Positions 1 to 64,000 of a stretch of DNA of 64,000 nt are shown here, one piece after another. Positions within the stretch are counted from its first letter, which is position 1. Each line of letters opens with the position of its first letter. Below the pieces are notes generated by a model. It was not told where the DNA came from and searched no databases. It saw only the letters and a list, made by a program, of their open reading frames with translations. This DNA comes from Nocardia tengchongensis (lineage in GTDB: Bacteria; Actinomycetota; Actinomycetes; Mycobacteriales; Mycobacteriaceae), in contig NZ_CP074371.1 in the NCBI RefSeq assembly GCF_018362975.1, positions 3,596,001-3,660,000 on the forward strand, in the 5' to 3' direction. The translations under genes and the position numbers were made by a program.

Positions 1-3000
1 ACCAGCGCGCCGCCGCGACCGGCCGTCGAGCTGCCGTCGTTCGCCGAATATGTTCGCGCCGAACGGAATGCGATCGCCGACCCGGCCGACCGGCAGTACT
101 GGTCGGAGCTGCTGGCCGGTGCGGAGTCCTCCCGGATTCGCCCTATGACACCGCATATCTCGCCAACGCCGGGCCGGGAACAGGCATCCACCGGCACCCG
201 CCGGTCCGTATCGATCCCGGTTCCCGCGGCCACCGCTGGCCGCGCCGAAAGGCTGGCCGCCACCTTGCGCATGTCAGTGAAGACCGTGCTGTTGGCCGCT
301 CATTTGTGCACCGTCGGCCTCTTTGCCGGTCGCTCGGACATCACGACCGGTGTTGTCACTCACGGCCGCCCCGAGCTACTCGACGCCGAGCACACGCTGG
401 GGTTGTTTCTCAACACCATGCCGTTCCGGCTCGATATCTCCGGTCGTACATGGCGTGAGGTGCTGGTCGCGTTGGCCGAGCAGGATCGGAACGGACTGTC
501 GCACATTCGGTTTCCGCTGGTCGAGATTCAGCGGGAGACGGGTATCCAGCTGGACACCTTCTTCAATTACGTCCACTTCCATGGGTTCGAGGCGACCTTG
601 CAGGACTTGGACGTGGACCTGCTCGGCATTGATATCCGCGAAGTCACGAACTTTGCGCTGTCGGTCGCTGTCGCGCACAACCCACTCGACGGCAATCTGT
701 TGCTGCGCATCGACGGTGAACCCGCCTTCTATACCGGCGACCAGCTGACGTCGATCGGCCACACCTACCTGTCGGTGCTGGCCTTGCTCACTGACGATCC
801 GTCCGGCCCGGGCGATTTCGGTTCGCTCGCCCCGGCCCCGCCCCGGATCGGCGATGTCCCGGGCACCGTGTTGGAACTGTTCGATGCCTGCGCGGCCCGG
901 GTTCCGACCTCGGTCGCACTCGAATTCGGCAGTCGCACAGTGACTTACGCGGCATTGGCGGAATTGTCCGGCCGGATCGCTGGGGCTCTGGTGGCACGTG
1001 GTGCCCGGCCGGGCGACCGGATCGCGCTCGCGGTGGGCCGCTCACCGGAGCTGGTGGCGGCCGTCCTGGGTATAGCCAAGGCCGGCGCCGCCTGTGTTCC
1101 GCTCGACCCGAGCTATCCGAAGCCGCGCCTGCACGCTATGCTCGACCAGGCCCGCCCGTTCCTGGTGATCACCGGCTCGGGCCATGAACCACTGGTGCCG
1201 CAACAGTATTCGCGGATCGACATGGACGATCTCATGGGCTCCGCGACCTCCGCCGACCTGCCGCCGGTCGACCCGTCCACGACCGCGTACGTGCTGTTCA
1301 CCTCCGGCTCGACGGGAGACCCGAAGGGTGTCGCCATGCCGCACCGGGCGTTGGCGAACCTGATCGGCTGGCAGCTTTCGGTGCCCAGCGGAAGACTCGC
1401 CGAGACCGGGCTGGCCCCAGCCACAACGCAATTCGCGCCACTATCGTTCGATGTCTCGTTCCAGGAGATCTATTCGACCCTGTGCGGCGGCGGGCGACTC
1501 ATCCTTCTCACCGAGGATCAGCGTCACGATCTGCCCGCGCTGCCAGGTCTGTTGAGCGACACCGACGCCGAACGAGTGTTCCTGCCCTACGTCGCCTTGC
1601 AGCAACTGGCCGAGGCCGCGGCCCGGCTGGGTACCGCACCGGCCGGACTGCGAGTGATCATCTCTTCCGGCGAACAGCTGCGGGTCACCGACGAGATCCG
1701 CGCGCTGTGCGCGGCAGGCACGAAAGTGATCCTCGAAAATCAGTACGGTCCCACCGAAACTCACGTCGCCACCAGTTACACCATGACCGGCGACCCGGCC
1801 CGGTTCCCCGCGTTGCCGCCGATCGGGACGGCGATCGATAATGCCGAGATTCTGATCCTGGACGAGCGGTTGCGCCCGGTGCCCGACGGCGTGCCTGGTG
1901 AGATCCACCTCGGCGGCCTCGGCCTCGCCGACGGCTACGAGAACCGGCCCGACCTCACCGACGCCGTCTTCGCACCGCATCCCCAGGCGGCGGGCGCGCG
2001 CTTGTACCGCACCGGTGATATCGGTCGCCGCCTGCCCAACGGCGAAGTGGTCAGCGATGGCCGCCTGGGCGGCCAGGTCAAGATCCGTGGCCATCGGGTC
2101 GAGCCGATGGAGGTGGAGCTGGCGCTGCGGCGAGTCACCGCGGCACTGGTAGGCGTGACCGAGGTGGCGGTGGTGGCGCGCGGAGGCGGGCGGAGCTCGA
2201 GCGCGCAATCCCAGTTGGTGGCCTGTCTGGTCGGGTCCCGATCGGATGGCGACGAAAAGGGAATCATTGCGGCACTGAGGGAATGGCTACCGGATTACAT
2301 GATCCCCGGCCGCCTGGTGTGGCTGGACACGCTGCCGCTGACCCCGAGCGGAAAGCGCGACGACGCGGCGCTGATCGCCATGGAGCTGCCGAGCCCCGAC
2401 ACTTCCGAGACGGTAGCTCCGCGCACCGCGGCCGAAACAGTGCTCGTCGCGATGTTGGCCGAGGCTCTCGGGCTGCCGGAGGTCGGAATCCACGACGATT
2501 CTTCGCTCTCGGTGGTACTTCGCTCACCGCCGTGCGGCTGATCGTGTCCATCGAGCAGCGATTCGGGGTCGCCCTGGCGGTGTCGGCCCTGGCGGCGAAC
2601 CCGACGGCGGGCACCTTGGCCCTGCTCCTCGACGGATGCGCCGGCCTGCCCGCCGACCCGCTGGTTCTGCTACGAGCCGGGAGCGGGACGCCCTTGTTCC
2701 TGGTGCATCCGATCGGCGGAAATGTGCTCTGCTACGTCGAATTGAGCAAACATCTGCCCGAAGGGCAGACGCTGTACGGCCTGCAAGCGGCCGGGCTGGA
2801 GCCGGGCAGCACACCGGCCGAGACGATCCCGGAGATGGCACGCGACTACGTCGCGGCGATCCAACGGGTACAGCCGAACGGTCCCTACCATCTGGGCGGC
2901 TGGTCGCTGGGCGGCATGGTCGCCTTCGAGATGGCCCAGCAACTGACCGACGCCGGTCACGAGGTGGGCATGCTGGCGATGATCGACGCCATGACCATCG

Positions 3001-3530
3001 AGCCCGGAGACAGCAGACTCGCATCGGAACGCGAACTGTATCGGTTCTTCCTCTGGGAGCTGCTGCTACCGGCTCGCCACACCGACACAACCATGATCGA
3101 GATTCCCGAGCAGTCCGTCGGTGACGACGAGATTCTGGATTTCATTCTCGCCGCCACCATCGAGGCCGGGGTGCTGCCCGCCACCGGTTCCCGGGAACTG
3201 GTCCGCCGATTGTTCGGGGTGTTCATGGGTTGCAGTCGTGGCATCGACAGCTATCAGCCGCGCAGATACCCCGGCGACCTCACCCTGCTGCGCTGCATCG
3301 AGCCATTGCCACCGGTGCTACGCCCGGTGCATGACCGGGTCCGAGCCTTGTATCACGACGCGACAAACGGCTGGGCCGCCTACGCCGGGGGCAATCTCGA
3401 GGTGATCGATGTACCAGGCGACCATCTGACCGTCGTCGAGTCCCCCCAGGCCTCCGAGGTGGCCATCCAGCTCACGCGACTGCTCGACCGAGCTGGTACG
3501 AAAGTCGCTGTACGGCAAGGAATCTCGTGA
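1..3530 (+). CDS. Non-ribosomal peptide synthetase, terminal C-A-PCP-TE module (5'-partial, one frameshift)
   Basis: The 3' end of an NRPS gene that enters from the left edge in frame 1. The first ~270 codons are the back half of a condensation domain. An adenylation domain follows (core A3 TSGSTGDPKG near nt 1300, NQYGPTET near 1740, YRTGDIGRR near 2010, terminal PSGKRD lysine near 2350), then a peptidyl carrier with LGGTSL near 2515, and a type I thioesterase with the GWSLGG nucleophile elbow near 2900. A TE at the C terminus marks the releasing module. A by-eye reading of the ten specificity positions is DVQFISQVAK, from which I assign no substrate. The frame breaks at about 2499-2501, inside the carrier. 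One missing T restores DDFFALGGTSL, so a base-calling error is more likely than a dead gene. The stop overlaps the start of the monooxygenase downstream. Confidence 0.9.
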
Positions 3531-4732
3531 CCAATTCGGTGAAATCGGCAATCATCGTCGGAGCCGGCATCGGCGGTCTCACCGCCGCGGTGGCCCTGCG
3601 CCGGGCCGGTATCGATGTCATCTTGTGCGAGCGCAGTCCGCAGCTGCGTGCAGCTGGATTCGGGCTGGGGTTGCAAGCCAATGCGATGCACGCGCTGCGG
3701 ACCCTCGAACTCGGTATCGATGAGCAACTGCTGCGGGTGGGAGCTCGCAGCCGCAGCGTTTCCTACCGCCGGACCGACGGCTCCGATCTGCGTCGTATCG
3801 ATGCGGCACCCGTGGAGGCGGCTCTGGGCGCACCGTCGGTCGGATTGGCTCGCAAGGATCTGCACGATGTGCTGCTGGCCGCCTGCGGCGACGATATGCA
3901 GATCGAGCTGGGTGCCGATGCGCTGCGATATATCGAGGCGTCCGACAGCGTGCAGGTGGAATTCGCCGACGGCCGCGCCCTGCGCGCCGATGTGCTGATC
4001 GGGGCCGACGGCATCAATTCCGCGATCCGCGCCCAGTTGCACAGCGTCGAACCGCCGCGATCGGGCGACTATGTCGCATGGTTGGCGCTGGCATCATTCA
4101 GCCATCCGGCGATCGAGGACGGCGCGCATATCCAATACTGGGGCCGCGGAATGCGCTTCGGCATCAACGACATCGGCCGCGGCCGGATCTACTGGTGGGG
4201 CACCTTGACCACAACCGCCGAGCTGGCCGCGAATTGGCCACACGGTAAGGACGACCTGCTGGAGCGGTTCTCCGGTTGGGCACCCGAGATCGGTGAACTC
4301 ATCACCGCCACACCGGAATCGGACATCCTCACCCTGCCCGCTCAGGACCGGCCACCGCTGACCGAATGGGGCCGCGGTCGAGTCACCCTGCTCGGCGACG
4401 CCGCACATCCCATGCTCACCAGTCTCAGTCAGGGTGCGAATGCGGCGATCGAGGATGCGGTGGTCCTGGCGCATGCCCTGGCTACCTGTCACGATCCCGC
4501 AACAGCCCTGCGGGGATACGAGCGCCGCCGGATCCCCCGGACGACCATGCTGGTGAACCGATCCCGCACCCAGGCCGACCTCGAGCAGACAACCGATCCT
4601 GTCCTGATCGAGGCTCGCGACCGCTTCATTGTCGACGCGGCCGACAACGACCGGCGATCCGCCCTGATGGAGCCGATGACCTGGCCGGGACTCGGGGACC
4701 CGGATCCTGTACACCAGGGTGCGCCACTGTGA
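3527..4732 (+). CDS. FAD-dependent monooxygenase, probable NRPS tailoring enzyme
   Basis: A 401-residue flavoprotein of the p-hydroxybenzoate hydroxylase type, expected to hydroxylate or epoxidise an organic substrate using NAD(P)H and O2. The N terminus has the Rossmann FAD motif VGAGIGGL. The DG motif region VLIGADGINS lies near residue 165, and the GD motif LLGDAAHPM near residue 285 contacts the FAD ribityl and pyrophosphate. The GTG start overlaps the NRPS stop (GTGA), so the gene is probably translated with the NRPS, and a role in modifying the peptide product is the natural inference. No signal peptide or membrane segment is seen. Substrate unknown. Confidence 0.88.
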   Translation: MTNSVKSAIIVGAGIGGLTAAVALRRAGIDVILCERSPQLRAAGFGLGLQANAMHALRTLELGIDEQLLRVGARSRSVSYRRTDGSDLRRIDAAPVEAALGAPSVGLARKDLHDVLLAACGDDMQIELGADALRYIEASDSVQVEFADGRALRADVLIGADGINSAIRAQLHSVEPPRSGDYVAWLALASFSHPAIEDGAHIQYWGRGMRFGINDIGRGRIYWWGTLTTTAELAANWPHGKDDLLERFSGWAPEIGELITATPESDILTLPAQDRPPLTEWGRGRVTLLGDAAHPMLTSLSQGANAAIEDAVVLAHALATCHDPATALRGYERRRIPRTTMLVNRSRTQADLEQTTDPVLIEARDRFIVDAADNDRRSALMEPMTWPGLGDPDPVHQGAPL

Positions 4733-4859
4733 ACGCGGTAGCGCTATACCCCGAGCAGTAGTCCCGGCTCGATCGAACAACTGCTGACTCCGCGATCCTG
4801 ATGATGGGCTTGCCGGGTCGAGGTGGGACTCGCGGGCTCCGGCCACGGGATTCACCTCG

Positions 4860-5422
4860 CTACAGGTACTCGCTGAGTCTGGCCAGCGGGGCGTCGCGTT
4901 TGGGGGCGATGGTTTCGGTGATGTCGTGGGCGGCCTGGCGGGGCGGGCGGGTGGTGATCTGCTCCGACAGCCACCGGGCGGTGAGTGCGCCGTCGCCGGC
5001 GACCTCGGCGGTGATCGTGTGGTCGGGGCTGGTGGCGCGGCCGGACAGGCGTTCGAGGCCGTCGGCGGCCAGGGCAGGGCTTCCAGCTGCTCGGCGACCT
5101 GGTCGATGAGCACGGCCACATCGATGCCCACAGTGCGCGCAACCATCGGTGCGGGGCGGTACCGGCCGCCGGGGCGTCGAGGCGTTCCAGTTCGGCGGCA
5201 ACGGTTTCCGGCGACGGCAGGCCGAGACGATCGGGCAAGACCGGGGCCAGCCCGATACCGGCCAGGGTGTCGCGGCGGGCGGCGCGGGCGAGCAGGGTGG
5301 ACCGCTGGGCCAGGCGCAGGATCTCGGCCGCCAGGGCTGCCGCGCCGTGTGTCGTGTGGGGTCTCGGGAGGTGTTGGGCGTAGGACGCTCAGGACCTCGC
5401 TGCCTGTTGCCGGACCGGTCAC
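4860..5422 (-). pseudogene. Degraded small protein gene split over three frames
   Basis: Coherent protein-like stretches lie in successive minus-strand frames. A GTG-started N terminus (VTGPATGSEVLSVL) is followed by an Ala/Leu-rich helical part with LAAEILRLAQRSTLLARA, then LPDRLGLPSPETVAAELERL. IDVAVLIDQVAEQLEALP comes next in another frame, and the last piece runs from LAADGLERLSGR to LARLSEYL and the stop. At least three single-base shifts are needed to join them. The C-terminal part loosely resembles YbaB/EbfC-type proteins (a two-strand segment after a helix), but I am not sure of the family. This may be a real decaying gene or a cluster of sequencing errors; three breaks in about 560 bases is more than elsewhere in the window. 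Confidence 0.45.
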
Positions 5423-5512
5423 GAGGGCGTCGGCAACATATACGATTCCCGTCCCGCCCGCCGATCGGCAGGTGTCGGAAAGCGGCCCGCGGGCGGCGCA
5501 TAAGCTGGGCCC

Positions 5513-6043
5513 ATGGCACGCATCACCGGCTCATGGCTGTCCGGACCGAACGCCGAATCCGGAGACAACCCGCTCGGTGACTATCAGGGCAAGGAACTCG
5601 GCCTCCCGGCCTCCGGCTCCGGCGCGCTCGCCCCTTTCACCCGCCGCGTGGTGGCGGTGCTCGTGGACTGGTTCATCTCCATGGGCTTGGCGGCCATCAT
5701 CGTGCGGCCCGATCCCGCGCGCATCATCGCGAAGATGACCATCCCGCAGGGGCAGCAGCCGCCCTCGCATTTCGAGGTGATGACGCAGGCGCTGTCCACC
5801 CCGACGCTGCTGGTGTGGTTTGTGCTGGGGATCGCCGCGGTCACGCTGTTCGGTTTCACGCCGGGGCAGTACTTCCTGAAGCTCAAGGTGGCCCGCGTGG
5901 ATGCGGAGGCGCCGGTCGGTTTCGTCCGGGCGCTGGTCCGTCAGCTCATCCTGCTGTTCGTCATCCCCGCGCTGTTCACCGACAGCGACGGCCGCGGCAT
6001 GCACGACCGCGCCACCGGCACGGCTCTCGTCTACAGCCGCTGA
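5513..6043 (+). CDS. RDD family membrane protein
   Basis: A 176-residue integral membrane protein. A polar N terminus (about 40 residues) precedes an RDD domain. The first helix, FTRRVVAVLVDWFISMG, carries the family's arginine and aspartate. A second hydrophobic segment lies at about 100-120 (LLVWFVLGIAAVTLFGF), followed by GQYFLKLKV. The last helix is RQLILLFVIPALF near 145-157, and RGMHDRATGT near the C terminus is typical of RDD proteins. The function of most RDD proteins is unknown. In mycobacteria an RDD gene sits next to the DUF4191 gene and lipA (Rv2219A, Rv2219, Rv2218). Here it lies near DUF4191 but on the opposite strand with an esterase between, suggesting a local rearrangement. 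Confidence 0.9.
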   Translation: MARITGSWLSGPNAESGDNPLGDYQGKELGLPASGSGALAPFTRRVVAVLVDWFISMGLAAIIVRPDPARIIAKMTIPQGQQPPSHFEVMTQALSTPTLLVWFVLGIAAVTLFGFTPGQYFLKLKVARVDAEAPVGFVRALVRQLILLFVIPALFTDSDGRGMHDRATGTALVYSR

Positions 6044-6296
6044 CCCGCGCGGTCACAGCGATTCACCGACTCCGGTCACAGAATTCGAATCAACGCGACT
6101 CGAACACATCACGGCGCGTCGCGTCATCGCGGATCAGCCGCGTTACCTGCGATGCTGTTGGTGCAGTGTGTGTCAGGGCGTTGCCAAATGTTTACCGCTG
6201 TTTGCTTTCGATCGGTATGGTGGCGGCGATTTGCCGTGACGCAGCCGCCTAGGCCGTCGTCAGGCAAGTAGCTGTTGCTGTGCCGATGGAGGGTCG

Positions 6297-7211
6297 ATGG
6301 TCGAGGACTACCGGGCGGCCGCGCGGACATTGAGTCGCCGGTCCCTGTTCGCGACGACCGGACTGGTCGGTTTGGCTGCCGCGGGCGCCGCCGTCGCCGC
6401 CGGCGTCAACGCCGCGACCGAAGCCGACGACGTACAGCGCACCCAGCACGCCGAGAACATCGGCCAGACCGCGATGGGCCTGTCCCCGGTCATCAGCACC
6501 GAGCGCGTCTACTCCAAGGCCCGCGGCCGCGAGATCGACCTGGTCACCATCCTGCCGCCGGGCGCCACGGCCGAGAACCTTCCCGTCTCGCTGCTGCTGC
6601 ACGGCCTGCACGGCACCGCCCGCACCGCCGCCGTCGGCAATATCGCCGACCTGCTGGCCGCCGCGGTCGCCACCCACGTGAGCCCGGCCTTCGGCTTCGT
6701 CGCCCTCGACGGCGGCGACAACTACTGGCACGACCACGGCAACGGCGACGACCCGATGTCCATGCTGCTCGACGAGGTCCCCGGCTGGCTGACCCAGCGT
6801 CGCCTCGCCGGCAAGGACGGTCTGCCCTTCGCCTGCACCGGAACCTCCATGGGCGGCTTCGGCGCGCTGGTCTACGCGCGCCGCCGCACCGAGCGGTCCC
6901 AGCCGCTCAGCGCGGTAGCCACCATGTCGCCCGGCCTGCTCACCTCCTGGACCGAAATGGCCAAACGGAACGCATTCAGCAACGCCGACCAGTGGGCAGC
7001 CCTCGACCCGCTACGCAACCTCGACAAGCTCGGCCCGGCCCCGGTCGGCCTGTGGTGCGGCGACCGCGACCGATTCATCGACGGCTGCCGCCGCTTCATC
7101 GCCACCGCCCACCCCGAGATCGGCCTGGTGACCCCCGGCACGCACACCGAGGAGTACTGGCGCACCGTCACTCCTGACGTCCTGGGCTTCCTGTCCCGCC
7201 ACGTCCGCTGA
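6297..7211 (+). CDS. Tat-exported alpha/beta hydrolase (esterase family)
   Basis: A 304-residue predicted exported esterase. The N terminus has a twin-arginine signal, SRRSLFATTGLVG at about residues 13-25, followed by an Ala-rich hydrophobic stretch to about residue 40, so export in folded form by Tat is likely. The mature part is an alpha/beta hydrolase of the esterase D / mycolyltransferase-like superfamily: LLLHGLHG (oxyanion region), GTSMGGFGALVYA with the nucleophile Ser near residue 184, GDRDRFIDG near 260 with the likely acid, and a late histidine in GTHTEEYW. The start ATG has GGAGGG three bases upstream. A lipase or polyester/mycolate-type substrate is possible, but the sequence does not decide it. 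Confidence 0.87.
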   Translation: MVEDYRAAARTLSRRSLFATTGLVGLAAAGAAVAAGVNAATEADDVQRTQHAENIGQTAMGLSPVISTERVYSKARGREIDLVTILPPGATAENLPVSLLLHGLHGTARTAAVGNIADLLAAAVATHVSPAFGFVALDGGDNYWHDHGNGDDPMSMLLDEVPGWLTQRRLAGKDGLPFACTGTSMGGFGALVYARRRTERSQPLSAVATMSPGLLTSWTEMAKRNAFSNADQWAALDPLRNLDKLGPAPVGLWCGDRDRFIDGCRRFIATAHPEIGLVTPGTHTEEYWRTVTPDVLGFLSRHVR

Positions 7212-7228
7212 ACCATCCGAACATGACG

Positions 7229-7258
7229 AAGGCCCGCATCCCCGAGGATGCGGGCCTT
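7229..7258. terminator. Bidirectional intrinsic-type terminator between convergent genes
   Basis: A perfect 13-bp stem (7229-7241 pairs with 7246-7258, arm AAGGCCCGCATCC) with a 4-base loop CCGA, directly after the esterase stop and before the end of the convergent DUF4191 gene. The arms start with AA and end with TT, but there is no long U tract, as is common in actinomycetes. Confidence 0.8.
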
Positions 7259-7272
7259 CCTTGTGCTCGAGG

Positions 7273-8016
7273 TCAGCGGCGACGGATGGAGCGCTGCACG
7301 CCGCGCATCTTCGCGCCGTTGGGCAGCGGACCCTTGGGCAGCGCCGGGCCGCCGCGGGTGGCCAGCGCCGTCAGCCGGCCTTCGATGTGGTCCATGCGCT
7401 TGGCGTCGATATTGCTGGGAAGCTTGCGCAGGTAGCGCTCCAGCTCCTTGAGCGGCACCTGGCCTTCGTCGTTGCCGATCACGACGTCGTAGATCGGGGT
7501 GTCGCCGACCAGGCGGGACACCTTCTTCTTCTCCTGTGCCAGAAGCGACTTCACCCGCTGCGGGGAGCCCTCGGCGACCAGGATGACGCCGGGCAGGCCG
7601 ACCACGCGGTGCACCGCGTCGAGCTGGGTGGTGGCGGCGACACCGGGCGTGACACGCCACTTGCCCTGCAGGTTGTCCAGCACCCAGGCGGCCGCGCCGG
7701 CCTGGCCCTCGGCCTTGGCGTACACGTTCTTCTGCACCCGGCGGCCGAAGATGATGAACGCGGCGAGCGCGCCCAGCAGCAGGCCGATCGGCAGCAGATA
7801 CCACTGCATGCCGAAGATCAGGCCGATCACCAGGAACAGCACGGTGATGCCGACGAGGGCGCCGATCATCAGGGGCAGCAGAAGCTTGTCTTCCTTGCGC
7901 TGCATCTGGAAGGCCTGCCACAGTTGCTTGCGGCGTTCCTTCGACGCCTGCTTGCGCACCGCCTTCGCCGCGGCCTTCGCTTCCTTCGACGGATTACCGC
8001 CCTTGCCTGCTGCCAT
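7273..8016 (-). CDS. DUF4191 family membrane protein
   Basis: A 247-residue protein. A very basic N terminus (KEAKAAAKAVRKQASKERRK) is followed by two adjacent transmembrane helices at about residues 45-95 (MIGALVGITVLFLVIGLIFG and YLLPIGLLLGALAAFIIF). The cytoplasmic domain contains AAAWVLDNLQGKWRVTPGVA and GVILVAEGSPQRVKSLLAQE. This matches the DUF4191 family, conserved across Corynebacteriales next to lipA (Rv2219 in M. tuberculosis). The function is unknown. I start at the ATG at 8016, which gives the usual family length; reading further upstream on this strand only runs into antisense of the MFS gene. Confidence 0.88.
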   Translation of the reverse strand: MAAGKGGNPSKEAKAAAKAVRKQASKERRKQLWQAFQMQRKEDKLLLPLMIGALVGITVLFLVIGLIFGMQWYLLPIGLLLGALAAFIIFGRRVQKNVYAKAEGQAGAAAWVLDNLQGKWRVTPGVAATTQLDAVHRVVGLPGVILVAEGSPQRVKSLLAQEKKKVSRLVGDTPIYDVVIGNDEGQVPLKELERYLRKLPSNIDAKRMDHIEGRLTALATRGGPALPKGPLPNGAKMRGVQRSIRRR

Positions 8017-8177
8017 GCGGTCCAGCTTAGTGGCCGGGTACGTCCGGTTCGCGATGGGATGGACGGTGAGGCGACCGGTCGGTGCCCGATGGCCCGAATC
8101 GCGCTCCGCGCGAGCGCTTGTCACCCGGAACCGCCGCATCGGCCGGAGTCCGTCCGGCCGATGCGGCGCGTGTGGGG

Positions 8178-9614
8178 TCAGACCGCCGCCCCGACCGGTT
8201 CGGCGCCCGCCACCGCGGGCGCCTCGGCACGCGGGGTGCGCAGGGTGATCAGTGCCAGCGGAATGCCCACGGCGACAATGACGCCCGCGACGACGATCGC
8301 GAGCCGGTAGCCCTCGAGGAAGGCGTGCATCGGAGCCGCGCCCTGCTGGGCCACCGACGCCGCGCGGGAGGTGAGGATCGCGCCGACGATGGTCACGCCC
8401 AGTAGCGCCGAGATCTCCCGGCTCGCATTGACCACCGCCCCGGCCGCGCCCGCGACGGCGGGCGGCATCCGGTCCATGATCGCCGTGTTCAACGGTGACA
8501 TGAGCAGGCCCGAACCGACGCCGAAGCCGATGAACGCGGGCATCAGGTCGAGGATGTGCCCGTGCTCGCCGATGGTCGAAATATCCAGCAGCGCACCGAC
8601 GATGCCCGCCACGCCCAGCGCCACGGTGATGTTGGTGCCGATCCGGCGGGCGACCAGCGGGGCGAGCGGCGCCATCAGCACCATGGCGACGGCCATCGGA
8701 ATGAACGCCGCGCCCGCCGCGGTGGGCGAGAAGCCGAGCACGTTCTGCAGGTACATCGCGGTGAAGAAGTAGATGCCCATCACCCCGAAGCCCCACAGCA
8801 TCAGGACCGCGATGCCGCCGCTGAAGGCGCGCGAGCGGAACATCGACATGTCGACCATCGGGTCCGCGCGGCGCGTTTCGATGGCGACGAAGGCGGCGAG
8901 CGCGGCCGCGCTGACGGCGAAGCAGCTCAGGATGACCGGTGAGGTCCAGCCGCGGTTGTGTCCTTCGATCAGCGCGTAGGTGACCGCGAACAGCGCGATG
9001 GCCGAGGTCGCGAGCCCGGGCAGGTCGAGCCGGTGCCGGATCGGCTCGCGGGTTTCGTCCAGGGTCGCGGCGGTGAGCGCGAAGGTGATGACGCCGAAGG
9101 GCACGTTGATCAGGAAGATCCAGCTCCAGTCCACGTGCTGGCTGAGGACGCCGCCGGTGAACGGTCCGAGGGCCAGGGCGAGGGCGCCGATGGCGCTCCA
9201 CACGCCGACGGCTTTGGCGCGTTCGGCGGCGTCGGGGAACAGTCCGGCGATGATGGCGAGGGTCGGGGGGATCGCTGCGGCCGCGCCGACGCCTTGCAGG
9301 ACGCGGGCCGCGATGAGCATGGCCGGGCTGTCGGCGAGTCCGGCGAGCAGTGAGGCGAGGGTGAAGACGGCCAGTCCGGCGAGGAACATCCGGCGGCGGC
9401 CGAACAGGTCGGCGAGTCGTCCGCCGGCGAGCATGAGCCCGGCGAAGACCAGGATGTAGCTGCTCACGACCCATTCCAGGCCCGAGATGGACAGCCCGAG
9501 GTCGGTCTGGATGGACGGCAGCGCGACGTTGACCACGTTGTTGTCGAGAAATGTCATGAAGGTCGCCAGGGAAACCCCGATCAGGGCCCACCAGCGGCGG
9601 GGCAGTAGTGGCAT
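8178..9614 (-). CDS. MFS transporter, DHA2 (EmrB/QacA-like) family exporter
   Basis: A 478-residue polytopic membrane protein with roughly 14 hydrophobic segments. The antiporter signature of drug:H+ exporters is present as ALGPFTGGVL near residue 140, and LADLFGRRRMF near residue 70 is the MFS loop 2-3 motif. The N terminus WWALIGVSLATFMTFLDNNV is characteristic of DHA2 proteins. It probably exports a toxic compound using proton-motive force. It is divergently transcribed from the TetR regulator at 9706, with repeated boxes between the starts, so repression by that regulator and release by a transported ligand is the likely control. Confidence 0.9.
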   Translation of the reverse strand: MPLLPRRWWALIGVSLATFMTFLDNNVVNVALPSIQTDLGLSISGLEWVVSSYILVFAGLMLAGGRLADLFGRRRMFLAGLAVFTLASLLAGLADSPAMLIAARVLQGVGAAAAIPPTLAIIAGLFPDAAERAKAVGVWSAIGALALALGPFTGGVLSQHVDWSWIFLINVPFGVITFALTAATLDETREPIRHRLDLPGLATSAIALFAVTYALIEGHNRGWTSPVILSCFAVSAAALAAFVAIETRRADPMVDMSMFRSRAFSGGIAVLMLWGFGVMGIYFFTAMYLQNVLGFSPTAAGAAFIPMAVAMVLMAPLAPLVARRIGTNITVALGVAGIVGALLDISTIGEHGHILDLMPAFIGFGVGSGLLMSPLNTAIMDRMPPAVAGAAGAVVNASREISALLGVTIVGAILTSRAASVAQQGAAPMHAFLEGYRLAIVVAGVIVAVGIPLALITLRTPRAEAPAVAGAEPVGAAV

Positions 9615-9652
9615 CGCAAACTCCTATGCGTTGTTCCTGTACTGCTTACACA

Positions 9653-9695
9653 TACGTTGTACATGTACGTGGTATAGGAAAGCCTGTACGTTGTA
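9653..9695. promoter_or_regulatory. Probable TetR operator: three TACGTKGTA repeats
   Basis: Between the divergent MFS and TetR starts, TACGTTGTA occurs at 9653-9661 and 9687-9695 and TACGTGGTA at 9666-9674, with a 10-bp palindrome GTACATGTAC at 9659-9668 spanning the first two. The repeats sit 11 bases before the TetR GTG and about 40 bases before the MFS ATG, where a bound repressor would block both promoters. Inference from position and repetition only. Confidence 0.6.
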
Positions 9696-9705
9696 TATTT
9701 GTCAA

Positions 9706-10389
9706 GTGGCAAAAGCGGAGAACCGATTGAGCCGGGAAACGGTCGCCGACGGCGCGATCGCGCTGGCGGACGCCGAGGGCCTCGACGCGCTGACCATCCG
9801 GCGGCTGGCCCAGGAACTGGGCGTCACCCCGATGGCGCTGTACTGGCATTTCAAGAACAAGGACGAACTGCTCAACGGCGTCGTCGACCGACTGTGGGAA
9901 CAGGTCGACACCACCCGCGACCGGTCGCGCCCGCTGCTGGACCAGTTCCGCGCCCTGGCCGAATCGCTGGTGGCGGTGCTGCGCGAGCACCGCGCCCTGG
10001 TGCCGCTGTTCCAGGTGCCCGGCGACAACGACCCGAGCCCCGGATTCCTGGAGGCCACCGAGACCGCGCTCGAGATCCTCACCGAATACGGCTTCGACGT
10101 CGAGCCCGCCGCCGCGATCTGCGGCAACGCCCTGCGCACCGCGGTCACGCTGGTGATCGGCGAGCCCGGCGCCCCCACGCCCCAGCAGTCCGCGGACGAG
10201 AACGCCGAGATGATCCGCCGCAAGCGCCTACGCCTGGAAACCCTGCCGCGGCAGCGCTATCCCCGGATCGTGGCGGCCGCCGCCGCGCTGACCGGCTGTG
10301 AAGCCGACCAGCACTACGGTTTCGGCCTCGACTTCTTCATGACGGCCCTCGCCGCGCTGCCCGTCCCCGCGCGTGCCGAGCAGTCGTGA
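9706..10389 (+). CDS. TetR/AcrR family transcriptional regulator
   Basis: A 227-residue regulator. The N-terminal DNA-binding domain is clear: LSRETVADGAIALADAEG, then the helix-turn-helix LTIRRLAQELGVTPMALYWH near residues 28-47, ending in FKNKDELL. The remainder is a helical ligand-binding domain of the TetR C-terminal type. I use the GTG at 9706 because the HTH then begins at the usual distance. There is no clear Shine-Dalgarno, so the transcript may be leaderless. Upstream in-frame codons overlap the operator boxes and the MFS start. Likely local repressor of the divergent exporter and of itself. Confidence 0.87.
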   Translation: MAKAENRLSRETVADGAIALADAEGLDALTIRRLAQELGVTPMALYWHFKNKDELLNGVVDRLWEQVDTTRDRSRPLLDQFRALAESLVAVLREHRALVPLFQVPGDNDPSPGFLEATETALEILTEYGFDVEPAAAICGNALRTAVTLVIGEPGAPTPQQSADENAEMIRRKRLRLETLPRQRYPRIVAAAAALTGCEADQHYGFGLDFFMTALAALPVPARAEQS

Positions 10390-10392
10390 CGT

Positions 10393-12588
10393 TCAGCCGC
10401 GCCCACCGGATTTCGCCCGCAGGTTGTCGGCCAGCTGCTGCGGCATCGGCTCGTGGCGGGCATACGCGCGGGTGAAGCTCGCATCGCCATGCGCCAGCGA
10501 CCGTAGATCCACGGCGTAGCGGCTCAGCTCGAGTTCGGGGACTTCGGACCGAATCGCGGTGCGGCCCAACCCCACCGGTTCGGTCCCGAGGACACGGCCC
10601 CGGCGGCTCGACAGATCGCCGAGCACCGGGCCCACATAGGCGTCCGAAACCACCACCAGCACTTCGGCAATGGGTTCCAGCACGCTGATGCGGGCGGTGG
10701 CGGCGGCCTCACGCAAGGCCAGCCCGCCCGCGGTCTGGAAGGCCGCGTCGGAGGAATCCACCGAGTGCGCTTTGCCGTCGAACAACGTCACCCGCACGTC
10801 GACCAGCGGATATCCGGACGCGACACCGCGCAGCGCCTGGGCCCGCACGCCCTTCTCCACCGACGGAATGAACTGGCGCGGAACGACTCCGCCCACGACT
10901 TTGTCCACGAACTCGATGCCGGATCCCTCCGGCAGCGGCGCCACGTCGATCTCGCAGACCGCGAACTGCCCGTGGCCGCCGGACTGCTTCACATGCCGTC
11001 CGCGCCCGGATGCCTGGGTGGCGAAGGTTTCCCGCAACGCCACCTCGTGGTCGACGACGTCGACCTGCACCCCGAACCGGGACCGCAGCCGTTCCAGCGC
11101 TACTTCGCGATGCGCCTCGCCCAGACACCACAACACCAGTTGATGGGTGTCGGGATTCTGCTCCAGCCGGACCGTGGGATCTTCGGCCACCAACCGCGAC
11201 AGCCCCTGCGAGAGCTTGTCCTCATCGGCCTTGCCGTGCGCTTTGATGGCGACCGGCAGCAGCGGATCCGGCATCGACCACGGCTCGATGAGGAGCGGGT
11301 AGTCCTTGGTGGACAACGTGTCTCCGGTCTCGGCGTGCGACAGCTTGCTGACGCACACGATGTCCCCGGCGATGGCCTGGGGGAGTGGCCGCTGCTGTTT
11401 CCCGAACGGCGCGGACACCCCGCCGACGCGTTCGTCGGCATCGTGATCTCCGTTGTCGCCCGCGCCGTGCCCGCACACATGGACCGTGTCGTCGGCGTGC
11501 AGGGTGCCGGAAAACACTCGCACCAGCGACAACCGGCCCACGTACGGGTCGGAGGCCGTGCGGATCACCTCGGCGGCCAGCGGCGCGTCCGGATCGCAGG
11601 CGAGCTCGGCGGGCTTGCCGCCGGATCCGGTCGCCGACACGGGATGCTCTGCGGGCGTGGGGAATCCGCGGGTGATCAGATCCAGGATCTCCACCGTGCC
11701 CAGCCCCTGCCGCGCGCCTTCGGGCGGCGGCGCGGCGATCAGCACCGGATGGAAGCTCCCGCGCGCGACCGCCTGCTCGAGGTCGGCGATCAGCGTGGCG
11801 AGGTCGATCTCCTCCCCGCCGATGTAGCGGTCCATGAGGGTCTCGTCCTCGCTCTCGGCGATGATGCCCTCGATGAGCCGATTGCGAGCCTCCGCCATCT
11901 GCTCGCGCTGTTCGGCGGACGCGGGCATCTCCACGCGTTCCCCGGTCGCGTAGTCGTAGACGTGCTGGGTGAGCAGTTCGATCAGCCCGGTCACCGGCCG
12001 GTGCCCGTCGGCGCTCTTGGGTCCGTACACCGGAAGATGCAGCGGCAGCATCGATTCCGAGCGCCCGCCGCCGAGGATCTGCGCGCAGGTCGCGGTCAGG
12101 TCCTCGAAATCGGCTCGCGCGGTGTCCAAATGGGTGACCACGATGGCGCGCGGCATGCCGACGCTCGCGCATTCCTCCCACAGTGCCAGCGTTGCCCCGC
12201 TCACGCCCTCCACGCCGGCGGCGGCCGAGAGAATGAAAAGGGCCGCGTCCGCTGCTCGCAGACCGGCCCTGAGTTCCCCGACGAAATCGGCGTAGCCGGG
12301 GGTGTCGAGGAGGTTGACCTTGACCCGTTCCCACCCCATCGGCACCACCGACAGTTGCACCGATCGGTGTTGTCGCTGCTCGATGTCGTCGTAGTCGGAG
12401 AGGCTGGTGCCGTCCTCGACCCGCCCGGCTCTGGGTACCGCTCCCGCGGCCACTGCGAGCGCGTCGACCAGCGTGGTCTTCCCGGACCCGCTGTGGCCGA
12501 CCAGCACCACATTGCGTATGTCATCGGGCCGTTCGGCCACGACTACCCTGCCGTTGACACCGTGCGATGTCGTCGTTCGCTCGACCAT
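10393..12588 (-). CDS. fusA2: Elongation factor G-like GTPase (EF-G2 type)
   Basis: A 731-residue paralogue of translocase EF-G, close in length to the mycobacterial FusA2 family. The G domain has the P-loop GHSGSGKTT at about 31-39, G3 DTPGYADF, and a diverged G4, THLD in place of NKxD. Domains II-V follow with VRVFSGTLHADDTVHVCGHG, a domain IV region with SGGHGQFAVCEI, and PVGLGRTAIRSEVP near the C terminus. FusA2-type proteins are thought not to be the main translocase; the cellular role is unclear. I start at MVERTTTS (12588), 53 codons inside the longest open frame, because conservation with other EF-G2 proteins begins there. The stop lies 3 bases from the convergent TetR stop. Confidence 0.85.
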   Translation of the reverse strand: MVERTTTSHGVNGRVVVAERPDDIRNVVLVGHSGSGKTTLVDALAVAAGAVPRAGRVEDGTSLSDYDDIEQRQHRSVQLSVVPMGWERVKVNLLDTPGYADFVGELRAGLRAADAALFILSAAAGVEGVSGATLALWEECASVGMPRAIVVTHLDTARADFEDLTATCAQILGGGRSESMLPLHLPVYGPKSADGHRPVTGLIELLTQHVYDYATGERVEMPASAEQREQMAEARNRLIEGIIAESEDETLMDRYIGGEEIDLATLIADLEQAVARGSFHPVLIAAPPPEGARQGLGTVEILDLITRGFPTPAEHPVSATGSGGKPAELACDPDAPLAAEVIRTASDPYVGRLSLVRVFSGTLHADDTVHVCGHGAGDNGDHDADERVGGVSAPFGKQQRPLPQAIAGDIVCVSKLSHAETGDTLSTKDYPLLIEPWSMPDPLLPVAIKAHGKADEDKLSQGLSRLVAEDPTVRLEQNPDTHQLVLWCLGEAHREVALERLRSRFGVQVDVVDHEVALRETFATQASGRGRHVKQSGGHGQFAVCEIDVAPLPEGSGIEFVDKVVGGVVPRQFIPSVEKGVRAQALRGVASGYPLVDVRVTLFDGKAHSVDSSDAAFQTAGGLALREAAATARISVLEPIAEVLVVVSDAYVGPVLGDLSSRRGRVLGTEPVGLGRTAIRSEVPELELSRYAVDLRSLAHGDASFTRAYARHEPMPQQLADNLRAKSGGRG

Positions 12589-12792
12589 GGCTCGCTCCGT
12601 GGGTCGATCATTGCGGTCCTTCGAGCTTCCCACCAGCGGAGGGGTCCCGTCCACGAATCGCGGGATAACTCGTCTAACGGCGTTTCTGCGGCGGTCGCGC
12701 GGCATCCATACCCGCGCCACTGTCCTGCGCAGACGACCGCGCGCCACGACCCGGTGAGGATCGCGGCGCGCAGCCGTGGTTCGAGTGGCGGG

Positions 12793-13833
12793 CTAGGAGC
12801 CGAAGCGGGCCAGCACGCTGGTGGCCTCCTGGGCCGCGCTGCCTTCCTCGGCCAGGTGCGCCATCTCCGGGGAGATCTCGCGGCCGTGGTGGCGCATGGC
12901 CTGCGCGTAGAGGCGGCCGGCGCGGTAGGACGAGCGGACCAGCGGCCCGGCCATGACACCCGCGAAGCCCATCTCCTCGGCGGCCTTGGAGTGCTCGACG
13001 AACTCCTCCGGCTTCACCCAGCGGTCGACCGGGTGGTGGCGGGGGGAAGGGCGCAGGTACTGGGTGATGGTGATGATGTCGCAGCCCGCCTCGTGCAGGT
13101 CGCGCAGGCCCTGGGTGACTTCCTCGGGGGTCTCGCCCATTCCCAGGATCAGGTTGGACTTGGTGACCAGTCCGGCCTCGCGGGCCGCGGTGATGACCGC
13201 CAGCGACCGCTCGTATCGGAAGGCGGGCCGGATGCGCTTGAAGATGCGCGGCACCGTCTCCAGATTGTGCGCGAGCACCTCCGGCCGCGACTCGAACACC
13301 TCGGCCAGCTGCTCGGGCACCGCGTTGAAGTCGGGGATCAGCAGTTCGACGCCGGTGTGCGGGTTGAGCCGCTTGATGGCGCGCACGGTCTCGGCGTACA
13401 GCCAGGAGCCGCCGTCCTCGAGATCGTCGCGCGCGACGCCGGTGACGGTGGAGTAGCGCAGCCCCATGGCCTGCACGCTCTCGGCGACGCGCCGCGGCTC
13501 GTCACGATCGAGGGCAGCGGGCTTGCCGGTGTCGATCTGGCAGAAGTCGCAGCGCCGCGTGCACTGTTCGCCGCCGATGAGGAAGGTGGCCTCGCGGTCC
13601 TCCCAGCATTCGAAGATGTTGGGACACCCGGCTTCCTCGCAGACCGTGTGCAGCCCTTCGCGTTTCACCAGGCCCTTGAGTTCGGTGTACTCGGGGCCCA
13701 TGGTCGCGCGGGTGCGGATCCACGAGGGTTTGCGCTCGATCGGGGTCTCGGCGTTGCGGGCCTCGATGCGAAGCAGCTTGCGGCCGTTGGGTGCGGCCGG
13801 GTCGTTAGGTGTCGGGGTATCGACGGAAGTCAC
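12793..13833 (-). CDS. lipA: Lipoyl synthase
   Basis: A 346-residue radical-SAM enzyme that inserts two sulfurs into protein-bound octanoate to make lipoyl groups. The auxiliary-cluster cysteines are C65, C70 and C76 in [12 protein letters not shown]. The radical-SAM cluster is C91, C95 and C98 in [23 protein letters not shown] is a family signature. The N-terminal tail is about 35 residues longer than in M. tuberculosis LipA if the GTG at 13833 is used; another GTG lies 9 bases upstream. The gene lies 22 bases after lipB on the same strand, so the two steps of lipoate assembly are co-expressed. Confidence 0.95.
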
Positions 13834-13855
13834 TTGATTCACCCTACGCTCGTGG

Positions 13856-14650
13856 TCATTCGGCCTTGACGGGCACGTCATCGGGCACCGCGGGGAGTGG
13901 TTCGGGGCATTCGGCGGCTGCTTTCGCGCAGCGCGAGATGGTGTGGTCGGACACCTTCAGTTCGCCGTCGAGGGCGCGGGTGATGGCGTCGGCGACCAGC
14001 GGCCGCACCTCGTCGACGGTGACGTCGCGGCCGAGTTCGCGGCTCAGGGTGGTGACCCCGGCATCGGGGATTCCGCACGGCACGATCGCATTGAAGCCGT
14101 CCAGGCTGGAATCGCAGTTGAGCGCGATGCCGTGCAGGGCGACGCCGCGCTGCACGCGCACGCCGATGGCCGCGACCTTGCGCTCGGGCAGGAACTGGTT
14201 CGCGGGGACCCAGACGCCCGAACGGCCTTCCACGCGACCGGTTTCCAGTCCGAGCTGCGCGCACACGGCGATCAGCGCCTCTTCGAGGCGGCGCACGTAG
14301 GCGACCACGTCGACCGGTTCGGCCAGCCGCACGATCGGGTAGCCGACCAGTTGCCCCGGACCGTGCCAGGTGATCTTCCCGCCGCGATCCACCTCGATCA
14401 CCGGGCTGCCGTCCATGGGCAGATCCTGCGGTTCGGTGCGGCGTCCCGCGGTGTAGACGAAGGGATGTTCCAGCAGGAGCAGCCGGTCCGGGCCGATGCC
14501 CTCGGCGCGTTCGTCCGCGATGGACCGCTGCAATTCCCAGGCTCGCTGGTATTCGATCAGGCCCAGATCTTCGACCGCGAGGGGTGTGCTGTCGAAGCGA
14601 GCCGACACCGCGCGGGGTAACGGTGCGGTGGCCGTAGTGCTCTCGCTCAC
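13856..14650 (-). CDS. lipB: Octanoyl-[ACP]:protein octanoyltransferase
   Basis: A 264-residue LipB that moves octanoate from acyl carrier protein to the lipoyl domains of target enzymes. The substrate loop [17 protein letters not shown] spans about 89-105. The catalytic lysine is in RKVAAIGV (K158) and the catalytic cysteine in [12 protein letters not shown] (C192). The C-terminal ~30 residues after the conserved core are Ala/Pro-rich and variable. The start overlaps the stop of the upstream GNAT gene by 4 bases, showing translational coupling. The main client, the E2 protein SucB, is encoded 1.5 kb away. Confidence 0.95.
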
Positions 14651-15180
14651 GATGGCGACGCTACCCCTTCGGCGAAGGTCCGTTGCATGAGCGTCAGATC
14701 CATCCAGCGGCCGAACTTGAACCCCACCTCCGGCAGCTGCCCGACGGTGGTGAACCCGAATTTCTCGTGCAGGCCGATCGACGTGCGGTTACTCGACTCG
14801 ATGGCCGCGATCATGGCGTGCACCCCGCCGCGTTCGGCGCGCTCCAGCAGCGCCCGCATGAGCGCGGTGGCCACGCCGCGGCGATGGAATATATCTGACA
14901 CGTACACCGAGTTCTCGACCGAGAACCGGTAGCCCGACTTCGGCCGGAACTGGCCGTAACTCGCGTAGCCGGCCACCTTGCCATGGATCTCCGCGATCAG
15001 CACCGGATGTCCCGCACCGGTCCGCGCCGCGAACCAGGCCTCGCGTTCGTGGATGTCGGCGAGCTCGGTATCCCAGATGGCGGTGGTCTCGGCGATCGCG
15101 TTGTTGTGGATCACCAGGATCTCGGGCAGATCGCTCTCACGCGCATCCCGCACCAGCAGGTCGGACGGATGATTGGTCAC
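14647..15180 (-). CDS. GNAT family N-acetyltransferase (phosphinothricin/methionine-sulfoximine acetyltransferase-like)
   Basis: A 177-residue GNAT enzyme. It follows the phosphinothricin-acetyltransferase layout: [20 protein letters not shown] at the N terminus, [25 protein letters not shown] in the middle, and the acetyl-CoA pyrophosphate loop [37 protein letters not shown] is also typical. Such enzymes acetylate glutamate-like amino acids, and the exact acceptor cannot be read here. First gene of a coupled minus-strand run with lipB and lipA. Confidence 0.9.
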
Positions 15181-15259
15181 GCCCCCACGGTATCGATGGC
15201 CCCACTGTGATGTGCGCCGCGCCCACCGTGTCGTCCCGGCCTAGCCTTTCGGCCGGAAT

Positions 15260-16159
15260 CTAGTCCGTGTGGCCGAGTGTTGCGGCCAGGGCCGCGCCGA
15301 TGGTGGGGTGCTGGAATTGATATCCGGCGTCCTCGAGCGCGGTGGGAATCGCCCTGGGGCCGTGCAGAATTGCTTCTTCCGCGAATTCACCGACCGCGGC
15401 CCGCAATGCGAACGCGGGCACCATCAACGGTGTCGGCCGATGCATGACCCGCCCCAGCGCGCGCGTGAACTCGGCGTTGGTGACCGGTGCGGGCCCGACC
15501 ATATTGACCGGCCCGGAAAGGTTTTCGTGTGGTAGCGCGAACATGATCGCCCCCACTTCGTCGTCGAGCGAGATCCACGGGACGTATTGCCGCCCGCTGC
15601 CGAGCCGCCCGCCGAGCCCGAGATAGTAGAGCGGGTACAGCATTCCGAGCATGCCGCCGTGCCGGGCCAGCACCACCGCCGAGCGCAACAGCACGGTGCG
15701 GACGCCGGCGTCGGCGGCCTGTTCGGTGGCGGCTTCCCAGTCGGCGCAGAGCCGGGCCAGGAATCCGCTTCCGGCGGGCGAGGTCTCGGTGACGACGTGG
15801 TCGCCGGTCGCGCCGCCGTAGTAGTGCGCGCCGCTGGCGTTGACCAGCGTCGGCACTCCCGCGGCGGCGACCGCGGCGGCCAGCACGTCGGTGGGGACGA
15901 TGCGGCTGTCGCGCAGCTCCTGTTTGTAGCTGCCGTTCCAGCGCCGCCGCCCGATGCTCGCGCCGCAGAGGTTCACCACGGCGTCCGCACCGCGCAGCGC
16001 GCGCTCGTCGAGGTTGGAACGGACTGGGTCCCAGGTGAATTCGTCACGGGCGTGCACGGGACGGCGCACCAGGCGGGTGACCTCGTGCCCGTCGCGGCGC
16101 AGTGCCGCGACGAGTCCCGTCCCGATCAGTCCGGACGAACCGGCGACCACGATCTTCAT
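15260..16159 (-). CDS. TIGR01777-type NAD-dependent epimerase/SDR-like protein (YfcH/SulA family)
   Basis: A 299-residue extended short-chain dehydrogenase-like protein. It has the Rossmann motif [13 protein letters not shown] at the N terminus, [13 protein letters not shown] near residue 65 (a TIGR01777 hallmark), ASGAHYYG in the active-site region, and [11 protein letters not shown] plus [16 protein letters not shown] in the second half. The family's reaction is not established. I use the ATG at 16159 rather than a TTG three codons upstream, since it places the first beta strand directly at the N terminus. The homologous gene lies between sucB/dlaT and lipB in M. tuberculosis (Rv2216), and that order is kept here apart from the inserted GNAT gene. 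Confidence 0.9.
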
Positions 16160-16191
16160 CCGATCCAACCCCCGACGTCTCCGTTCCGGCC

Positions 16192-17925
16192 TTACAGGCC
16201 CAGGTCACCCTCGAACGCGGCCTCTTCCAGACGGTGCTTGATCGTGGTCACGAAGCGACCCGCGTCGGCGCCGTCGATGAGGCGGTGGTCGTAGGTGAGC
16301 GGCAGGTAGGCCATCGACCGGATGCCGATGAACTCGTTGCCGTCGTCGCTGATCACCATGGGGCGCTTCACGATCGCGCCGGTACCCAGCTCGGCGGCCT
16401 GCGGCGGCACCAGGATCGGGGTGTCGAACAGCGCGCCGTTCGAGCCGATATTGGTGATGGTGAAGGTGCCGTTGGCCAGCTCGTCCGGCTTCAGGCCGCC
16501 GGTGCGCGCCCGGTTGGCGATATCGGCGATGGCCCGCGCCAGTCCGGCCAGCGACAGGTCGTTGGCGTTGTGGATGATCGGCGAGAGCAGACCCTGCTCG
16601 GTGTCGACCGCGATACCCAGGTTGACCACCGAGTGGTAGGTGATCTCCTTGGTGTCGGAGTTGTAGGACGCGTTGATGTTCGGGTGCACGGCCAGCGCCT
16701 CGATGACGGCCTTGGCGTAGAACGGCAGGAACGTGAGGTTCACGCCCTCGCGCTGCTTGAACGCGGCCTTGGCGCGGTTGCGCAGGGACGCGATCTTGGT
16801 CATGTCGACCTCGTGCACCTGGGTCAGCTGCGCGGTGGTCTGCAGCGACTCGAGCGTCTTGGTCGCGGTGATCTGCCGGATGCGGGTGGCCTTCTGGACC
16901 GTGCCCGGCAGGTGCGACAGCGATGCGCGCGGCGCGGCGGCCGGGGCGGCCGGAGCAGCAGCGGCGGCGGGCGCGGCGGCCGGGGCCGGAGCCTTCTTGG
17001 CCTCCGCGGCGGCGAGCACATCCTGCTTGCGGATGCGGCCGCCGACACCGGAGCCGGTCACGGCGGCGAGGTCGACGTTGTTCTCCGCGGCCAGCTTTCG
17101 CACCAGCGGGGTCACGTACGGGCCGCCGTTGGCGGAGGGCTCCTCGGCCGGGGTGGCCGCGGCCGGAACCGGAGCGGGCTTGGGGGCCGGGGCGGGCGCC
17201 GGGGCCGGAGCGGGCGCGGGAGCCGCGGCGGCCGGAGCCGGAGCGGGGGCAGGCGCGGGCGCCGGAGCCGGGGCGGGCGCGGGGGCCGGTGCGGCCGCGG
17301 CGACACCGCTGCCGATGACGCCCAGCTGACCGCCGACGGCGATCACGTCGTCCTCCTGCGCGGAGATCTCCAGCAGGGTGCCGGCGACCGGCGACGGGAT
17401 CTCGGTGTCGACCTTGTCGGTGGAGACCTCGAGCAGCGGCTCGTCGACGGCGACCTGGTCGCCGACCTGCTTCAGCCAGCGGGTGACGGTGCCCTCGGTG
17501 ACGGACTCGCCGAGTTCCGGCATCTTGACCGGCGTGCCGGAGGCGGCAGCGGCGGGGGCGGGCGCGGCGGCGGGGGCCGGCGCCGGGGCGGCGGCGACCG
17601 GCTGCGGGGCCGGGGCGGGAGCAGGGGCCGGTGCGGGCGCCGGGGCGGCCGCGGGAGCGGGGGCGGCGGCCGGGGCCGGAGCGGAACCGGCCTCACCGAT
17701 CACGCCGAGCTCGCCGCCGACCTCGACCACGTCGTCCTCCTGGGCGACGATCTTCACGAGAACGCCTGCGGTGGGGGACGGGATCTCGGTGTCGACCTTG
17801 TCGGTGGAGACCTCGAGCAGCGGCTCGTCGACCTCGACCGTGTCTCCTTCCTGCTTCAGCCACCTGGTGACGGTGCCCTCGGTGACGCTCTCACCAAGAG
17901 CCGGCATCTGGACGGAGAAGGTCAT
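16192..17925 (-). CDS. sucB: 2-oxoacid dehydrogenase E2 component with two lipoyl domains (dihydrolipoamide acyltransferase)
   Basis: A 577-residue E2 acyltransferase, the core subunit of a 2-oxoacid dehydrogenase complex. Two near-identical lipoyl domains carry the lipoylation motif [14 protein letters not shown] at K43 and K171. They are joined by long Ala-Pro linkers, a flexible swinging arm. A peripheral-subunit-binding domain follows ([19 protein letters not shown], then [14 protein letters not shown]), then the catalytic domain ending in [13 protein letters not shown] with the catalytic His. In Corynebacteriales the orthologue (often named SucB, called DlaT in M. tuberculosis) serves pyruvate dehydrogenase. 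GAGGAG precedes the start. It is the likely client of LipB and LipA encoded nearby. Confidence 0.93.
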
Positions 17926-18615
17926 GTCCGTCTACTCCTCTGACTGCTCGTCGGGTTAAACAGTTCGTCTCTCCGGGGGCGTGGCACCGCGGGTCGCGGT
18001 GTCGTCCCGACGGCCACCGAACATTCAGTGGCACCGGAGATCCGTGTTGGTTCTTGTTCCAGCCACCCATCCTTGCACTCGTCCGGGTGCGGCGTGTCAC
18101 AGGGCGGCGGTTGTGCCGACCTCTCCGCGCCGTGATCGCACCCGTGAGCGCGAAACACCCTGGAGTGACCGTGAAATAGCGGGATGCCATGACACGTATC
18201 ACGTTTACGCGCGCCACCGCTCGGTGACGTGCCGCTGGCCGGGAGTCGAACTGTCCGATTCCGGCGATCGTCACCCGAGGCTCCGCGCGGGGCTGTCGAC
18301 GAGTGCGGCACCGCCGTGGCGGAATCCGCACATCGATCGACTTGTGCCGATGGCGCGGCGGCAGTTCGGAGCGTGAGGCACGGTCGGGTCGGGAGACCGA
18401 AGGGGTTGCAGCGGGCAGGCGGTGCTGCTCCCGGGAGGCCGAGACGCGCGGTCGGCTGAGGCGAGGCTGACAGATTCGCGGCCGGGCTAAGGCCGGGCTG
18501 AAGGGTTTCTGTGGAGCTGCTTAGGAGTTGGCCGAGGGTATAGCGGCGGGCCCTCGAGCTGCGCATTATCGAATTATCCGGCGTTCTTCCGAAGCCGGGG
18601 AGGAGGTTGGCAGAG
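17926..18615. other. 690-bp intergenic region, no supported gene
   Basis: Upstream of sucB (minus) and of the small plus-strand gene at 18616, so it should hold both promoters. Open frames here have arginine-rich, low-complexity translations without motifs, and I accept none. No clear hairpin, tRNA or promoter hexamers stand out. Confidence 0.5.
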
Positions 18616-18951
18616 ATGGGTTTCTTGGATCTGTTCGGGCGCGGTGGTACCGGTCGCCAAGGTGACGCGGACCCCGCGGACCTGGCGCATCTCGTGGCCT
18701 GGACGCGAAACCATTACGGCGTCGAGGCTTTCGTCGAACCCCGCACCACCGTCACCGACGTGACGGTCCTGCTGGTCGCCCACGACGGCGAATGGACCCG
18801 CCGCGTGGTCGGCGAACGCGGCGCACACCGCCTCTCCGCCACCCTGAACATCCCTGTCTACGACGCCCGCCGGGTCGGCTACCCGCAGCGCATGCGCGAC
18901 TTCGACGCCCGCCGCCGCATCCTCGAACGCCGCATGGCCGAATCGGCCTGA
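18616..18951 (+). CDS. Small conserved-looking protein of unknown function
   Basis: A 111-residue protein not assigned to a family. It starts MGFLDLFGRG and has a mixed alpha/beta pattern with AHLVAWTRNHYGVEAFVEPR and VTVLLVAHDGEWTRRVVG. The C-terminal part is charged and helical (RMRDFDARRRILERRMAES). ATG 18616 is chosen because AGGAGG at 18601-18606 is nine bases upstream; the TTG at 18607 would sit directly against that site. Third-position GC and composition look coding. No signal peptide or membrane segment. It probably lies in the cytoplasm. Confidence 0.7.
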   Translation: MGFLDLFGRGGTGRQGDADPADLAHLVAWTRNHYGVEAFVEPRTTVTDVTVLLVAHDGEWTRRVVGERGAHRLSATLNIPVYDARRVGYPQRMRDFDARRRILERRMAESA

Positions 18952-19083
18952 CCGGTCGCCTCCGGCGCAGCGTGGAACACCCCACAGGCATTGTCCGGAG
19001 TCGCTTCCAGAGGCTGTTGCCGCGGCCGCCGTGACTCACACCGCCTGCGCCACTCGATGATCCATTGGTTATGACGGACACGA

Positions 19084-19115
19084 ACGCCCGCCACCGCATT
19101 GCGCGGGGCGGGCGT
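19084..19115. terminator. Probable intrinsic-type terminator
   Basis: A 9-bp GC-rich stem (ACGCCCGCC at 19084-19092 pairing with 19107-19115) and a 14-base loop, between the stops of two convergent genes (18951 and 19138). No U tract. Confidence 0.5.
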
Positions 19116-19137
19116 CGTTGTGAGACTGGGCCGTTGG

Positions 19138-20643
19138 TTACTCGGCGGCGATGTCCTCGAGGGTGCTGATCAGGGTGCGGACCGGGACGCCGGTGCCGCC
19201 CTTGCCGATGTAGCCGAACGGCCCGCCGGTGTTGTAGGCGGGCCCGGCGACGTCGAGGTGCGCCCACTGCGTGCCCTCGGCGACGAATTCCTTCAGGAAC
19301 AGCCCCGCCGACAGCATTCCGCCCCAGCGGTGCGGCGCCACGTTCTGCAGATCGGCGATCTTGGAGTTCAGGTCGGCGCGCAGTTCCGCGGGAAGCGGCA
19401 TGGCCCAGGCGTTCTCGCCGATGGCCTGCGAGATGCGCGCGACGCGGTCGCGGAAGGCGTCGGTGCCCATGACGCCCGGGGTGCGGGTGCCCAGCGCCAC
19501 CATCTGCGCGCCGGTGAGGGTGGCGACGTCGATGATGTAGTCCGGTTCGTCCTGACCCGCGCGGACCAGCGCGTCGGCGAGGATGAGCCGGCCCTCGGCG
19601 TCGGTGTTGATCACCTCGACGGTGGTGCCGCCGAACTGGGTGAGCACGTCGCCGGGCCGCTGCGCGGTGGACGAGGGCATGTTCTCGGCCATCGGCACGG
19701 TGGCGATGACGGTGAGCGGCAGGCTCAGTCGCGCCGCCAGCAGCACGGTGGCGATGACGGCCGCCGCGCCGCCCATGTCGGAGGTCATGTTCTCCATGCC
19801 GGCCGCGGGCTTGATGGAGATGCCGCCGGTGTCGAAGGTGATGCCCTTGCCGATGAGCGCCACCTTGGGGTCGCCGCCCGCGTAGGTGATGCGGATCAGG
19901 CGCGGCGGCCGCGAGGAGCCCTTGCCGACGCCGAGAATGCCGCCGTAGCCCTGGGTTTCGAGTTCGGTCTCGCCGAGGATCTCGACCTGGAGTCCGGCGG
20001 CCTTGGCGAGTTCGGCGGCGCGGTTGGCGAATTCGGCCGGGTACAGGTCGCTCGGCGGGGTGTTCACGAAGTCGCGCGCGGTGGCGACGGCTTCGGCGAT
20101 GGCCTGCGACCGGAACAGTTCCTCTTCACCGGAATCCGCTGTGGGAACCAGGAATTCGACGCGCTTGACCGGCTGGTCGTCGGCCTTGGGTGCGGTCTTG
20201 GCGGACTTGAACGTGGTGAACTGGTACGCGCCCAGGTAGAAGCCCTCGGCCGCGGCGCCCAGGTCCAGCCCCGACAGCGTGGTGACCGCGGTGGCGACGC
20301 CGGTCAGCGCCCGCCCGGCCGCACCGGCGGACTTGCGCACCTGTTCGGCATCCACCTTGTCGGCCGCGCCGAGCCCGACCGCGAGCACGTAGTCCACGCC
20401 CAGTCCGGCGGGCGCCGGCACCCGGGTGACCTCTTCACCCTTGCCCTTGGCCCCGACCGCCCGCAGCGCGCTCAGCAGCGCGTCCCGGGTCTCGCCGTCG
20501 AGCACATCCTCGAAGGCGTCGGCCGGTGCGATCTCCGGCCCGTTGTCCGTCGAGGTGAGTCCGATCACGAGGACATCGGCATCCCCGATGCCCTCGGTGC
20601 GAGCGAGTTCCGGTCCGAGCGAACGATCTGCAACAGCTGTCAT
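19138..20643 (-). CDS. pepA: Leucyl aminopeptidase (M17 family)
   Basis: A 501-residue zinc/manganese M17 aminopeptidase, removing N-terminal residues from peptides in the cytoplasm. The C-terminal catalytic half has [15 protein letters not shown] with metal-binding Lys and Asp, the [14 protein letters not shown] signature carrying metal ligands and the bicarbonate-site Arg, and [12 protein letters not shown] near the end. The N-terminal half is the less conserved M17 domain. The ATG at 20643 gives standard length; the frame remains open upstream without family resemblance. In mycobacteria the orthologue is called pepB (Rv2213) and also lies close to the lipoate genes. Confidence 0.93.
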
Positions 20644-20755
20644 AGCTGCCCAGATTACTGCGCCGCCCCGGCCGCGGCCGGTTGGGCGTAGACGGCACGA
20701 TAGATTGCTCTGTGATTGCTGATTGCTCGAATCGGCTCGGCACGGAGAGGTGGTC

Positions 20756-21085
20756 ATGATGGCGTCATCCAGGAAAACGCGCATGGCCGCAGCTGCCGCA
20801 GCGTCATCGGCCATGGTGTTCTCGATCGGTGTGCTTGCGGGTTGCTCGGGCAAGAGCGTGGGCCCCGAACCGACCACCGTGACGACCTCGGGCACGCCCC
20901 TCGCCCCGATCCCGGTCACCCCGGCCCAGCCCACCCACAATGTCGGCGACGACTGCTCGGACGGCCGCATCATCGCCCAGTGGGCTCTCACCGCCGACGG
21001 TCAGTGGGTGTGCCTCCCGCAGGAACAGGCCACCTCGACCGAGCCGGCGATGCCCCCTCCCACGGGTGAGCCCGGCGCGCGCTGA
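20756..21085 (+). CDS. Small putative lipoprotein
   Basis: A protein of about 109 residues with a lipoprotein signal: a basic start (SSRKTRM), a hydrophobic Ala-rich helix, then the lipobox VLAGC with the lipidated Cys at residue 30. The mature part is Thr/Pro-rich and contains two Cys (DDCSDG and WVCLPQ) that could form a disulfide around [15 protein letters not shown]. Two ATGs (20756 and 20759) are possible after GGAGAGG at 20744-20750. Divergent from the aminopeptidase gene. Function unknown; surface-exposed location is inferred. Confidence 0.75.
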
Positions 21086-21227
21086 CCCTCTCGCGTCGAT
21101 CCGCGGGAAAACCGGTGGTCGGAACAGGTTTTCGTCAACACTCCTCGACGCCCGATTCGCCCGGTTCGCAACTTTTCCAGCCCCCGCCCTGCCTACCCTG
21201 GAACCGACGGTCGCGCAGGAGGTTCCA

Positions 21228-22422
<1,195 letters not shown>

Positions 22423-22443
22423 CCCGCGCCCAGCTGCCGGGTG

Positions 22444-23871
22444 CTACCCCATCTCCTCGAGCGCCTTGCCCTTGGTCTCCGGAACGAACCTGAGCACGAA
22501 CGGAATCGAGAGCAGCGCGAACGCCGTGTAGATGACGTAGGTCCCCGACAGGTTCCAGTCGGCGAGGCTGGGGAAGCTGGCGGTGATGACCCAGTTGGCG
22601 ATCCACTGCGCCGCCGCCGCCACACCGAGCGCTGCGGCGCGCAGCTTGTTCGGGAACATCTCACCCAGCAGCACCCACACCACGACACCCCACGACAGCG
22701 CGAAGAACAGCACGAAGCAGTGCGCCGCGACCAGCGCGACGATGCCCTGCGCGTGCGGCAGCGACACGCTGTCGCCGGATCCGGTCTTGGCCGAGAACGC
22801 CCACGCCTCCAGGGCCAGCGACACCGTCATGCCCGCGGATCCGATGAGCGCCAACGGCTTCCGCCCGATCCGATCGACCAGCAGCATGGCGATCACCGTG
22901 CCGACGATATTGATGATCGAGGTGGTGAACGAATAGAAGAACGAACTGGACGGATCGATGCCGACCGACTGCCACAGCGTCGCCGAGTAATAGAACACCA
23001 CGTTGATACCCACCAGCTGCTGGAACACCGACAGCCCGATACCGATCCACACCACCGGCAGGAACCCGAACCGCGAACCCAGCAGATCCTTGAACGTCGA
23101 CTTGTGCTCACGGTGCATCGCCTGCTCGATCTGCGCGACCCGGGCGTCCAGATCGTTGTCGCCGCCCTCGACCCCGGCCAGCACCTCCTTGGCCTTGTCG
23201 ATCTTCCCGACCGAGATCAGATACCGCGGCGACTCCGGAATCGTGAACGAGAACAACCCGTACAGCCCCGCCGGAATCACCATCACCCCGAGCATCCACT
23301 GCCACGCCTCCAGCCCGGCGATCTGCCCGCGCTGCTCACTACCCGCCATCTTCAGGATCGCGAAGTTCACCAACTGCGAGGTGGCGATGCCGATCACGAT
23401 GGCCGCCTGCTGGAACGAGGCCAGCCGCCCGCGATACGCCGGCGGCGACACCTCGGCGATGTAGGCGGGCCCGATCACCGAGGCCATCCCGATCCCGATG
23501 CCGCCGATCACCCGCCACATCGCCAGATCCCACAACGCGAACGGCAAGGCGGACCCGATCGCGCTGCACGTGAACAACGTCGCCGCGATCCGCATCACCC
23601 AGATACGCCCGATCCGGTCCGCGATCCGTCCCGCGATGGCCGCGCCCACCGCACACCCGATTAACGCGATGGCCACCACCTGCGCCAACGTCCCCGAGCC
23701 GATGTCATACCTACTGCGAATGGCCTCGACCGCGCCGTTGATGACCGAGCTGTCGTAGCCGAACAGGAACCCGCCCATCGCGGCCGCGGCGGTAATGAAC
23801 ACGACGTAGACGAGACTGTCCGCCCCGGGTTCGTGATCGCTCGAGGTTCTCGACTCCACCGATGAGTTCAC
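22444..23871 (-). CDS. MFS sugar porter family transporter
   Basis: A 475-residue, 12-helix sugar porter (GalP/XylE/glucose permease type). FLFGYDSSVINGA in helix 1, GCAVGAAIAGRIADRIGR, PESPRYLISVGK at the end of the N-terminal half, QQLVGINVVFYYS in helix 7 with the sugar-binding glutamines, DRIGRKPLALIG, and the terminal PETKGKALEE are all family hallmarks. It imports a hexose or similar sugar by H+ symport. I take the GTG at 23871, which has AAGGAG five bases upstream, over an ATG 45 bases earlier. The stop lies 21 bases from the convergent tuf stop. Confidence 0.92.
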   Translation of the reverse strand: MNSSVESRTSSDHEPGADSLVYVVFITAAAAMGGFLFGYDSSVINGAVEAIRSRYDIGSGTLAQVVAIALIGCAVGAAIAGRIADRIGRIWVMRIAATLFTCSAIGSALPFALWDLAMWRVIGGIGIGMASVIGPAYIAEVSPPAYRGRLASFQQAAIVIGIATSQLVNFAILKMAGSEQRGQIAGLEAWQWMLGVMVIPAGLYGLFSFTIPESPRYLISVGKIDKAKEVLAGVEGGDNDLDARVAQIEQAMHREHKSTFKDLLGSRFGFLPVVWIGIGLSVFQQLVGINVVFYYSATLWQSVGIDPSSSFFYSFTTSIINIVGTVIAMLLVDRIGRKPLALIGSAGMTVSLALEAWAFSAKTGSGDSVSLPHAQGIVALVAAHCFVLFFALSWGVVVWVLLGEMFPNKLRAAALGVAAAAQWIANWVITASFPSLADWNLSGTYVIYTAFALLSIPFVLRFVPETKGKALEEMG

Positions 23872-24101
23872 GCCGACTCCTTCGTCCGGACCCGAAGCCG
23901 CGGAAGCCCGAGCCATTCACTGTGGGTTCGGCCGAGATGACGCACAAACCCCGTCAGACGGCGTACTTCGACCATTGTTGCCGCGGGAACGCGCGTCAAT
24001 GCTCAACGCAACGCCGGACTGGCCGTTCGGTTCTGGGTGGTCCGTCCCGTTCTGCGGTCGGCCCGATCCGACCGCGATCGGCATCAGGCCCGCGTCACCT
24101 C

Positions 24102-24332
24102 TCATCGTCGTGGCCGGCCCGATATCCACGGAACCCGTAGCCGCCCGGTTCGATTCGCCCGCGCGGTCTCGCGTGCCACCGCCTCGGCGGCCAGCTGATC
24201 GGCCAGCACCAGCAGCTGCCGCGCCGCGATCACATCACCCCGTTTGGCCGCCTCCACCGCCGCCGACACTGCCCGCGACACCCCACTCTGCTCCCTGCCA
24301 CCCGCATCCCTCGACCACAACTGTGCACCCAT
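24102..24332 (-). CDS. Small hypothetical protein
   Basis: A 76-residue open frame, divergent from the FAD monooxygenase at 24454. The middle, VSAAVEAAKRGDVIAARQLL followed by VLADQLAAEAVARE, is a clear amphipathic helix pair of plausible protein composition, while the C-terminal tail is basic (RLRVPWISGRPRR). No motif recognised. The rest of the gap from 23872 to 24453 holds nothing else I can support. Confidence 0.45.
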   Translation of the reverse strand: MGAQLWSRDAGGREQSGVSRAVSAAVEAAKRGDVIAARQLLVLADQLAAEAVARETARANRTGRLRVPWISGRPRR

Positions 24333-24453
24333 ACCGCTTGCCCTCCACTCGTTTTCGGTCGGGAGGTATTCGGTGCCGTGATCCCTCGCACGTGCCGAAC
24401 TTCGGGACTGATTCGAGTTCTAGGCTCAGGGGGGACTATTCCGGGGAGGGAAC

Positions 24454-25553
24454 ATGGTCGAAGGCATAGGCACAGCAGGTGTCGTCGGAGGCGGAATCGG
24501 TGGTCTGGCCGCCGCGATCGCACTGCGGGCGGCCGGCTGGGACGTGACCGTCTACGAGCGCGCACCGCAGTTCACCGAGGTAGGCGCCGGAATCACCCTG
24601 GCGGCCAATGCTCTGCACGCACTCGACCTGCTCGGTGTCGGTGCGGCCGTCCGTGCCGGAACCCTGGAGGATCGCCGCGGCTATGCCCGCAACCAGCGCG
24701 GTCGGATCCTGGTCGACGCGCGCATCAGCGACTTCACCGGTGGGCTCGTGGCCCTGCACCGCGCCGACCTGATCGCGATCCTCGCCGAGGCCGTGCCCGC
24801 GGACAGTGTTCGCACCGGCACCCGGGTGGTCGGCGTCCACGCCGACGGCCGCATCGAAACCGACGGCGATACGGAGCAATACGACCTGGTGGTCGGCGCC
24901 GACGGCATCAACAGCGTGGTCCGCGGTCACCTCTGGCCCGATTCGGGCCCGGTGCATCGGACCGGAATCGCGGCCTGGCGATGGGTCCTCGATATGCCCG
25001 CACCCGATCCGGTGGGCGTGATCCTCGGCCGACACGGAGAAGCCGGCGTTGTGCCGATCGCAGGCGACCGCACCTATGTGTTCACCGCCGGCCGCCCTGG
25101 CATCACGGATCTCGACTACTTCACCGACTACCCGGATCCGCTCCCGAAACTCATCGCCGCCACCGACCGCTCGACGGTCGTCACCGACGAACTACTCGAG
25201 ATCGACGTACCGCGGCACCTATGGAAGGGCCGTGCGGTCCTGATCGGCGACGCTGCCCACGCGATGCGTCCGACTCTGGGCAGGGCGCCGGCATGGCCTT
25301 GGAGGATGCGGTGACCCTCGCGGCCTGCGCGCCGGATCTGGCCCACTACTCCGCCGCCCGCCGCAGCCGAGTCGCCCGGATGAGGTTCCTGTCCAAGCAC
25401 GGCACCCGCCTCACCGCCCCGGGCTCGGCCACTCTCGCCGCCCTCCGCGACGCCGCATTCCTGGCGACGCCGAACGATCTCGCGGTCGCGATGTTCCGAT
25501 CGACCAATCGCAGAGCCATTCAGGGCTGGCGGCCACCGCAGTCTTCCGCATAG
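24454..25553 (+). CDS. FAD-dependent monooxygenase (one frameshift)
   Basis: A 366-residue aromatic-hydroxylase-type flavoprotein after repair. The Rossmann motif VVGGGIGGLAAAIALRAAGW is at the N terminus, LVVGADGINSVVR carries the DG motif, and VLIGDAAHAMRPTLGQGAGM is the GD motif and substrate-side helix. The frame breaks in a GGG run at 25278-25280, exactly inside that conserved segment. One extra G joins it to GMALEDAVTLAACAPDLAHY and the normal C-terminal helix. A single homopolymer error is the simplest reading. No neighbour suggests a pathway. Confidence 0.82.
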
Positions 25554-25583
25554 TCGCCGGAAAACTGCAGGTAGAGAGGCGAT

Positions 25584-25612
25584 TTGACTTTGTTCTGCGC
25601 ACCACGTAACCT
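25584..25612 (+). promoter_or_regulatory. Ribosomal RNA operon promoter
   Basis: TTGACT at 25584-25589 and TAACCT at 25607-25612 with a 17-base spacer, about 390 bases before the 16S gene. The -35 matches the strong TTGACT element of mycobacterial and nocardial rrn promoters. No second promoter could be identified with confidence. Confidence 0.7.
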
Positions 25613-26000
25613 ATTCCAGGTCAGAGCGACACGGACACCGACCCGGAGCCCCGAGGGCCTGGGAAACGAGGTTGGACGAGGAGCGCCTGATGATCACACT
25701 AGTTCGATCTGACCAGCGGATTTGGTTCTGCTGCAGGATGCGAGCTAAGCTTGAAAAGTTGCCTAGCTAGTCGAACGGGCTCACCGCTCGGATCGATGGC
25801 TTGTGCGTGTGTTCTTTGAGAACTCAATAGTGTGTCGATGAATGTCAGTGCCAAATATTTTATTTGGTTCCAATCATTCTCACCCCCGTGAGGGTGGTTG
25901 GACATTTAGTCAGCAAATACTTTTGCTGGCGTTTGATTTGCTAGGTTTTCGGACTCTGGTTCGAGATACTTCTGATTCGCCTTCGGGTGCATCTAGAGTC
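25613..26000 (+). other. 16S leader with boxA-like antitermination element
   Basis: Untranslated precursor region. The conserved element GTTCTTTGAGAACTCAATAG at 25811-25830 is the usual antitermination/processing site of actinobacterial rrn leaders. A hairpin-prone stretch (CTCAC...GTGAG, near 25880-25895) follows. No protein gene is supported here. Confidence 0.6.
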
Positions 26001-30955
<4,955 letters not shown>

Positions 30956-30966
30956 CAAAGAAGCTA

Positions 30967-31000
30967 CGCGTCCACTGTGCAGTATCTGAAACAACACACA
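30967..31000 (+). other. 23S processing stem, 3' arm
   Basis: Complement of 27805-27837, directly after the 23S gene: CGCGTCCACTGTGCAGT and AAACAACACACA match the two blocks of the 5' arm. Confidence 0.85.
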
Positions 31001-31073
31001 GATACAGGCAGACAGGAACCGAACCCTCGCAAGGGGATTCGCGACCTGGCTCTCTGTGTGACAGTTTCATAGA

Positions 31074-31192
31074 GTTACGGCGGCTATAGCGGTGGGGAAA
31101 CGCCCGGTCCCATTCCGAACCCGGAAGCTAAGGCCACCTGCGCCGATGGTACTGCACTCGACAGGGTGTGGGAGAGTAGGACACCGCCGGAA
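31074..31192 (+). rRNA. rrf: 5S ribosomal RNA
   Basis: About 119 bases, starting GTTACGGCGGCTATAGCGGT and ending ACACCGCCGGAAC. The arms of helix I pair, and CCCATTCCGAACCCGGAAGC is the conserved loop B-C region. Confidence 0.95.
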
Positions 31193-31202
31193 CATCATTC
31201 GC

Positions 31203-31232
31203 GAAAGCCCCGACCTTTTGGTCGGGGCTTTC
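31203..31232 (+). terminator. Terminator of the rRNA operon
   Basis: A perfect 13-bp stem GAAAGCCCCGACC (31203-31215) pairing with 31220-31232 around a TTTT loop, ten bases after 5S. It separates the rRNA operon from the toxin locus that follows. Confidence 0.88.
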
Positions 31233-31289
31233 TGCGTTTGTCCACCAAATCGATACGTGCGCAGTGACTCCCAGTACCGAATAGTCACT

Positions 31290-31805
31290 ATGCGCTACTT
31301 TTGGCCGAATCCGGTGACGTTCCACGCCCTCGCCGCAGCGGGCTGGACCCCCTCCCGTCGAATCGACATCACCGACTGGACCGACCAATTGGAGTCCGAG
31401 GGCTTCGTCGTGTCCCGTCCCGCCGCGGCTGTCCTCCAGAGCTTCGGCAGACTGACCCTTCAGCCCCCGGAACTCCCAGCCGCCCTATGGCCGGCTGACC
31501 CCTTATTCTTCGACCCCATCGATGTAGCCAGCGGCATGTACGACCGCTACGCCGATTTCGAGCAGGCACTGGGTCGCCGCATGACCCCGCTGGCAGCCAA
31601 CGCCGCCGGCACCACCTTCCTCCTGATGCTCGAAGACGGCCGAGTCGTCTCCGACGGCGTACTCTCCCTCGACCTCGTGGCCCCCACTTTCCCGCAGGCC
31701 CTCGAGGTCATCATCCGCCGCCATCTCACCCCCACCTCGATCCTCTCCTACCACCGCCCTCGACCCCGATTCAGTACCGAGTGGATGCACGCCCCCGCCG
31801 GCTAA
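31290..31805 (+). CDS. SUKH-3 domain immunity-like protein
   Basis: A 171-residue protein of the SUKH superfamily (SUKH-3 type), which usually protects a cell from a polymorphic toxin made by kin. The N-terminal signature is AAGWTPSRRIDITDWTDQLE, followed by GFVVSRPAAAVLQSFGRLTL. A mid-region DPIDVASGMYDRYADFEQALG and AGTTFLLMLEDGRVV complete the fold. There is no signal peptide. Four toxin-system genes follow on the same strand, beginning 69 bases downstream, so immunity to that or a related toxin is the likely job. The start ATG at 31290 lies beyond the rRNA terminator; upstream in-frame codons would fall in 5S. Confidence 0.8.
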   Translation: MRYFWPNPVTFHALAAAGWTPSRRIDITDWTDQLESEGFVVSRPAAAVLQSFGRLTLQPPELPAALWPADPLFFDPIDVASGMYDRYADFEQALGRRMTPLAANAAGTTFLLMLEDGRVVSDGVLSLDLVAPTFPQALEVIIRRHLTPTSILSYHRPRPRFSTEWMHAPAG

Positions 31806-31874
31806 CCGCCGACCCTGTGCGCGAAGTTTGAATGTCGCCCTCCACCAGCGACTTCCGCAACTACCTTCGTGCGG

Positions 31875-32204
31875 ATGGTGGGGATACTGAACATCGACCC
31901 GGCCGGGGTACGAGCGGCCGCGGAGTGGCTGGATCGTGCGGCCCAGGATCTCGCGGACGAGGTGTCCGCGCACATGCGGCTGGTCCGCGAGTTCCTCGGC
32001 AGCGATTGGCAGGGTGACGCGGCTGGTTCGCACGAGACCCCGTGGACCGATTGGGAGTCCGGCGCCCACCGGCTCCTGACGTCCTTCCGAACCGACGCGG
32101 ATCTCCTCCGCCGAGTAGCCGCGGAGCACACGCAGACCGACCAGCACCGCGCGCAAGCCCTCACCCAGGCCGGACCTGGCCTCGACCTGCCCGGGGTGCT
32201 GTAA
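31875..32204 (+). CDS. WXG100-like small secreted-partner protein (first of pair)
   Basis: About 109 residues, two long helices separated by a turn: GVRAAAEWLDRAAQDLADEV, then MRLVREFLGSDWQGDAAG and HRLLTSFRTDADLLRRVAAE. SDWQGDA at the turn is a WXG variant with Trp. Proteins of this size and shape are type VII (ESX) substrates or chaperone partners. The ATG at 31875 is chosen, with GTGs at 31869 and 31878 also possible. The stop codon shares an A with the next start (TAATG), so the two are made together and may dimerise. Confidence 0.7.
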   Translation: MVGILNIDPAGVRAAAEWLDRAAQDLADEVSAHMRLVREFLGSDWQGDAAGSHETPWTDWESGAHRLLTSFRTDADLLRRVAAEHTQTDQHRAQALTQAGPGLDLPGVL

Positions 32205-32491
32205 TGGGCGACTACCGGGTCGACCTGGGCGGCTTGCAGCATCTGATCGACGGCGCAGCCAAGCTGGATTCCACGATCGAAGCCCGGATCGCCGCGATCG
32301 AGCAACGCGTCGACGAGCTGCACATGGACTGGTCCGGCGATTCCGCCCGCGCCCACCGCGCAGCCCATGACGACCGCGTGGCCGCGGTCGCCGTCATGCG
32401 CGAGGCGTTGCGAGCCCTCCGCGAGAAACTTGCCTCGGCCCACGCCGCCTACGGAACGGTAGGCGCCACCAACGCGTCCATGTGGCCATGA
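32204..32491 (+). CDS. WXG100 family protein (second of pair)
   Basis: A 95-residue helix-turn-helix protein of the classic ESAT-6-like size. YRVDLGGLQHLIDGAAKLDS begins helix 1. The turn is HMDWSGDSARAH, with a WSG in place of WXG. Helix 2 runs through RVAAVAVMREALRALREKLA. No Sec signal, as expected for ESX substrates. The start overlaps the previous stop, and its own stop overlaps the next start (ATGA), so this gene links the pair to the large toxin. Confidence 0.78.
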   Translation: MGDYRVDLGGLQHLIDGAAKLDSTIEARIAAIEQRVDELHMDWSGDSARAHRAAHDDRVAAVAVMREALRALREKLASAHAAYGTVGATNASMWP

Positions 32492-33968
32492 GCCCGCCTC
32501 CCACGGTCCCGCTGATCATCTGCCGAGCAGGTGAATACAGCTCCGCCGGAGAGGTTTTCGCCACCATCGGCACCGACGCCGTCGACACCCACTCGGGCCT
32601 GCTCGGAGTCCTGCGTGCGAACACCGGCATGGCCGGTAGCGACTCCATCGGCCATGAGTGGTCCACCGCCTACGACCAGGCCGCAACCTCGGCCCTGCAA
32701 GCCTCATCCCAATTGGCCGCCGCCGCAGCCCAAGTCCGCGACCTGATCGTCGTCGGCGCCTACAACCACCAGGCGGGGGAGTCCGCAGCCGACCACAACA
32801 ACGTGGATCCCCTCCACCGCCCGTCCTGACCCCACCGTCCTGCCTCCCCGACGAGGCCCCCTCCGCGGCTGGCGACGGCATCCCCGAACCCTTCGGCTGG
32901 TCCGTCATCAAGGACGCCGTCGGTGCCATGTGGCCCAACGGCCACCAATCCGAACTCCTTGCCGCCCAATCCGCCTGGTCCACCGCGGCGGCGAACTTCC
33001 ACTCGATGGCAGGCGCCGTCCCACAAGCGATCGATCTCCTCACAAACCAGCAGTCCGAGGAAATCCCCGCCGCGATCGAAGCCGCCCGGTCCCGCCAATC
33101 CGACCTGAACGACCTCGGCGCCATCAGCACCGAGATCGCCACGGCCTGCGGCGACTACGCCCACCACCTGGACGAAGCCCACCACCAAATCCTCGAAGAG
33201 CTGAAGGACCTCGGCCTCGAAACCGCCGCAGTCGAACTCGGCTTGGCAGTTCTGGCCCCGGTCACGGCCGGCCTCTCCGAGTACATCGGCAACTCCGCCT
33301 GGGCCGCCCGCATAGCCGTCAAAGCGGCCCGCATCGCCTCGATCATCGCCGGTTTGGCCACCAAGGCAAAGGAATCCGCCCGACTGGTCGGCACTCTCGC
33401 CGAGCGCATCCAAGCCCTCACGACCAAGATCTCCCAGTGGGTCCAAGCAGCCTCCGCCAGACTCGCGGTCTTCGGCCGCCGCACGGGCTCCGTCCCTAAA
33501 CTGAAGACAACCCCGATGAACCCCCACTACAAGGGCGAGAGCCTCCCCGGAAACCCAATCTGGCCAGGCCAATCGGTCCGCTATCTGACCCCCGAAGAGC
33601 GCCAAAGCTTCCAACTCTTCATCCGAGACGGCAAACTCTACGACGCCCAAGGCACCCTCTTCGACACTACCGCCTCAACCACCCATTTCAACGACGGAAG
33701 GGCAATCTTCGTCATGGACGAAAACGGCGCCCTCTACGCGTCGAAATACCACCAGCCAGGCGAGTTCCACCACTCCAGCTTCCTGTCCGGCGCCCCGGTG
33801 GCCGGCGCCGGCGAAATCGAGGTAACCAACGGCGAACTCCGCTTCCTCACCGACTCCAGCGGCCACTACCGCCCCGCCCAAAAGTTCTCGACCCAGGTCA
33901 TAGACCAACTCCGCAGCGAAGGCCTCCGAATCGATCCCTCCCAGATCGACCTCCGGGCCCCGAAGTAG
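32488..33968 (+). CDS. Polymorphic toxin with ESX-type N terminus and HSSF/HYRP C-terminal domain (one frameshift)
   Basis: 493 residues after adding one base in the CCC at 32820-32822. The N-terminal ~110 residues form a WXG-like helical region (IGHEWSTAYDQAATSAL). A second helical module resembling the N terminus of CpnT-type toxins follows (HQSELLAAQSAWSTAAANFH, then HHLDEAHHQILEELKDL), then a hydrophobic Ala-rich helix region near AARIAVKAARIASIIAGLAT. The last ~150 residues (from about 33505) are a compact domain with YLTPEERQSF, GRAIFVMDENGALYAS, FHHSSFLSGAPVAGAGE and SGHYRPAQKF. I take this C-terminal domain as the toxin; its activity is unknown. The same domain recurs in the next gene. 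Confidence 0.75.
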
Positions 33969-33984
33969 CAAGAGAGGATTCGAC

Positions 33985-35077
33985 ATGACCGAGCCATGGC
34001 GGGCTGTCGTCACCGCCGTCCTGTACCGAACCCAGTTCGCCCATGCCCTCGGTGACACGGAAGCGCGTCGTACTGCAGAATGGCTTGTCCACCAACCCCT
34101 CTGGGACCTGACGGTCGAGGAAGAACACCAAGCTCTGACCACGGCCCTCGACTCCAACACGGCTCTCGACCCAGTCGTCCACACCCCATTCACCGAAGCA
34201 GAAAAAACGCCACTTCCTCACCCGCGTAGTCGCCGACCTCGACTCCATGCGCCCATGGCCCGACCGCTCTTACCGGGAGATCCCATTCGAAAGGTGGTCA
34301 GAGTTCGTCCACCTCGACCCCATCGCCCGAATCGACCTGTCCTGGATCGACATCCAGCCCATCCTCGGAAAGATGTTCCGAAAGCCCGCCGGCTACAACC
34401 GCGAGGTTCTGCTTCTCCGCCTGAAGTCCGGCATCGAAGTGGGCTTCATCTGGCCCGGCTGGCGCGACCGAAGCGCGACCGCCCTGGTAGCCCGCGAGAA
34501 CAACGTGACCGCCTCCGCGATAGTCCAGGAGATTCTGTCATCCTCATCCCTCGACCCCTCCAAAGTGACAGTCCTGCCGACCCCCTCGTCTCCCATGCCC
34601 TACGAAACAACCCCACTCCGCCCCGAGTTCATAGGCGAGCACCTCCCAGGAAACACCCGCTGGAACGGCACCCACGTCCGCTACCTCACCCCCGCCGAAC
34701 GCACCCCATACAAGCTCACCATCACCAACGGCCTCCTCTACGACGCCCAAGGCGCCCCCTTCGACACCACCACATCCCGAACCCTCTGGACCCCCCAAGG
34801 CGGCCGAGCCATCTTCGTCATGGACGCCCGCGGCGCCCTCTACTCTTCCCCCCACCACATCCTCGGCCAGTTCCACCACTCCAGCTTCCTCTCCGGCGCC
34901 CCAGTAGCCGCCGCCGGCGAACTCTCCGCCAAAAACGGCCACCTCCACCTCATCTCCGACCACAGCACCCACTACCGCCCACCCCGCCGCTTCACCCGCC
35001 AACTCCTCGACAACCTCCGCCGCCAGGGCGTGCAAATCGACGACCACCAAGTCGAATACCACATGCCCCTGGACTAG
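33985..35077 (+). CDS. Immunity-like domain fused to a second toxin C-terminal domain (one frameshift)
   Basis: 363 residues after removing one A from the six at 34202-34207. Residues 1 to ~200 are a soluble alpha/beta protein of immunity-protein size and position (MTEPWRAVVTAVLYRTQF, then MRPWPDRSYREIPFERW and LLRLKSGIEVGFIWPGWRD). I recognise no family. After the linker PTPSSP comes a diverged copy of the preceding toxin's C-terminal domain: YLTPAERTPYKL, GRAIFVMDARGALYSS, FHHSSFLSGAPVAAAGE and THYRPPRRF, from about 34594 to the stop. Toxin modules without a secretion N terminus next to a full toxin are known as orphan cassettes. Here the module is in frame with the immunity part, which is unusual. 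The gene lies 16 bases after the full-length toxin. Confidence 0.7.
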
Positions 35078-35143
35078 CTAGTCACATTGGACAATGACGT
35101 GCGTGGGCTGGTGACTACCTGGTCGAGTGCTGCTGCGACCTTC

Positions 35144-35491
35144 CTACAACACAGGTTGGGCGGAGATGCATCGTGGCGCTGACGGAGTCTGGTCCGCGCT
35201 GTTCGACCTCGCCGCGAGGTTCGGTGTCACCGCCGAAACGTAATCCGCGACCGACGCGCCGATGGGCTCGGTAATCGGGGTGATGGCGTCGGCGGCCGGG
35301 GCGTGGTTGTTGCCGATGCTGGCGACGATTATGCAGCGGAACTCCAGGCCTTTCATACGGTGCACTGTTCCGATCGAGATCTGGTGGTTGGGAGTTCCCC
35401 TACAGGCGAGCAGGGGAACCTGCTGGCGAGCGGCTTCGAGGTGGGTCGCGATCTGTTCGGGAGTCCGGATTCGCAGGTTTCGAGCGGGTTG
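35144..35491 (-). pseudogene. Remnant of a UvrD/Rep-type helicase C terminus
   Basis: A minus-strand open stretch reading RIRTPEQIATHLEAARQQVP, then HQISIGTVHRMKGLEFRCII and VASIGNNHAPAADAITPI. This is motif V and neighbours of superfamily-1 helicases; the intact UvrD at 59962 has GTMYRFKGLEYQRMILA at the same place. Upstream the frame meets a stop at 35492-35494 and no ATPase domain is present. Downstream, the expected RARSLLFVAATRA motif is absent. It is thus a fragment left by deletion or recombination at the junction between the toxin locus and the defence island. Confidence 0.65.
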
Positions 35492-35541
35492 TCAGCTCCG
35501 CGACCGTTGGTTCGGCTTCGATACGGCTCTATTTCTGACCA

Positions 35542-36990
35542 TTAGGTTCGTTTTCGCATCTGGAACTCGCTGGGCCGCAGGTGCCGGCGCTGTTTACCCC
35601 AGTAGGCGTGGACTCGCTGATTCTCGGTGAACCACGCACTACGGAACGCGTTTTCCGGCATTCGCGTATCGAACCCGAGTCGTTCGAGCACGCTTCGGAA
35701 CGATCTGTCATATTCACCGGACTGATCCGTTATCAATGCCGACAGCAGGGGAGAATTGGCGGGAGTCCGGCGCTCGATGGTGACAAGTGCCCTGACCATC
35801 GTTCGATGGCTGACGCGGGTCCGCCCGGTCAGGTCGTAGAGGGTGATCGACCGGTTGTTTCGGGCCGCGCGTAGCAGGGTGTGAATGTAGCTACTTGCTA
35901 GGCGGTCGCTGCTCGGCTCCCTGGCCGTGACGGTCCGCGGCTGCGGTGGCATGGTGCGAACGGTCCTGGTGGGTGCCGATTTCGAGGCGCCCGTAGCGCT
36001 GAGCCAATTCAATATGGCCACGTACTCCGCCCACTGCTCCGATAGGTCGTCGGAGAGTCGCACCTGCTGAAATGTGCTGCGGTGGATAGCCCGAAGGGAT
36101 TCCACGGTATTTCTGTCGCCGCGTCCCATGGCGGCGCGGAACTCCGCTAGGACAAGCTCCACCCAAGGCCCCAGCTCCTCGTTGGAGTGCGGATTCGTGA
36201 TGTGCGCGGGCTCAAGTGACGGCACGGATACCGGACCAGTCGCGATGCGGAGTGCTGGTTGTGGCTGCTTCCGTGCATGCTCATGATGGCCTCGCTGTTC
36301 AGTGAGAGTCGGTGCGGTCACCGTTCCGTCCGAGCCGATCTGGCATTGCGTCAGCGGGATCCACTGGCGTTCGTCGCCGTATCCGTCTACGCGAACCTGC
36401 ACTTCGCGGGTGCCTCCGCGGGTTTGGCACCGGGCGCGCAGGACGTATCCGTCCCGATTTTTCAGGGTGTACGCGGTGCCGAGCGCGTCGGGGCCGGCGA
36501 TCCACTGCACGTGATCGTAGCGTCTCCGAAGCTCGTCGTCCTCGAATTCCCAAGCGTCGGTGCGGAGGTCGCGGAGCTGGACTCGGATCGCTGTCCGTCC
36601 GCGTCCGATCTGGATGTGGCGGCATCGTTTATCCACCATGTGCAGTTCCTCGGGCAGGCCGGGACGGTCCGCCGTGTGGCCGGCGAGCCGGAGCAGTCCG
36701 TTATAGATATAGAGGTGGTCGGCGCTGCCCTCGCCGCCCGTCGCGGCTGATTCGGTGCGGGCGCATATCGGGCCGTTCGGGTGGTGCGCGAAGTGGCAGA
36801 CACGGTCGTCACAGAGCCGGACTGTAAGCGGCCAGCCGCAACCGCCCAGGTATTCGCCGCAATAGAAGGCGTCGCGGGTGAACTTCTCGACGACGCGGTC
36901 GGCGTCCGGTCGGCTGTCGGGAAGGTAGAACGGCGAGGTCGACAGTCGGTCGCCGAGTACGGCGGTCCGGACGAGACGTTTGTCCTGCAT
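35542..36990 (-). CDS. CoiA-like / Cys-rich hypothetical protein
   Basis: A 482-residue protein. Near the N terminus FYCGEYLGGCGWPLTVRLC and VCHFAHHPNGPICAR form a Cys/His cluster that looks like a zinc-binding site similar to the start of competence protein CoiA-type nucleases. The middle has strand-rich segments (CQTRGGTREVQVRVDGYG). The C-terminal third has a helix-turn-helix-like stretch (SITLYDLTGRTRVSHRTMVR) and SFRSVLERLGFDTRMPENAF. I start at the ATG at 36990, with AGGAG ten bases upstream, not at the GTG that overlaps that site. Last gene of a minus-strand run of seven. A nucleic-acid-related role is inferred only. Confidence 0.65.
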   Translation of the reverse strand: MQDKRLVRTAVLGDRLSTSPFYLPDSRPDADRVVEKFTRDAFYCGEYLGGCGWPLTVRLCDDRVCHFAHHPNGPICARTESAATGGEGSADHLYIYNGLLRLAGHTADRPGLPEELHMVDKRCRHIQIGRGRTAIRVQLRDLRTDAWEFEDDELRRRYDHVQWIAGPDALGTAYTLKNRDGYVLRARCQTRGGTREVQVRVDGYGDERQWIPLTQCQIGSDGTVTAPTLTEQRGHHEHARKQPQPALRIATGPVSVPSLEPAHITNPHSNEELGPWVELVLAEFRAAMGRGDRNTVESLRAIHRSTFQQVRLSDDLSEQWAEYVAILNWLSATGASKSAPTRTVRTMPPQPRTVTAREPSSDRLASSYIHTLLRAARNNRSITLYDLTGRTRVSHRTMVRALVTIERRTPANSPLLSALITDQSGEYDRSFRSVLERLGFDTRMPENAFRSAWFTENQRVHAYWGKQRRHLRPSEFQMRKRT

Positions 36991-37074
36991 GCTGAACGGC
37001 ACTCCTGGTCGATCTTTCGCGTGCTGTCGAATCCGAGATCCGCGTGCAATGCCACTCCGGGCTTCGGTTCCTGT

Positions 37075-38340
37075 TTACAGTCCCGCCGGTTCTTTCCGGT
37101 ACCAATCGGTGATCACGCCGACCAGATGAATGATGTTCTGGGTGCGCATGATCGGGGCGGAGGCGCTGGGCTCGAAGTCGGCGTGCGCATCGGTGGCGCG
37201 CCAGATGCTGGACTCCGCGACAGGTGCGGCCATATGCGGATCAAGGCGCTTGAAGAACTCCGCGATGTCGTCGAGCTCCGCGGGACTGTCGCCGGCCCGC
37301 AAGTCATGGAACACGCCGCCGAGTACCCGCAGCATGCCGACCGATCCGAGCAACGAGGTCCGCCGCACCCGCTGCGACATGGTCAGCTCGTCCGCCCGCC
37401 GTGAACCATCGAGGTCCTCCTCAGTGATCGCGGCGAGATCGGTGAATGACGTCGAGATGATGTCGAAGAAGTCTTTGACCTGTTCGATGACCTCGCCGTC
37501 AGTGAAGGTCAGCTCGGCCTTCTTGGTGATCGGCCGGCCCGCGCCCGCGATGACCGCGCGGGTGATGTCGGCAACATGCTTGGCGCCCAGTAGGTTCGGG
37601 TTCTTCACCGTCATCCGGTCCTGCTCGGCGTCGACGCGGCCCTTCAGCAGCGGATGGTCGATGACGTCCGACAGCGTCCGGTTCGCGACCTTGTAGTTGT
37701 CGAAGCGGGCGCGCACCGCGCTGCTGATTCCCTTCGCATTGTCTGCGACATCGACGAACATCTGCTGCGCCTTGATCGGATCCGGTTCGACGTAGATGTC
37801 GAGCCCGACGTACTCCTGCTTGAGCCGTGTCATCTGCATCACCAGCTTGTCCCGATCGGCCTGCAGCTTGGCGGCCTTCTCGACGCTGACCTTGCGGGCC
37901 AGCTCCCGATCGATCGCGGAGATGGCGTCGGTGATGCGCTGCTTCTCGATACTCACCCCGAGCACCCGATGCTGCCCGTCGATCGTGCGCAGCGCCGCGA
38001 TTCCGCCGATCGCCCACGGCACGGTCAGATAGCCGACCCGCCCTTCGTCGTCCGCCTGCTGGAATACGCAACCGCCGCCGTCCCGTGCCAGCAGAGCGGG
38101 TGCGACCCAATCCTGCTTGGCGTCGAGGTACTCGCCGAAGTGCTTGGCGTGCAACCGGTCCACCTTGCGATTGTCCTTGTCGACATTGTTCGGGTCGGGC
38201 ACCGGCAGGATCGTGGGCAGATCGAGCAGGGGGACGCGAGTGGAGTACACCGACCGTCCGCCTTGAGTCGTCTTGAGCGCGAGGTAGGTGCTGGAATCCT
38301 GCGGCTTGGACAGGACTCGAGGATCGATCGAGATAGTCAT
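37075..38340 (-). CDS. DGQHR domain protein (DndB-like)
   Basis: A 421-residue protein with the diagnostic motif TIDGQHRVLG at about 119-128. This defines the DndB/DpdB-type family, which is associated with DNA phosphorothioate and 7-deazaguanine modification and with other defence islands. The N terminus RVPLLDLPTILPVPDP and ENAKG-like VDVADNAKGISSAVRARFDN also fit. GGAGAA lies just before the ATG. No dndACDE or dpdA genes are present, so the protein cannot be part of a standard Dnd or Dpd locus here. As a regulator or DNA-binding factor it may serve the divergent defence operon. Confidence 0.82.
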   Translation of the reverse strand: MTISIDPRVLSKPQDSSTYLALKTTQGGRSVYSTRVPLLDLPTILPVPDPNNVDKDNRKVDRLHAKHFGEYLDAKQDWVAPALLARDGGGCVFQQADDEGRVGYLTVPWAIGGIAALRTIDGQHRVLGVSIEKQRITDAISAIDRELARKVSVEKAAKLQADRDKLVMQMTRLKQEYVGLDIYVEPDPIKAQQMFVDVADNAKGISSAVRARFDNYKVANRTLSDVIDHPLLKGRVDAEQDRMTVKNPNLLGAKHVADITRAVIAGAGRPITKKAELTFTDGEVIEQVKDFFDIISTSFTDLAAITEEDLDGSRRADELTMSQRVRRTSLLGSVGMLRVLGGVFHDLRAGDSPAELDDIAEFFKRLDPHMAAPVAESSIWRATDAHADFEPSASAPIMRTQNIIHLVGVITDWYRKEPAGL

Positions 38341-38412
38341 GGCTTCTCCAAAATTGAAGTGAGGGTGGTCAATCGGAGGCCGAGATTTACCGAAGCCCGG
38401 CCGATTCGTGGG

Positions 38413-39009
38413 CTACTCGACCGCCACGCGAACGCCGCCCGAGAACGCCGAGTCATGGAACTCGACCGCGGCCGGCGCCGTGCCCTTCGGTACGTCGAAG
38501 GCCAGGATCACCGAGACTGCGTTGCCCGGGTTGATGTCGGTCATCAGGTCCTTGTTCAGATTCATCGCCGCCATCGAGTCATTGGAGAAAACCTTCCCCT
38601 GGTCGTCGATGAGCTTCTGGTTGTCACCGAAGTAGCTCTGCGGCTTGTCCCCGACATTGGTGACCTCCACGTACACGAGCACGAACTCGCCCTGCGCATC
38701 CCGCTTCATGAACTCGTTGGTCCCCACGCTCGCTACCGGCGGATCCATCCGCGTGACGTGGAACGAGAACTTCCCGTCCCGCACCGTCGTCCCGACCGGT
38801 TCCGCGGTGGTGCGCTTCTCCTCCTGCTTCGCCACCTCGTGCGCCGCACCCCCGATCAATGCGACGCAACCACCGAAGAGCAAGACGATGCACGCGAAGA
38901 ACCCACCCAGCACCCACGGCCAGACCTTCCGCTTCTTCGGCGGCTGCGGGTAGTACAGGGGCTGCGGCTGAGCAGGCCAGGGCTGCTGGGGCATGTTCGG
39001 ATTGGTCAT
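38413..39009 (-). CDS. Membrane-anchored DUF4352-like protein
   Basis: A 198-residue protein. A Pro/Gln/Tyr-rich cytoplasmic tail (PQQPWPAQPQPLYYPQPPKK) precedes one transmembrane helix (VWPWVLGGFFACIVLLFGGC, about residues 32-52). The extracellular domain has the immunoglobulin-like DUF4352 pattern: FSFHVTRMDPPVAS, FVLVYVEVTNVGDKPQSYF, KLIDDQGKVFSNDS and NPGNAVSVILAFDVPKG. The function of the family is unknown. I start at the ATG at 39009, with AAAGGA upstream. It sits oddly in a defence island, next to a lipoprotein gene. Confidence 0.8.
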   Translation of the reverse strand: MTNPNMPQQPWPAQPQPLYYPQPPKKRKVWPWVLGGFFACIVLLFGGCVALIGGAAHEVAKQEEKRTTAEPVGTTVRDGKFSFHVTRMDPPVASVGTNEFMKRDAQGEFVLVYVEVTNVGDKPQSYFGDNQKLIDDQGKVFSNDSMAAMNLNKDLMTDINPGNAVSVILAFDVPKGTAPAAVEFHDSAFSGGVRVAVE

Positions 39010-39074
39010 GATTGTTGAATTCCTTTGAGAGATAAGAGATGAGATCGCAATCGCCACCCCATCGGATGGGTTGT

Positions 39075-39548
39075 TCAGGACGCATCGCCAGCGATCACGT
39101 CGGTCACGATCGCAGTGAGCACATCATTCGGCCCACTGGTGCTGACCAGTTCCTTCTTGTCGAACCGGTAGTTCACCTGTCCGGTCGCACTGCCCCGGCT
39201 GATGACGAAGGAGTTCGTCTTGGGTCCGTCTTCCCCGCCGTCGATCTCGTAGATCACGGTCCACTTCTGACCCGCGGGGATGTCCTCCGAGAAGCCGAAG
39301 CTCGGGTCGATCTGGACGAAGACATTGCAGCCGGCCGAGCCGTAGCAGGTCTTCTTCACGACCTTGAGCGACAAGCTGATCTGGTCGGGGGTCGGCCGGA
39401 ACGCCGGCTTCGGTGCGACCGTCGTAATGGCCCGTGCCGGACCGGGAGTCGCAACGACCGCGGGAGGCGTGGTGTTGCTGCCGCATCCGGCGGTGGTCAT
39501 GATCAAACCGGCCGCCAGCGAGCCGACCGCGATCAAACGTCTGGACAT
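39075..39548 (-). CDS. Putative lipoprotein
   Basis: 157 residues with a lipoprotein signal peptide: RRLIAVGSLAAGLIM and TTAGC, giving a lipidated Cys at residue 22. The mature part has a Thr/Pro-rich linker followed by a beta-rich domain (DQISLSLKVVKKTCYGSAGC, FVQIDPSFGF, WTVIYEIDGGED, GQVNYRFDKKELV) with two Cys that may pair. Related in style to the adjacent DUF4352-like protein, so the two may act together outside the membrane. GAGGA lies before the ATG. Family not recognised. Confidence 0.78.
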   Translation of the reverse strand: MSRRLIAVGSLAAGLIMTTAGCGSNTTPPAVVATPGPARAITTVAPKPAFRPTPDQISLSLKVVKKTCYGSAGCNVFVQIDPSFGFSEDIPAGQKWTVIYEIDGGEDGPKTNSFVISRGSATGQVNYRFDKKELVSTSGPNDVLTAIVTDVIAGDAS

Positions 39549-39606
39549 GATTCCTCGAAAAGGTTTGTGTTGAGGATGATTTGCGGCATTGCAGGGTTCA
39601 AATCGC

Positions 39607-41025
39607 CTACGCGACGCCCCGTTCGGTCACGGCGAGGTTGTCCGGCTCGGCCGCCGCGGCGAGAGCGGAGAGCGCGTCGCTGAGGAGCCGATCGATAATG
39701 GACGTGATGGCGGTGCAGGCCTTTTCAATCTTGTCCGCGTTGTTGCGAATGTGCCCGGCCGTCTTCTTGACCTCGCCGATCTTGGCGAGCTGGGCGACGG
39801 CTTCGTGGATCTTGTCCTCGGCGGTAGCGATGCGATGAGTGCCGGTCCGCGTGGTGGCGGTCATTGCACAGGCCCGGAGCATCATCACCACGGTGCGGAG
39901 CAGGTCGGCGTCGTCGTTGTCAGGGTCGAAGGCAAGCACCATGCGACGCGCGCCGAGCATCCGGATCGTCTCGCCCGCATTCTGTTCCGCGGTCCGCACC
40001 AGGCCGAGCGCGGCCACGGCCTTGCGGTTCCGTTCGGCTTCGTCGAAGTAGTCGGTCCAACCGGTGCGCGCCGAGTCGGTCATTTCGATTACCACCCGGG
40101 TGTCCCCGCCGTTGACGTTGAGCAGACCGTCGCCCTTCTTCGAGCGCGAGACCGAGCCGGCGAACTTGCTCGTGTCGATGTACTCGTCGCCTAACCCGGT
40201 GGCGATGGGCTGCAGCACCGCGGGCAGCCGATCGGCGTAGGTGACGCCCTTGATCGTGGTTACCTGCGCCACAGAGTTTTTCGCCTCCTTGAGGCGCAGC
40301 GCCGCGGTCAGATCGTCAACCTTCTTGGAAAGGTCGGTGTGGCTCCGCTCGATCTCCTGCGTGATGCCTCGTCTGTGTTCGTCGAGCGCGGCGGCGTGCT
40401 TGGCCATCGGCGAGGTCGGGTCGCTGACGTCGAACTGCTTGGTGGCCATACCGAGCAACTCGGTGGTCTCAGCCTTGACCTTGGCTTCGAGGTCTACACC
40501 GAACCGCTCGAGGACCGGCTGCAGGCGCGCGATGAGTTCCGGGTTGGTTCCGCCGAACAGCCGTCCGAGTTCGGTAGTCATCCGCGCCGTCGCGTCGGCC
40601 ACCGCCGCGTGGAATTCCCTGCGGCAGGCGGTATCCACCTCGGCGATCGACTTCTTCGCGGCATCGGCCGCCTTGGCTACGGTGTCCGACGCGTACCGGA
40701 CCGCATCGCCGGTCACTTCGGCTGCCCGTTCATTGGATTCTGTGGCCTGCTCGCGAACCTCTTTCAGCATCCGCTCGATCGCCTGCGCCTCCTGCGCCTG
40801 GCCGGTGGCCGACAACGCGTGCGCGCCGATCTTGACGGCCTCGGTGACGAACTCGGACAGGTCCGCGCGGGCGAGGACGACGGGGTCATCGACGATGGGC
40901 CCGCGCTCACCGGAGGTCCAGCGCTGAGCCTCGCGGGCGACGTCCTTGTCCCGCACAGTGATCCGATCAATCACAATCGCGGCGGTAGTCTCGTCGAAAT
41001 GCGCTCCGGAACGATTTTCGTTCAC
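39607..41025 (-). CDS. Coiled-coil protein, possibly RmuC-like
   Basis: A 472-residue cytoplasmic protein. The N-terminal 60 residues contain TTAAIVIDRITVRDKDVARE. Long charged helices follow (about 80-270, for example AQEAQAIERMLKEVREQATE and ITQEIERSHTDLSKKVDDLT). A C-terminal alpha/beta domain has TRVVIEMTDSARTGWTDYFD and EAERNRKAVAALGLV. The coiled coil plus a domain with a nuclease-like acidic strand recalls RmuC-type proteins, but I do not see a full PD-(D/E)XK site. The GTG start at 41025 has AAAGGAG six bases upstream and removes a spurious N-terminal extension. Confidence 0.68.
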   Translation of the reverse strand: MNENRSGAHFDETTAAIVIDRITVRDKDVAREAQRWTSGERGPIVDDPVVLARADLSEFVTEAVKIGAHALSATGQAQEAQAIERMLKEVREQATESNERAAEVTGDAVRYASDTVAKAADAAKKSIAEVDTACRREFHAAVADATARMTTELGRLFGGTNPELIARLQPVLERFGVDLEAKVKAETTELLGMATKQFDVSDPTSPMAKHAAALDEHRRGITQEIERSHTDLSKKVDDLTAALRLKEAKNSVAQVTTIKGVTYADRLPAVLQPIATGLGDEYIDTSKFAGSVSRSKKGDGLLNVNGGDTRVVIEMTDSARTGWTDYFDEAERNRKAVAALGLVRTAEQNAGETIRMLGARRMVLAFDPDNDDADLLRTVVMMLRACAMTATTRTGTHRIATAEDKIHEAVAQLAKIGEVKKTAGHIRNNADKIEKACTAITSIIDRLLSDALSALAAAAEPDNLAVTERGVA

Positions 41026-41072
41026 GAGTTTTCTCCTTTGGTTGGATCTCGCTATGTCGTGAAGGGCTGGAT

Positions 41073-41672
41073 TCAGCGGCAGCTCACGACTCCCGCGTGG
41101 GTCATCCGGCCGAGCCGGGTTCCGGTCGCCCGAGCGAGCTCGGTGAGGTTGCGCGCACCCGACAGGTCCGCGAGCTTGATGGTGATCTCGGCGGCCGCGG
41201 CGGCATCGGCTGCTGCTTCGTGATGGGACTTCAATTCGACGCCCAGGGCCCGGGTTACGGTCTTCAGCTTGTGGTTGGCGAGCGTCGAGAGCTGACGCCG
41301 AGACCATTCGCAGCTACACCCGAATCGCCAATCGGGCGTGGTGACTCCGCTGTAGCCGCAAGCCCGGTGGACATTGCCCATGTCGAACTTCGCATTGTGG
41401 GCAACGACGGGGAGGTCCCCGACCTCGCGCAGAACCTCAGGCAGCCGCTGTGCGAACGCCGGTGCATCACTGACCATGCCGGGGCGGATGCCGTGAATCT
41501 GCACATTCCGCTCCGCGAAATGGTCAAGTGCGCTGGGCGGCCGGCACAGCCACGACCGGGCGGAGACCAGCCGCCCGTCCCGAACCGTGGCCACCCCGAT
41601 CGAGCAGATGCTGCCCCAACTGGGATTGGCGGTTTCGATATCGAAGGCGGCGAAGGACAATCCGGCGATCAC
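41073..41672 (-). CDS. DEDDh 3'-5' exonuclease (DnaQ/RNase T-like)
   Basis: A 199-residue exonuclease domain protein. The four acidic residues and His are all present: FAAFDIETA (Exo I, D11 and E13), VVAHNAKFDMGNV (Exo II, Asp), and HHEAAADAAAAAEI (Exo III, His and Asp). Such enzymes remove nucleotides from 3' ends of DNA or RNA. There is no polymerase or BRCT domain, so it acts alone or as a partner. I use the GTG at 41672, which has AGGAG five bases upstream. It follows the gap at 41673-41867, in which I see no gene. Confidence 0.85.
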   Translation of the reverse strand: MIAGLSFAAFDIETANPSWGSICSIGVATVRDGRLVSARSWLCRPPSALDHFAERNVQIHGIRPGMVSDAPAFAQRLPEVLREVGDLPVVAHNAKFDMGNVHRACGYSGVTTPDWRFGCSCEWSRRQLSTLANHKLKTVTRALGVELKSHHEAAADAAAAAEITIKLADLSGARNLTELARATGTRLGRMTHAGVVSCR

Positions 41673-41867
41673 GTGCACTCCTGACGGTGGGCAGGCCACG
41701 CGAGGCGCCCGCGATGAGGGAATCAAGGGTTTGGTTCGTGAAGCAGCGCATGCCAAGTGCCGATCGGCGAAGGATGCGCGAGTGTTGCCTGCTGGGTGTT
41801 TCGGGCGATTCGCGTTGTGGAGCGAGGCTGCCGTCCTGAGCGAAGGACGCTGCAGTCGGCGGCCGAT

Positions 41868-42467
41868 CTATCTGCGCATGCAACGCGCGCAGTGGATCGC
41901 CCAGCTCGATGCGGCGCGCAAGCGGAAGAGCAAGGCCGCGCGGCGACGAGGCGACTCGTGCTTTGCATCGCGGCAGAGTGTTGCCGTGGCGGGTTTGCAA
42001 TGTGTGGCTTCGGTCCTGGTGATCGGTACCGTTCGCATGGCGACTTCGAGCGGGGTCGGAATTGCCGTGCGGACTGTCGGAGACAATTCGAAGACCGTGG
42101 GCCGATGGGGCGTTTCCTGCTCCGAGGCCGATACGGCGGGTGCGGTTTCGTGCTCATTCACCGCGGCTGAGCTCTTCGCGTAGTCCTCGAGCGACCAGCT
42201 GGTCAGATGCCAGCCCGCGCAGTCAGGGCAGGCGTATGAACGCCGTTCGCGCCGTGTCGATCCCGGTCGGTGGATGCCGGACAGGACGGTGCCCGCCTCC
42301 AGTTGATTGACGTAGCGCAGCTTGCCGGTGGGGCATGGATGGGCTGGGAACAGCGGCAGGTTTGTCAAGTCCTCGCCGCTGCGAAGAGCGAGAGCTCGAC
42401 GGACGCCGTGCGAGCGACGCTGCCGGTGATGGTGGCGCGATCTACAGAAGGTGCCGTGATTGCTCAA
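41868..42467 (-). CDS. Hypothetical protein with zinc-ribbon-like segment
   Basis: Up to 199 residues, with the protein-like part between about 35 and 95: PLFPAHPCPTGKLRYVNQLE, GTVLSGIHRPGSTRRERRSY and CPDCAGWHLTSW. The CPDC...H arrangement is common in small phage and plasmid proteins of actinomycetes. The C-terminal ~100 residues are of poorer composition and may be non-conserved. The start may lie further downstream than 42467. First gene of the minus run and divergent from the methylase at 42619. Confidence 0.5.
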   Translation of the reverse strand: MSNHGTFCRSRHHHRQRRSHGVRRALALRSGEDLTNLPLFPAHPCPTGKLRYVNQLEAGTVLSGIHRPGSTRRERRSYACPDCAGWHLTSWSLEDYAKSSAAVNEHETAPAVSASEQETPHRPTVFELSPTVRTAIPTPLEVAMRTVPITRTEATHCKPATATLCRDAKHESPRRRAALLFRLRAASSWAIHCARCMRR

Positions 42468-42569
42468 GGTGCTGCCCCCGTCGTGAGCTTTCGAGTTGAC
42501 GCCGCTTGGTCAGGCGTCGCAACCGAGACTAAGCAGACATGAATACATTGTCAATCAATCCTTGGGGAA

Positions 42570-42597
42570 TTGACTTGGCCTCGCGCTTGGTTAAGAT
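42570..42597 (+). promoter_or_regulatory. Promoter of the defence operon with flanking inverted repeat
   Basis: TTGACT at 42570-42575 and TAAGAT at 42592-42597 with a 16-base spacer, 21 bases before the methylase ATG and ahead of the Shine-Dalgarno AAAGGAGG. The -35 overlaps half of an inverted repeat, GTCAAT (42550-42555) and ATTGAC (42569-42574), which could be an operator shared with the divergent genes. Confidence 0.6.
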
Positions 42598-42618
42598 CGA
42601 AGCGGCGAAAGGAGGGCG

Positions 42619-44610
42619 ATGGGAGATCAACCCCTGGTTACGGCGGCCGATATCGCGCGGTATGCCGATGTCACTCGGGCCACAGTCAGCAACTGGAGGC
42701 GTCGGCACTCCGACTTTCCGGCAATTGCCGGTGGCACGGAAGCCCGTCCGTTGTTCGACTTCGACGAGGTGAGAGCTTGGGTTGCCGCGCGTGGCATCGA
42801 TGCGACGCGTTCCCCGCTGTCCGAGTTCCGCACCTTGGTGCAGGCGCGCGTGCGTCCTGAGGACGTGCTGCCACTACTGGCCTCTGTCCATGTCGAGCAT
42901 GGTGAATTGGCCGGTGGTACAGCAGCTCCGCAGCTCTCGGCGGAGCTGCTGTCCGCCATACAGGCGGTGACGGCCGATGCCGGCGCGCGCACAGTGCTCG
43001 AAGCGCTGGCGGAGCGCGCGTTGCAAGGCTCGCTGGAGGCCGGTGCTCACTGGACGCCCGAACCGCTCGCGCGTTTGATGGCACAGCTCCTCCCAGAGCC
43101 ATCGGGAAGCTATCCTCACAGCGTCCTCGATCCTGCTTGCGGCCGCGGTGGCCTGCTGATCGAGGCGGCCCGGCAGGGTGCGGTCGAGCTGTACGGGCAG
43201 GATGTGTTGCCGGTACAGACGGAACTGGCGCGACTGCTGGTGGCCTTGGAGGCCGGTGTCGAACCGCGAATCATGACCGGCGACAGCCTGCTCGCGGACG
43301 CTTTCGCCGATCTGCACGTGGACGCGGTGCTGTGCAATCCGCCATTTGGCCAACGTGATTGGGGCGCCGACCAACTGCGATTCGACTCCCGATGGGAATA
43401 CGGCGAACCGGTCCGTATCGACTCGGAGCTGGCCTGGGTGCAGCACGGACTCTCCCACTTGCGGCCGGGAGGCACCGCCGTGTTCGTGCTGCCTCCCGGG
43501 GTGGCTTTCCGAACCTCGGGCCGTCGTATCCGGGCGGCCCTGCTGCGAGGGGGAGCATTGCAGGCCGTCATAGCGCTGCCGGGCGCGGTGCTTCCATGGA
43601 CATCGATCCCATTGCAATTGTGGGTGCTGCGCCGTCCCGACACCGACCGGATACCAGCGGGGAAGGTGCTTTTCATTGAGGCATCGGCCGAGCGGGAACC
43701 CTTCGATGCGTTCGCTGATCGAGCGGTCTCGGCCTGGCGGGCCTTCGATGCGGATCCGGACGCGTTCGCCGCGATTCCGGACATTGCCGCGGCGGTACCG
43801 GTGATCACCTTGCTCGATGACGCTGTCGATCTCACCCCGGGCCGATACACCCGCGCACCACTGGATCCCGCGGCACTGCTCGCACAGATCGCGGAGACGG
43901 AAGCGACACTGTCGGAGCAGGTCGACAGGCTGCACGCCGATTTCGGCGCGACCAGTGATTGGTCTGCCGCACAACAGAAGTCATTGCGTACGGTCACCAT
44001 CTCCGATCTGGCGCAGCGCGGCGCGGTGCGGATCCTGCGCACGACACCGGTTGGCGCGAATCAGGTCATACCCGACCGGGTCGACACCACGCAGCCGATG
44101 TTGACCGGCCGCGATCTCGTTACGGGGGTGCGTGCCTCCGAGGTCGTCGGCGACCTGGCCTTAACGTCGAATGTCGTGGTGATCGAGGCTGGCGATGTGC
44201 TGTTGCCGGTGGTTCGCGGCACCCGTTCGGATGTTCTCCCCACACGGGTAGCCGATCAGGCCGACGCCGGTGTCGTCGCGGGATCGGGCGTGATCGTACT
44301 GCGCCCGGACCCGCTGCAGCTCGATCCATGGTTCCTGGCGGGCTTCGCCGCCAACGCCGACACGGGCGCGACCTCCGGGATTTCCGGTGCGACTCGTACC
44401 GAAACGAACCGGCTTCGAATACCGATGCTGCCGTTGTCCGAACAAGGGGGGTACGGCTCGGCCTTCCGGCGCATGAGCGAATTACATGCGGTCGCCCGGC
44501 AAGCCGCCGAATCCACCGGCAAGTACGTGGGTCTCGTTGTGTCTGGTCTGACGGCCGGTGCGTTGAACCCACCCGATGAAATCGAGGGGAGGAGCCGGTG
44601 GAGCGACTGA
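42619..44610 (+). CDS. N-6 adenine DNA methylase with N-terminal HTH and C-terminal specificity-like region
   Basis: A 663-residue single-chain modification protein. Residues 7-32 form a helix-turn-helix (VTAADIARYADVTRATVSNW). The HsdM-like core has the SAM motif VLDPACGRGGLL near 170 and the catalytic NPPFGQRDW near 240, so it should methylate adenine in DNA. The last ~200 residues (VTISDLAQRGAVRILRTTPV, then RIPMLPLSEQGGYGSAFRRM) resemble one target-recognition half of a type I S subunit. No separate hsdS or hsdR is present. It overlaps the kinase gene by 13 bases. It may protect self DNA for the downstream system or, through the HTH, control the operon. Confidence 0.85.
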   Translation: MGDQPLVTAADIARYADVTRATVSNWRRRHSDFPAIAGGTEARPLFDFDEVRAWVAARGIDATRSPLSEFRTLVQARVRPEDVLPLLASVHVEHGELAGGTAAPQLSAELLSAIQAVTADAGARTVLEALAERALQGSLEAGAHWTPEPLARLMAQLLPEPSGSYPHSVLDPACGRGGLLIEAARQGAVELYGQDVLPVQTELARLLVALEAGVEPRIMTGDSLLADAFADLHVDAVLCNPPFGQRDWGADQLRFDSRWEYGEPVRIDSELAWVQHGLSHLRPGGTAVFVLPPGVAFRTSGRRIRAALLRGGALQAVIALPGAVLPWTSIPLQLWVLRRPDTDRIPAGKVLFIEASAEREPFDAFADRAVSAWRAFDADPDAFAAIPDIAAAVPVITLLDDAVDLTPGRYTRAPLDPAALLAQIAETEATLSEQVDRLHADFGATSDWSAAQQKSLRTVTISDLAQRGAVRILRTTPVGANQVIPDRVDTTQPMLTGRDLVTGVRASEVVGDLALTSNVVVIEAGDVLLPVVRGTRSDVLPTRVADQADAGVVAGSGVIVLRPDPLQLDPWFLAGFAANADTGATSGISGATRTETNRLRIPMLPLSEQGGYGSAFRRMSELHAVARQAAESTGKYVGLVVSGLTAGALNPPDEIEGRSRWSD

Positions 44611-45608
44611 AGGACGCCGATCCCAAACGGATCGGCGCGGTCGCGATTCGTGGTCGGCTCGGTAACGGCGGTATGGGCCGTGTCTATTTCGGCGTCACCG
44701 ACGACGGAGATGCGGTGGCCGTCAAGGTGATTCGTGAGGATCTGCTGGGTCGTGACGAGGTGCGCGGACGATTCGCGCGCGAACTGGACGCCTTGCGGTC
44801 CGTACAGAGCCCTCATGTGGCGTCCTTGCTGGCGGCGTCCGACGAGGACGAGGAAAAGCCCTGGCTGGCCATCGAGTACATTCGCGGCCTCAATCTCAAG
44901 GAGCTGATCGAAGAGCGCGGCCCGCTTGGCGCGGAGCAGACCGCGATCCTCGGCCTGTTGCTGACGAAGGCGCTCGCCGACATTCACGCCGCCGAACTGC
45001 TGCATCGGGATCTCAAGCCGGGCAACATCCTGATGGGCCGCGAAGGTCCGAAAGTCATCGACCTCGGATTGGCCGCGTTCCTGGACGGCCCCACCGACCT
45101 CACCAGCAGTCAATTCCCGCTCGGCACCCCAGCCTGTATGTCGCCCGAGCAGATCACCACGCCGCGAAGCCTCACCGCCGCGGTCGACGTCTACGCGCTC
45201 GGCGCGACCCTGATGTTCGTGCTCACCGGGCGGTTCCCGTTTCATGACCGGGTGGCAATCGCGCTGATGCACAAGATCACCGATCCCACTACGCCGCCAG
45301 ATCTGAGCGGCGTGCCGGAGCCATTCGAGCCGTTCCTGCGCCGGATGCTCGCCTTCGATCCGGCCGCCCGTCCGGCCGTCACCGAATTGCACGACTGGTT
45401 CACGCAATTGATCGGCGGCCAAGTGCCGCCGGCGATCCGAAACCTGGCCGTCGCCACCTACGTCGAGCGCGACTCCGACCCGCTGGAACCCACTCCGCCG
45501 CAGCGACCGCAACGCAAGGATCTGTCGAGCTTCGCACCGCCCGGTTCGGTGATTCACAAGCTCGCCGAGCGACTGCGCACCAATTACGCATCCACTGCCC
45601 GTTTCTGA
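44598..45608 (+). CDS. Serine/threonine protein kinase, soluble
   Basis: A 336-residue Hanks-type kinase. It has the glycine loop GNGGMGRVYFG at about 22-32, ATP-binding K43 in AVAVKVI, the catalytic loop HRDLKPGN at 136-143, and DLG at 155-157 in place of DFG (VIDLGLAAF). The activation region GTPACMSPEQI and DVYALGATLMFVLTGRFPF follow. The C-terminal ~70 residues after the kinase fold are Pro-rich and charged, without a membrane segment, unlike PknB-type receptors. The GTG start lies within the methylase gene behind GGGAGGAG. Kinases are part of Pgl/BREX-2 systems (PglW), so a signalling or triggering role in defence is plausible. Confidence 0.9.
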   Translation: MERLKDADPKRIGAVAIRGRLGNGGMGRVYFGVTDDGDAVAVKVIREDLLGRDEVRGRFARELDALRSVQSPHVASLLAASDEDEEKPWLAIEYIRGLNLKELIEERGPLGAEQTAILGLLLTKALADIHAAELLHRDLKPGNILMGREGPKVIDLGLAAFLDGPTDLTSSQFPLGTPACMSPEQITTPRSLTAAVDVYALGATLMFVLTGRFPFHDRVAIALMHKITDPTTPPDLSGVPEPFEPFLRRMLAFDPAARPAVTELHDWFTQLIGGQVPPAIRNLAVATYVERDSDPLEPTPPQRPQRKDLSSFAPPGSVIHKLAERLRTNYASTARF

Positions 45609-45625
45609 ACAGCTCGAGGAGCACA

Positions 45626-48403
45626 GTGATCGAAACCGCCTACCCGCCCGGTGCCCGGATCGAAGTTCGTGACGCCGAGTGGATCGTCCGCACCTGCGCG
45701 AAGTTCCGGCACGCAGACGGTGACAGCTACCGCGTCACCGCTGTCGGCGCGTCGGAGTTCGTCCGCGACGAGGAAGCGGTGTTCTTCACCGAACTGGACC
45801 AGATCAGCCTGTTGCGGCCCGAGGACACCATCCTCGAGCAAGACGACACTCCGCGTTTCGCGAAGAGCCGGCTGTTCCTGGAAGCCGTGCTGCGCCGTAC
45901 GCCACTGCCGCAGACCGAGAAGGGGCTGGCGCTGGCCGACCGGTTCCTGCTGGATCCGCTTGCCTATCAACAGCGCCCGGCCGTGAAGGCTCTCGAAGCC
46001 CTGCGCCCGCGCATCCTGCTCGCGGATGTGGTCGGCCTGGGCAAGACGCTGGAGATCGGCCTGATCCTGGCGGAGTTGATCCGGCGCGGACGTGGCGAAC
46101 GCATCCTGGTGGTCACCCCGCAGCAGGTGCTCGAACAGTTCCAGCGTGAGTTGTGGACCCGGTTCGCCATCCCGCTGGTGCGCCTGGATTCGGTTGGCAT
46201 CGAACGCATTCAGCGCGACATCCCGGCCGGACGCAACCCGTTCCTGTACTACAAGCGCGTCATCGTCTCGATCGACACACTCAAGAACGAGGGCAAGTAC
46301 GGTCAGCATCTCGAGAAGATGAACTGGGACGCGGTTGTCATCGACGAATCGCACAATCTGATCGGCGAGACCAGCCTGCGCAACAAACTGGCCCGGCTGC
46401 TGGCGCGACAGACGGACGCACTGCTGCTGGCCAGCGCCACCCCGCACAACGGCAATAGCGAGTCCTTCGCCGAGCTGATCCGCATGCTCGATCCGGCGGC
46501 CATCGCCGACAGCTCCACGTATCAGGCGAAAGACATCGAGCACCTGTACATCCGGCGCACCAAGACCGATTCGGAGGTGCGCAACCAGATCGGGACCAAG
46601 TGGCCGGACCGGGGTCCGTCGGTGCCGGTGCGCTGCACGGCGACACCAGCGGAGGAGAAGATCTTCGCCGAGCTGACCAGCGTGTGGCTGGCCGGCGAGC
46701 AGCGACTCGGCGGGCCGGTGGTCGGCACCGCGAACCGGCTGTTCCCCTACACCCTGCTCAAATCCTTCCTGTCCTCGCACCAGGCCCTGGCCAAAACGGT
46801 GGCCAACCGGTTGCGATCCGCCGAGGAACAGTGGGAGATTGACGCGCTGAAAGTATTGCAGCAGTTGACCTCTCGCATGACCGATGGCGATTCGGCCAAG
46901 CTGGCCGCACTGGTCGAGCGGCTGCGGGACATCGGCATCGGCCCCAGGAGCCGCACCCGTGTGGTGGTCTTCTCCGAGAGCATCGAAACCGTCAACTGGC
47001 TGCACACCGTGTTGCCGCGCCAACTGGGCCTGCCCGCCGGTGCGGTGGACAAGCTGCTCGGCAACGGCATGTCCGACCAGACGCAGACGGACATCATCGA
47101 GGGATTCGGCTTGTCCGACAGTGCGGTTCGGGTGCTCGTCACCACCGATGTCACCTCCGAGGGTGTGAACCTGCATCATCAGTGCAACCACTTGATCCAC
47201 TATGACGTGCCGTGGAGCCTGATCCGGATTCAGCAGCGCAACGGCCGCATCGATCGTTACGGGCAGACGCGCCAGCCGCAGTTCGACGCCCTCATTCTCA
47301 CCTCGGACGTGGAGGGCGCCAAGGACGACCGGACGGTCGCGGAGAAGCTCCTCGCGAAGGAGGAAGCGGCGCACCGCAGTCTCGGGACGGTGGAGACGGT
47401 GACCGGCGAGTACCGCCCCGAACGCGAGGAGCGTCGCCTGGAACAGGACCTGTTGGCGGGCAAGACCGTTGAGGACTCTCTGGACGTGCGGCCGCTCGAT
47501 GACGTGCTCGCTGATCTGCTCGGCTCGGTCGGCGTCGAGCAGGTCGACGCCGACCCGGCGCGCGCCGACGCGCCGCATCTCTTCGACAGCACGGAGGCCT
47601 TCGTCAAGGAGTCCATCGACGCGCTGAGGCTGCTCGACGACCTCGAGGACGACGGGGAGATGCTGGCGTTCACACCGCCGACGGATCTGGTTCGTCGCCT
47701 GTCCGCGCTGCCCGCCGACTACCTGCGCATGCACCGGGTGCGCGACCGCATGAAGGTCACCTTCGACCGAAAACTGGCGCAGCGCAAGCTCACCGAGGCC
47801 CGCGACACCAAGATGATGTGGCCGGCCATCGCCTACCTGTCGGACCTGCATCCGCTGGTCGACTGGGTCACCGACAAGGTCCTGGTCCAGCTCGGCCGGC
47901 AGCAGGCTCCGGTGATCGAGGCCGCCGTCGACGAACCGGTGTTCCTCATCCAGGGCATCTACTCCAACTCGCTGGGACAGCCCACCGTGGTGGAGTGGAT
48001 GGCCGTCGACGGCGAGGGCGTCGTGCCGCGGCCGATGCCGGAGGTCCTCGGCGAGGCCAAGGTCGGGCCGGGCATGACCAACACTCTGCGCGCCATCGAC
48101 CTCGCCCCGCTGCAGGCCCGCGTCGGCGACGTCGTGGCCATCGCGCGCGCCCACCTGGAAGCCCGCCGCGGCGAGTACGACGCCAAGGTCGTAGCGCCGC
48201 TGAACGATTACCGCGACAAGCTCCAGACCTGGGAGCAGCTCACCCTCGACGGCTTGCCCGTGTCGGGCAAGGACGACAAGGGAAAGGTCGTCGCCGACAC
48301 CGTCGAGCGCCAGCGGCAGTTGCTCGACGATATGAAGACTTCCGGCGTGCCCCTGCTGCGGGTGCTGGCCGTACTCGTTCCGGAACAGGAGGCAGCCCGG
48401 TGA
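45626..48403 (+). CDS. SNF2-family helicase (DrmD-like)
   Basis: A 925-residue superfamily-2 translocase of the SNF2/RapA type. Walker A is DVVGLGKTLEIGL (K140). Walker B is VVIDESHNL (DESH, 240-243). Motif III is LLASATPHNG. The C-terminal lobe has TTDVTSEGVNLHHQCNHLIH and the motif VI arginines in QQRNGRIDRYGQ. A ~200-residue tail continues past the helicase core. The order SNF2 helicase followed by a giant PglX-like methylase and a COG1205-type helicase with DUF1998 matches the logic of class 1 DISARM, where the first is DrmD. GTG start with GAGGA upstream; the stop overlaps the methylase start (GTGA). Confidence 0.9.
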   Translation: MIETAYPPGARIEVRDAEWIVRTCAKFRHADGDSYRVTAVGASEFVRDEEAVFFTELDQISLLRPEDTILEQDDTPRFAKSRLFLEAVLRRTPLPQTEKGLALADRFLLDPLAYQQRPAVKALEALRPRILLADVVGLGKTLEIGLILAELIRRGRGERILVVTPQQVLEQFQRELWTRFAIPLVRLDSVGIERIQRDIPAGRNPFLYYKRVIVSIDTLKNEGKYGQHLEKMNWDAVVIDESHNLIGETSLRNKLARLLARQTDALLLASATPHNGNSESFAELIRMLDPAAIADSSTYQAKDIEHLYIRRTKTDSEVRNQIGTKWPDRGPSVPVRCTATPAEEKIFAELTSVWLAGEQRLGGPVVGTANRLFPYTLLKSFLSSHQALAKTVANRLRSAEEQWEIDALKVLQQLTSRMTDGDSAKLAALVERLRDIGIGPRSRTRVVVFSESIETVNWLHTVLPRQLGLPAGAVDKLLGNGMSDQTQTDIIEGFGLSDSAVRVLVTTDVTSEGVNLHHQCNHLIHYDVPWSLIRIQQRNGRIDRYGQTRQPQFDALILTSDVEGAKDDRTVAEKLLAKEEAAHRSLGTVETVTGEYRPEREERRLEQDLLAGKTVEDSLDVRPLDDVLADLLGSVGVEQVDADPARADAPHLFDSTEAFVKESIDALRLLDDLEDDGEMLAFTPPTDLVRRLSALPADYLRMHRVRDRMKVTFDRKLAQRKLTEARDTKMMWPAIAYLSDLHPLVDWVTDKVLVQLGRQQAPVIEAAVDEPVFLIQGIYSNSLGQPTVVEWMAVDGEGVVPRPMPEVLGEAKVGPGMTNTLRAIDLAPLQARVGDVVAIARAHLEARRGEYDAKVVAPLNDYRDKLQTWEQLTLDGLPVSGKDDKGKVVADTVERQRQLLDDMKTSGVPLLRVLAVLVPEQEAAR

Positions 48404-51400
48404 GGCTCGACTCGATCACCAATCGCGGCGACTACTTCTCGGCGCACTATCTGGCCGAGGTGCTGCCGAAGGACCTGAAGAAGAAGGACGGTCTGCTGGC
48501 CGCCTGGACCGAGCGCGAGAAGCAGCATCGGCAGGAGCGAACGGCCGGAACGGATTCCGATGCCGAGACCCCGGAGAAGTCGGCCCGGGTGACCCCGCGG
48601 CAGGGACTGCGCGCCCTCCGTAAATCGTATTTCGCCGACCGCCCCTTCTTCGCCGACCTCGACGCCCGCCGCCGCGACGGCGAACCGCTCACCGGGCGCG
48701 AGTTGGTCGAGCAGCGCAAGAAGCTGCATGAGCTGCACGGTGAGATGCTGCGCGCCTTCGGTTTCGACGCCCAGCAACGGGAGCTGCCCGTCCTGACGGC
48801 GCGCGGTGAGGACCCCGTCGCCGTCGCTTATGCAGACGATCAGCTGATCGCCATCGAATGCGGTTGGGCCGTGGATGTGGACGCCGCTCTCGACGACGAT
48901 CAAGCCGGACGGCTCCTCGCTCCCGTGGCAGTCGGCCTTCGTGAGGAGATCACGTCCGGCGCGAAGCTGGCGAAGTGGCTGTTCGCGAATAAGCAGCAGC
49001 TGCGCTACGTGCTCATCCTCGCCGGTGGTGTGGTGATCCTCGCCGACCGCGCCACCTGGGGCGAGGGCCGCTACCTCGGCGTCAGCCTCGATATCGCCCT
49101 GGGCCGCAACGACATCGACGAACTGTCGGTCATAGCCGCCTTGTTCGGCGCGGACTCGCTGCTGCCGCCCGCCGAAGGCGGCTCCGAACCCCTGGCCGAG
49201 TTGTTGAAGAACTCGCGCAACCACGCGGTCGGCGTCTCCAAGGAACTGCGCGACGGTCTCAAGGAATCGGTTGAGCTCATCGCCAACGAGGTCCTCGACC
49301 GCATCCGCGAGCAGGGCGCCCGCCCCGAGGACATCATGGAACCCGCCGCTCTCGCCAAGGAGCTGGGCCGGGAATCACTGCGCTACCTGTACCGAATCCT
49401 GTTCCTGCTCTACGCCGAAGCGCGACCTGAACTGGGTATCCTGCCCACCGACGACCAGGACTACAGCCGCGGCTACAGCCTGGCCCGGCTTGGTGATCTG
49501 GTGGTGCGCGACCTCAGCGGGGAGGAATCACGCCTGCACCTGTACGAGTCGCTGAACCTACTCTTCAAGTTGGTTAACAAGGGACATCGGCCGCGCACGG
49601 TTGAGGAGCTCGCCGCGAAACGGGCCGCCGAAGAGGAGCTGGCCAAGACGGGGAAGTTATCCGCCGACAACACGTTTCTCGAAGACGAGGGCCTGCGCTT
49701 CGAACCCATGCGCTCGGACCTGTTCGAGCCCGCGGCGATCGGTCTCATCCGCTCCGATCTCGTCATCGACGACGAGGAAGGTCGCACCATCGACACCCGG
49801 CTGCGCAACGCCTGCCTCTACCAGGTGCTGCGCAAGCTCATGCTGGCCAAGGGACGGCGCAGGGAGCGCGGCGGGTTCATCTCCTATGCCCAGCTGGGCA
49901 TCAACCAGCTCGGCGCGGTGTATGAGGGGCTGATGTCCTACACCGGGTTTATCGCCACTGAGGACCTGTACGAGGTCGCCAAGAACGGCGATCCCAAGGA
50001 CGGATCCTGGATGATCCCGAAGTCCAAGGAGAGCGAGTATCCGGATGACGTATTCGTCCGGCGGGTGGATGATGACGGCACGAAATCCGATGAGAAAGTG
50101 CGGTATCTGACGGGCTCTTTCGTCTACCGCCTCGCCGGTCGCGATCGCGAGACCAGCGCCTCTTACTACACCCCGAATCGCTGACCAGCGTCACCGTTCA
50201 GCTCGCGCTGAAATACCGCCTCGATCAGGACGATACGACCACGACGGCGCAGGAGATCCTGGGCTGGAAGATCTGTGAGCCCGCCCTCGGCTCCGGCGCG
50301 TTCCTCAACGAAGCCATCAACCAGGTAGCGGCGGAATACCTGAAGCGGCGTCAACGTGAACTTGGGGTCGACATCGACCCGGAACGCTACGAGGAGGAGT
50401 TGCAGAAGGCAAAAGCCTATATTGCTCTGCACAACTCGTACGGCGTCGACCTCAATGAGACGGCAGTTGAACTAGCGGAGGTCTCCCTCTGGCTCAACGT
50501 CATGCATCCGGGGCTGCAAGCGCCCTGGTTCGGTCTGCACCTTCGGCGGGGCAACTCGCTGATCGGGGCGGGCCGCAAAATTTACAGCGCGCCGCAGGTG
50601 CTTTCGGGGACGTGGCTCAGGGAATCGCCCGACGATCTGCCGTTCTCGGCAGGGGCGCTGCCGCCGGGCATGATTCACCATTTCCTTGTCCCCGCCGACG
50701 GCTGGGGTGCGGTTTCCGGACCGAAGGAAGCCAAGGCCCTCGCACCAGAGCAGGCCAAACAGTTGGCAAGCTGGCGGAGGGGTATCGCGAAGCGGATCTC
50801 CGACAAGAAGACGAACGGCCGCAAGACATCCCAGCTCCAACGGCTCCAGGCACTCTCCGGCCGGGTCGAATACCTGTGGGACCTGGTCACGCAGCGGCTC
50901 ACCATCTCCGAGCGTGAGATCAGTCGCAAGATCGACGTGTGGGGCGCTGATTGGCTGCACCAGCCCGAGCACGCAGTGCCCAAGGAGAAGGTGTACCAGG
51001 ACCTCACCGCACCCGGCACGCCGTACTGGCGGCTCAAGAAGGTGATGGACGCCTGGTGTGCGCTGTGGTTCTGGTCGTTGGACGAGGTCGGTCTGCTGAA
51101 CGGCAGCGACCCGAGATATGCTCGCGAGCAGGCCACCAATTCCCTTGTGGATTCCTTCGTTTCGGCGCTGCCGGCCGACGAGCCGATCTCCGACCAGGAA
51201 CCGACCGGCTTCGAACAGGTCTACATCACCGATTCCCTGTTCAGCATCGACAACGAACAACTCGATCTGGCCCAATACACCCAATCTCAAGTTGTCGGTG
51301 CCCGCAAGCCCAAGACAGCTCGCCGACCGAAGCTCGACCCCGTGCGCGACATCATTCCGTTGCAGAACCTCGACGACTGGCTCGACTTCGCCGAATCGGT

Positions 51401-53543
51401 ACTCGGTCGAGTGGACGTTCCCAAAGACTCCCTCGTTACCAGCTTCACACAGCTGGAGGACTTGGAAAAGTATGAGGACCAGTTGCCGGTATGGATGGGC
51501 ATGGACTCGGAATTCAAGCTGGGAGAGAGGTTTCCGTGGTTCGGGGCAACAGAGGGCATCGCTGAGGGGCAGGGGTTTTTCCACTGGGACTTGCAGTTCG
51601 CGCAGATTTTCCTCGATGGTGGTTTCGACCTGCAGATAGGAAATCCGCCCTGGGTCCGTCCTGACTGGCAAGAAGATGCAATTCTTGCGGAGGAGGACCC
51701 GTGGTTCAAGTTATCGGGTAAAGCGGATGCATCGGAATGGCGTATGCGAAAGTCGGAGGTGCTGGACTCGACCGATTCTCGAACAGCCTATTTCGGCGAG
51801 CTGGCAAACAATAGCGGCGTTGTAGAATTTCTCGGAAGCCAGGCGCTGTATCCTCTTTTATACGGTACTAGGCCGGATTTTTATCGCGCATTCATGAGCA
51901 GGGTATGGATGAATTCTGCATCGGCGGGGGTTGCTGGCCTTATACATCCGGATACTCACTTTGGTGGCGTCAAGGAAGGAGCCCTTCGCGCGGCAGCGTA
52001 TCGAAGGCTTCGGCTTCACGGAAACTTCGTTAATGCCGCAAACTGGGCATTTGAAATCGGTCGTACGCGGGAGTTTGGCGTCCACATCTATGGATCTGAA
52101 CAAGATATTGGGTTCGATCACCTGAGCCAGCTTTACGATGCTAGATCCTTTCCGGAATCATTCGTGCACGATGGGCGCGGTGATGCGCCCGGCCAAAAGT
52201 ACCGCGGTGATTGGGATCGCAGGCCTCATCGAGATAGAATTATTCATGTGGATATCGATCTACTCGGACGATGGAATGCTATAAGCGGCGATCCGAAATC
52301 TCCTGCCGACGAGGCGCCATTGCTGTTCCCGGTATCGGTGCATGAACAGGATGCTATCGCAGCGCTAGGTGCGTATCGGCATAGGCTTCGTGGTGAGAAT
52401 CCCTGGATTACATCCGGGTACAACGAGAAGACATCCAAGGATGACGGTCGTATCCGTGGTGAACTGGGGCGTCCGGGGGCTCTCAGTGATGTAATCGTCC
52501 AGCCGACGCATTTCGGTATCGCGACACCGTTTGCAAAGGAGCCTAATGATCCTTTTCGTAACGACAAGGATTGGGTTGCCTGGGATCTGACTGGGTTGCC
52601 AGAGTCGGTTATTCCTCGTACGACATATGTTCGTGCTTGTAGCATCAGCGAGTTTGAGCGAGTGCAGGACCGCTGGAATATGGGAAGCGGCGATGTCTGC
52701 AGGTATACTCGGTTCTATCGTCTTCTATGGCGTAGAAGGATTGATCCGAAGAGTACTGAGCGATCTCTTTTTGCTGCATTATTTCCACCTGGTCCTGCGC
52801 ATGTCCACACGGTGAATTCGCTAGCATTGGCGGATAGCAGGGGTACCGCATTGGCCGCGGGGTTCTGGGCAGCTTTGCCGCTGGACTATCTATTGCGGAT
52901 AACCGGTCGCGCTGATCTTCAGAAGGCGGAAGCCTTGGGGATGCCTGCGGCGGATCCTAATCATCCTCTAGCCTCAGCGCTACTGCTCCGTACTCTGCGT
53001 TTGAATTGTTTGACGGGTGATTACGCAGCCCTATGGCGGGAGCTTTATGATCCAGCTTGGAGTAATGAAGCCTGGGCTGTGAAGTGGAGTGAGATTCAAC
53101 CGATTAGAAACGTATTGCCGGAATGGAGATTGGACACGCCGCTGCGGTCTGAATATGAACGCCGTGCTGCACTGGTGGAGATCGATACAATTGTCGCCTT
53201 GTGGCTCGGTATGACTGCTGATCACCTGGTTGCGATATTTCGTGGACGGTACCCAATTCTTGGCGATAGAGAATCCGCCATGTGGTTCGATGCTGCCGGC
53301 AGGCGTATTGCTGCAGATCCCTATGCTTTTGGATATTCTCAAACGAAGGATCACTTTGAGAAGCTTCAAGAACATCTAGACGCTGAAATTGACGCACCGG
53401 CACCAGAAGGTTATGAGGCCCCGTTCTACAAGGCCGACCGCGAAGCCGAATACCGCCAAGCGCATGCAGTTTTCGCCCAGCGGCTGGCCGATGCAGGCTG
53501 GCCTGTGCCAGGTGAATCCCCGCATGAGGACGGTGCCGAATGA
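48400..53543 (+). CDS. Giant PglX/DrmMI-like adenine DNA methyltransferase (one frameshift)
   Basis: 1714 residues after restoring one G at about 50175. The N-terminal ~600 residues are a helical BREX/DISARM-type methylase extension (ESLRYLYRILFLLYAEARPE, ACLYQVLRKLMLAKGRRRER). The catalytic domain has SAM motif I ICEPALGSGAFLNEAINQV near 620, the DLNETAVELAEVSLWLNVMH region near 690, and NPPW (IGNPPWVRPDW) near 1080, typical of gamma-type N6-adenine methylases. The target-recognition part after NPPW (nt ~51640-53390) is clearly poorer in G+C than the rest. The frame break falls in SYYTPESLTS, a conserved methylase segment, so a base-calling error is likely. Its start overlaps the SNF2 stop, and its stop overlaps the helicase start. 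Confidence 0.87.
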
Positions 53544-56500
53544 AGCCCACCCTTGCGGCGGAGGAGCTGCGCAAAAGCCTCACGCAGTACCTTACGACAA
53601 CCTTCGCCCTTGCCGAGCCGACTGTCCGTGAGGCCCTCGAACGCTTCCTCGAGGACCCTCAGCAAGGCATCTTCCGTGGCCCGTACCTGCGAATCCGCAC
53701 CAAGTTTCGCAAGGTGGACGAGAAGAAGTGGCGAAACCCTTTGCAGTGGACGCCCGCTGGTTTCGTCCCTCACCTGCACCAGGCGCGGGCGTGGCAGCGC
53801 CTGAGCACCCTGGGTAAGAACGCCGAGCCGTCGTTGATCACCACGGGAACCGGTTCTGGTAAGACCGAGTCGTTCCTGATCCCGGTCCTGGACCACTGCC
53901 GGCGGGAGCGCGCGGCCGGGCACCACGGGGTCAAAGCCGTATTCCTCTATCCCATGAACGCCCTGGCCACAGACCAGGCGCAGCGCATCAACGAATTGCT
54001 CACCCAAACCGGTATGGAGCAGGTCACGGCTGCTCTCTATATCGGTGACACCCCCGAGGTGGGCTATCAGAAGGTGATGACGGTGCGGTCGGAGATCCGC
54101 CGCAATCCTCCGGACATCCTCATCACCAACTACAAGATGCTCGATCTGCTGTTGCAGCGGGCCGATGATCTCCCGCTGTGGGAGGACGCCCGCATCGCCT
54201 ACATCGTGGTGGACGAGTTCCACACCTACGACGGCGCGCAGGCCACTGACGTGGCAATGCTGTTGCGCCGCTTGGCCGCCGTTACCGGGCATTCGCGGCC
54301 CGGGGAGCCGCTCGGTGATATCTGCCCGGTGGCAACCTCCGCCACTCTGGGTGAGGGCGGCGACAGTTCGGAGATCCGGAGGGTGGCCGAGAAGGTGTTC
54401 GGGGTGCCGTTCCCGGAGGCGTCCGCCATCGGCGAGAGCCGGCTCACCGTGGACGAATTCATGGATGAGCTGGATATCAGCCTGCCGCTGCCGAGTCCGG
54501 ACGAGCTGTTGAATTGTCCTGACCCGCTGCGGGTTCCGACGGCTATGGAGGATATCGCCGGAGCCGTCACCGGGTACACCAACCTCAATCCGGCTGAGCT
54601 GGGCCAGTACCTGCGCAAGCACATCCTCACCCATGCGGTGCTGGAGATCCTCAACGGCAATCAGGACCGGGGTCGGCCGCGCACCATGGAGGAGATTCTC
54701 GAGTCCCTGCCCAAGCGCGGTGCCTACACCTGGGGTGCGGCCATTCGCGACAACCCGCGCAAGGCGGCCGCGGCGCTGGCGCGGTTCATCGCGCTGCTGT
54801 CGGAGGCACGTGACCCGGAGAATCCGAAACAGCCCTGCTGCTCATCGAAACGCACGTCTGGGCGCGTGCGGTGTCGCGCTTGTTGCGGATGGTGAGCACG
54901 ACGGCGGCGTTCGGCTGGGAGGGCGAGCCTCCGGTCATGGACGATGACTCGCTGGTGGATCCACGCGGCAAGCGAATGTTGCCCGCGATCTACTGCCGTC
55001 ATTGTGGTCGCTCCGGGTGGGCGGCGTATTCGCCGGAACGCGATCCGGCTGAGCTGAATGTGAACCCGGACAAGATCTATCGGGCGAACGTGGGCACAGA
55101 GAACAAGCGGGTGCGCGCGTTCATCAAGGCCACCGACAAGGAGGTTGAGGCGAAGCTGCGCAGTTTGCTTGTGCTGGAGAACGATCGGGTGCGCCCGTTC
55201 GATCCGCAGGAGACCCTCAGCGATGAGACGGTGCACGTCCTGGGTGATGTATCCACCACCCCGGAGGCAAACAACCGGGCCGCGAACGACCGGTGCCCGG
55301 CCTGCGATACCGATGAAGGCATCCGATTCCTCGGTGCCGGTCTGGCGAGCTTGGCGTCGGTGGCCATCACTCAGCTGTTCGCCCGTGATCAGCTCGAGCC
55401 GAACCAGCGAAAGACCCTGCTGTTCAACGATTCCGTGCAGGACGCCGCGCATCGGGCTGGGTTCGTCGCCAACCGCTCCTACGCCTTCTCGCTGCGACGA
55501 CTGATCACCGACCGGTTGGGGGACACGCCGATCCTGTTGCACGACTTGATCGCCGAACTGGCCGCCGCGGCGACTGAGGGCGAGGTGCTGCCCGCAGTGG
55601 TGCCTCCCGATCTGCATGATATGCCCGAAATCGACGAGATTCTGGCGGAGACGACGACCGGCAGCCCGCGGGCGTGGAATCTCATCGGGGAACGGTTGGC
55701 GTTCCAAACCATCCTGGAGTTCGGGTTGCGGTCCCGGCAGGGACGCACTCTAGAACTGACCGGCACCGCCGCCGCCGAGGTTGTGCTCGAGAACCCTTTG
55801 CTGGCAGCGGATCTCGCGCGGGACGCGCATATGAAGGTGCAGTCCGGGCACATCGAGCCGCAGACCGAGGAACGCTATCTCGTCTTCGTGCGCGGACTGC
55901 TCGAGCGTATGCGCTACCGTGGTGCGATCAAGCACCAGTGGCTGGACGGCTGGATCGCGAATGCGGGTACCAAGCGGTTCGGCACCATCTGGGGCCGCCG
56001 CCCGGACGGTATGCCCGCGTTCCCGCGCGGACTGTCCGCGCCGACCTTCGTGCGTGACCGCGCCAAGAAGGGCTCCGAATTCGACGGTATCGAATCCGAT
56101 CAGGGCTGGATGCAGGATTGGGCGTCACGCTGTCTGGGCCTGGCGCGCGGGCAGGCGGGGGAATATCTGTCGAAGTTCCTGCCCATACTCGCCGCCGAGC
56201 ATGTGATCGCCAAACGCGTTGCCGGAGACGGGTCTACGCAGATCTATGGTTTGCAGCCGGGCCATATTCAGGTCCGCTTCCTGGAACATGACGAGGTGGC
56301 CGACGCGGGCATCGGCTGCGACCGCTGCTCCTGGCAGCAGACGGTGCACCCGGAGCGGATCGACGATTGGTTCGATCAGCCCTGCCCGCGATACCGTTGC
56401 GGTGGAACGCTTTCCGTGCGCGGACTGCTGGACCACAACGACTATTACCGGCACCTGTACCTGGGCAAGCCGTTCCGGGTGGTCACCGCCGAACACACCG

Positions 56501-59500
56501 GTTCGCTGACCCGTGCCCAGCGCGAGCAGGTGGAACAGCAGTTCAAGGAAGGAAAGCGTTACAACGACCCGAACGTCCTGTCCTGCACTCCCACATTGGA
56601 ACTCGGCATCGACATCGGTGACCTGTCCGCGGTTGTGCTCGCCTCGCTGCCGCCCGGGCCCGCCAACTACATTCAGCGCGTCGGTCGCGCCGGGCGCAAG
56701 ACCGGTAATGCCTTCCTGGTGACGCTTGTCGGCCGCACACCGCGGGACCTGTACTTCATTGATCAGCCGCTGTCGATGATCGACGGTGAGATCATCCCAC
56801 CCGGCAGCTACCTGTCAGCGGTGGAGATCCTGCACCGCCAGTATGTGGCGCACTTGGTCGACCTCGCCGCCCGAGATCGGTTACCGGGCGTGCTGCCGCT
56901 GCCGCGCCGCGCCTCGGCGTTGTTCGGCGAAACCGGTTGGCTGGCAGGCTTCGTACCCGCCGCGCTCGCCTCGCGTTCCGTCAAGCCGTTCCTCGACCTG
57001 TTCGGCGACACCGTCTCGCAGAGCGCGGCCGACGACCTGCGCGCCTTCGCAGTCTCTGGTCTCGCAGAGGCGGTGCGGGAGGCTGAACAAAGCTGGGGCG
57101 AGCGGCTGGCCGATCTGCGGGAACGGTTGTCACTCATCGACGCCGCGCTGAAAACCTCGCAGGACGACGCGGACAACCAGATCGTGAAGCGCTCGATGAA
57201 AGCTGAACGGCACGCGATCAACAAGCGCATCAACGAGATCGGTAGCCAGAGCGCGCAGGGAGCGATGGTGGAACTCGGCCTGCTGCCCAACTATTCGCTC
57301 ATCGACACCGCGACTGCGCTGGAAGCCACCATCACCTGGGACGAGGAAACCCGAAGGGGGACCGCGACTATCACAGCGAGGTCCGCGAATACCGCCGCCC
57401 GTCCAGCACCGCGCTCACCGAACTCGCCCCGGCAACACCTTCTACATGCGCGGCTACCAGCACGAGATCACTGGGCTGGACGTCGGCACCCCGAACCGGC
57501 AGGCGTGGGAACACTGGCGGGTGTGCCCCGACTGTGGGTACGTCCGCACCTCACGGGCGGTGGAGGACATCTCACCGTGCCCGCGCTGTAAGGCCCGCGA
57601 GATCGGCGACGCCGACGCTCTGCACAAGGTGTTGCGCCCCACCCGAGTATCGGCGCACGACCGCCGCGACGACGCCCGCATCCGCGACGACCAGGACGAC
57701 CGCAAACGCCGGTACTACGAAACCGTCACGGCCGTAGACATCGACCCCGCCGATATCGCCGAAGGCTCCTGGCGGCACACCAAAGCTGTGTTCGGCGTGG
57801 ACTTCACCCGGCGTGCGGCGGTCCGTCGTTTCAACCTCGGCACCACCCGTTACGACCGCCCGGCCGGCGACCGGTTCGCCGGAGAAGACTTGCGGCTGAA
57901 TCCGTTCCACACTTGCCCCGCCTGTGGCGGCACCACCGTGGACGGCCCGCCTGTCGGGTCGTCGAACGGCCTTGTCGCGCCGTCGATCTGGGAGAAGTCG
58001 CGGCAACACCACCGACCATGGTGCCCGTATCGCCGCTCGGCGCAGGACGCCGACTACCTGCGGCTGATCCTGGCCCACGAACTGGAAACCGAGGCGCTGC
58101 GCATCCTGCTGCCGGTTGCCACCCTGCGAGCCGAGGAAAGATCAGCGAGTTTCCACACCGCGCTGATGGCGGGCGTGGCCCGCAATTACGGCGGCGACCC
58201 GGCGCATCTGCAGATCGCGACCAGCCACCATGCCCGACCAGGACACCGGACGTCGCCGGCGTTTCCTGGTCCTGCACGACACCTTGCCGGGCGGTACCGG
58301 ATATCTGCACCGGCTGGCCAGTTCGGACAATTTCCGTGACGTGCTGACCGCAGCCCGCGGTGTCGTGGCCAATTGCCCATGTCAGGAAGAACTCCCGCCT
58401 CGGGCCGCCTGCCACCGCTGCCTGCTCTCCCACATCCCCAACGACAAATCCGAGTGGTACGACAAGGTCAGCCGTCTCGACGCGTTGGAGATGCTGAACG
58501 AACTGCTCGAGGACTGGGCCGTCGGGGAAGTGAGCGACACGACCAGATCTCATTGTGGGGATCAGGTGGAAAGCGAACTGGAGGCCCGATTCCTCGACGG
58601 GCTCACCAAATGGGCGAACCGCACCGACACCGAAGGCACGCTGGCCCGCGGCGAGTTGGTCGCGGGCAAACGGACCGCCGATCTGCGAATCGAAGGCCCG
58701 GCGGGCAGGTGCAGCATTGGAAGATGCTGTTGCAGAACACCATTCGCGGCACTCGTCCCGACGTGGTGTTCCGGCTGGTCAGCGATCAGCCGCAGGAGAT
58801 CTCGGTCTACCTGGACGGCTACGAGTTCCACGCTTCGCCCGCTCACAACCGGCTGGCCGACGACGCGCGCAAGCGGGCCCGGCTGCGAGCACACCGCGGG
58901 CTGGTCTTCCAGGTCACCTGGAACGACATCGATGATTGGGAGCTACGAGGTTTCGGCCCGAACACCTCGAAGGAGCCGCTGGTCGCGCCGTATCAGGGCA
59001 ATGCGCAGAATTCTGCGCGCACCCTCTATCAACGCTCCGGCCGCGACGCCGACGAGTTGGTCAAGACCATGTGGACCAACCCGGTGGACACCCTGCTCGC
59101 CTACATGACCGATCCTGACCAGAAATTGTGGTTGGCTCGCGCCGAGGCGGTGGTGGCCGGAGCGACCCAGACGGCGAAGACACCGCCGAGTGCCTCGGAC
59201 GTCACCGGTGTCGCCAAGCGGGTCACGGCGGCGCTGCAGGGTGATCAACTGCCCGCGGCGGAGAACGGCCGGATCGCGACCATCGCCGCCGCGGCACCCG
59301 GCCCGTTGGCGATCATCCTGGACCAGCGCAACGGCGCGACATGGAGTGCATTCACGGTCGTCGACGATCGCTCCGAGACCATCGAAGCCGATCCGGACGG
59401 GCACAAGAAACGCTGGGCCAACTGGCTGTATTGGGGAAATCTCCTGCAGTTCCTCGACTTCGGCGCGGGCGACAGCGCCCAACTGGCCCTCTCCGCCTTG

Positions 59501-59965
59501 GACGAGTTCGATGCGAGCCAGCTCGCGGCGGCGGGGGGCAGCGGCTTCCTCACCATGCTGAGCCTGCTGCCACTCGACGCCGACCTCACCGACGACACCC
59601 TGCCCCCACCGCCCCGCCGCGGACTTGAACCCGAACCGCGTCCCGTGCCCAGTGATCACGCCATGTCACCGGATTGGGCGGAGGCCCTCGACCTGCTCGA
59701 CCCGGACGAACTCGGTCTCGCCGAGCTGGCGCACGAGCTGGCTGTGCTCGCAGTGCCCGCCCCCGAGGTCGGCTATGAACTGGGAGAACACGCGTGGCAA
59801 GCTGAATTGGCTTGGCCCGCAGCGAAAGCGGCGGTGGTGCTGGCCGGAGACGACGATGAGGCGCGCAAGCGCGACGCTGCCTACGCGGAGGACGGCTGGC
59901 AGGCTCGACCCGCGTCGGGCTGGACGGCGACCGAACTCGCCGAACGGATCGGAGGAGAACAATGA
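53540..59965 (+). CDS. 2142-residue DEAD/DEAH helicase with DUF1998 and nuclease-like C terminus (DrmA-DrmB or DruE-like; five indels)
   Basis: One continuous protein once bases are restored at 54833-54835, 57356-57360, 57431-57432 and 58703-58705 and one removed at 58228-58229. The helicase (COG1205 type) has [12 protein letters not shown] near 99, [15 protein letters not shown] near 224, [13 protein letters not shown], and a C-lobe with [20 protein letters not shown] and [11 protein letters not shown] near 1050. Zn-type pairs CRHCGRSGW and CPACDTDEG interrupt it. Near 1590-1630 is DUF1998 ([22 protein letters not shown]...CHRC). After it lies a Vsr/DUF559-like region ([44 protein letters not shown]). 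DISARM encodes the first two parts as DrmA and DrmB; Druantia DruE is also a single giant. ATGA overlaps at both ends. Confidence 0.85.
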
Positions 59966-62087
59966 GCGGCGCGACCTTGCGAATGCTGGACAAGGCCTAC
60001 GAGGAGGTGCTGAAGCTGCCGCGGGCCGTCAAGGGCGCGATCTACGATTTTCAGCACAAGTTCCGGGAGAACCCGGATTCGCCTGGCCTGCAACTCAAAC
60101 AGCTCAAAGGCAATTCGCGGCTGTACTCGGCGCGTGTGAACCTGGACTATCGGGCGCTCATGTTGCACGCGGGCGACCAGGACTACGTGATAGTCGCGAT
60201 CAAACCGCGCCAGGAGGTGTACGACAACCTCGACCGATACGCCTACCAGATCAACCCGGTGAGCGGTGGCATCGAATTCGTGGACCTGGTGACCGCGGAA
60301 GCCGCCGTGCCCGAGGAACCCATCGGGCCCGCACCGCTTTTCGCGCAGTACTCCGATAGGACGTTGCTGGATCTCGGCGTGGCCGAACCGCTGCTGGCGC
60401 TGATCGCGAAGATCACCACCGAGGACGAGTTGCACGCGCTCATGTCCTTCGCCCCGCAGCTCACCTCGGAAGTGCTGCTGGAGTTGTTCGTCGGCAAGAC
60501 CCCTCAGGAGGTGATGGAGCAGATCACCGCGCCGGTGGCGGCCGCTGAAGCGGTCGACGCGGAGGACTACCAGGCCGCGCTGGAGCGTCCCGCCACCGTC
60601 ACCACCGAAGATGGTGCGCTGCAAGCGATTCTGGAGGAAGGCGACTTCGGGCGTTGGAAGGTGTTCCTGCATCCCACCCAGCGCAAGATCGTCGAACGCG
60701 ACTACAGCGGTCCCGCTCGGGTCAGCGGCGGACCGGGCACCGGTAAGACCATCGTCGCGCTGCATCGCGTCAACAAGCTGGTGGAGCAGGTGGGCCCGGA
60801 ACCGGCAAAGATGTCCTTCTCACGACCTTCAACACCAACCTCGCCGCCGATCTACGACAGCGTCTACTCGATCTGTCCGGGCCCGAGGTGCTGGATCGAG
60901 TCGACATCTTCAATATCGACAAGCTTGCGGTGAGGGTTGCCACCGAGGGCAACGGCAGCGCCGGGCGGCGGTGGATCAACGACGCCAAGGCTGTCGAGCA
61001 ATGGGAGCAGCTTCTCGCGGAACAGGATGAGCGGCAATGGGATCCGCAATTCCTGCACGACGAGTGGACCCAGGTCATCCTCGGGCAGGGTTTGACCACG
61101 CGCGCGGAGTACTTCAAGGCGCGTCGGGCGGGCCGCGGTCAGCGCATCGGCAGAGAAGCACGGGCCGCGATCTGGCGGCTGGTCGAACGGTACGTGAAGC
61201 GGCTGGACGAACAGAACATGTGGACGCTTCGACAGGTCGCCGAGCGGGCCGCTCTGCTGGAGACCGAGCGTGCCGAGACCATCGCGCGAGCGAACAGCAC
61301 CGCGCCCCAACACGGTAACGAGCTGCGGCATCGCTACCGGCACATCGTGGTCGACGAGGCGCAGGACCTCAGCCCGACGCACTGGCGGATGCTGCGCGCC
61401 ATGGTCGACGAGGGACCGAACGACATGTTCATCGCCGGTGACACCCATCAGCGCATCTATGGCCAGTATGCGTCACTCGGTCAGCTCGGCATCAATATCC
61501 GGGGGCGCTCGGCCAAATTGACCCTGAGCTACCGCACCACCCACGAAATCCTCGGCATGGCGGCGGCGCTGCTCGGCGAGGAGGAATGGGATGATCTCGA
61601 CGACGGCAACGACGATCTGACCGGCTATCGCTCGGTGCTGCGTGGGCCGCGGCCCGTGTTCCGGGCCTATCCGACCTGGGAAGCCGAATTGGACGGGATC
61701 GCCGAGCGGATCGCGGCCTGGAACGACGAGTCCGTTGCGGTCGCGGTGCCGGAGCGGTGGATGGCCGAGGCCGTGGCGAAGCGCTTGAGCAAAGCCGAGA
61801 TCGACGCGAGCGTGATCGGGCCGGACGGTCCCGGCGAGAACGCCGCTCCGGTGCACGTCGGCACCATGTACCGATTCAAGGGTCTGGAATATCAGCGGAT
61901 GATCCTCGCGGGTGTCGCGGAGGGCGCGCTGCCGGGCAGCCGCGTCCTGGAACTGAAGCAGACCGACCCCGCGCGCTATGGCACGGAGATCAAACGTGCC
62001 AGGTCGTTGCTATTCGTGGCCGCGACCCGGGCTCGGGACAGCATCGTGATCAGCTGGCATGGAAAGAAGAGCAGGTTCTTGCCGTGA
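59962..62087 (+). CDS. UvrD-type helicase with N-terminal RelE/ParE-like domain (one frameshift)
   Basis: 708 residues after adding one G at 60804-60805. Residues 1-95 (LDKAYEEVLKLPRAVKGAIY, LQLKQLKGNSRLYSARVNLD, YRALMLHAGDQDYVIVAIKP, EVYDNLDRYAY) have the pattern of a RelE/ParE mRNA-interferase fold. A helical linker follows. The SF1A helicase then has Walker A SGGPGTGKTIVALHR near 255, DEAQD near 465 (IVVDEAQDLSPTHW), GDTHQRIYG, YRTTHEIL, GTMYRFKGLEYQ and LLFVAATRARDSIVISWHGK. The break sits between Walker A and motif Ia and restores GKDVLLTTFNTNLA. Its GTGA overlap with the kinase downstream shows translational coupling. Confidence 0.85.
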
Positions 62088-62953
62088 AGACTCTGGCCGA
62101 CCGGTACCAGGTCACTTCCGCCATCGGGCGCGGTGGCATGGGGGAGGTGTGGGGTGGAAAGGACCTGCGCCTCAACCGGCCCGTCGCAATCAAACTGGTA
62201 GCGGCGGAATTCGCGAGCGACACCGAAACACGCCGGAGGTTCAACCGGGAGGCCAGAATCACCGCGCGGCTGCACCACCCGGGCGTGCCAGCGGTGTACG
62301 ACTTCGGTAGTGACGGTGAGCTCTTCCTCGTCATGGAGCTGGTCCCCGGGGATTCCGTCAGCATGCTCGTCGGCGAGCTCGGCGAGCTGCCGGTGAACTG
62401 GGCTGCGTGCATCGCGGCCCAGGTGTGCGCGGTGCTGGCCGCCGCGCACGAGGCGGACCTGATCCATCGCGACGTCAAACCAGGGAACCTCGTCCTCAGT
62501 CGCAATGGACTCGTCAAACTCATCGATTTTGGTGCCGCCACCTCGCTGCGGGCCGACGAGTACTCCGTTATCACGATGTGGGGCGATATTCCCGCATCAC
62601 TCGGCTACATGGCGCCCGAATTACTGGAAGGAGGACCAGCCGGCCGTGCGAGCGACCTGTTCTCAGTCGGCTGCCTGCTCTACGAACTCCTCACTGGTTC
62701 ACGCCCTTTCAAGGCCAGTTCGAATCGGGCATCTCGGCCGCCACGGATGAGTGACGTGCCGAGGCAGCTGGAAGATGTCACGTTTGGGCTGCTGGATCTG
62801 GATCCTGCGCACCGGCTGGCCGACGCTAGCTCAGCGCACGGACTCCTGATGCCATGGGTCAAGGGGCGTGCTTCAATTCCGGGATGGGTCGACCGCGACA
62901 TTTGCGATGACCCTGTTCAGATGTATGTGGATGCCGCGTCGCAGCGAATGTGA
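62084..62953 (+). CDS. Serine/threonine protein kinase, soluble (second in operon)
   Basis: A 289-residue minimal Hanks kinase. The glycine loop is GRGGMGEVWGG, ATP-binding K37 lies in PVAIKLV, the catalytic loop is HRDVKPGNL at 128-136, and DFG is intact (LIDFGAATS, 148-150). The substrate-side region contains MWGDIPASLGYMAPELLEGG and DLFSVGCLLYELLTGSRPF. The kinase fold ends near residue 260 and only ~30 residues follow, with no membrane segment or sensor. It differs from the first kinase of the operon (intact DFG, little tail), so the two are not a recent duplicate. The GTG at 62084 overlaps the UvrD stop. Last clearly coupled gene of the operon. Confidence 0.9.
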   Translation: MKTLADRYQVTSAIGRGGMGEVWGGKDLRLNRPVAIKLVAAEFASDTETRRRFNREARITARLHHPGVPAVYDFGSDGELFLVMELVPGDSVSMLVGELGELPVNWAACIAAQVCAVLAAAHEADLIHRDVKPGNLVLSRNGLVKLIDFGAATSLRADEYSVITMWGDIPASLGYMAPELLEGGPAGRASDLFSVGCLLYELLTGSRPFKASSNRASRPPRMSDVPRQLEDVTFGLLDLDPAHRLADASSAHGLLMPWVKGRASIPGWVDRDICDDPVQMYVDAASQRM

Positions 62954-63134
62954 TGCAGGCACAACCCGGTAGAGGCCGTCCATCGGCCTCGCCGTGGCGA
63001 GTGGGTGCAGCGCTTGCGCCCCGACGCAGGACGACTCCTAACAAGATCGAAACTGATCAAGGCCTCGGGTAGATTCGCGTAATCTGAACTGGCGCAATGT
63101 GAATACAGCCGAAGCAGGCCTGTAGGGGGAAGGG

Positions 63135-64000
63135 ATGCTGTCCGTGACGGAAGACACCAACCAGGGACATGAGCCGCGTGCATGGCTGATCCGCGGCGGT
63201 AGCCACGGGGAACGCGAAACCCAGGCGCTGACCGAGGGCCTCGCCATCGTGGGGTGGGAGGAAATGGGCGATCTGAAAGCCTATTCGACGTGGCCCGAGC
63301 TGATCTCGGCCCTCCAACTGGCCTACCCCGAGGTAGGTCGTGCGGTGATCGGGAACTGGGCTGGGCAGCTGTGGAAATTCGACACCGATATCCAGGCCGG
63401 TGACCACATTGTCATGCCGTTGAAGACCTCCCCTGGGCGAGTCGCGATCGGGCGAGTCAGTGGTCCGTACGAGTACCGTGTCGAGAAGCCCGCGGAGCTG
63501 CGTCATGTACGGAAGGTCGACTGGATCCGTCGCGATATCGCGTGGGAATCGATCCGGCCCGACCTGCGTGCGAGCCTCGGCTCGCTGCTGACGGTGTGCG
63601 GGTTGGTGCGGCACGATGCCGCTCGCCGCATCGCGCATCTGGCCGAGGATGGTGTCGATCCTGGGTACGCGGGAGAGGCGGAGGTCACCAGTGCAAGTGA
63701 ACTGCTGGACGACGCCGCCAGCCGAGAAGCCGGCGCCCTGCGCACCCTCACTATCCGCAACCTCCTCGAGCATTGGGGTGCCGAACGGCGAACTGCCGCA
63801 GCTGTCTCCACGATCAAATCCGATCTTGCGGGCAAGGGGCTGACGACTCGGCCTCCGTTCACCGAGGGCGACCTCAGTGCCGTCGTCGCGCTCGTTCCGC
63901 TCGGCACTGAACCTGACGCCGAGTCGACGCTTGGTTACGGCACGACCGAAGTTGAAGATGTGAGCGAGCCCGAACCCATGTCGCGGCGACTCGGTAGCCT
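63135..64000 (+). CDS. Restriction-system-like protein (3'-partial, runs off window)
   Basis: An open frame from ATG 63135 (GTG 63144 also possible; AGGGGGAAGGG lies just upstream) to the end of the window, at least 288 residues. The N-terminal ~110 residues (RAWLIRGGSHGERETQALTE, GLAIVGWEEMGDLKAYSTWP, NWAGQLWKFDTDIQAGDHIV, MPLKTSPGRVAIGRVSGPYE) match the modification-sensing N-terminal domain of Mrr-type and similar restriction proteins. ELRHVRKVDWIRRDIAWESI and LTIRNLLEHWGAERRTAAAV follow, the second looking like a winged helix or CBS-type start. A nuclease domain would be expected beyond the window. 181 bases, without an obvious gene, separate it from the operon. Confidence 0.65.
   Translation, partial: MLSVTEDTNQGHEPRAWLIRGGSHGERETQALTEGLAIVGWEEMGDLKAYSTWPELISALQLAYPEVGRAVIGNWAGQLWKFDTDIQAGDHIVMPLKTSPGRVAIGRVSGPYEYRVEKPAELRHVRKVDWIRRDIAWESIRPDLRASLGSLLTVCGLVRHDAARRIAHLAEDGVDPGYAGEAEVTSASELLDDAASREAGALRTLTIRNLLEHWGAERRTAAAVSTIKSDLAGKGLTTRPPFTEGDLSAVVALVPLGTEPDAESTLGYGTTEVEDVSEPEPMSRRLGS

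What the first reader, a model, noticed from the sequence alone, without database searches (positions are those of the whole stretch)
42619..62953. Seven-gene, translationally coupled DISARM-related operon bookended by kinases
Direct reading: HTH-methylase-specificity fusion, kinase, SNF2 helicase, giant PglX/DrmMI-like methylase, helicase-DUF1998 giant, RelE-like-UvrD and a second kinase lie in one direction. Six junctions are overlaps of 4-13 bases or a 17-base gap. Established: class 1 DISARM uses drmD (SNF2), drmMI (methylase), drmA (helicase) and drmB (DUF1998), with drmC (phospholipase D). Here drmC is missing, drmA and drmB look fused, and two kinases, a second methylase and a UvrD fusion are added. 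Inference: a composite antiphage system using methylation for self-recognition and phosphorylation for control, distinct from canonical DISARM, Druantia and BREX-2.
Basis: partly seen in the sequence, partly recalled or inferred. Interest (0 to 1): 0.88.

Follow-up and report, generated by a model that had tools for sequence, protein, structure and literature searches.

The report
Kinase-equipped ARMADA antiphage operon
A Nocardia genome carries a seven-gene operon whose four-gene core is a recently named antiviral system (ARMADA type II), here joined by two protein kinases and an extra DNA methylase, which suggests that some bacteria put their DNA-destroying defences under phosphorylation control.

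Summary
In detail: seven same-strand genes fill 42619-62953, joined by overlaps of 4-13 bases and one 17-base gap. The core is not new. Genes 3-6 (SNF2 helicase, PglX-like methylase, YprA/DUF1998 helicase with a Vsr-like C-terminus, RelE-UvrD) are ARMADA type II (ArmA-D; Bell et al. 2025 preprint, PMC12458937) and match an E. coli ARMADA II locus one to one, in order. It is not DISARM; the helicase is DruE-like, not fused DrmA-DrmB. The added genes are what I did not find in print. Kinase 1 forms one clade (23 rows, 100/99) and adjoins armA in 20 of 30 loci of one set and 25 of 44 of another; it co-varies with ArmA (r=0.915). Kinase 2 and the HTH-methylase-TRD gene come from another source: their relatives pair up elsewhere and flank type I restriction operons (7 of 20 loci drawn by score, 12 of 40 in all). 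Kinase 2 occurs in 6 of the 10 closest ARMADA loci. So: ARMADA II, its own kinase, and a borrowed methylase-kinase module. Three genes carry single-base frame breaks, probably assembly errors. No function was tested; phosphorylation control is inferred. New variant of a known kind.

The parts
42619..44610 (+). A: HTH - N6-adenine DNA methylase (HsdM-like, NPPF motif) - single target-recognition domain, 663 aa
   Evidence: Pfam N6_Mtase 1.8e-41; NPPF; PADLOC MTase_I 2.7e-143, weak mad1/mad2; profile matches PDB type I M subunits (7vru_A 3.8e-45) and, at 523-654, S subunits (5ybb_D, 3okg_A about 1e-7); AlphaFold2 model mean pLDDT 85, pTM 0.66; best Foldseek match 7eew_A, E 7.4e-24 over 647 columns but TM-score only 0.36
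44598..45608 (+). kin1: PknB-like Ser/Thr kinase with a conserved C-terminal tail, 336 aa
   Evidence: Pkinase 2.5e-39; upstream of armA on the same strand in 20/30 and 25/44 loci; one clade 100/99; strict tail pattern in 13 of 19 called kin1 proteins
45626..48403 (+). armA: SNF2/RapA (BrxHII-like) helicase, 925 aa, intact
   Evidence: SNF2-rel_dom, Helicase_C; NCBIfam DrmD 299.7 bits against cut-off 610; 34% to E. coli ArmA over its length
48400..53543 (+). armB: PglX/DrmMI/type IIG-like DNA methyltransferase, NPPW motif; one frame break in this assembly
   Evidence: PADLOC REase_MTase_IIG 1.1e-168 and weaker DrmMI; NPPW; both pieces match E. coli ArmB; break
53540..59965 (+). armC: YprA-family DEAD helicase with DUF1998/MZB and C-terminal Vsr-like nuclease; about seven single-base frame breaks in this assembly
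   Evidence: DEAD, Helicase_C, MZB; DruE models are the best PADLOC match of four of five pieces (fifth: none) and of the intact relative in G105; ArmC tree; nuclease residues conserved
58239..58424 (+). MZB/DUF1998 zinc-binding domain of armC
   Evidence: PF09369 over cut-off
59962..62087 (+). armD: RelE/YoeB-like N-terminal domain fused to UvrD/GajB-like helicase; one frame break in this assembly
   Evidence: N-terminal profile matches RelE/YoeB-type chains 2khe 7e-4, 7v5y 0.002, 3bpq 0.013 (weak, and unrelated chains such as 5h7b score 0.012); UvrD; both pieces match E. coli ArmD
62084..62953 (+). kin2: Ser/Thr kinase domain only, 289 aa
   Evidence: Pkinase 1.3e-43; right after armD in seven loci, the window included; one clade 100/99 nested among kinases that follow A-type methylases elsewhere

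Best explanation
The operon is a kinase-equipped ARMADA type II system. Shown by sequence: armA-armD are the ARMADA II core; kin1 is an actinobacterial lineage-specific partner of that core; A and kin2 are a second module, related to methylase-kinase pairs found alone or around type I restriction operons. Inferred mechanism: ArmB and A methylate host DNA at two sets of sites and so mark it as self. ArmA, ArmC (helicase plus Vsr-like nuclease) and ArmD attack unmarked phage DNA, as the four-gene E. coli system protects without killing the cell (PMC12458937). Kin1 phosphorylates a core protein, most likely ArmA, to hold it off or switch it on. Kin2 adds a second input that comes with A, so that restriction starts only when methylation is in place or phage is sensed.
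For: Core: one-to-one matches, in order, to an E. coli plasmid ARMADA II locus; RelE-like and Vsr-like domains. Kin1: in 20 of 30 loci and in 25 of 44, with 17 lacking it and 2 cut by contig ends; of the 21 best kin1 matches in 394 genomes (window included) 20 adjoin armA; single clade; the 19 ArmC rows of kin1-bearing genomes form one clade, 100/100; ArmA-kin1 distances r=0.915, 0 of 999 permutations as high. A + kin2: A-kinase pairs and A-hsdM-hsdS-hsdR-kinase loci; the kin2 clade is nested among A-linked kinases.
Against: No phosphorylation or defence was tested here. kin1 and ArmA may co-vary simply because both track their hosts; ArmA-ArmC and ArmA-ArmD correlate as well. ArmA relatives at 46-50% identity (G249, G562, G351, G320, G341, G406) have no same-strand kinase upstream, so the core exists without one. 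A is absent from most ARMADA loci, and 10 of the 20 best class-wide A matches have no kinase close by; several of those A genes sit in shared gene orders and look solitary. The kinase tree holds only 9 background kinases.
Confidence: 0.6

Rival explanations
1. Only armA-D (perhaps with kin1) is the system. A and kin2 are separate defence or regulatory genes that landed at the ends of the operon, as other defence genes land between armB and armC.
For: A and kin2 are optional and A varies in position: 5' in the window, G105, G342, G370; 3' in G199, G530. The armB-armC gap takes insertions, e.g. NsnABC in G205 and NsnA/NsnB-type families in six other Streptomyces genomes.
Against: kin2 overlaps or abuts armD in several genera and is one clade. 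In the ten closest loci A occurs only where kin2 does (4 of 4). The window and Nocardia sp. BMG51109 (G105) share the same seven genes in the same order.
Confidence: 0.4
2. The kinases are backup effectors of the abortive type (PD-T4-6, Stk2-like): they shut the cell down when phage blocks ARMADA, rather than regulating it.
For: Both kinases match PADLOC PD-T4-6 kinases. PMC12839542 (passages) suggests that kinase and nuclease domains of PglW might be suicidal backup modules.
Against: Such matches are general to Ser/Thr kinases. kin1 keeps tight linkage and co-variation with ArmA, unlike swappable effectors.
Confidence: 0.2
3. The operon is decaying and not functional in this strain.
For: armB, armC and armD carry about nine single-base frame breaks, more than this genome's sampled average.
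Against: All nine are single-base; the open segments on either side of each break overlap and no further in-frame stop was seen. Similar events occur across the assembly and none in five relatives. Intact copies exist in relatives.
Confidence: 0.12

Closest known systems
ARMADA type II (ArmA-ArmD; Bell et al. 2025 preprint, PMC12458937)
   Same: Same four proteins, order and strand; ArmC falls with E. coli ArmC apart from a DruE3; Vsr-like C-terminus; RelE-UvrD fusion
   Different: Two kinases and an HTH-methylase-TRD are added in the same gene string; 'kinase' occurs 0 times in the preprint's main text (supplements not seen)
DISARM class 1
   Same: SNF2 helicase, PglX-like methylase and YprA/DUF1998 helicase are shared
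   Different: No PLDc_2 gene near the locus; helicase and DUF1998 in one gene of DruE type; DrmD models below cut-off
Druantia (DruE)
   Same: ArmC pieces match DruE models best
   Different: No other Druantia protein among the PADLOC matches shown for the operon (lists capped at 25); ArmC clade separate from one E. coli DruE3
BREX type 2 / Pgl
   Same: PglX-like methylase plus a Ser/Thr kinase in one system (PglW; PMC12839542 passages)
   Different: No PglZ found anywhere in this genome; the kinases here are single-domain
MADS (mad1-mad8, set recalled)
   Same: HTH, methylase and kinase distantly match mad1, mad2, mad6 models
   Different: NCBIfam MAD2 32 bits against cut-off 720; no other mad gene among the matches shown for the operon
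Type I restriction-modification flanked by an A-type methylase and a kinase (unnamed; L110, L116-118, L124, L170-176)
   Same: Same A family 5' and kin2-family kinase 3'
   Different: Encloses hsdM-hsdS-hsdR, not ARMADA (Pfam on L116 and L110 genes; others by similarity)

Membership tests
ARMADA type II | BrxHII/RapA-like helicase, PglX-like methylase, YprA-like helicase, RelE-GajB-like UvrD, in that order | tested here: met
ARMADA type II | YprA helicase of the ARMADA II clade | tested here: met
   E1 piece and intact relatives group with E. coli ArmC, 27 rows 100/99, apart from one DruE3 (several long branches, no ARMADA I reference)
ARMADA type II | C-terminal Vsr-type nuclease on ArmC | tested here: met
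   PD-(D/E)xK-like residues shared with E. coli ArmC in the alignment; but no Pfam match for the piece
ARMADA type II | antiphage activity | not testable with these tools
   shown for E. coli NCTC 12900 in PMC12458937
DISARM class 1 | drmC phospholipase-D-like gene | tested here: not met
   PF13091 only at 7.17 Mb in this genome (other PLD models not tried)
DISARM class 1 | separate drmA and drmB | tested here: not met
   single armC in intact relatives, e.g. 2141 aa in G105
DISARM class 1 | DrmD above NCBIfam cut-off | tested here: not met
   299.7 of 610 and 114.7 of 950 bits
BREX type 2 | PglZ | tested here: not met
   no PF08665 match in the genome
Druantia | DruE grouping with Druantia, and type-specific partners | tested here: not met
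   ArmC apart from the single DruE3 used; no partner in the PADLOC lists shown
MADS | MAD2 above cut-off and the eight-gene set (recalled) | tested here: not met
   only mad1/2/6-like matches shown

The most novel reading that the evidence does not exclude
A portable methylase-kinase module (HTH-N6-methylase-TRD plus Ser/Thr kinase, sometimes with a PP2C phosphatase beside it) attaches to unrelated DNA-restriction systems in Actinomycetota: ARMADA II (here), type I restriction (hsdMSR), and an ARMADA-like pair in which the kinase is fused to the YprA helicase (L113). It gives each of them phosphorylation control tied to methylation state. ARMADA II in one lineage also gained its own dedicated kinase.
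Probability: 0.38. Interest if true: 0.78.

Novelty: new variant of a known kind. Interest (0 to 1): 0.6.

Why it matters
How cells keep large DNA-degrading defence machines from harming themselves, and when they switch them on, is poorly understood. A lineage of ARMADA II with a dedicated kinase, and a methylase-kinase pair that recurs around type I restriction operons, make 'restriction under phosphorylation control' directly testable. A review (PMC12707154, passages) cites older work on phosphorylation of the EcoKI HsdR subunit, so there is a precedent.

Tried and rejected
DISARM, BREX-2, Druantia and MADS membership were tested and rejected (see membership rows). A fused DrmA-DrmB was rejected because the helicase matches DruE models and E. 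coli ArmC. That A, kin1 and kin2 form one inseparable set was rejected: kin1 and kin2 are different kinase clades and A is often absent or solitary. A tRNA gene as integration site was sought in the window and not found.

'kin1 whenever ArmA is at least 47% identical' held in set 1 (20 of 20) but failed in the class-wide set (six loci at 46-50% without it), so I dropped that threshold. Literature searches for a kinase with ARMADA or with type I restriction and for MADS listed no description of these combinations; the library holds open-licence PMC papers only, and no supplements were read. The MADS paper was not held.
Full report
What is there. The window lies at 3,596,001-3,660,000 of an 8.0-Mb single-contig genome. 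An rRNA operon lies upstream at 26002-31192.

Integrity. GC-phase and alignment to two relatives show single-base frame breaks: one in armB, about seven in armC, one in armD; A, kin1 and armA are intact. A coding-frame HMM found 21 such events in 344,481 coding bases of 20 sampled own-genome stretches, and none in 122,763 coding bases of five relatives. It found only four or five of the operon's nine breaks, so its counts are low. Assembly indels are the likely cause, but armC is denser than average and decay is not excluded. Statements on function rest on intact relatives.

Core identity. Bell et al. (bioRxiv, September 2025, PMC12458937; I read the abstract, introduction, two of three parts of the results, conclusions, figure legends and term passages) define ARMADA type II as a BrxHII/RapA helicase, PglX-like methylase, YprA-like helicase with a C-terminal Vsr nuclease, and a GajB-like helicase with a RelE-like N-terminus, in strict order. 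In E. coli all four genes were needed and protection was non-abortive. The window's armA-D fit. Each piece matches its counterpart in an E. coli plasmid locus that lies beside annotated Zorya II genes and a STY4851/DEAD-helicase pair, which I take as Druantia III (that name is recalled). The ArmC C-terminus keeps PD-(D/E)xK-like residues, and the ArmD N-terminus weakly matches RelE/YoeB-type structures. PADLOC 2023 spreads the core over DrmD, type IIG, DruE and GajB models, so such a set easily looks DISARM-related. In my first set of 30 loci, 25 have armA-B-C-D in order, 2 are split over contigs, 1 has another order and 2 (G021, G038) lack armC/armD within about 12-13 kb.

Kinase 1. Three Nocardia loci have an opposite-strand kinase of another family. 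Seven have none by this test: G114, G131, Tsukamurella, E. coli, Haematobacter, Cylindrospermopsis and Nostoc; the Nostoc record does annotate two kinases about 7-12 kb upstream. In a sample of 394 genomes of the class, ArmA matched at E<=1e-90 in 42 genomes, 44 loci (two candidates per genome were scored): 25 have kin1, 17 have no same-strand kinase in the 7-10 kb upstream (one has a weak kinase match on the other strand), 2 end at contig edges (the window and G131 are in both sets). Conversely, of the 21 best kin1 matches in those 394 genomes (five candidates per genome scored) 20 adjoin armA, and the other is at a contig end in a genome whose armA is also at one. The kin1 rows form one clade, 100/99, in 100% of 200 bootstrap trees, with only 9 background kinases for comparison. 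ArmC from kin1-bearing genomes forms one clade of 19 rows, 100/100; the other 8 ArmC rows lie outside it. ArmA and kin1 distances correlate (r=0.915 over 20 loci, 0 of 999 permutations as high), as do ArmA-ArmC and ArmA-ArmD. Kin1 keeps the HRD motif (23 of 23); 15 of 23 have DFG, the window has DLG. A strict C-terminal tail pattern matched 13 of 19 called kin1 proteins; the other six resemble it.

A and kinase 2. Kin2 follows armD in the window, G105, G199, G201, G202, G530 (six of the ten loci with ArmA at 72% or more; not found in G034, G080, G200, G210) and, at 44% identity, in G370. In G342 a kinase of that wider family stands convergent after armD. A precedes kin1 in the window, G105, G342 and G370, and follows kin2 in G199 and G530. 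A is an M-TRD methylase with an N-terminal HTH. I looked at 40 A loci. Of the 20 best class-wide matches after the window: 7 are A-hsdM-hsdS-hsdR with a kinase downstream, 2 are bare A-kinase pairs, 1 is ARMADA (G342), 1 has a kinase 12 kb away and 9 have none. Of 20 others, chosen partly because a kinase was near: 5 type I, 11 pairs (one with the kinase fused to a YprA helicase, one beside a divergent ARMADA), 1 with the kinase on the other strand, 3 none. By match positions, in 6 of the 12 type I loci the kinase directly follows hsdR; in 6 it lies roughly 1.6-5 kb further on. Pfam confirms HsdR, HsdM, HsdS on examples, the kinase-DEAD-MZB fusion and a PP2C neighbour. The kin2 clade is nested among A-linked kinases, deeply separate from kin1, and closer to kinases of bare pairs than to most of those of type I loci. 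Several A genes without kinases look solitary.

Reading. ARMADA II gained a dedicated kinase, most simply once, in Actinomycetota (kin1), and a sub-lineage also carries a methylase-kinase module related to one found around type I restriction operons. Phosphorylation control of restriction is the most economical function; it is inferred. A precedent, phosphorylation of EcoKI HsdR, is cited in PMC12707154 (passages only). PglW in BREX-2 is another kinase in a PglX system (PMC12839542, abstract and passages).

Known or new. The core is known. 'Kinase' occurs 0 times in the ARMADA preprint's main text, and searches listed no paper that describes these combinations. Supplements, subscription papers and most preprints were out of reach, so novelty of the kinase lineage is provisional.

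Noticed in passing
[not shown]
   Followed up: partly
L113:11743-19901 (Actinomadura pelletieri): A-type methylase followed by a 2074-aa protein fusing a Ser/Thr kinase to a YprA-family DEAD-MZB helicase, then an SNF2 helicase: an ARMADA-like operon with a built-in kinase.
   Followed up: partly
L112:7393-8226, L119, L126: A PP2C phosphatase gene lies beside bare A-kinase pairs (on the other strand in L119 and L126), a possible write/erase pair.
   Followed up: partly
whole genome G000, e.g. L077: Frameshift-like events are scattered through this single-contig assembly (21 in 20 sampled stretches, six in L077), so its gene breaks should be treated with caution.
   Followed up: partly
window 37078-38340 (-) and 41076-41756 (-): A DndB-like protein (PF14072, 9.4e-26) and an RNase_T exonuclease lie upstream of the operon on the other strand.
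   Followed up: no
L088 (Cylindrospermopsis curvispora plasmid): ARMADA-type genes in the order armC-armD-armA-armB, unlike the strict order reported for type II.
   Followed up: no
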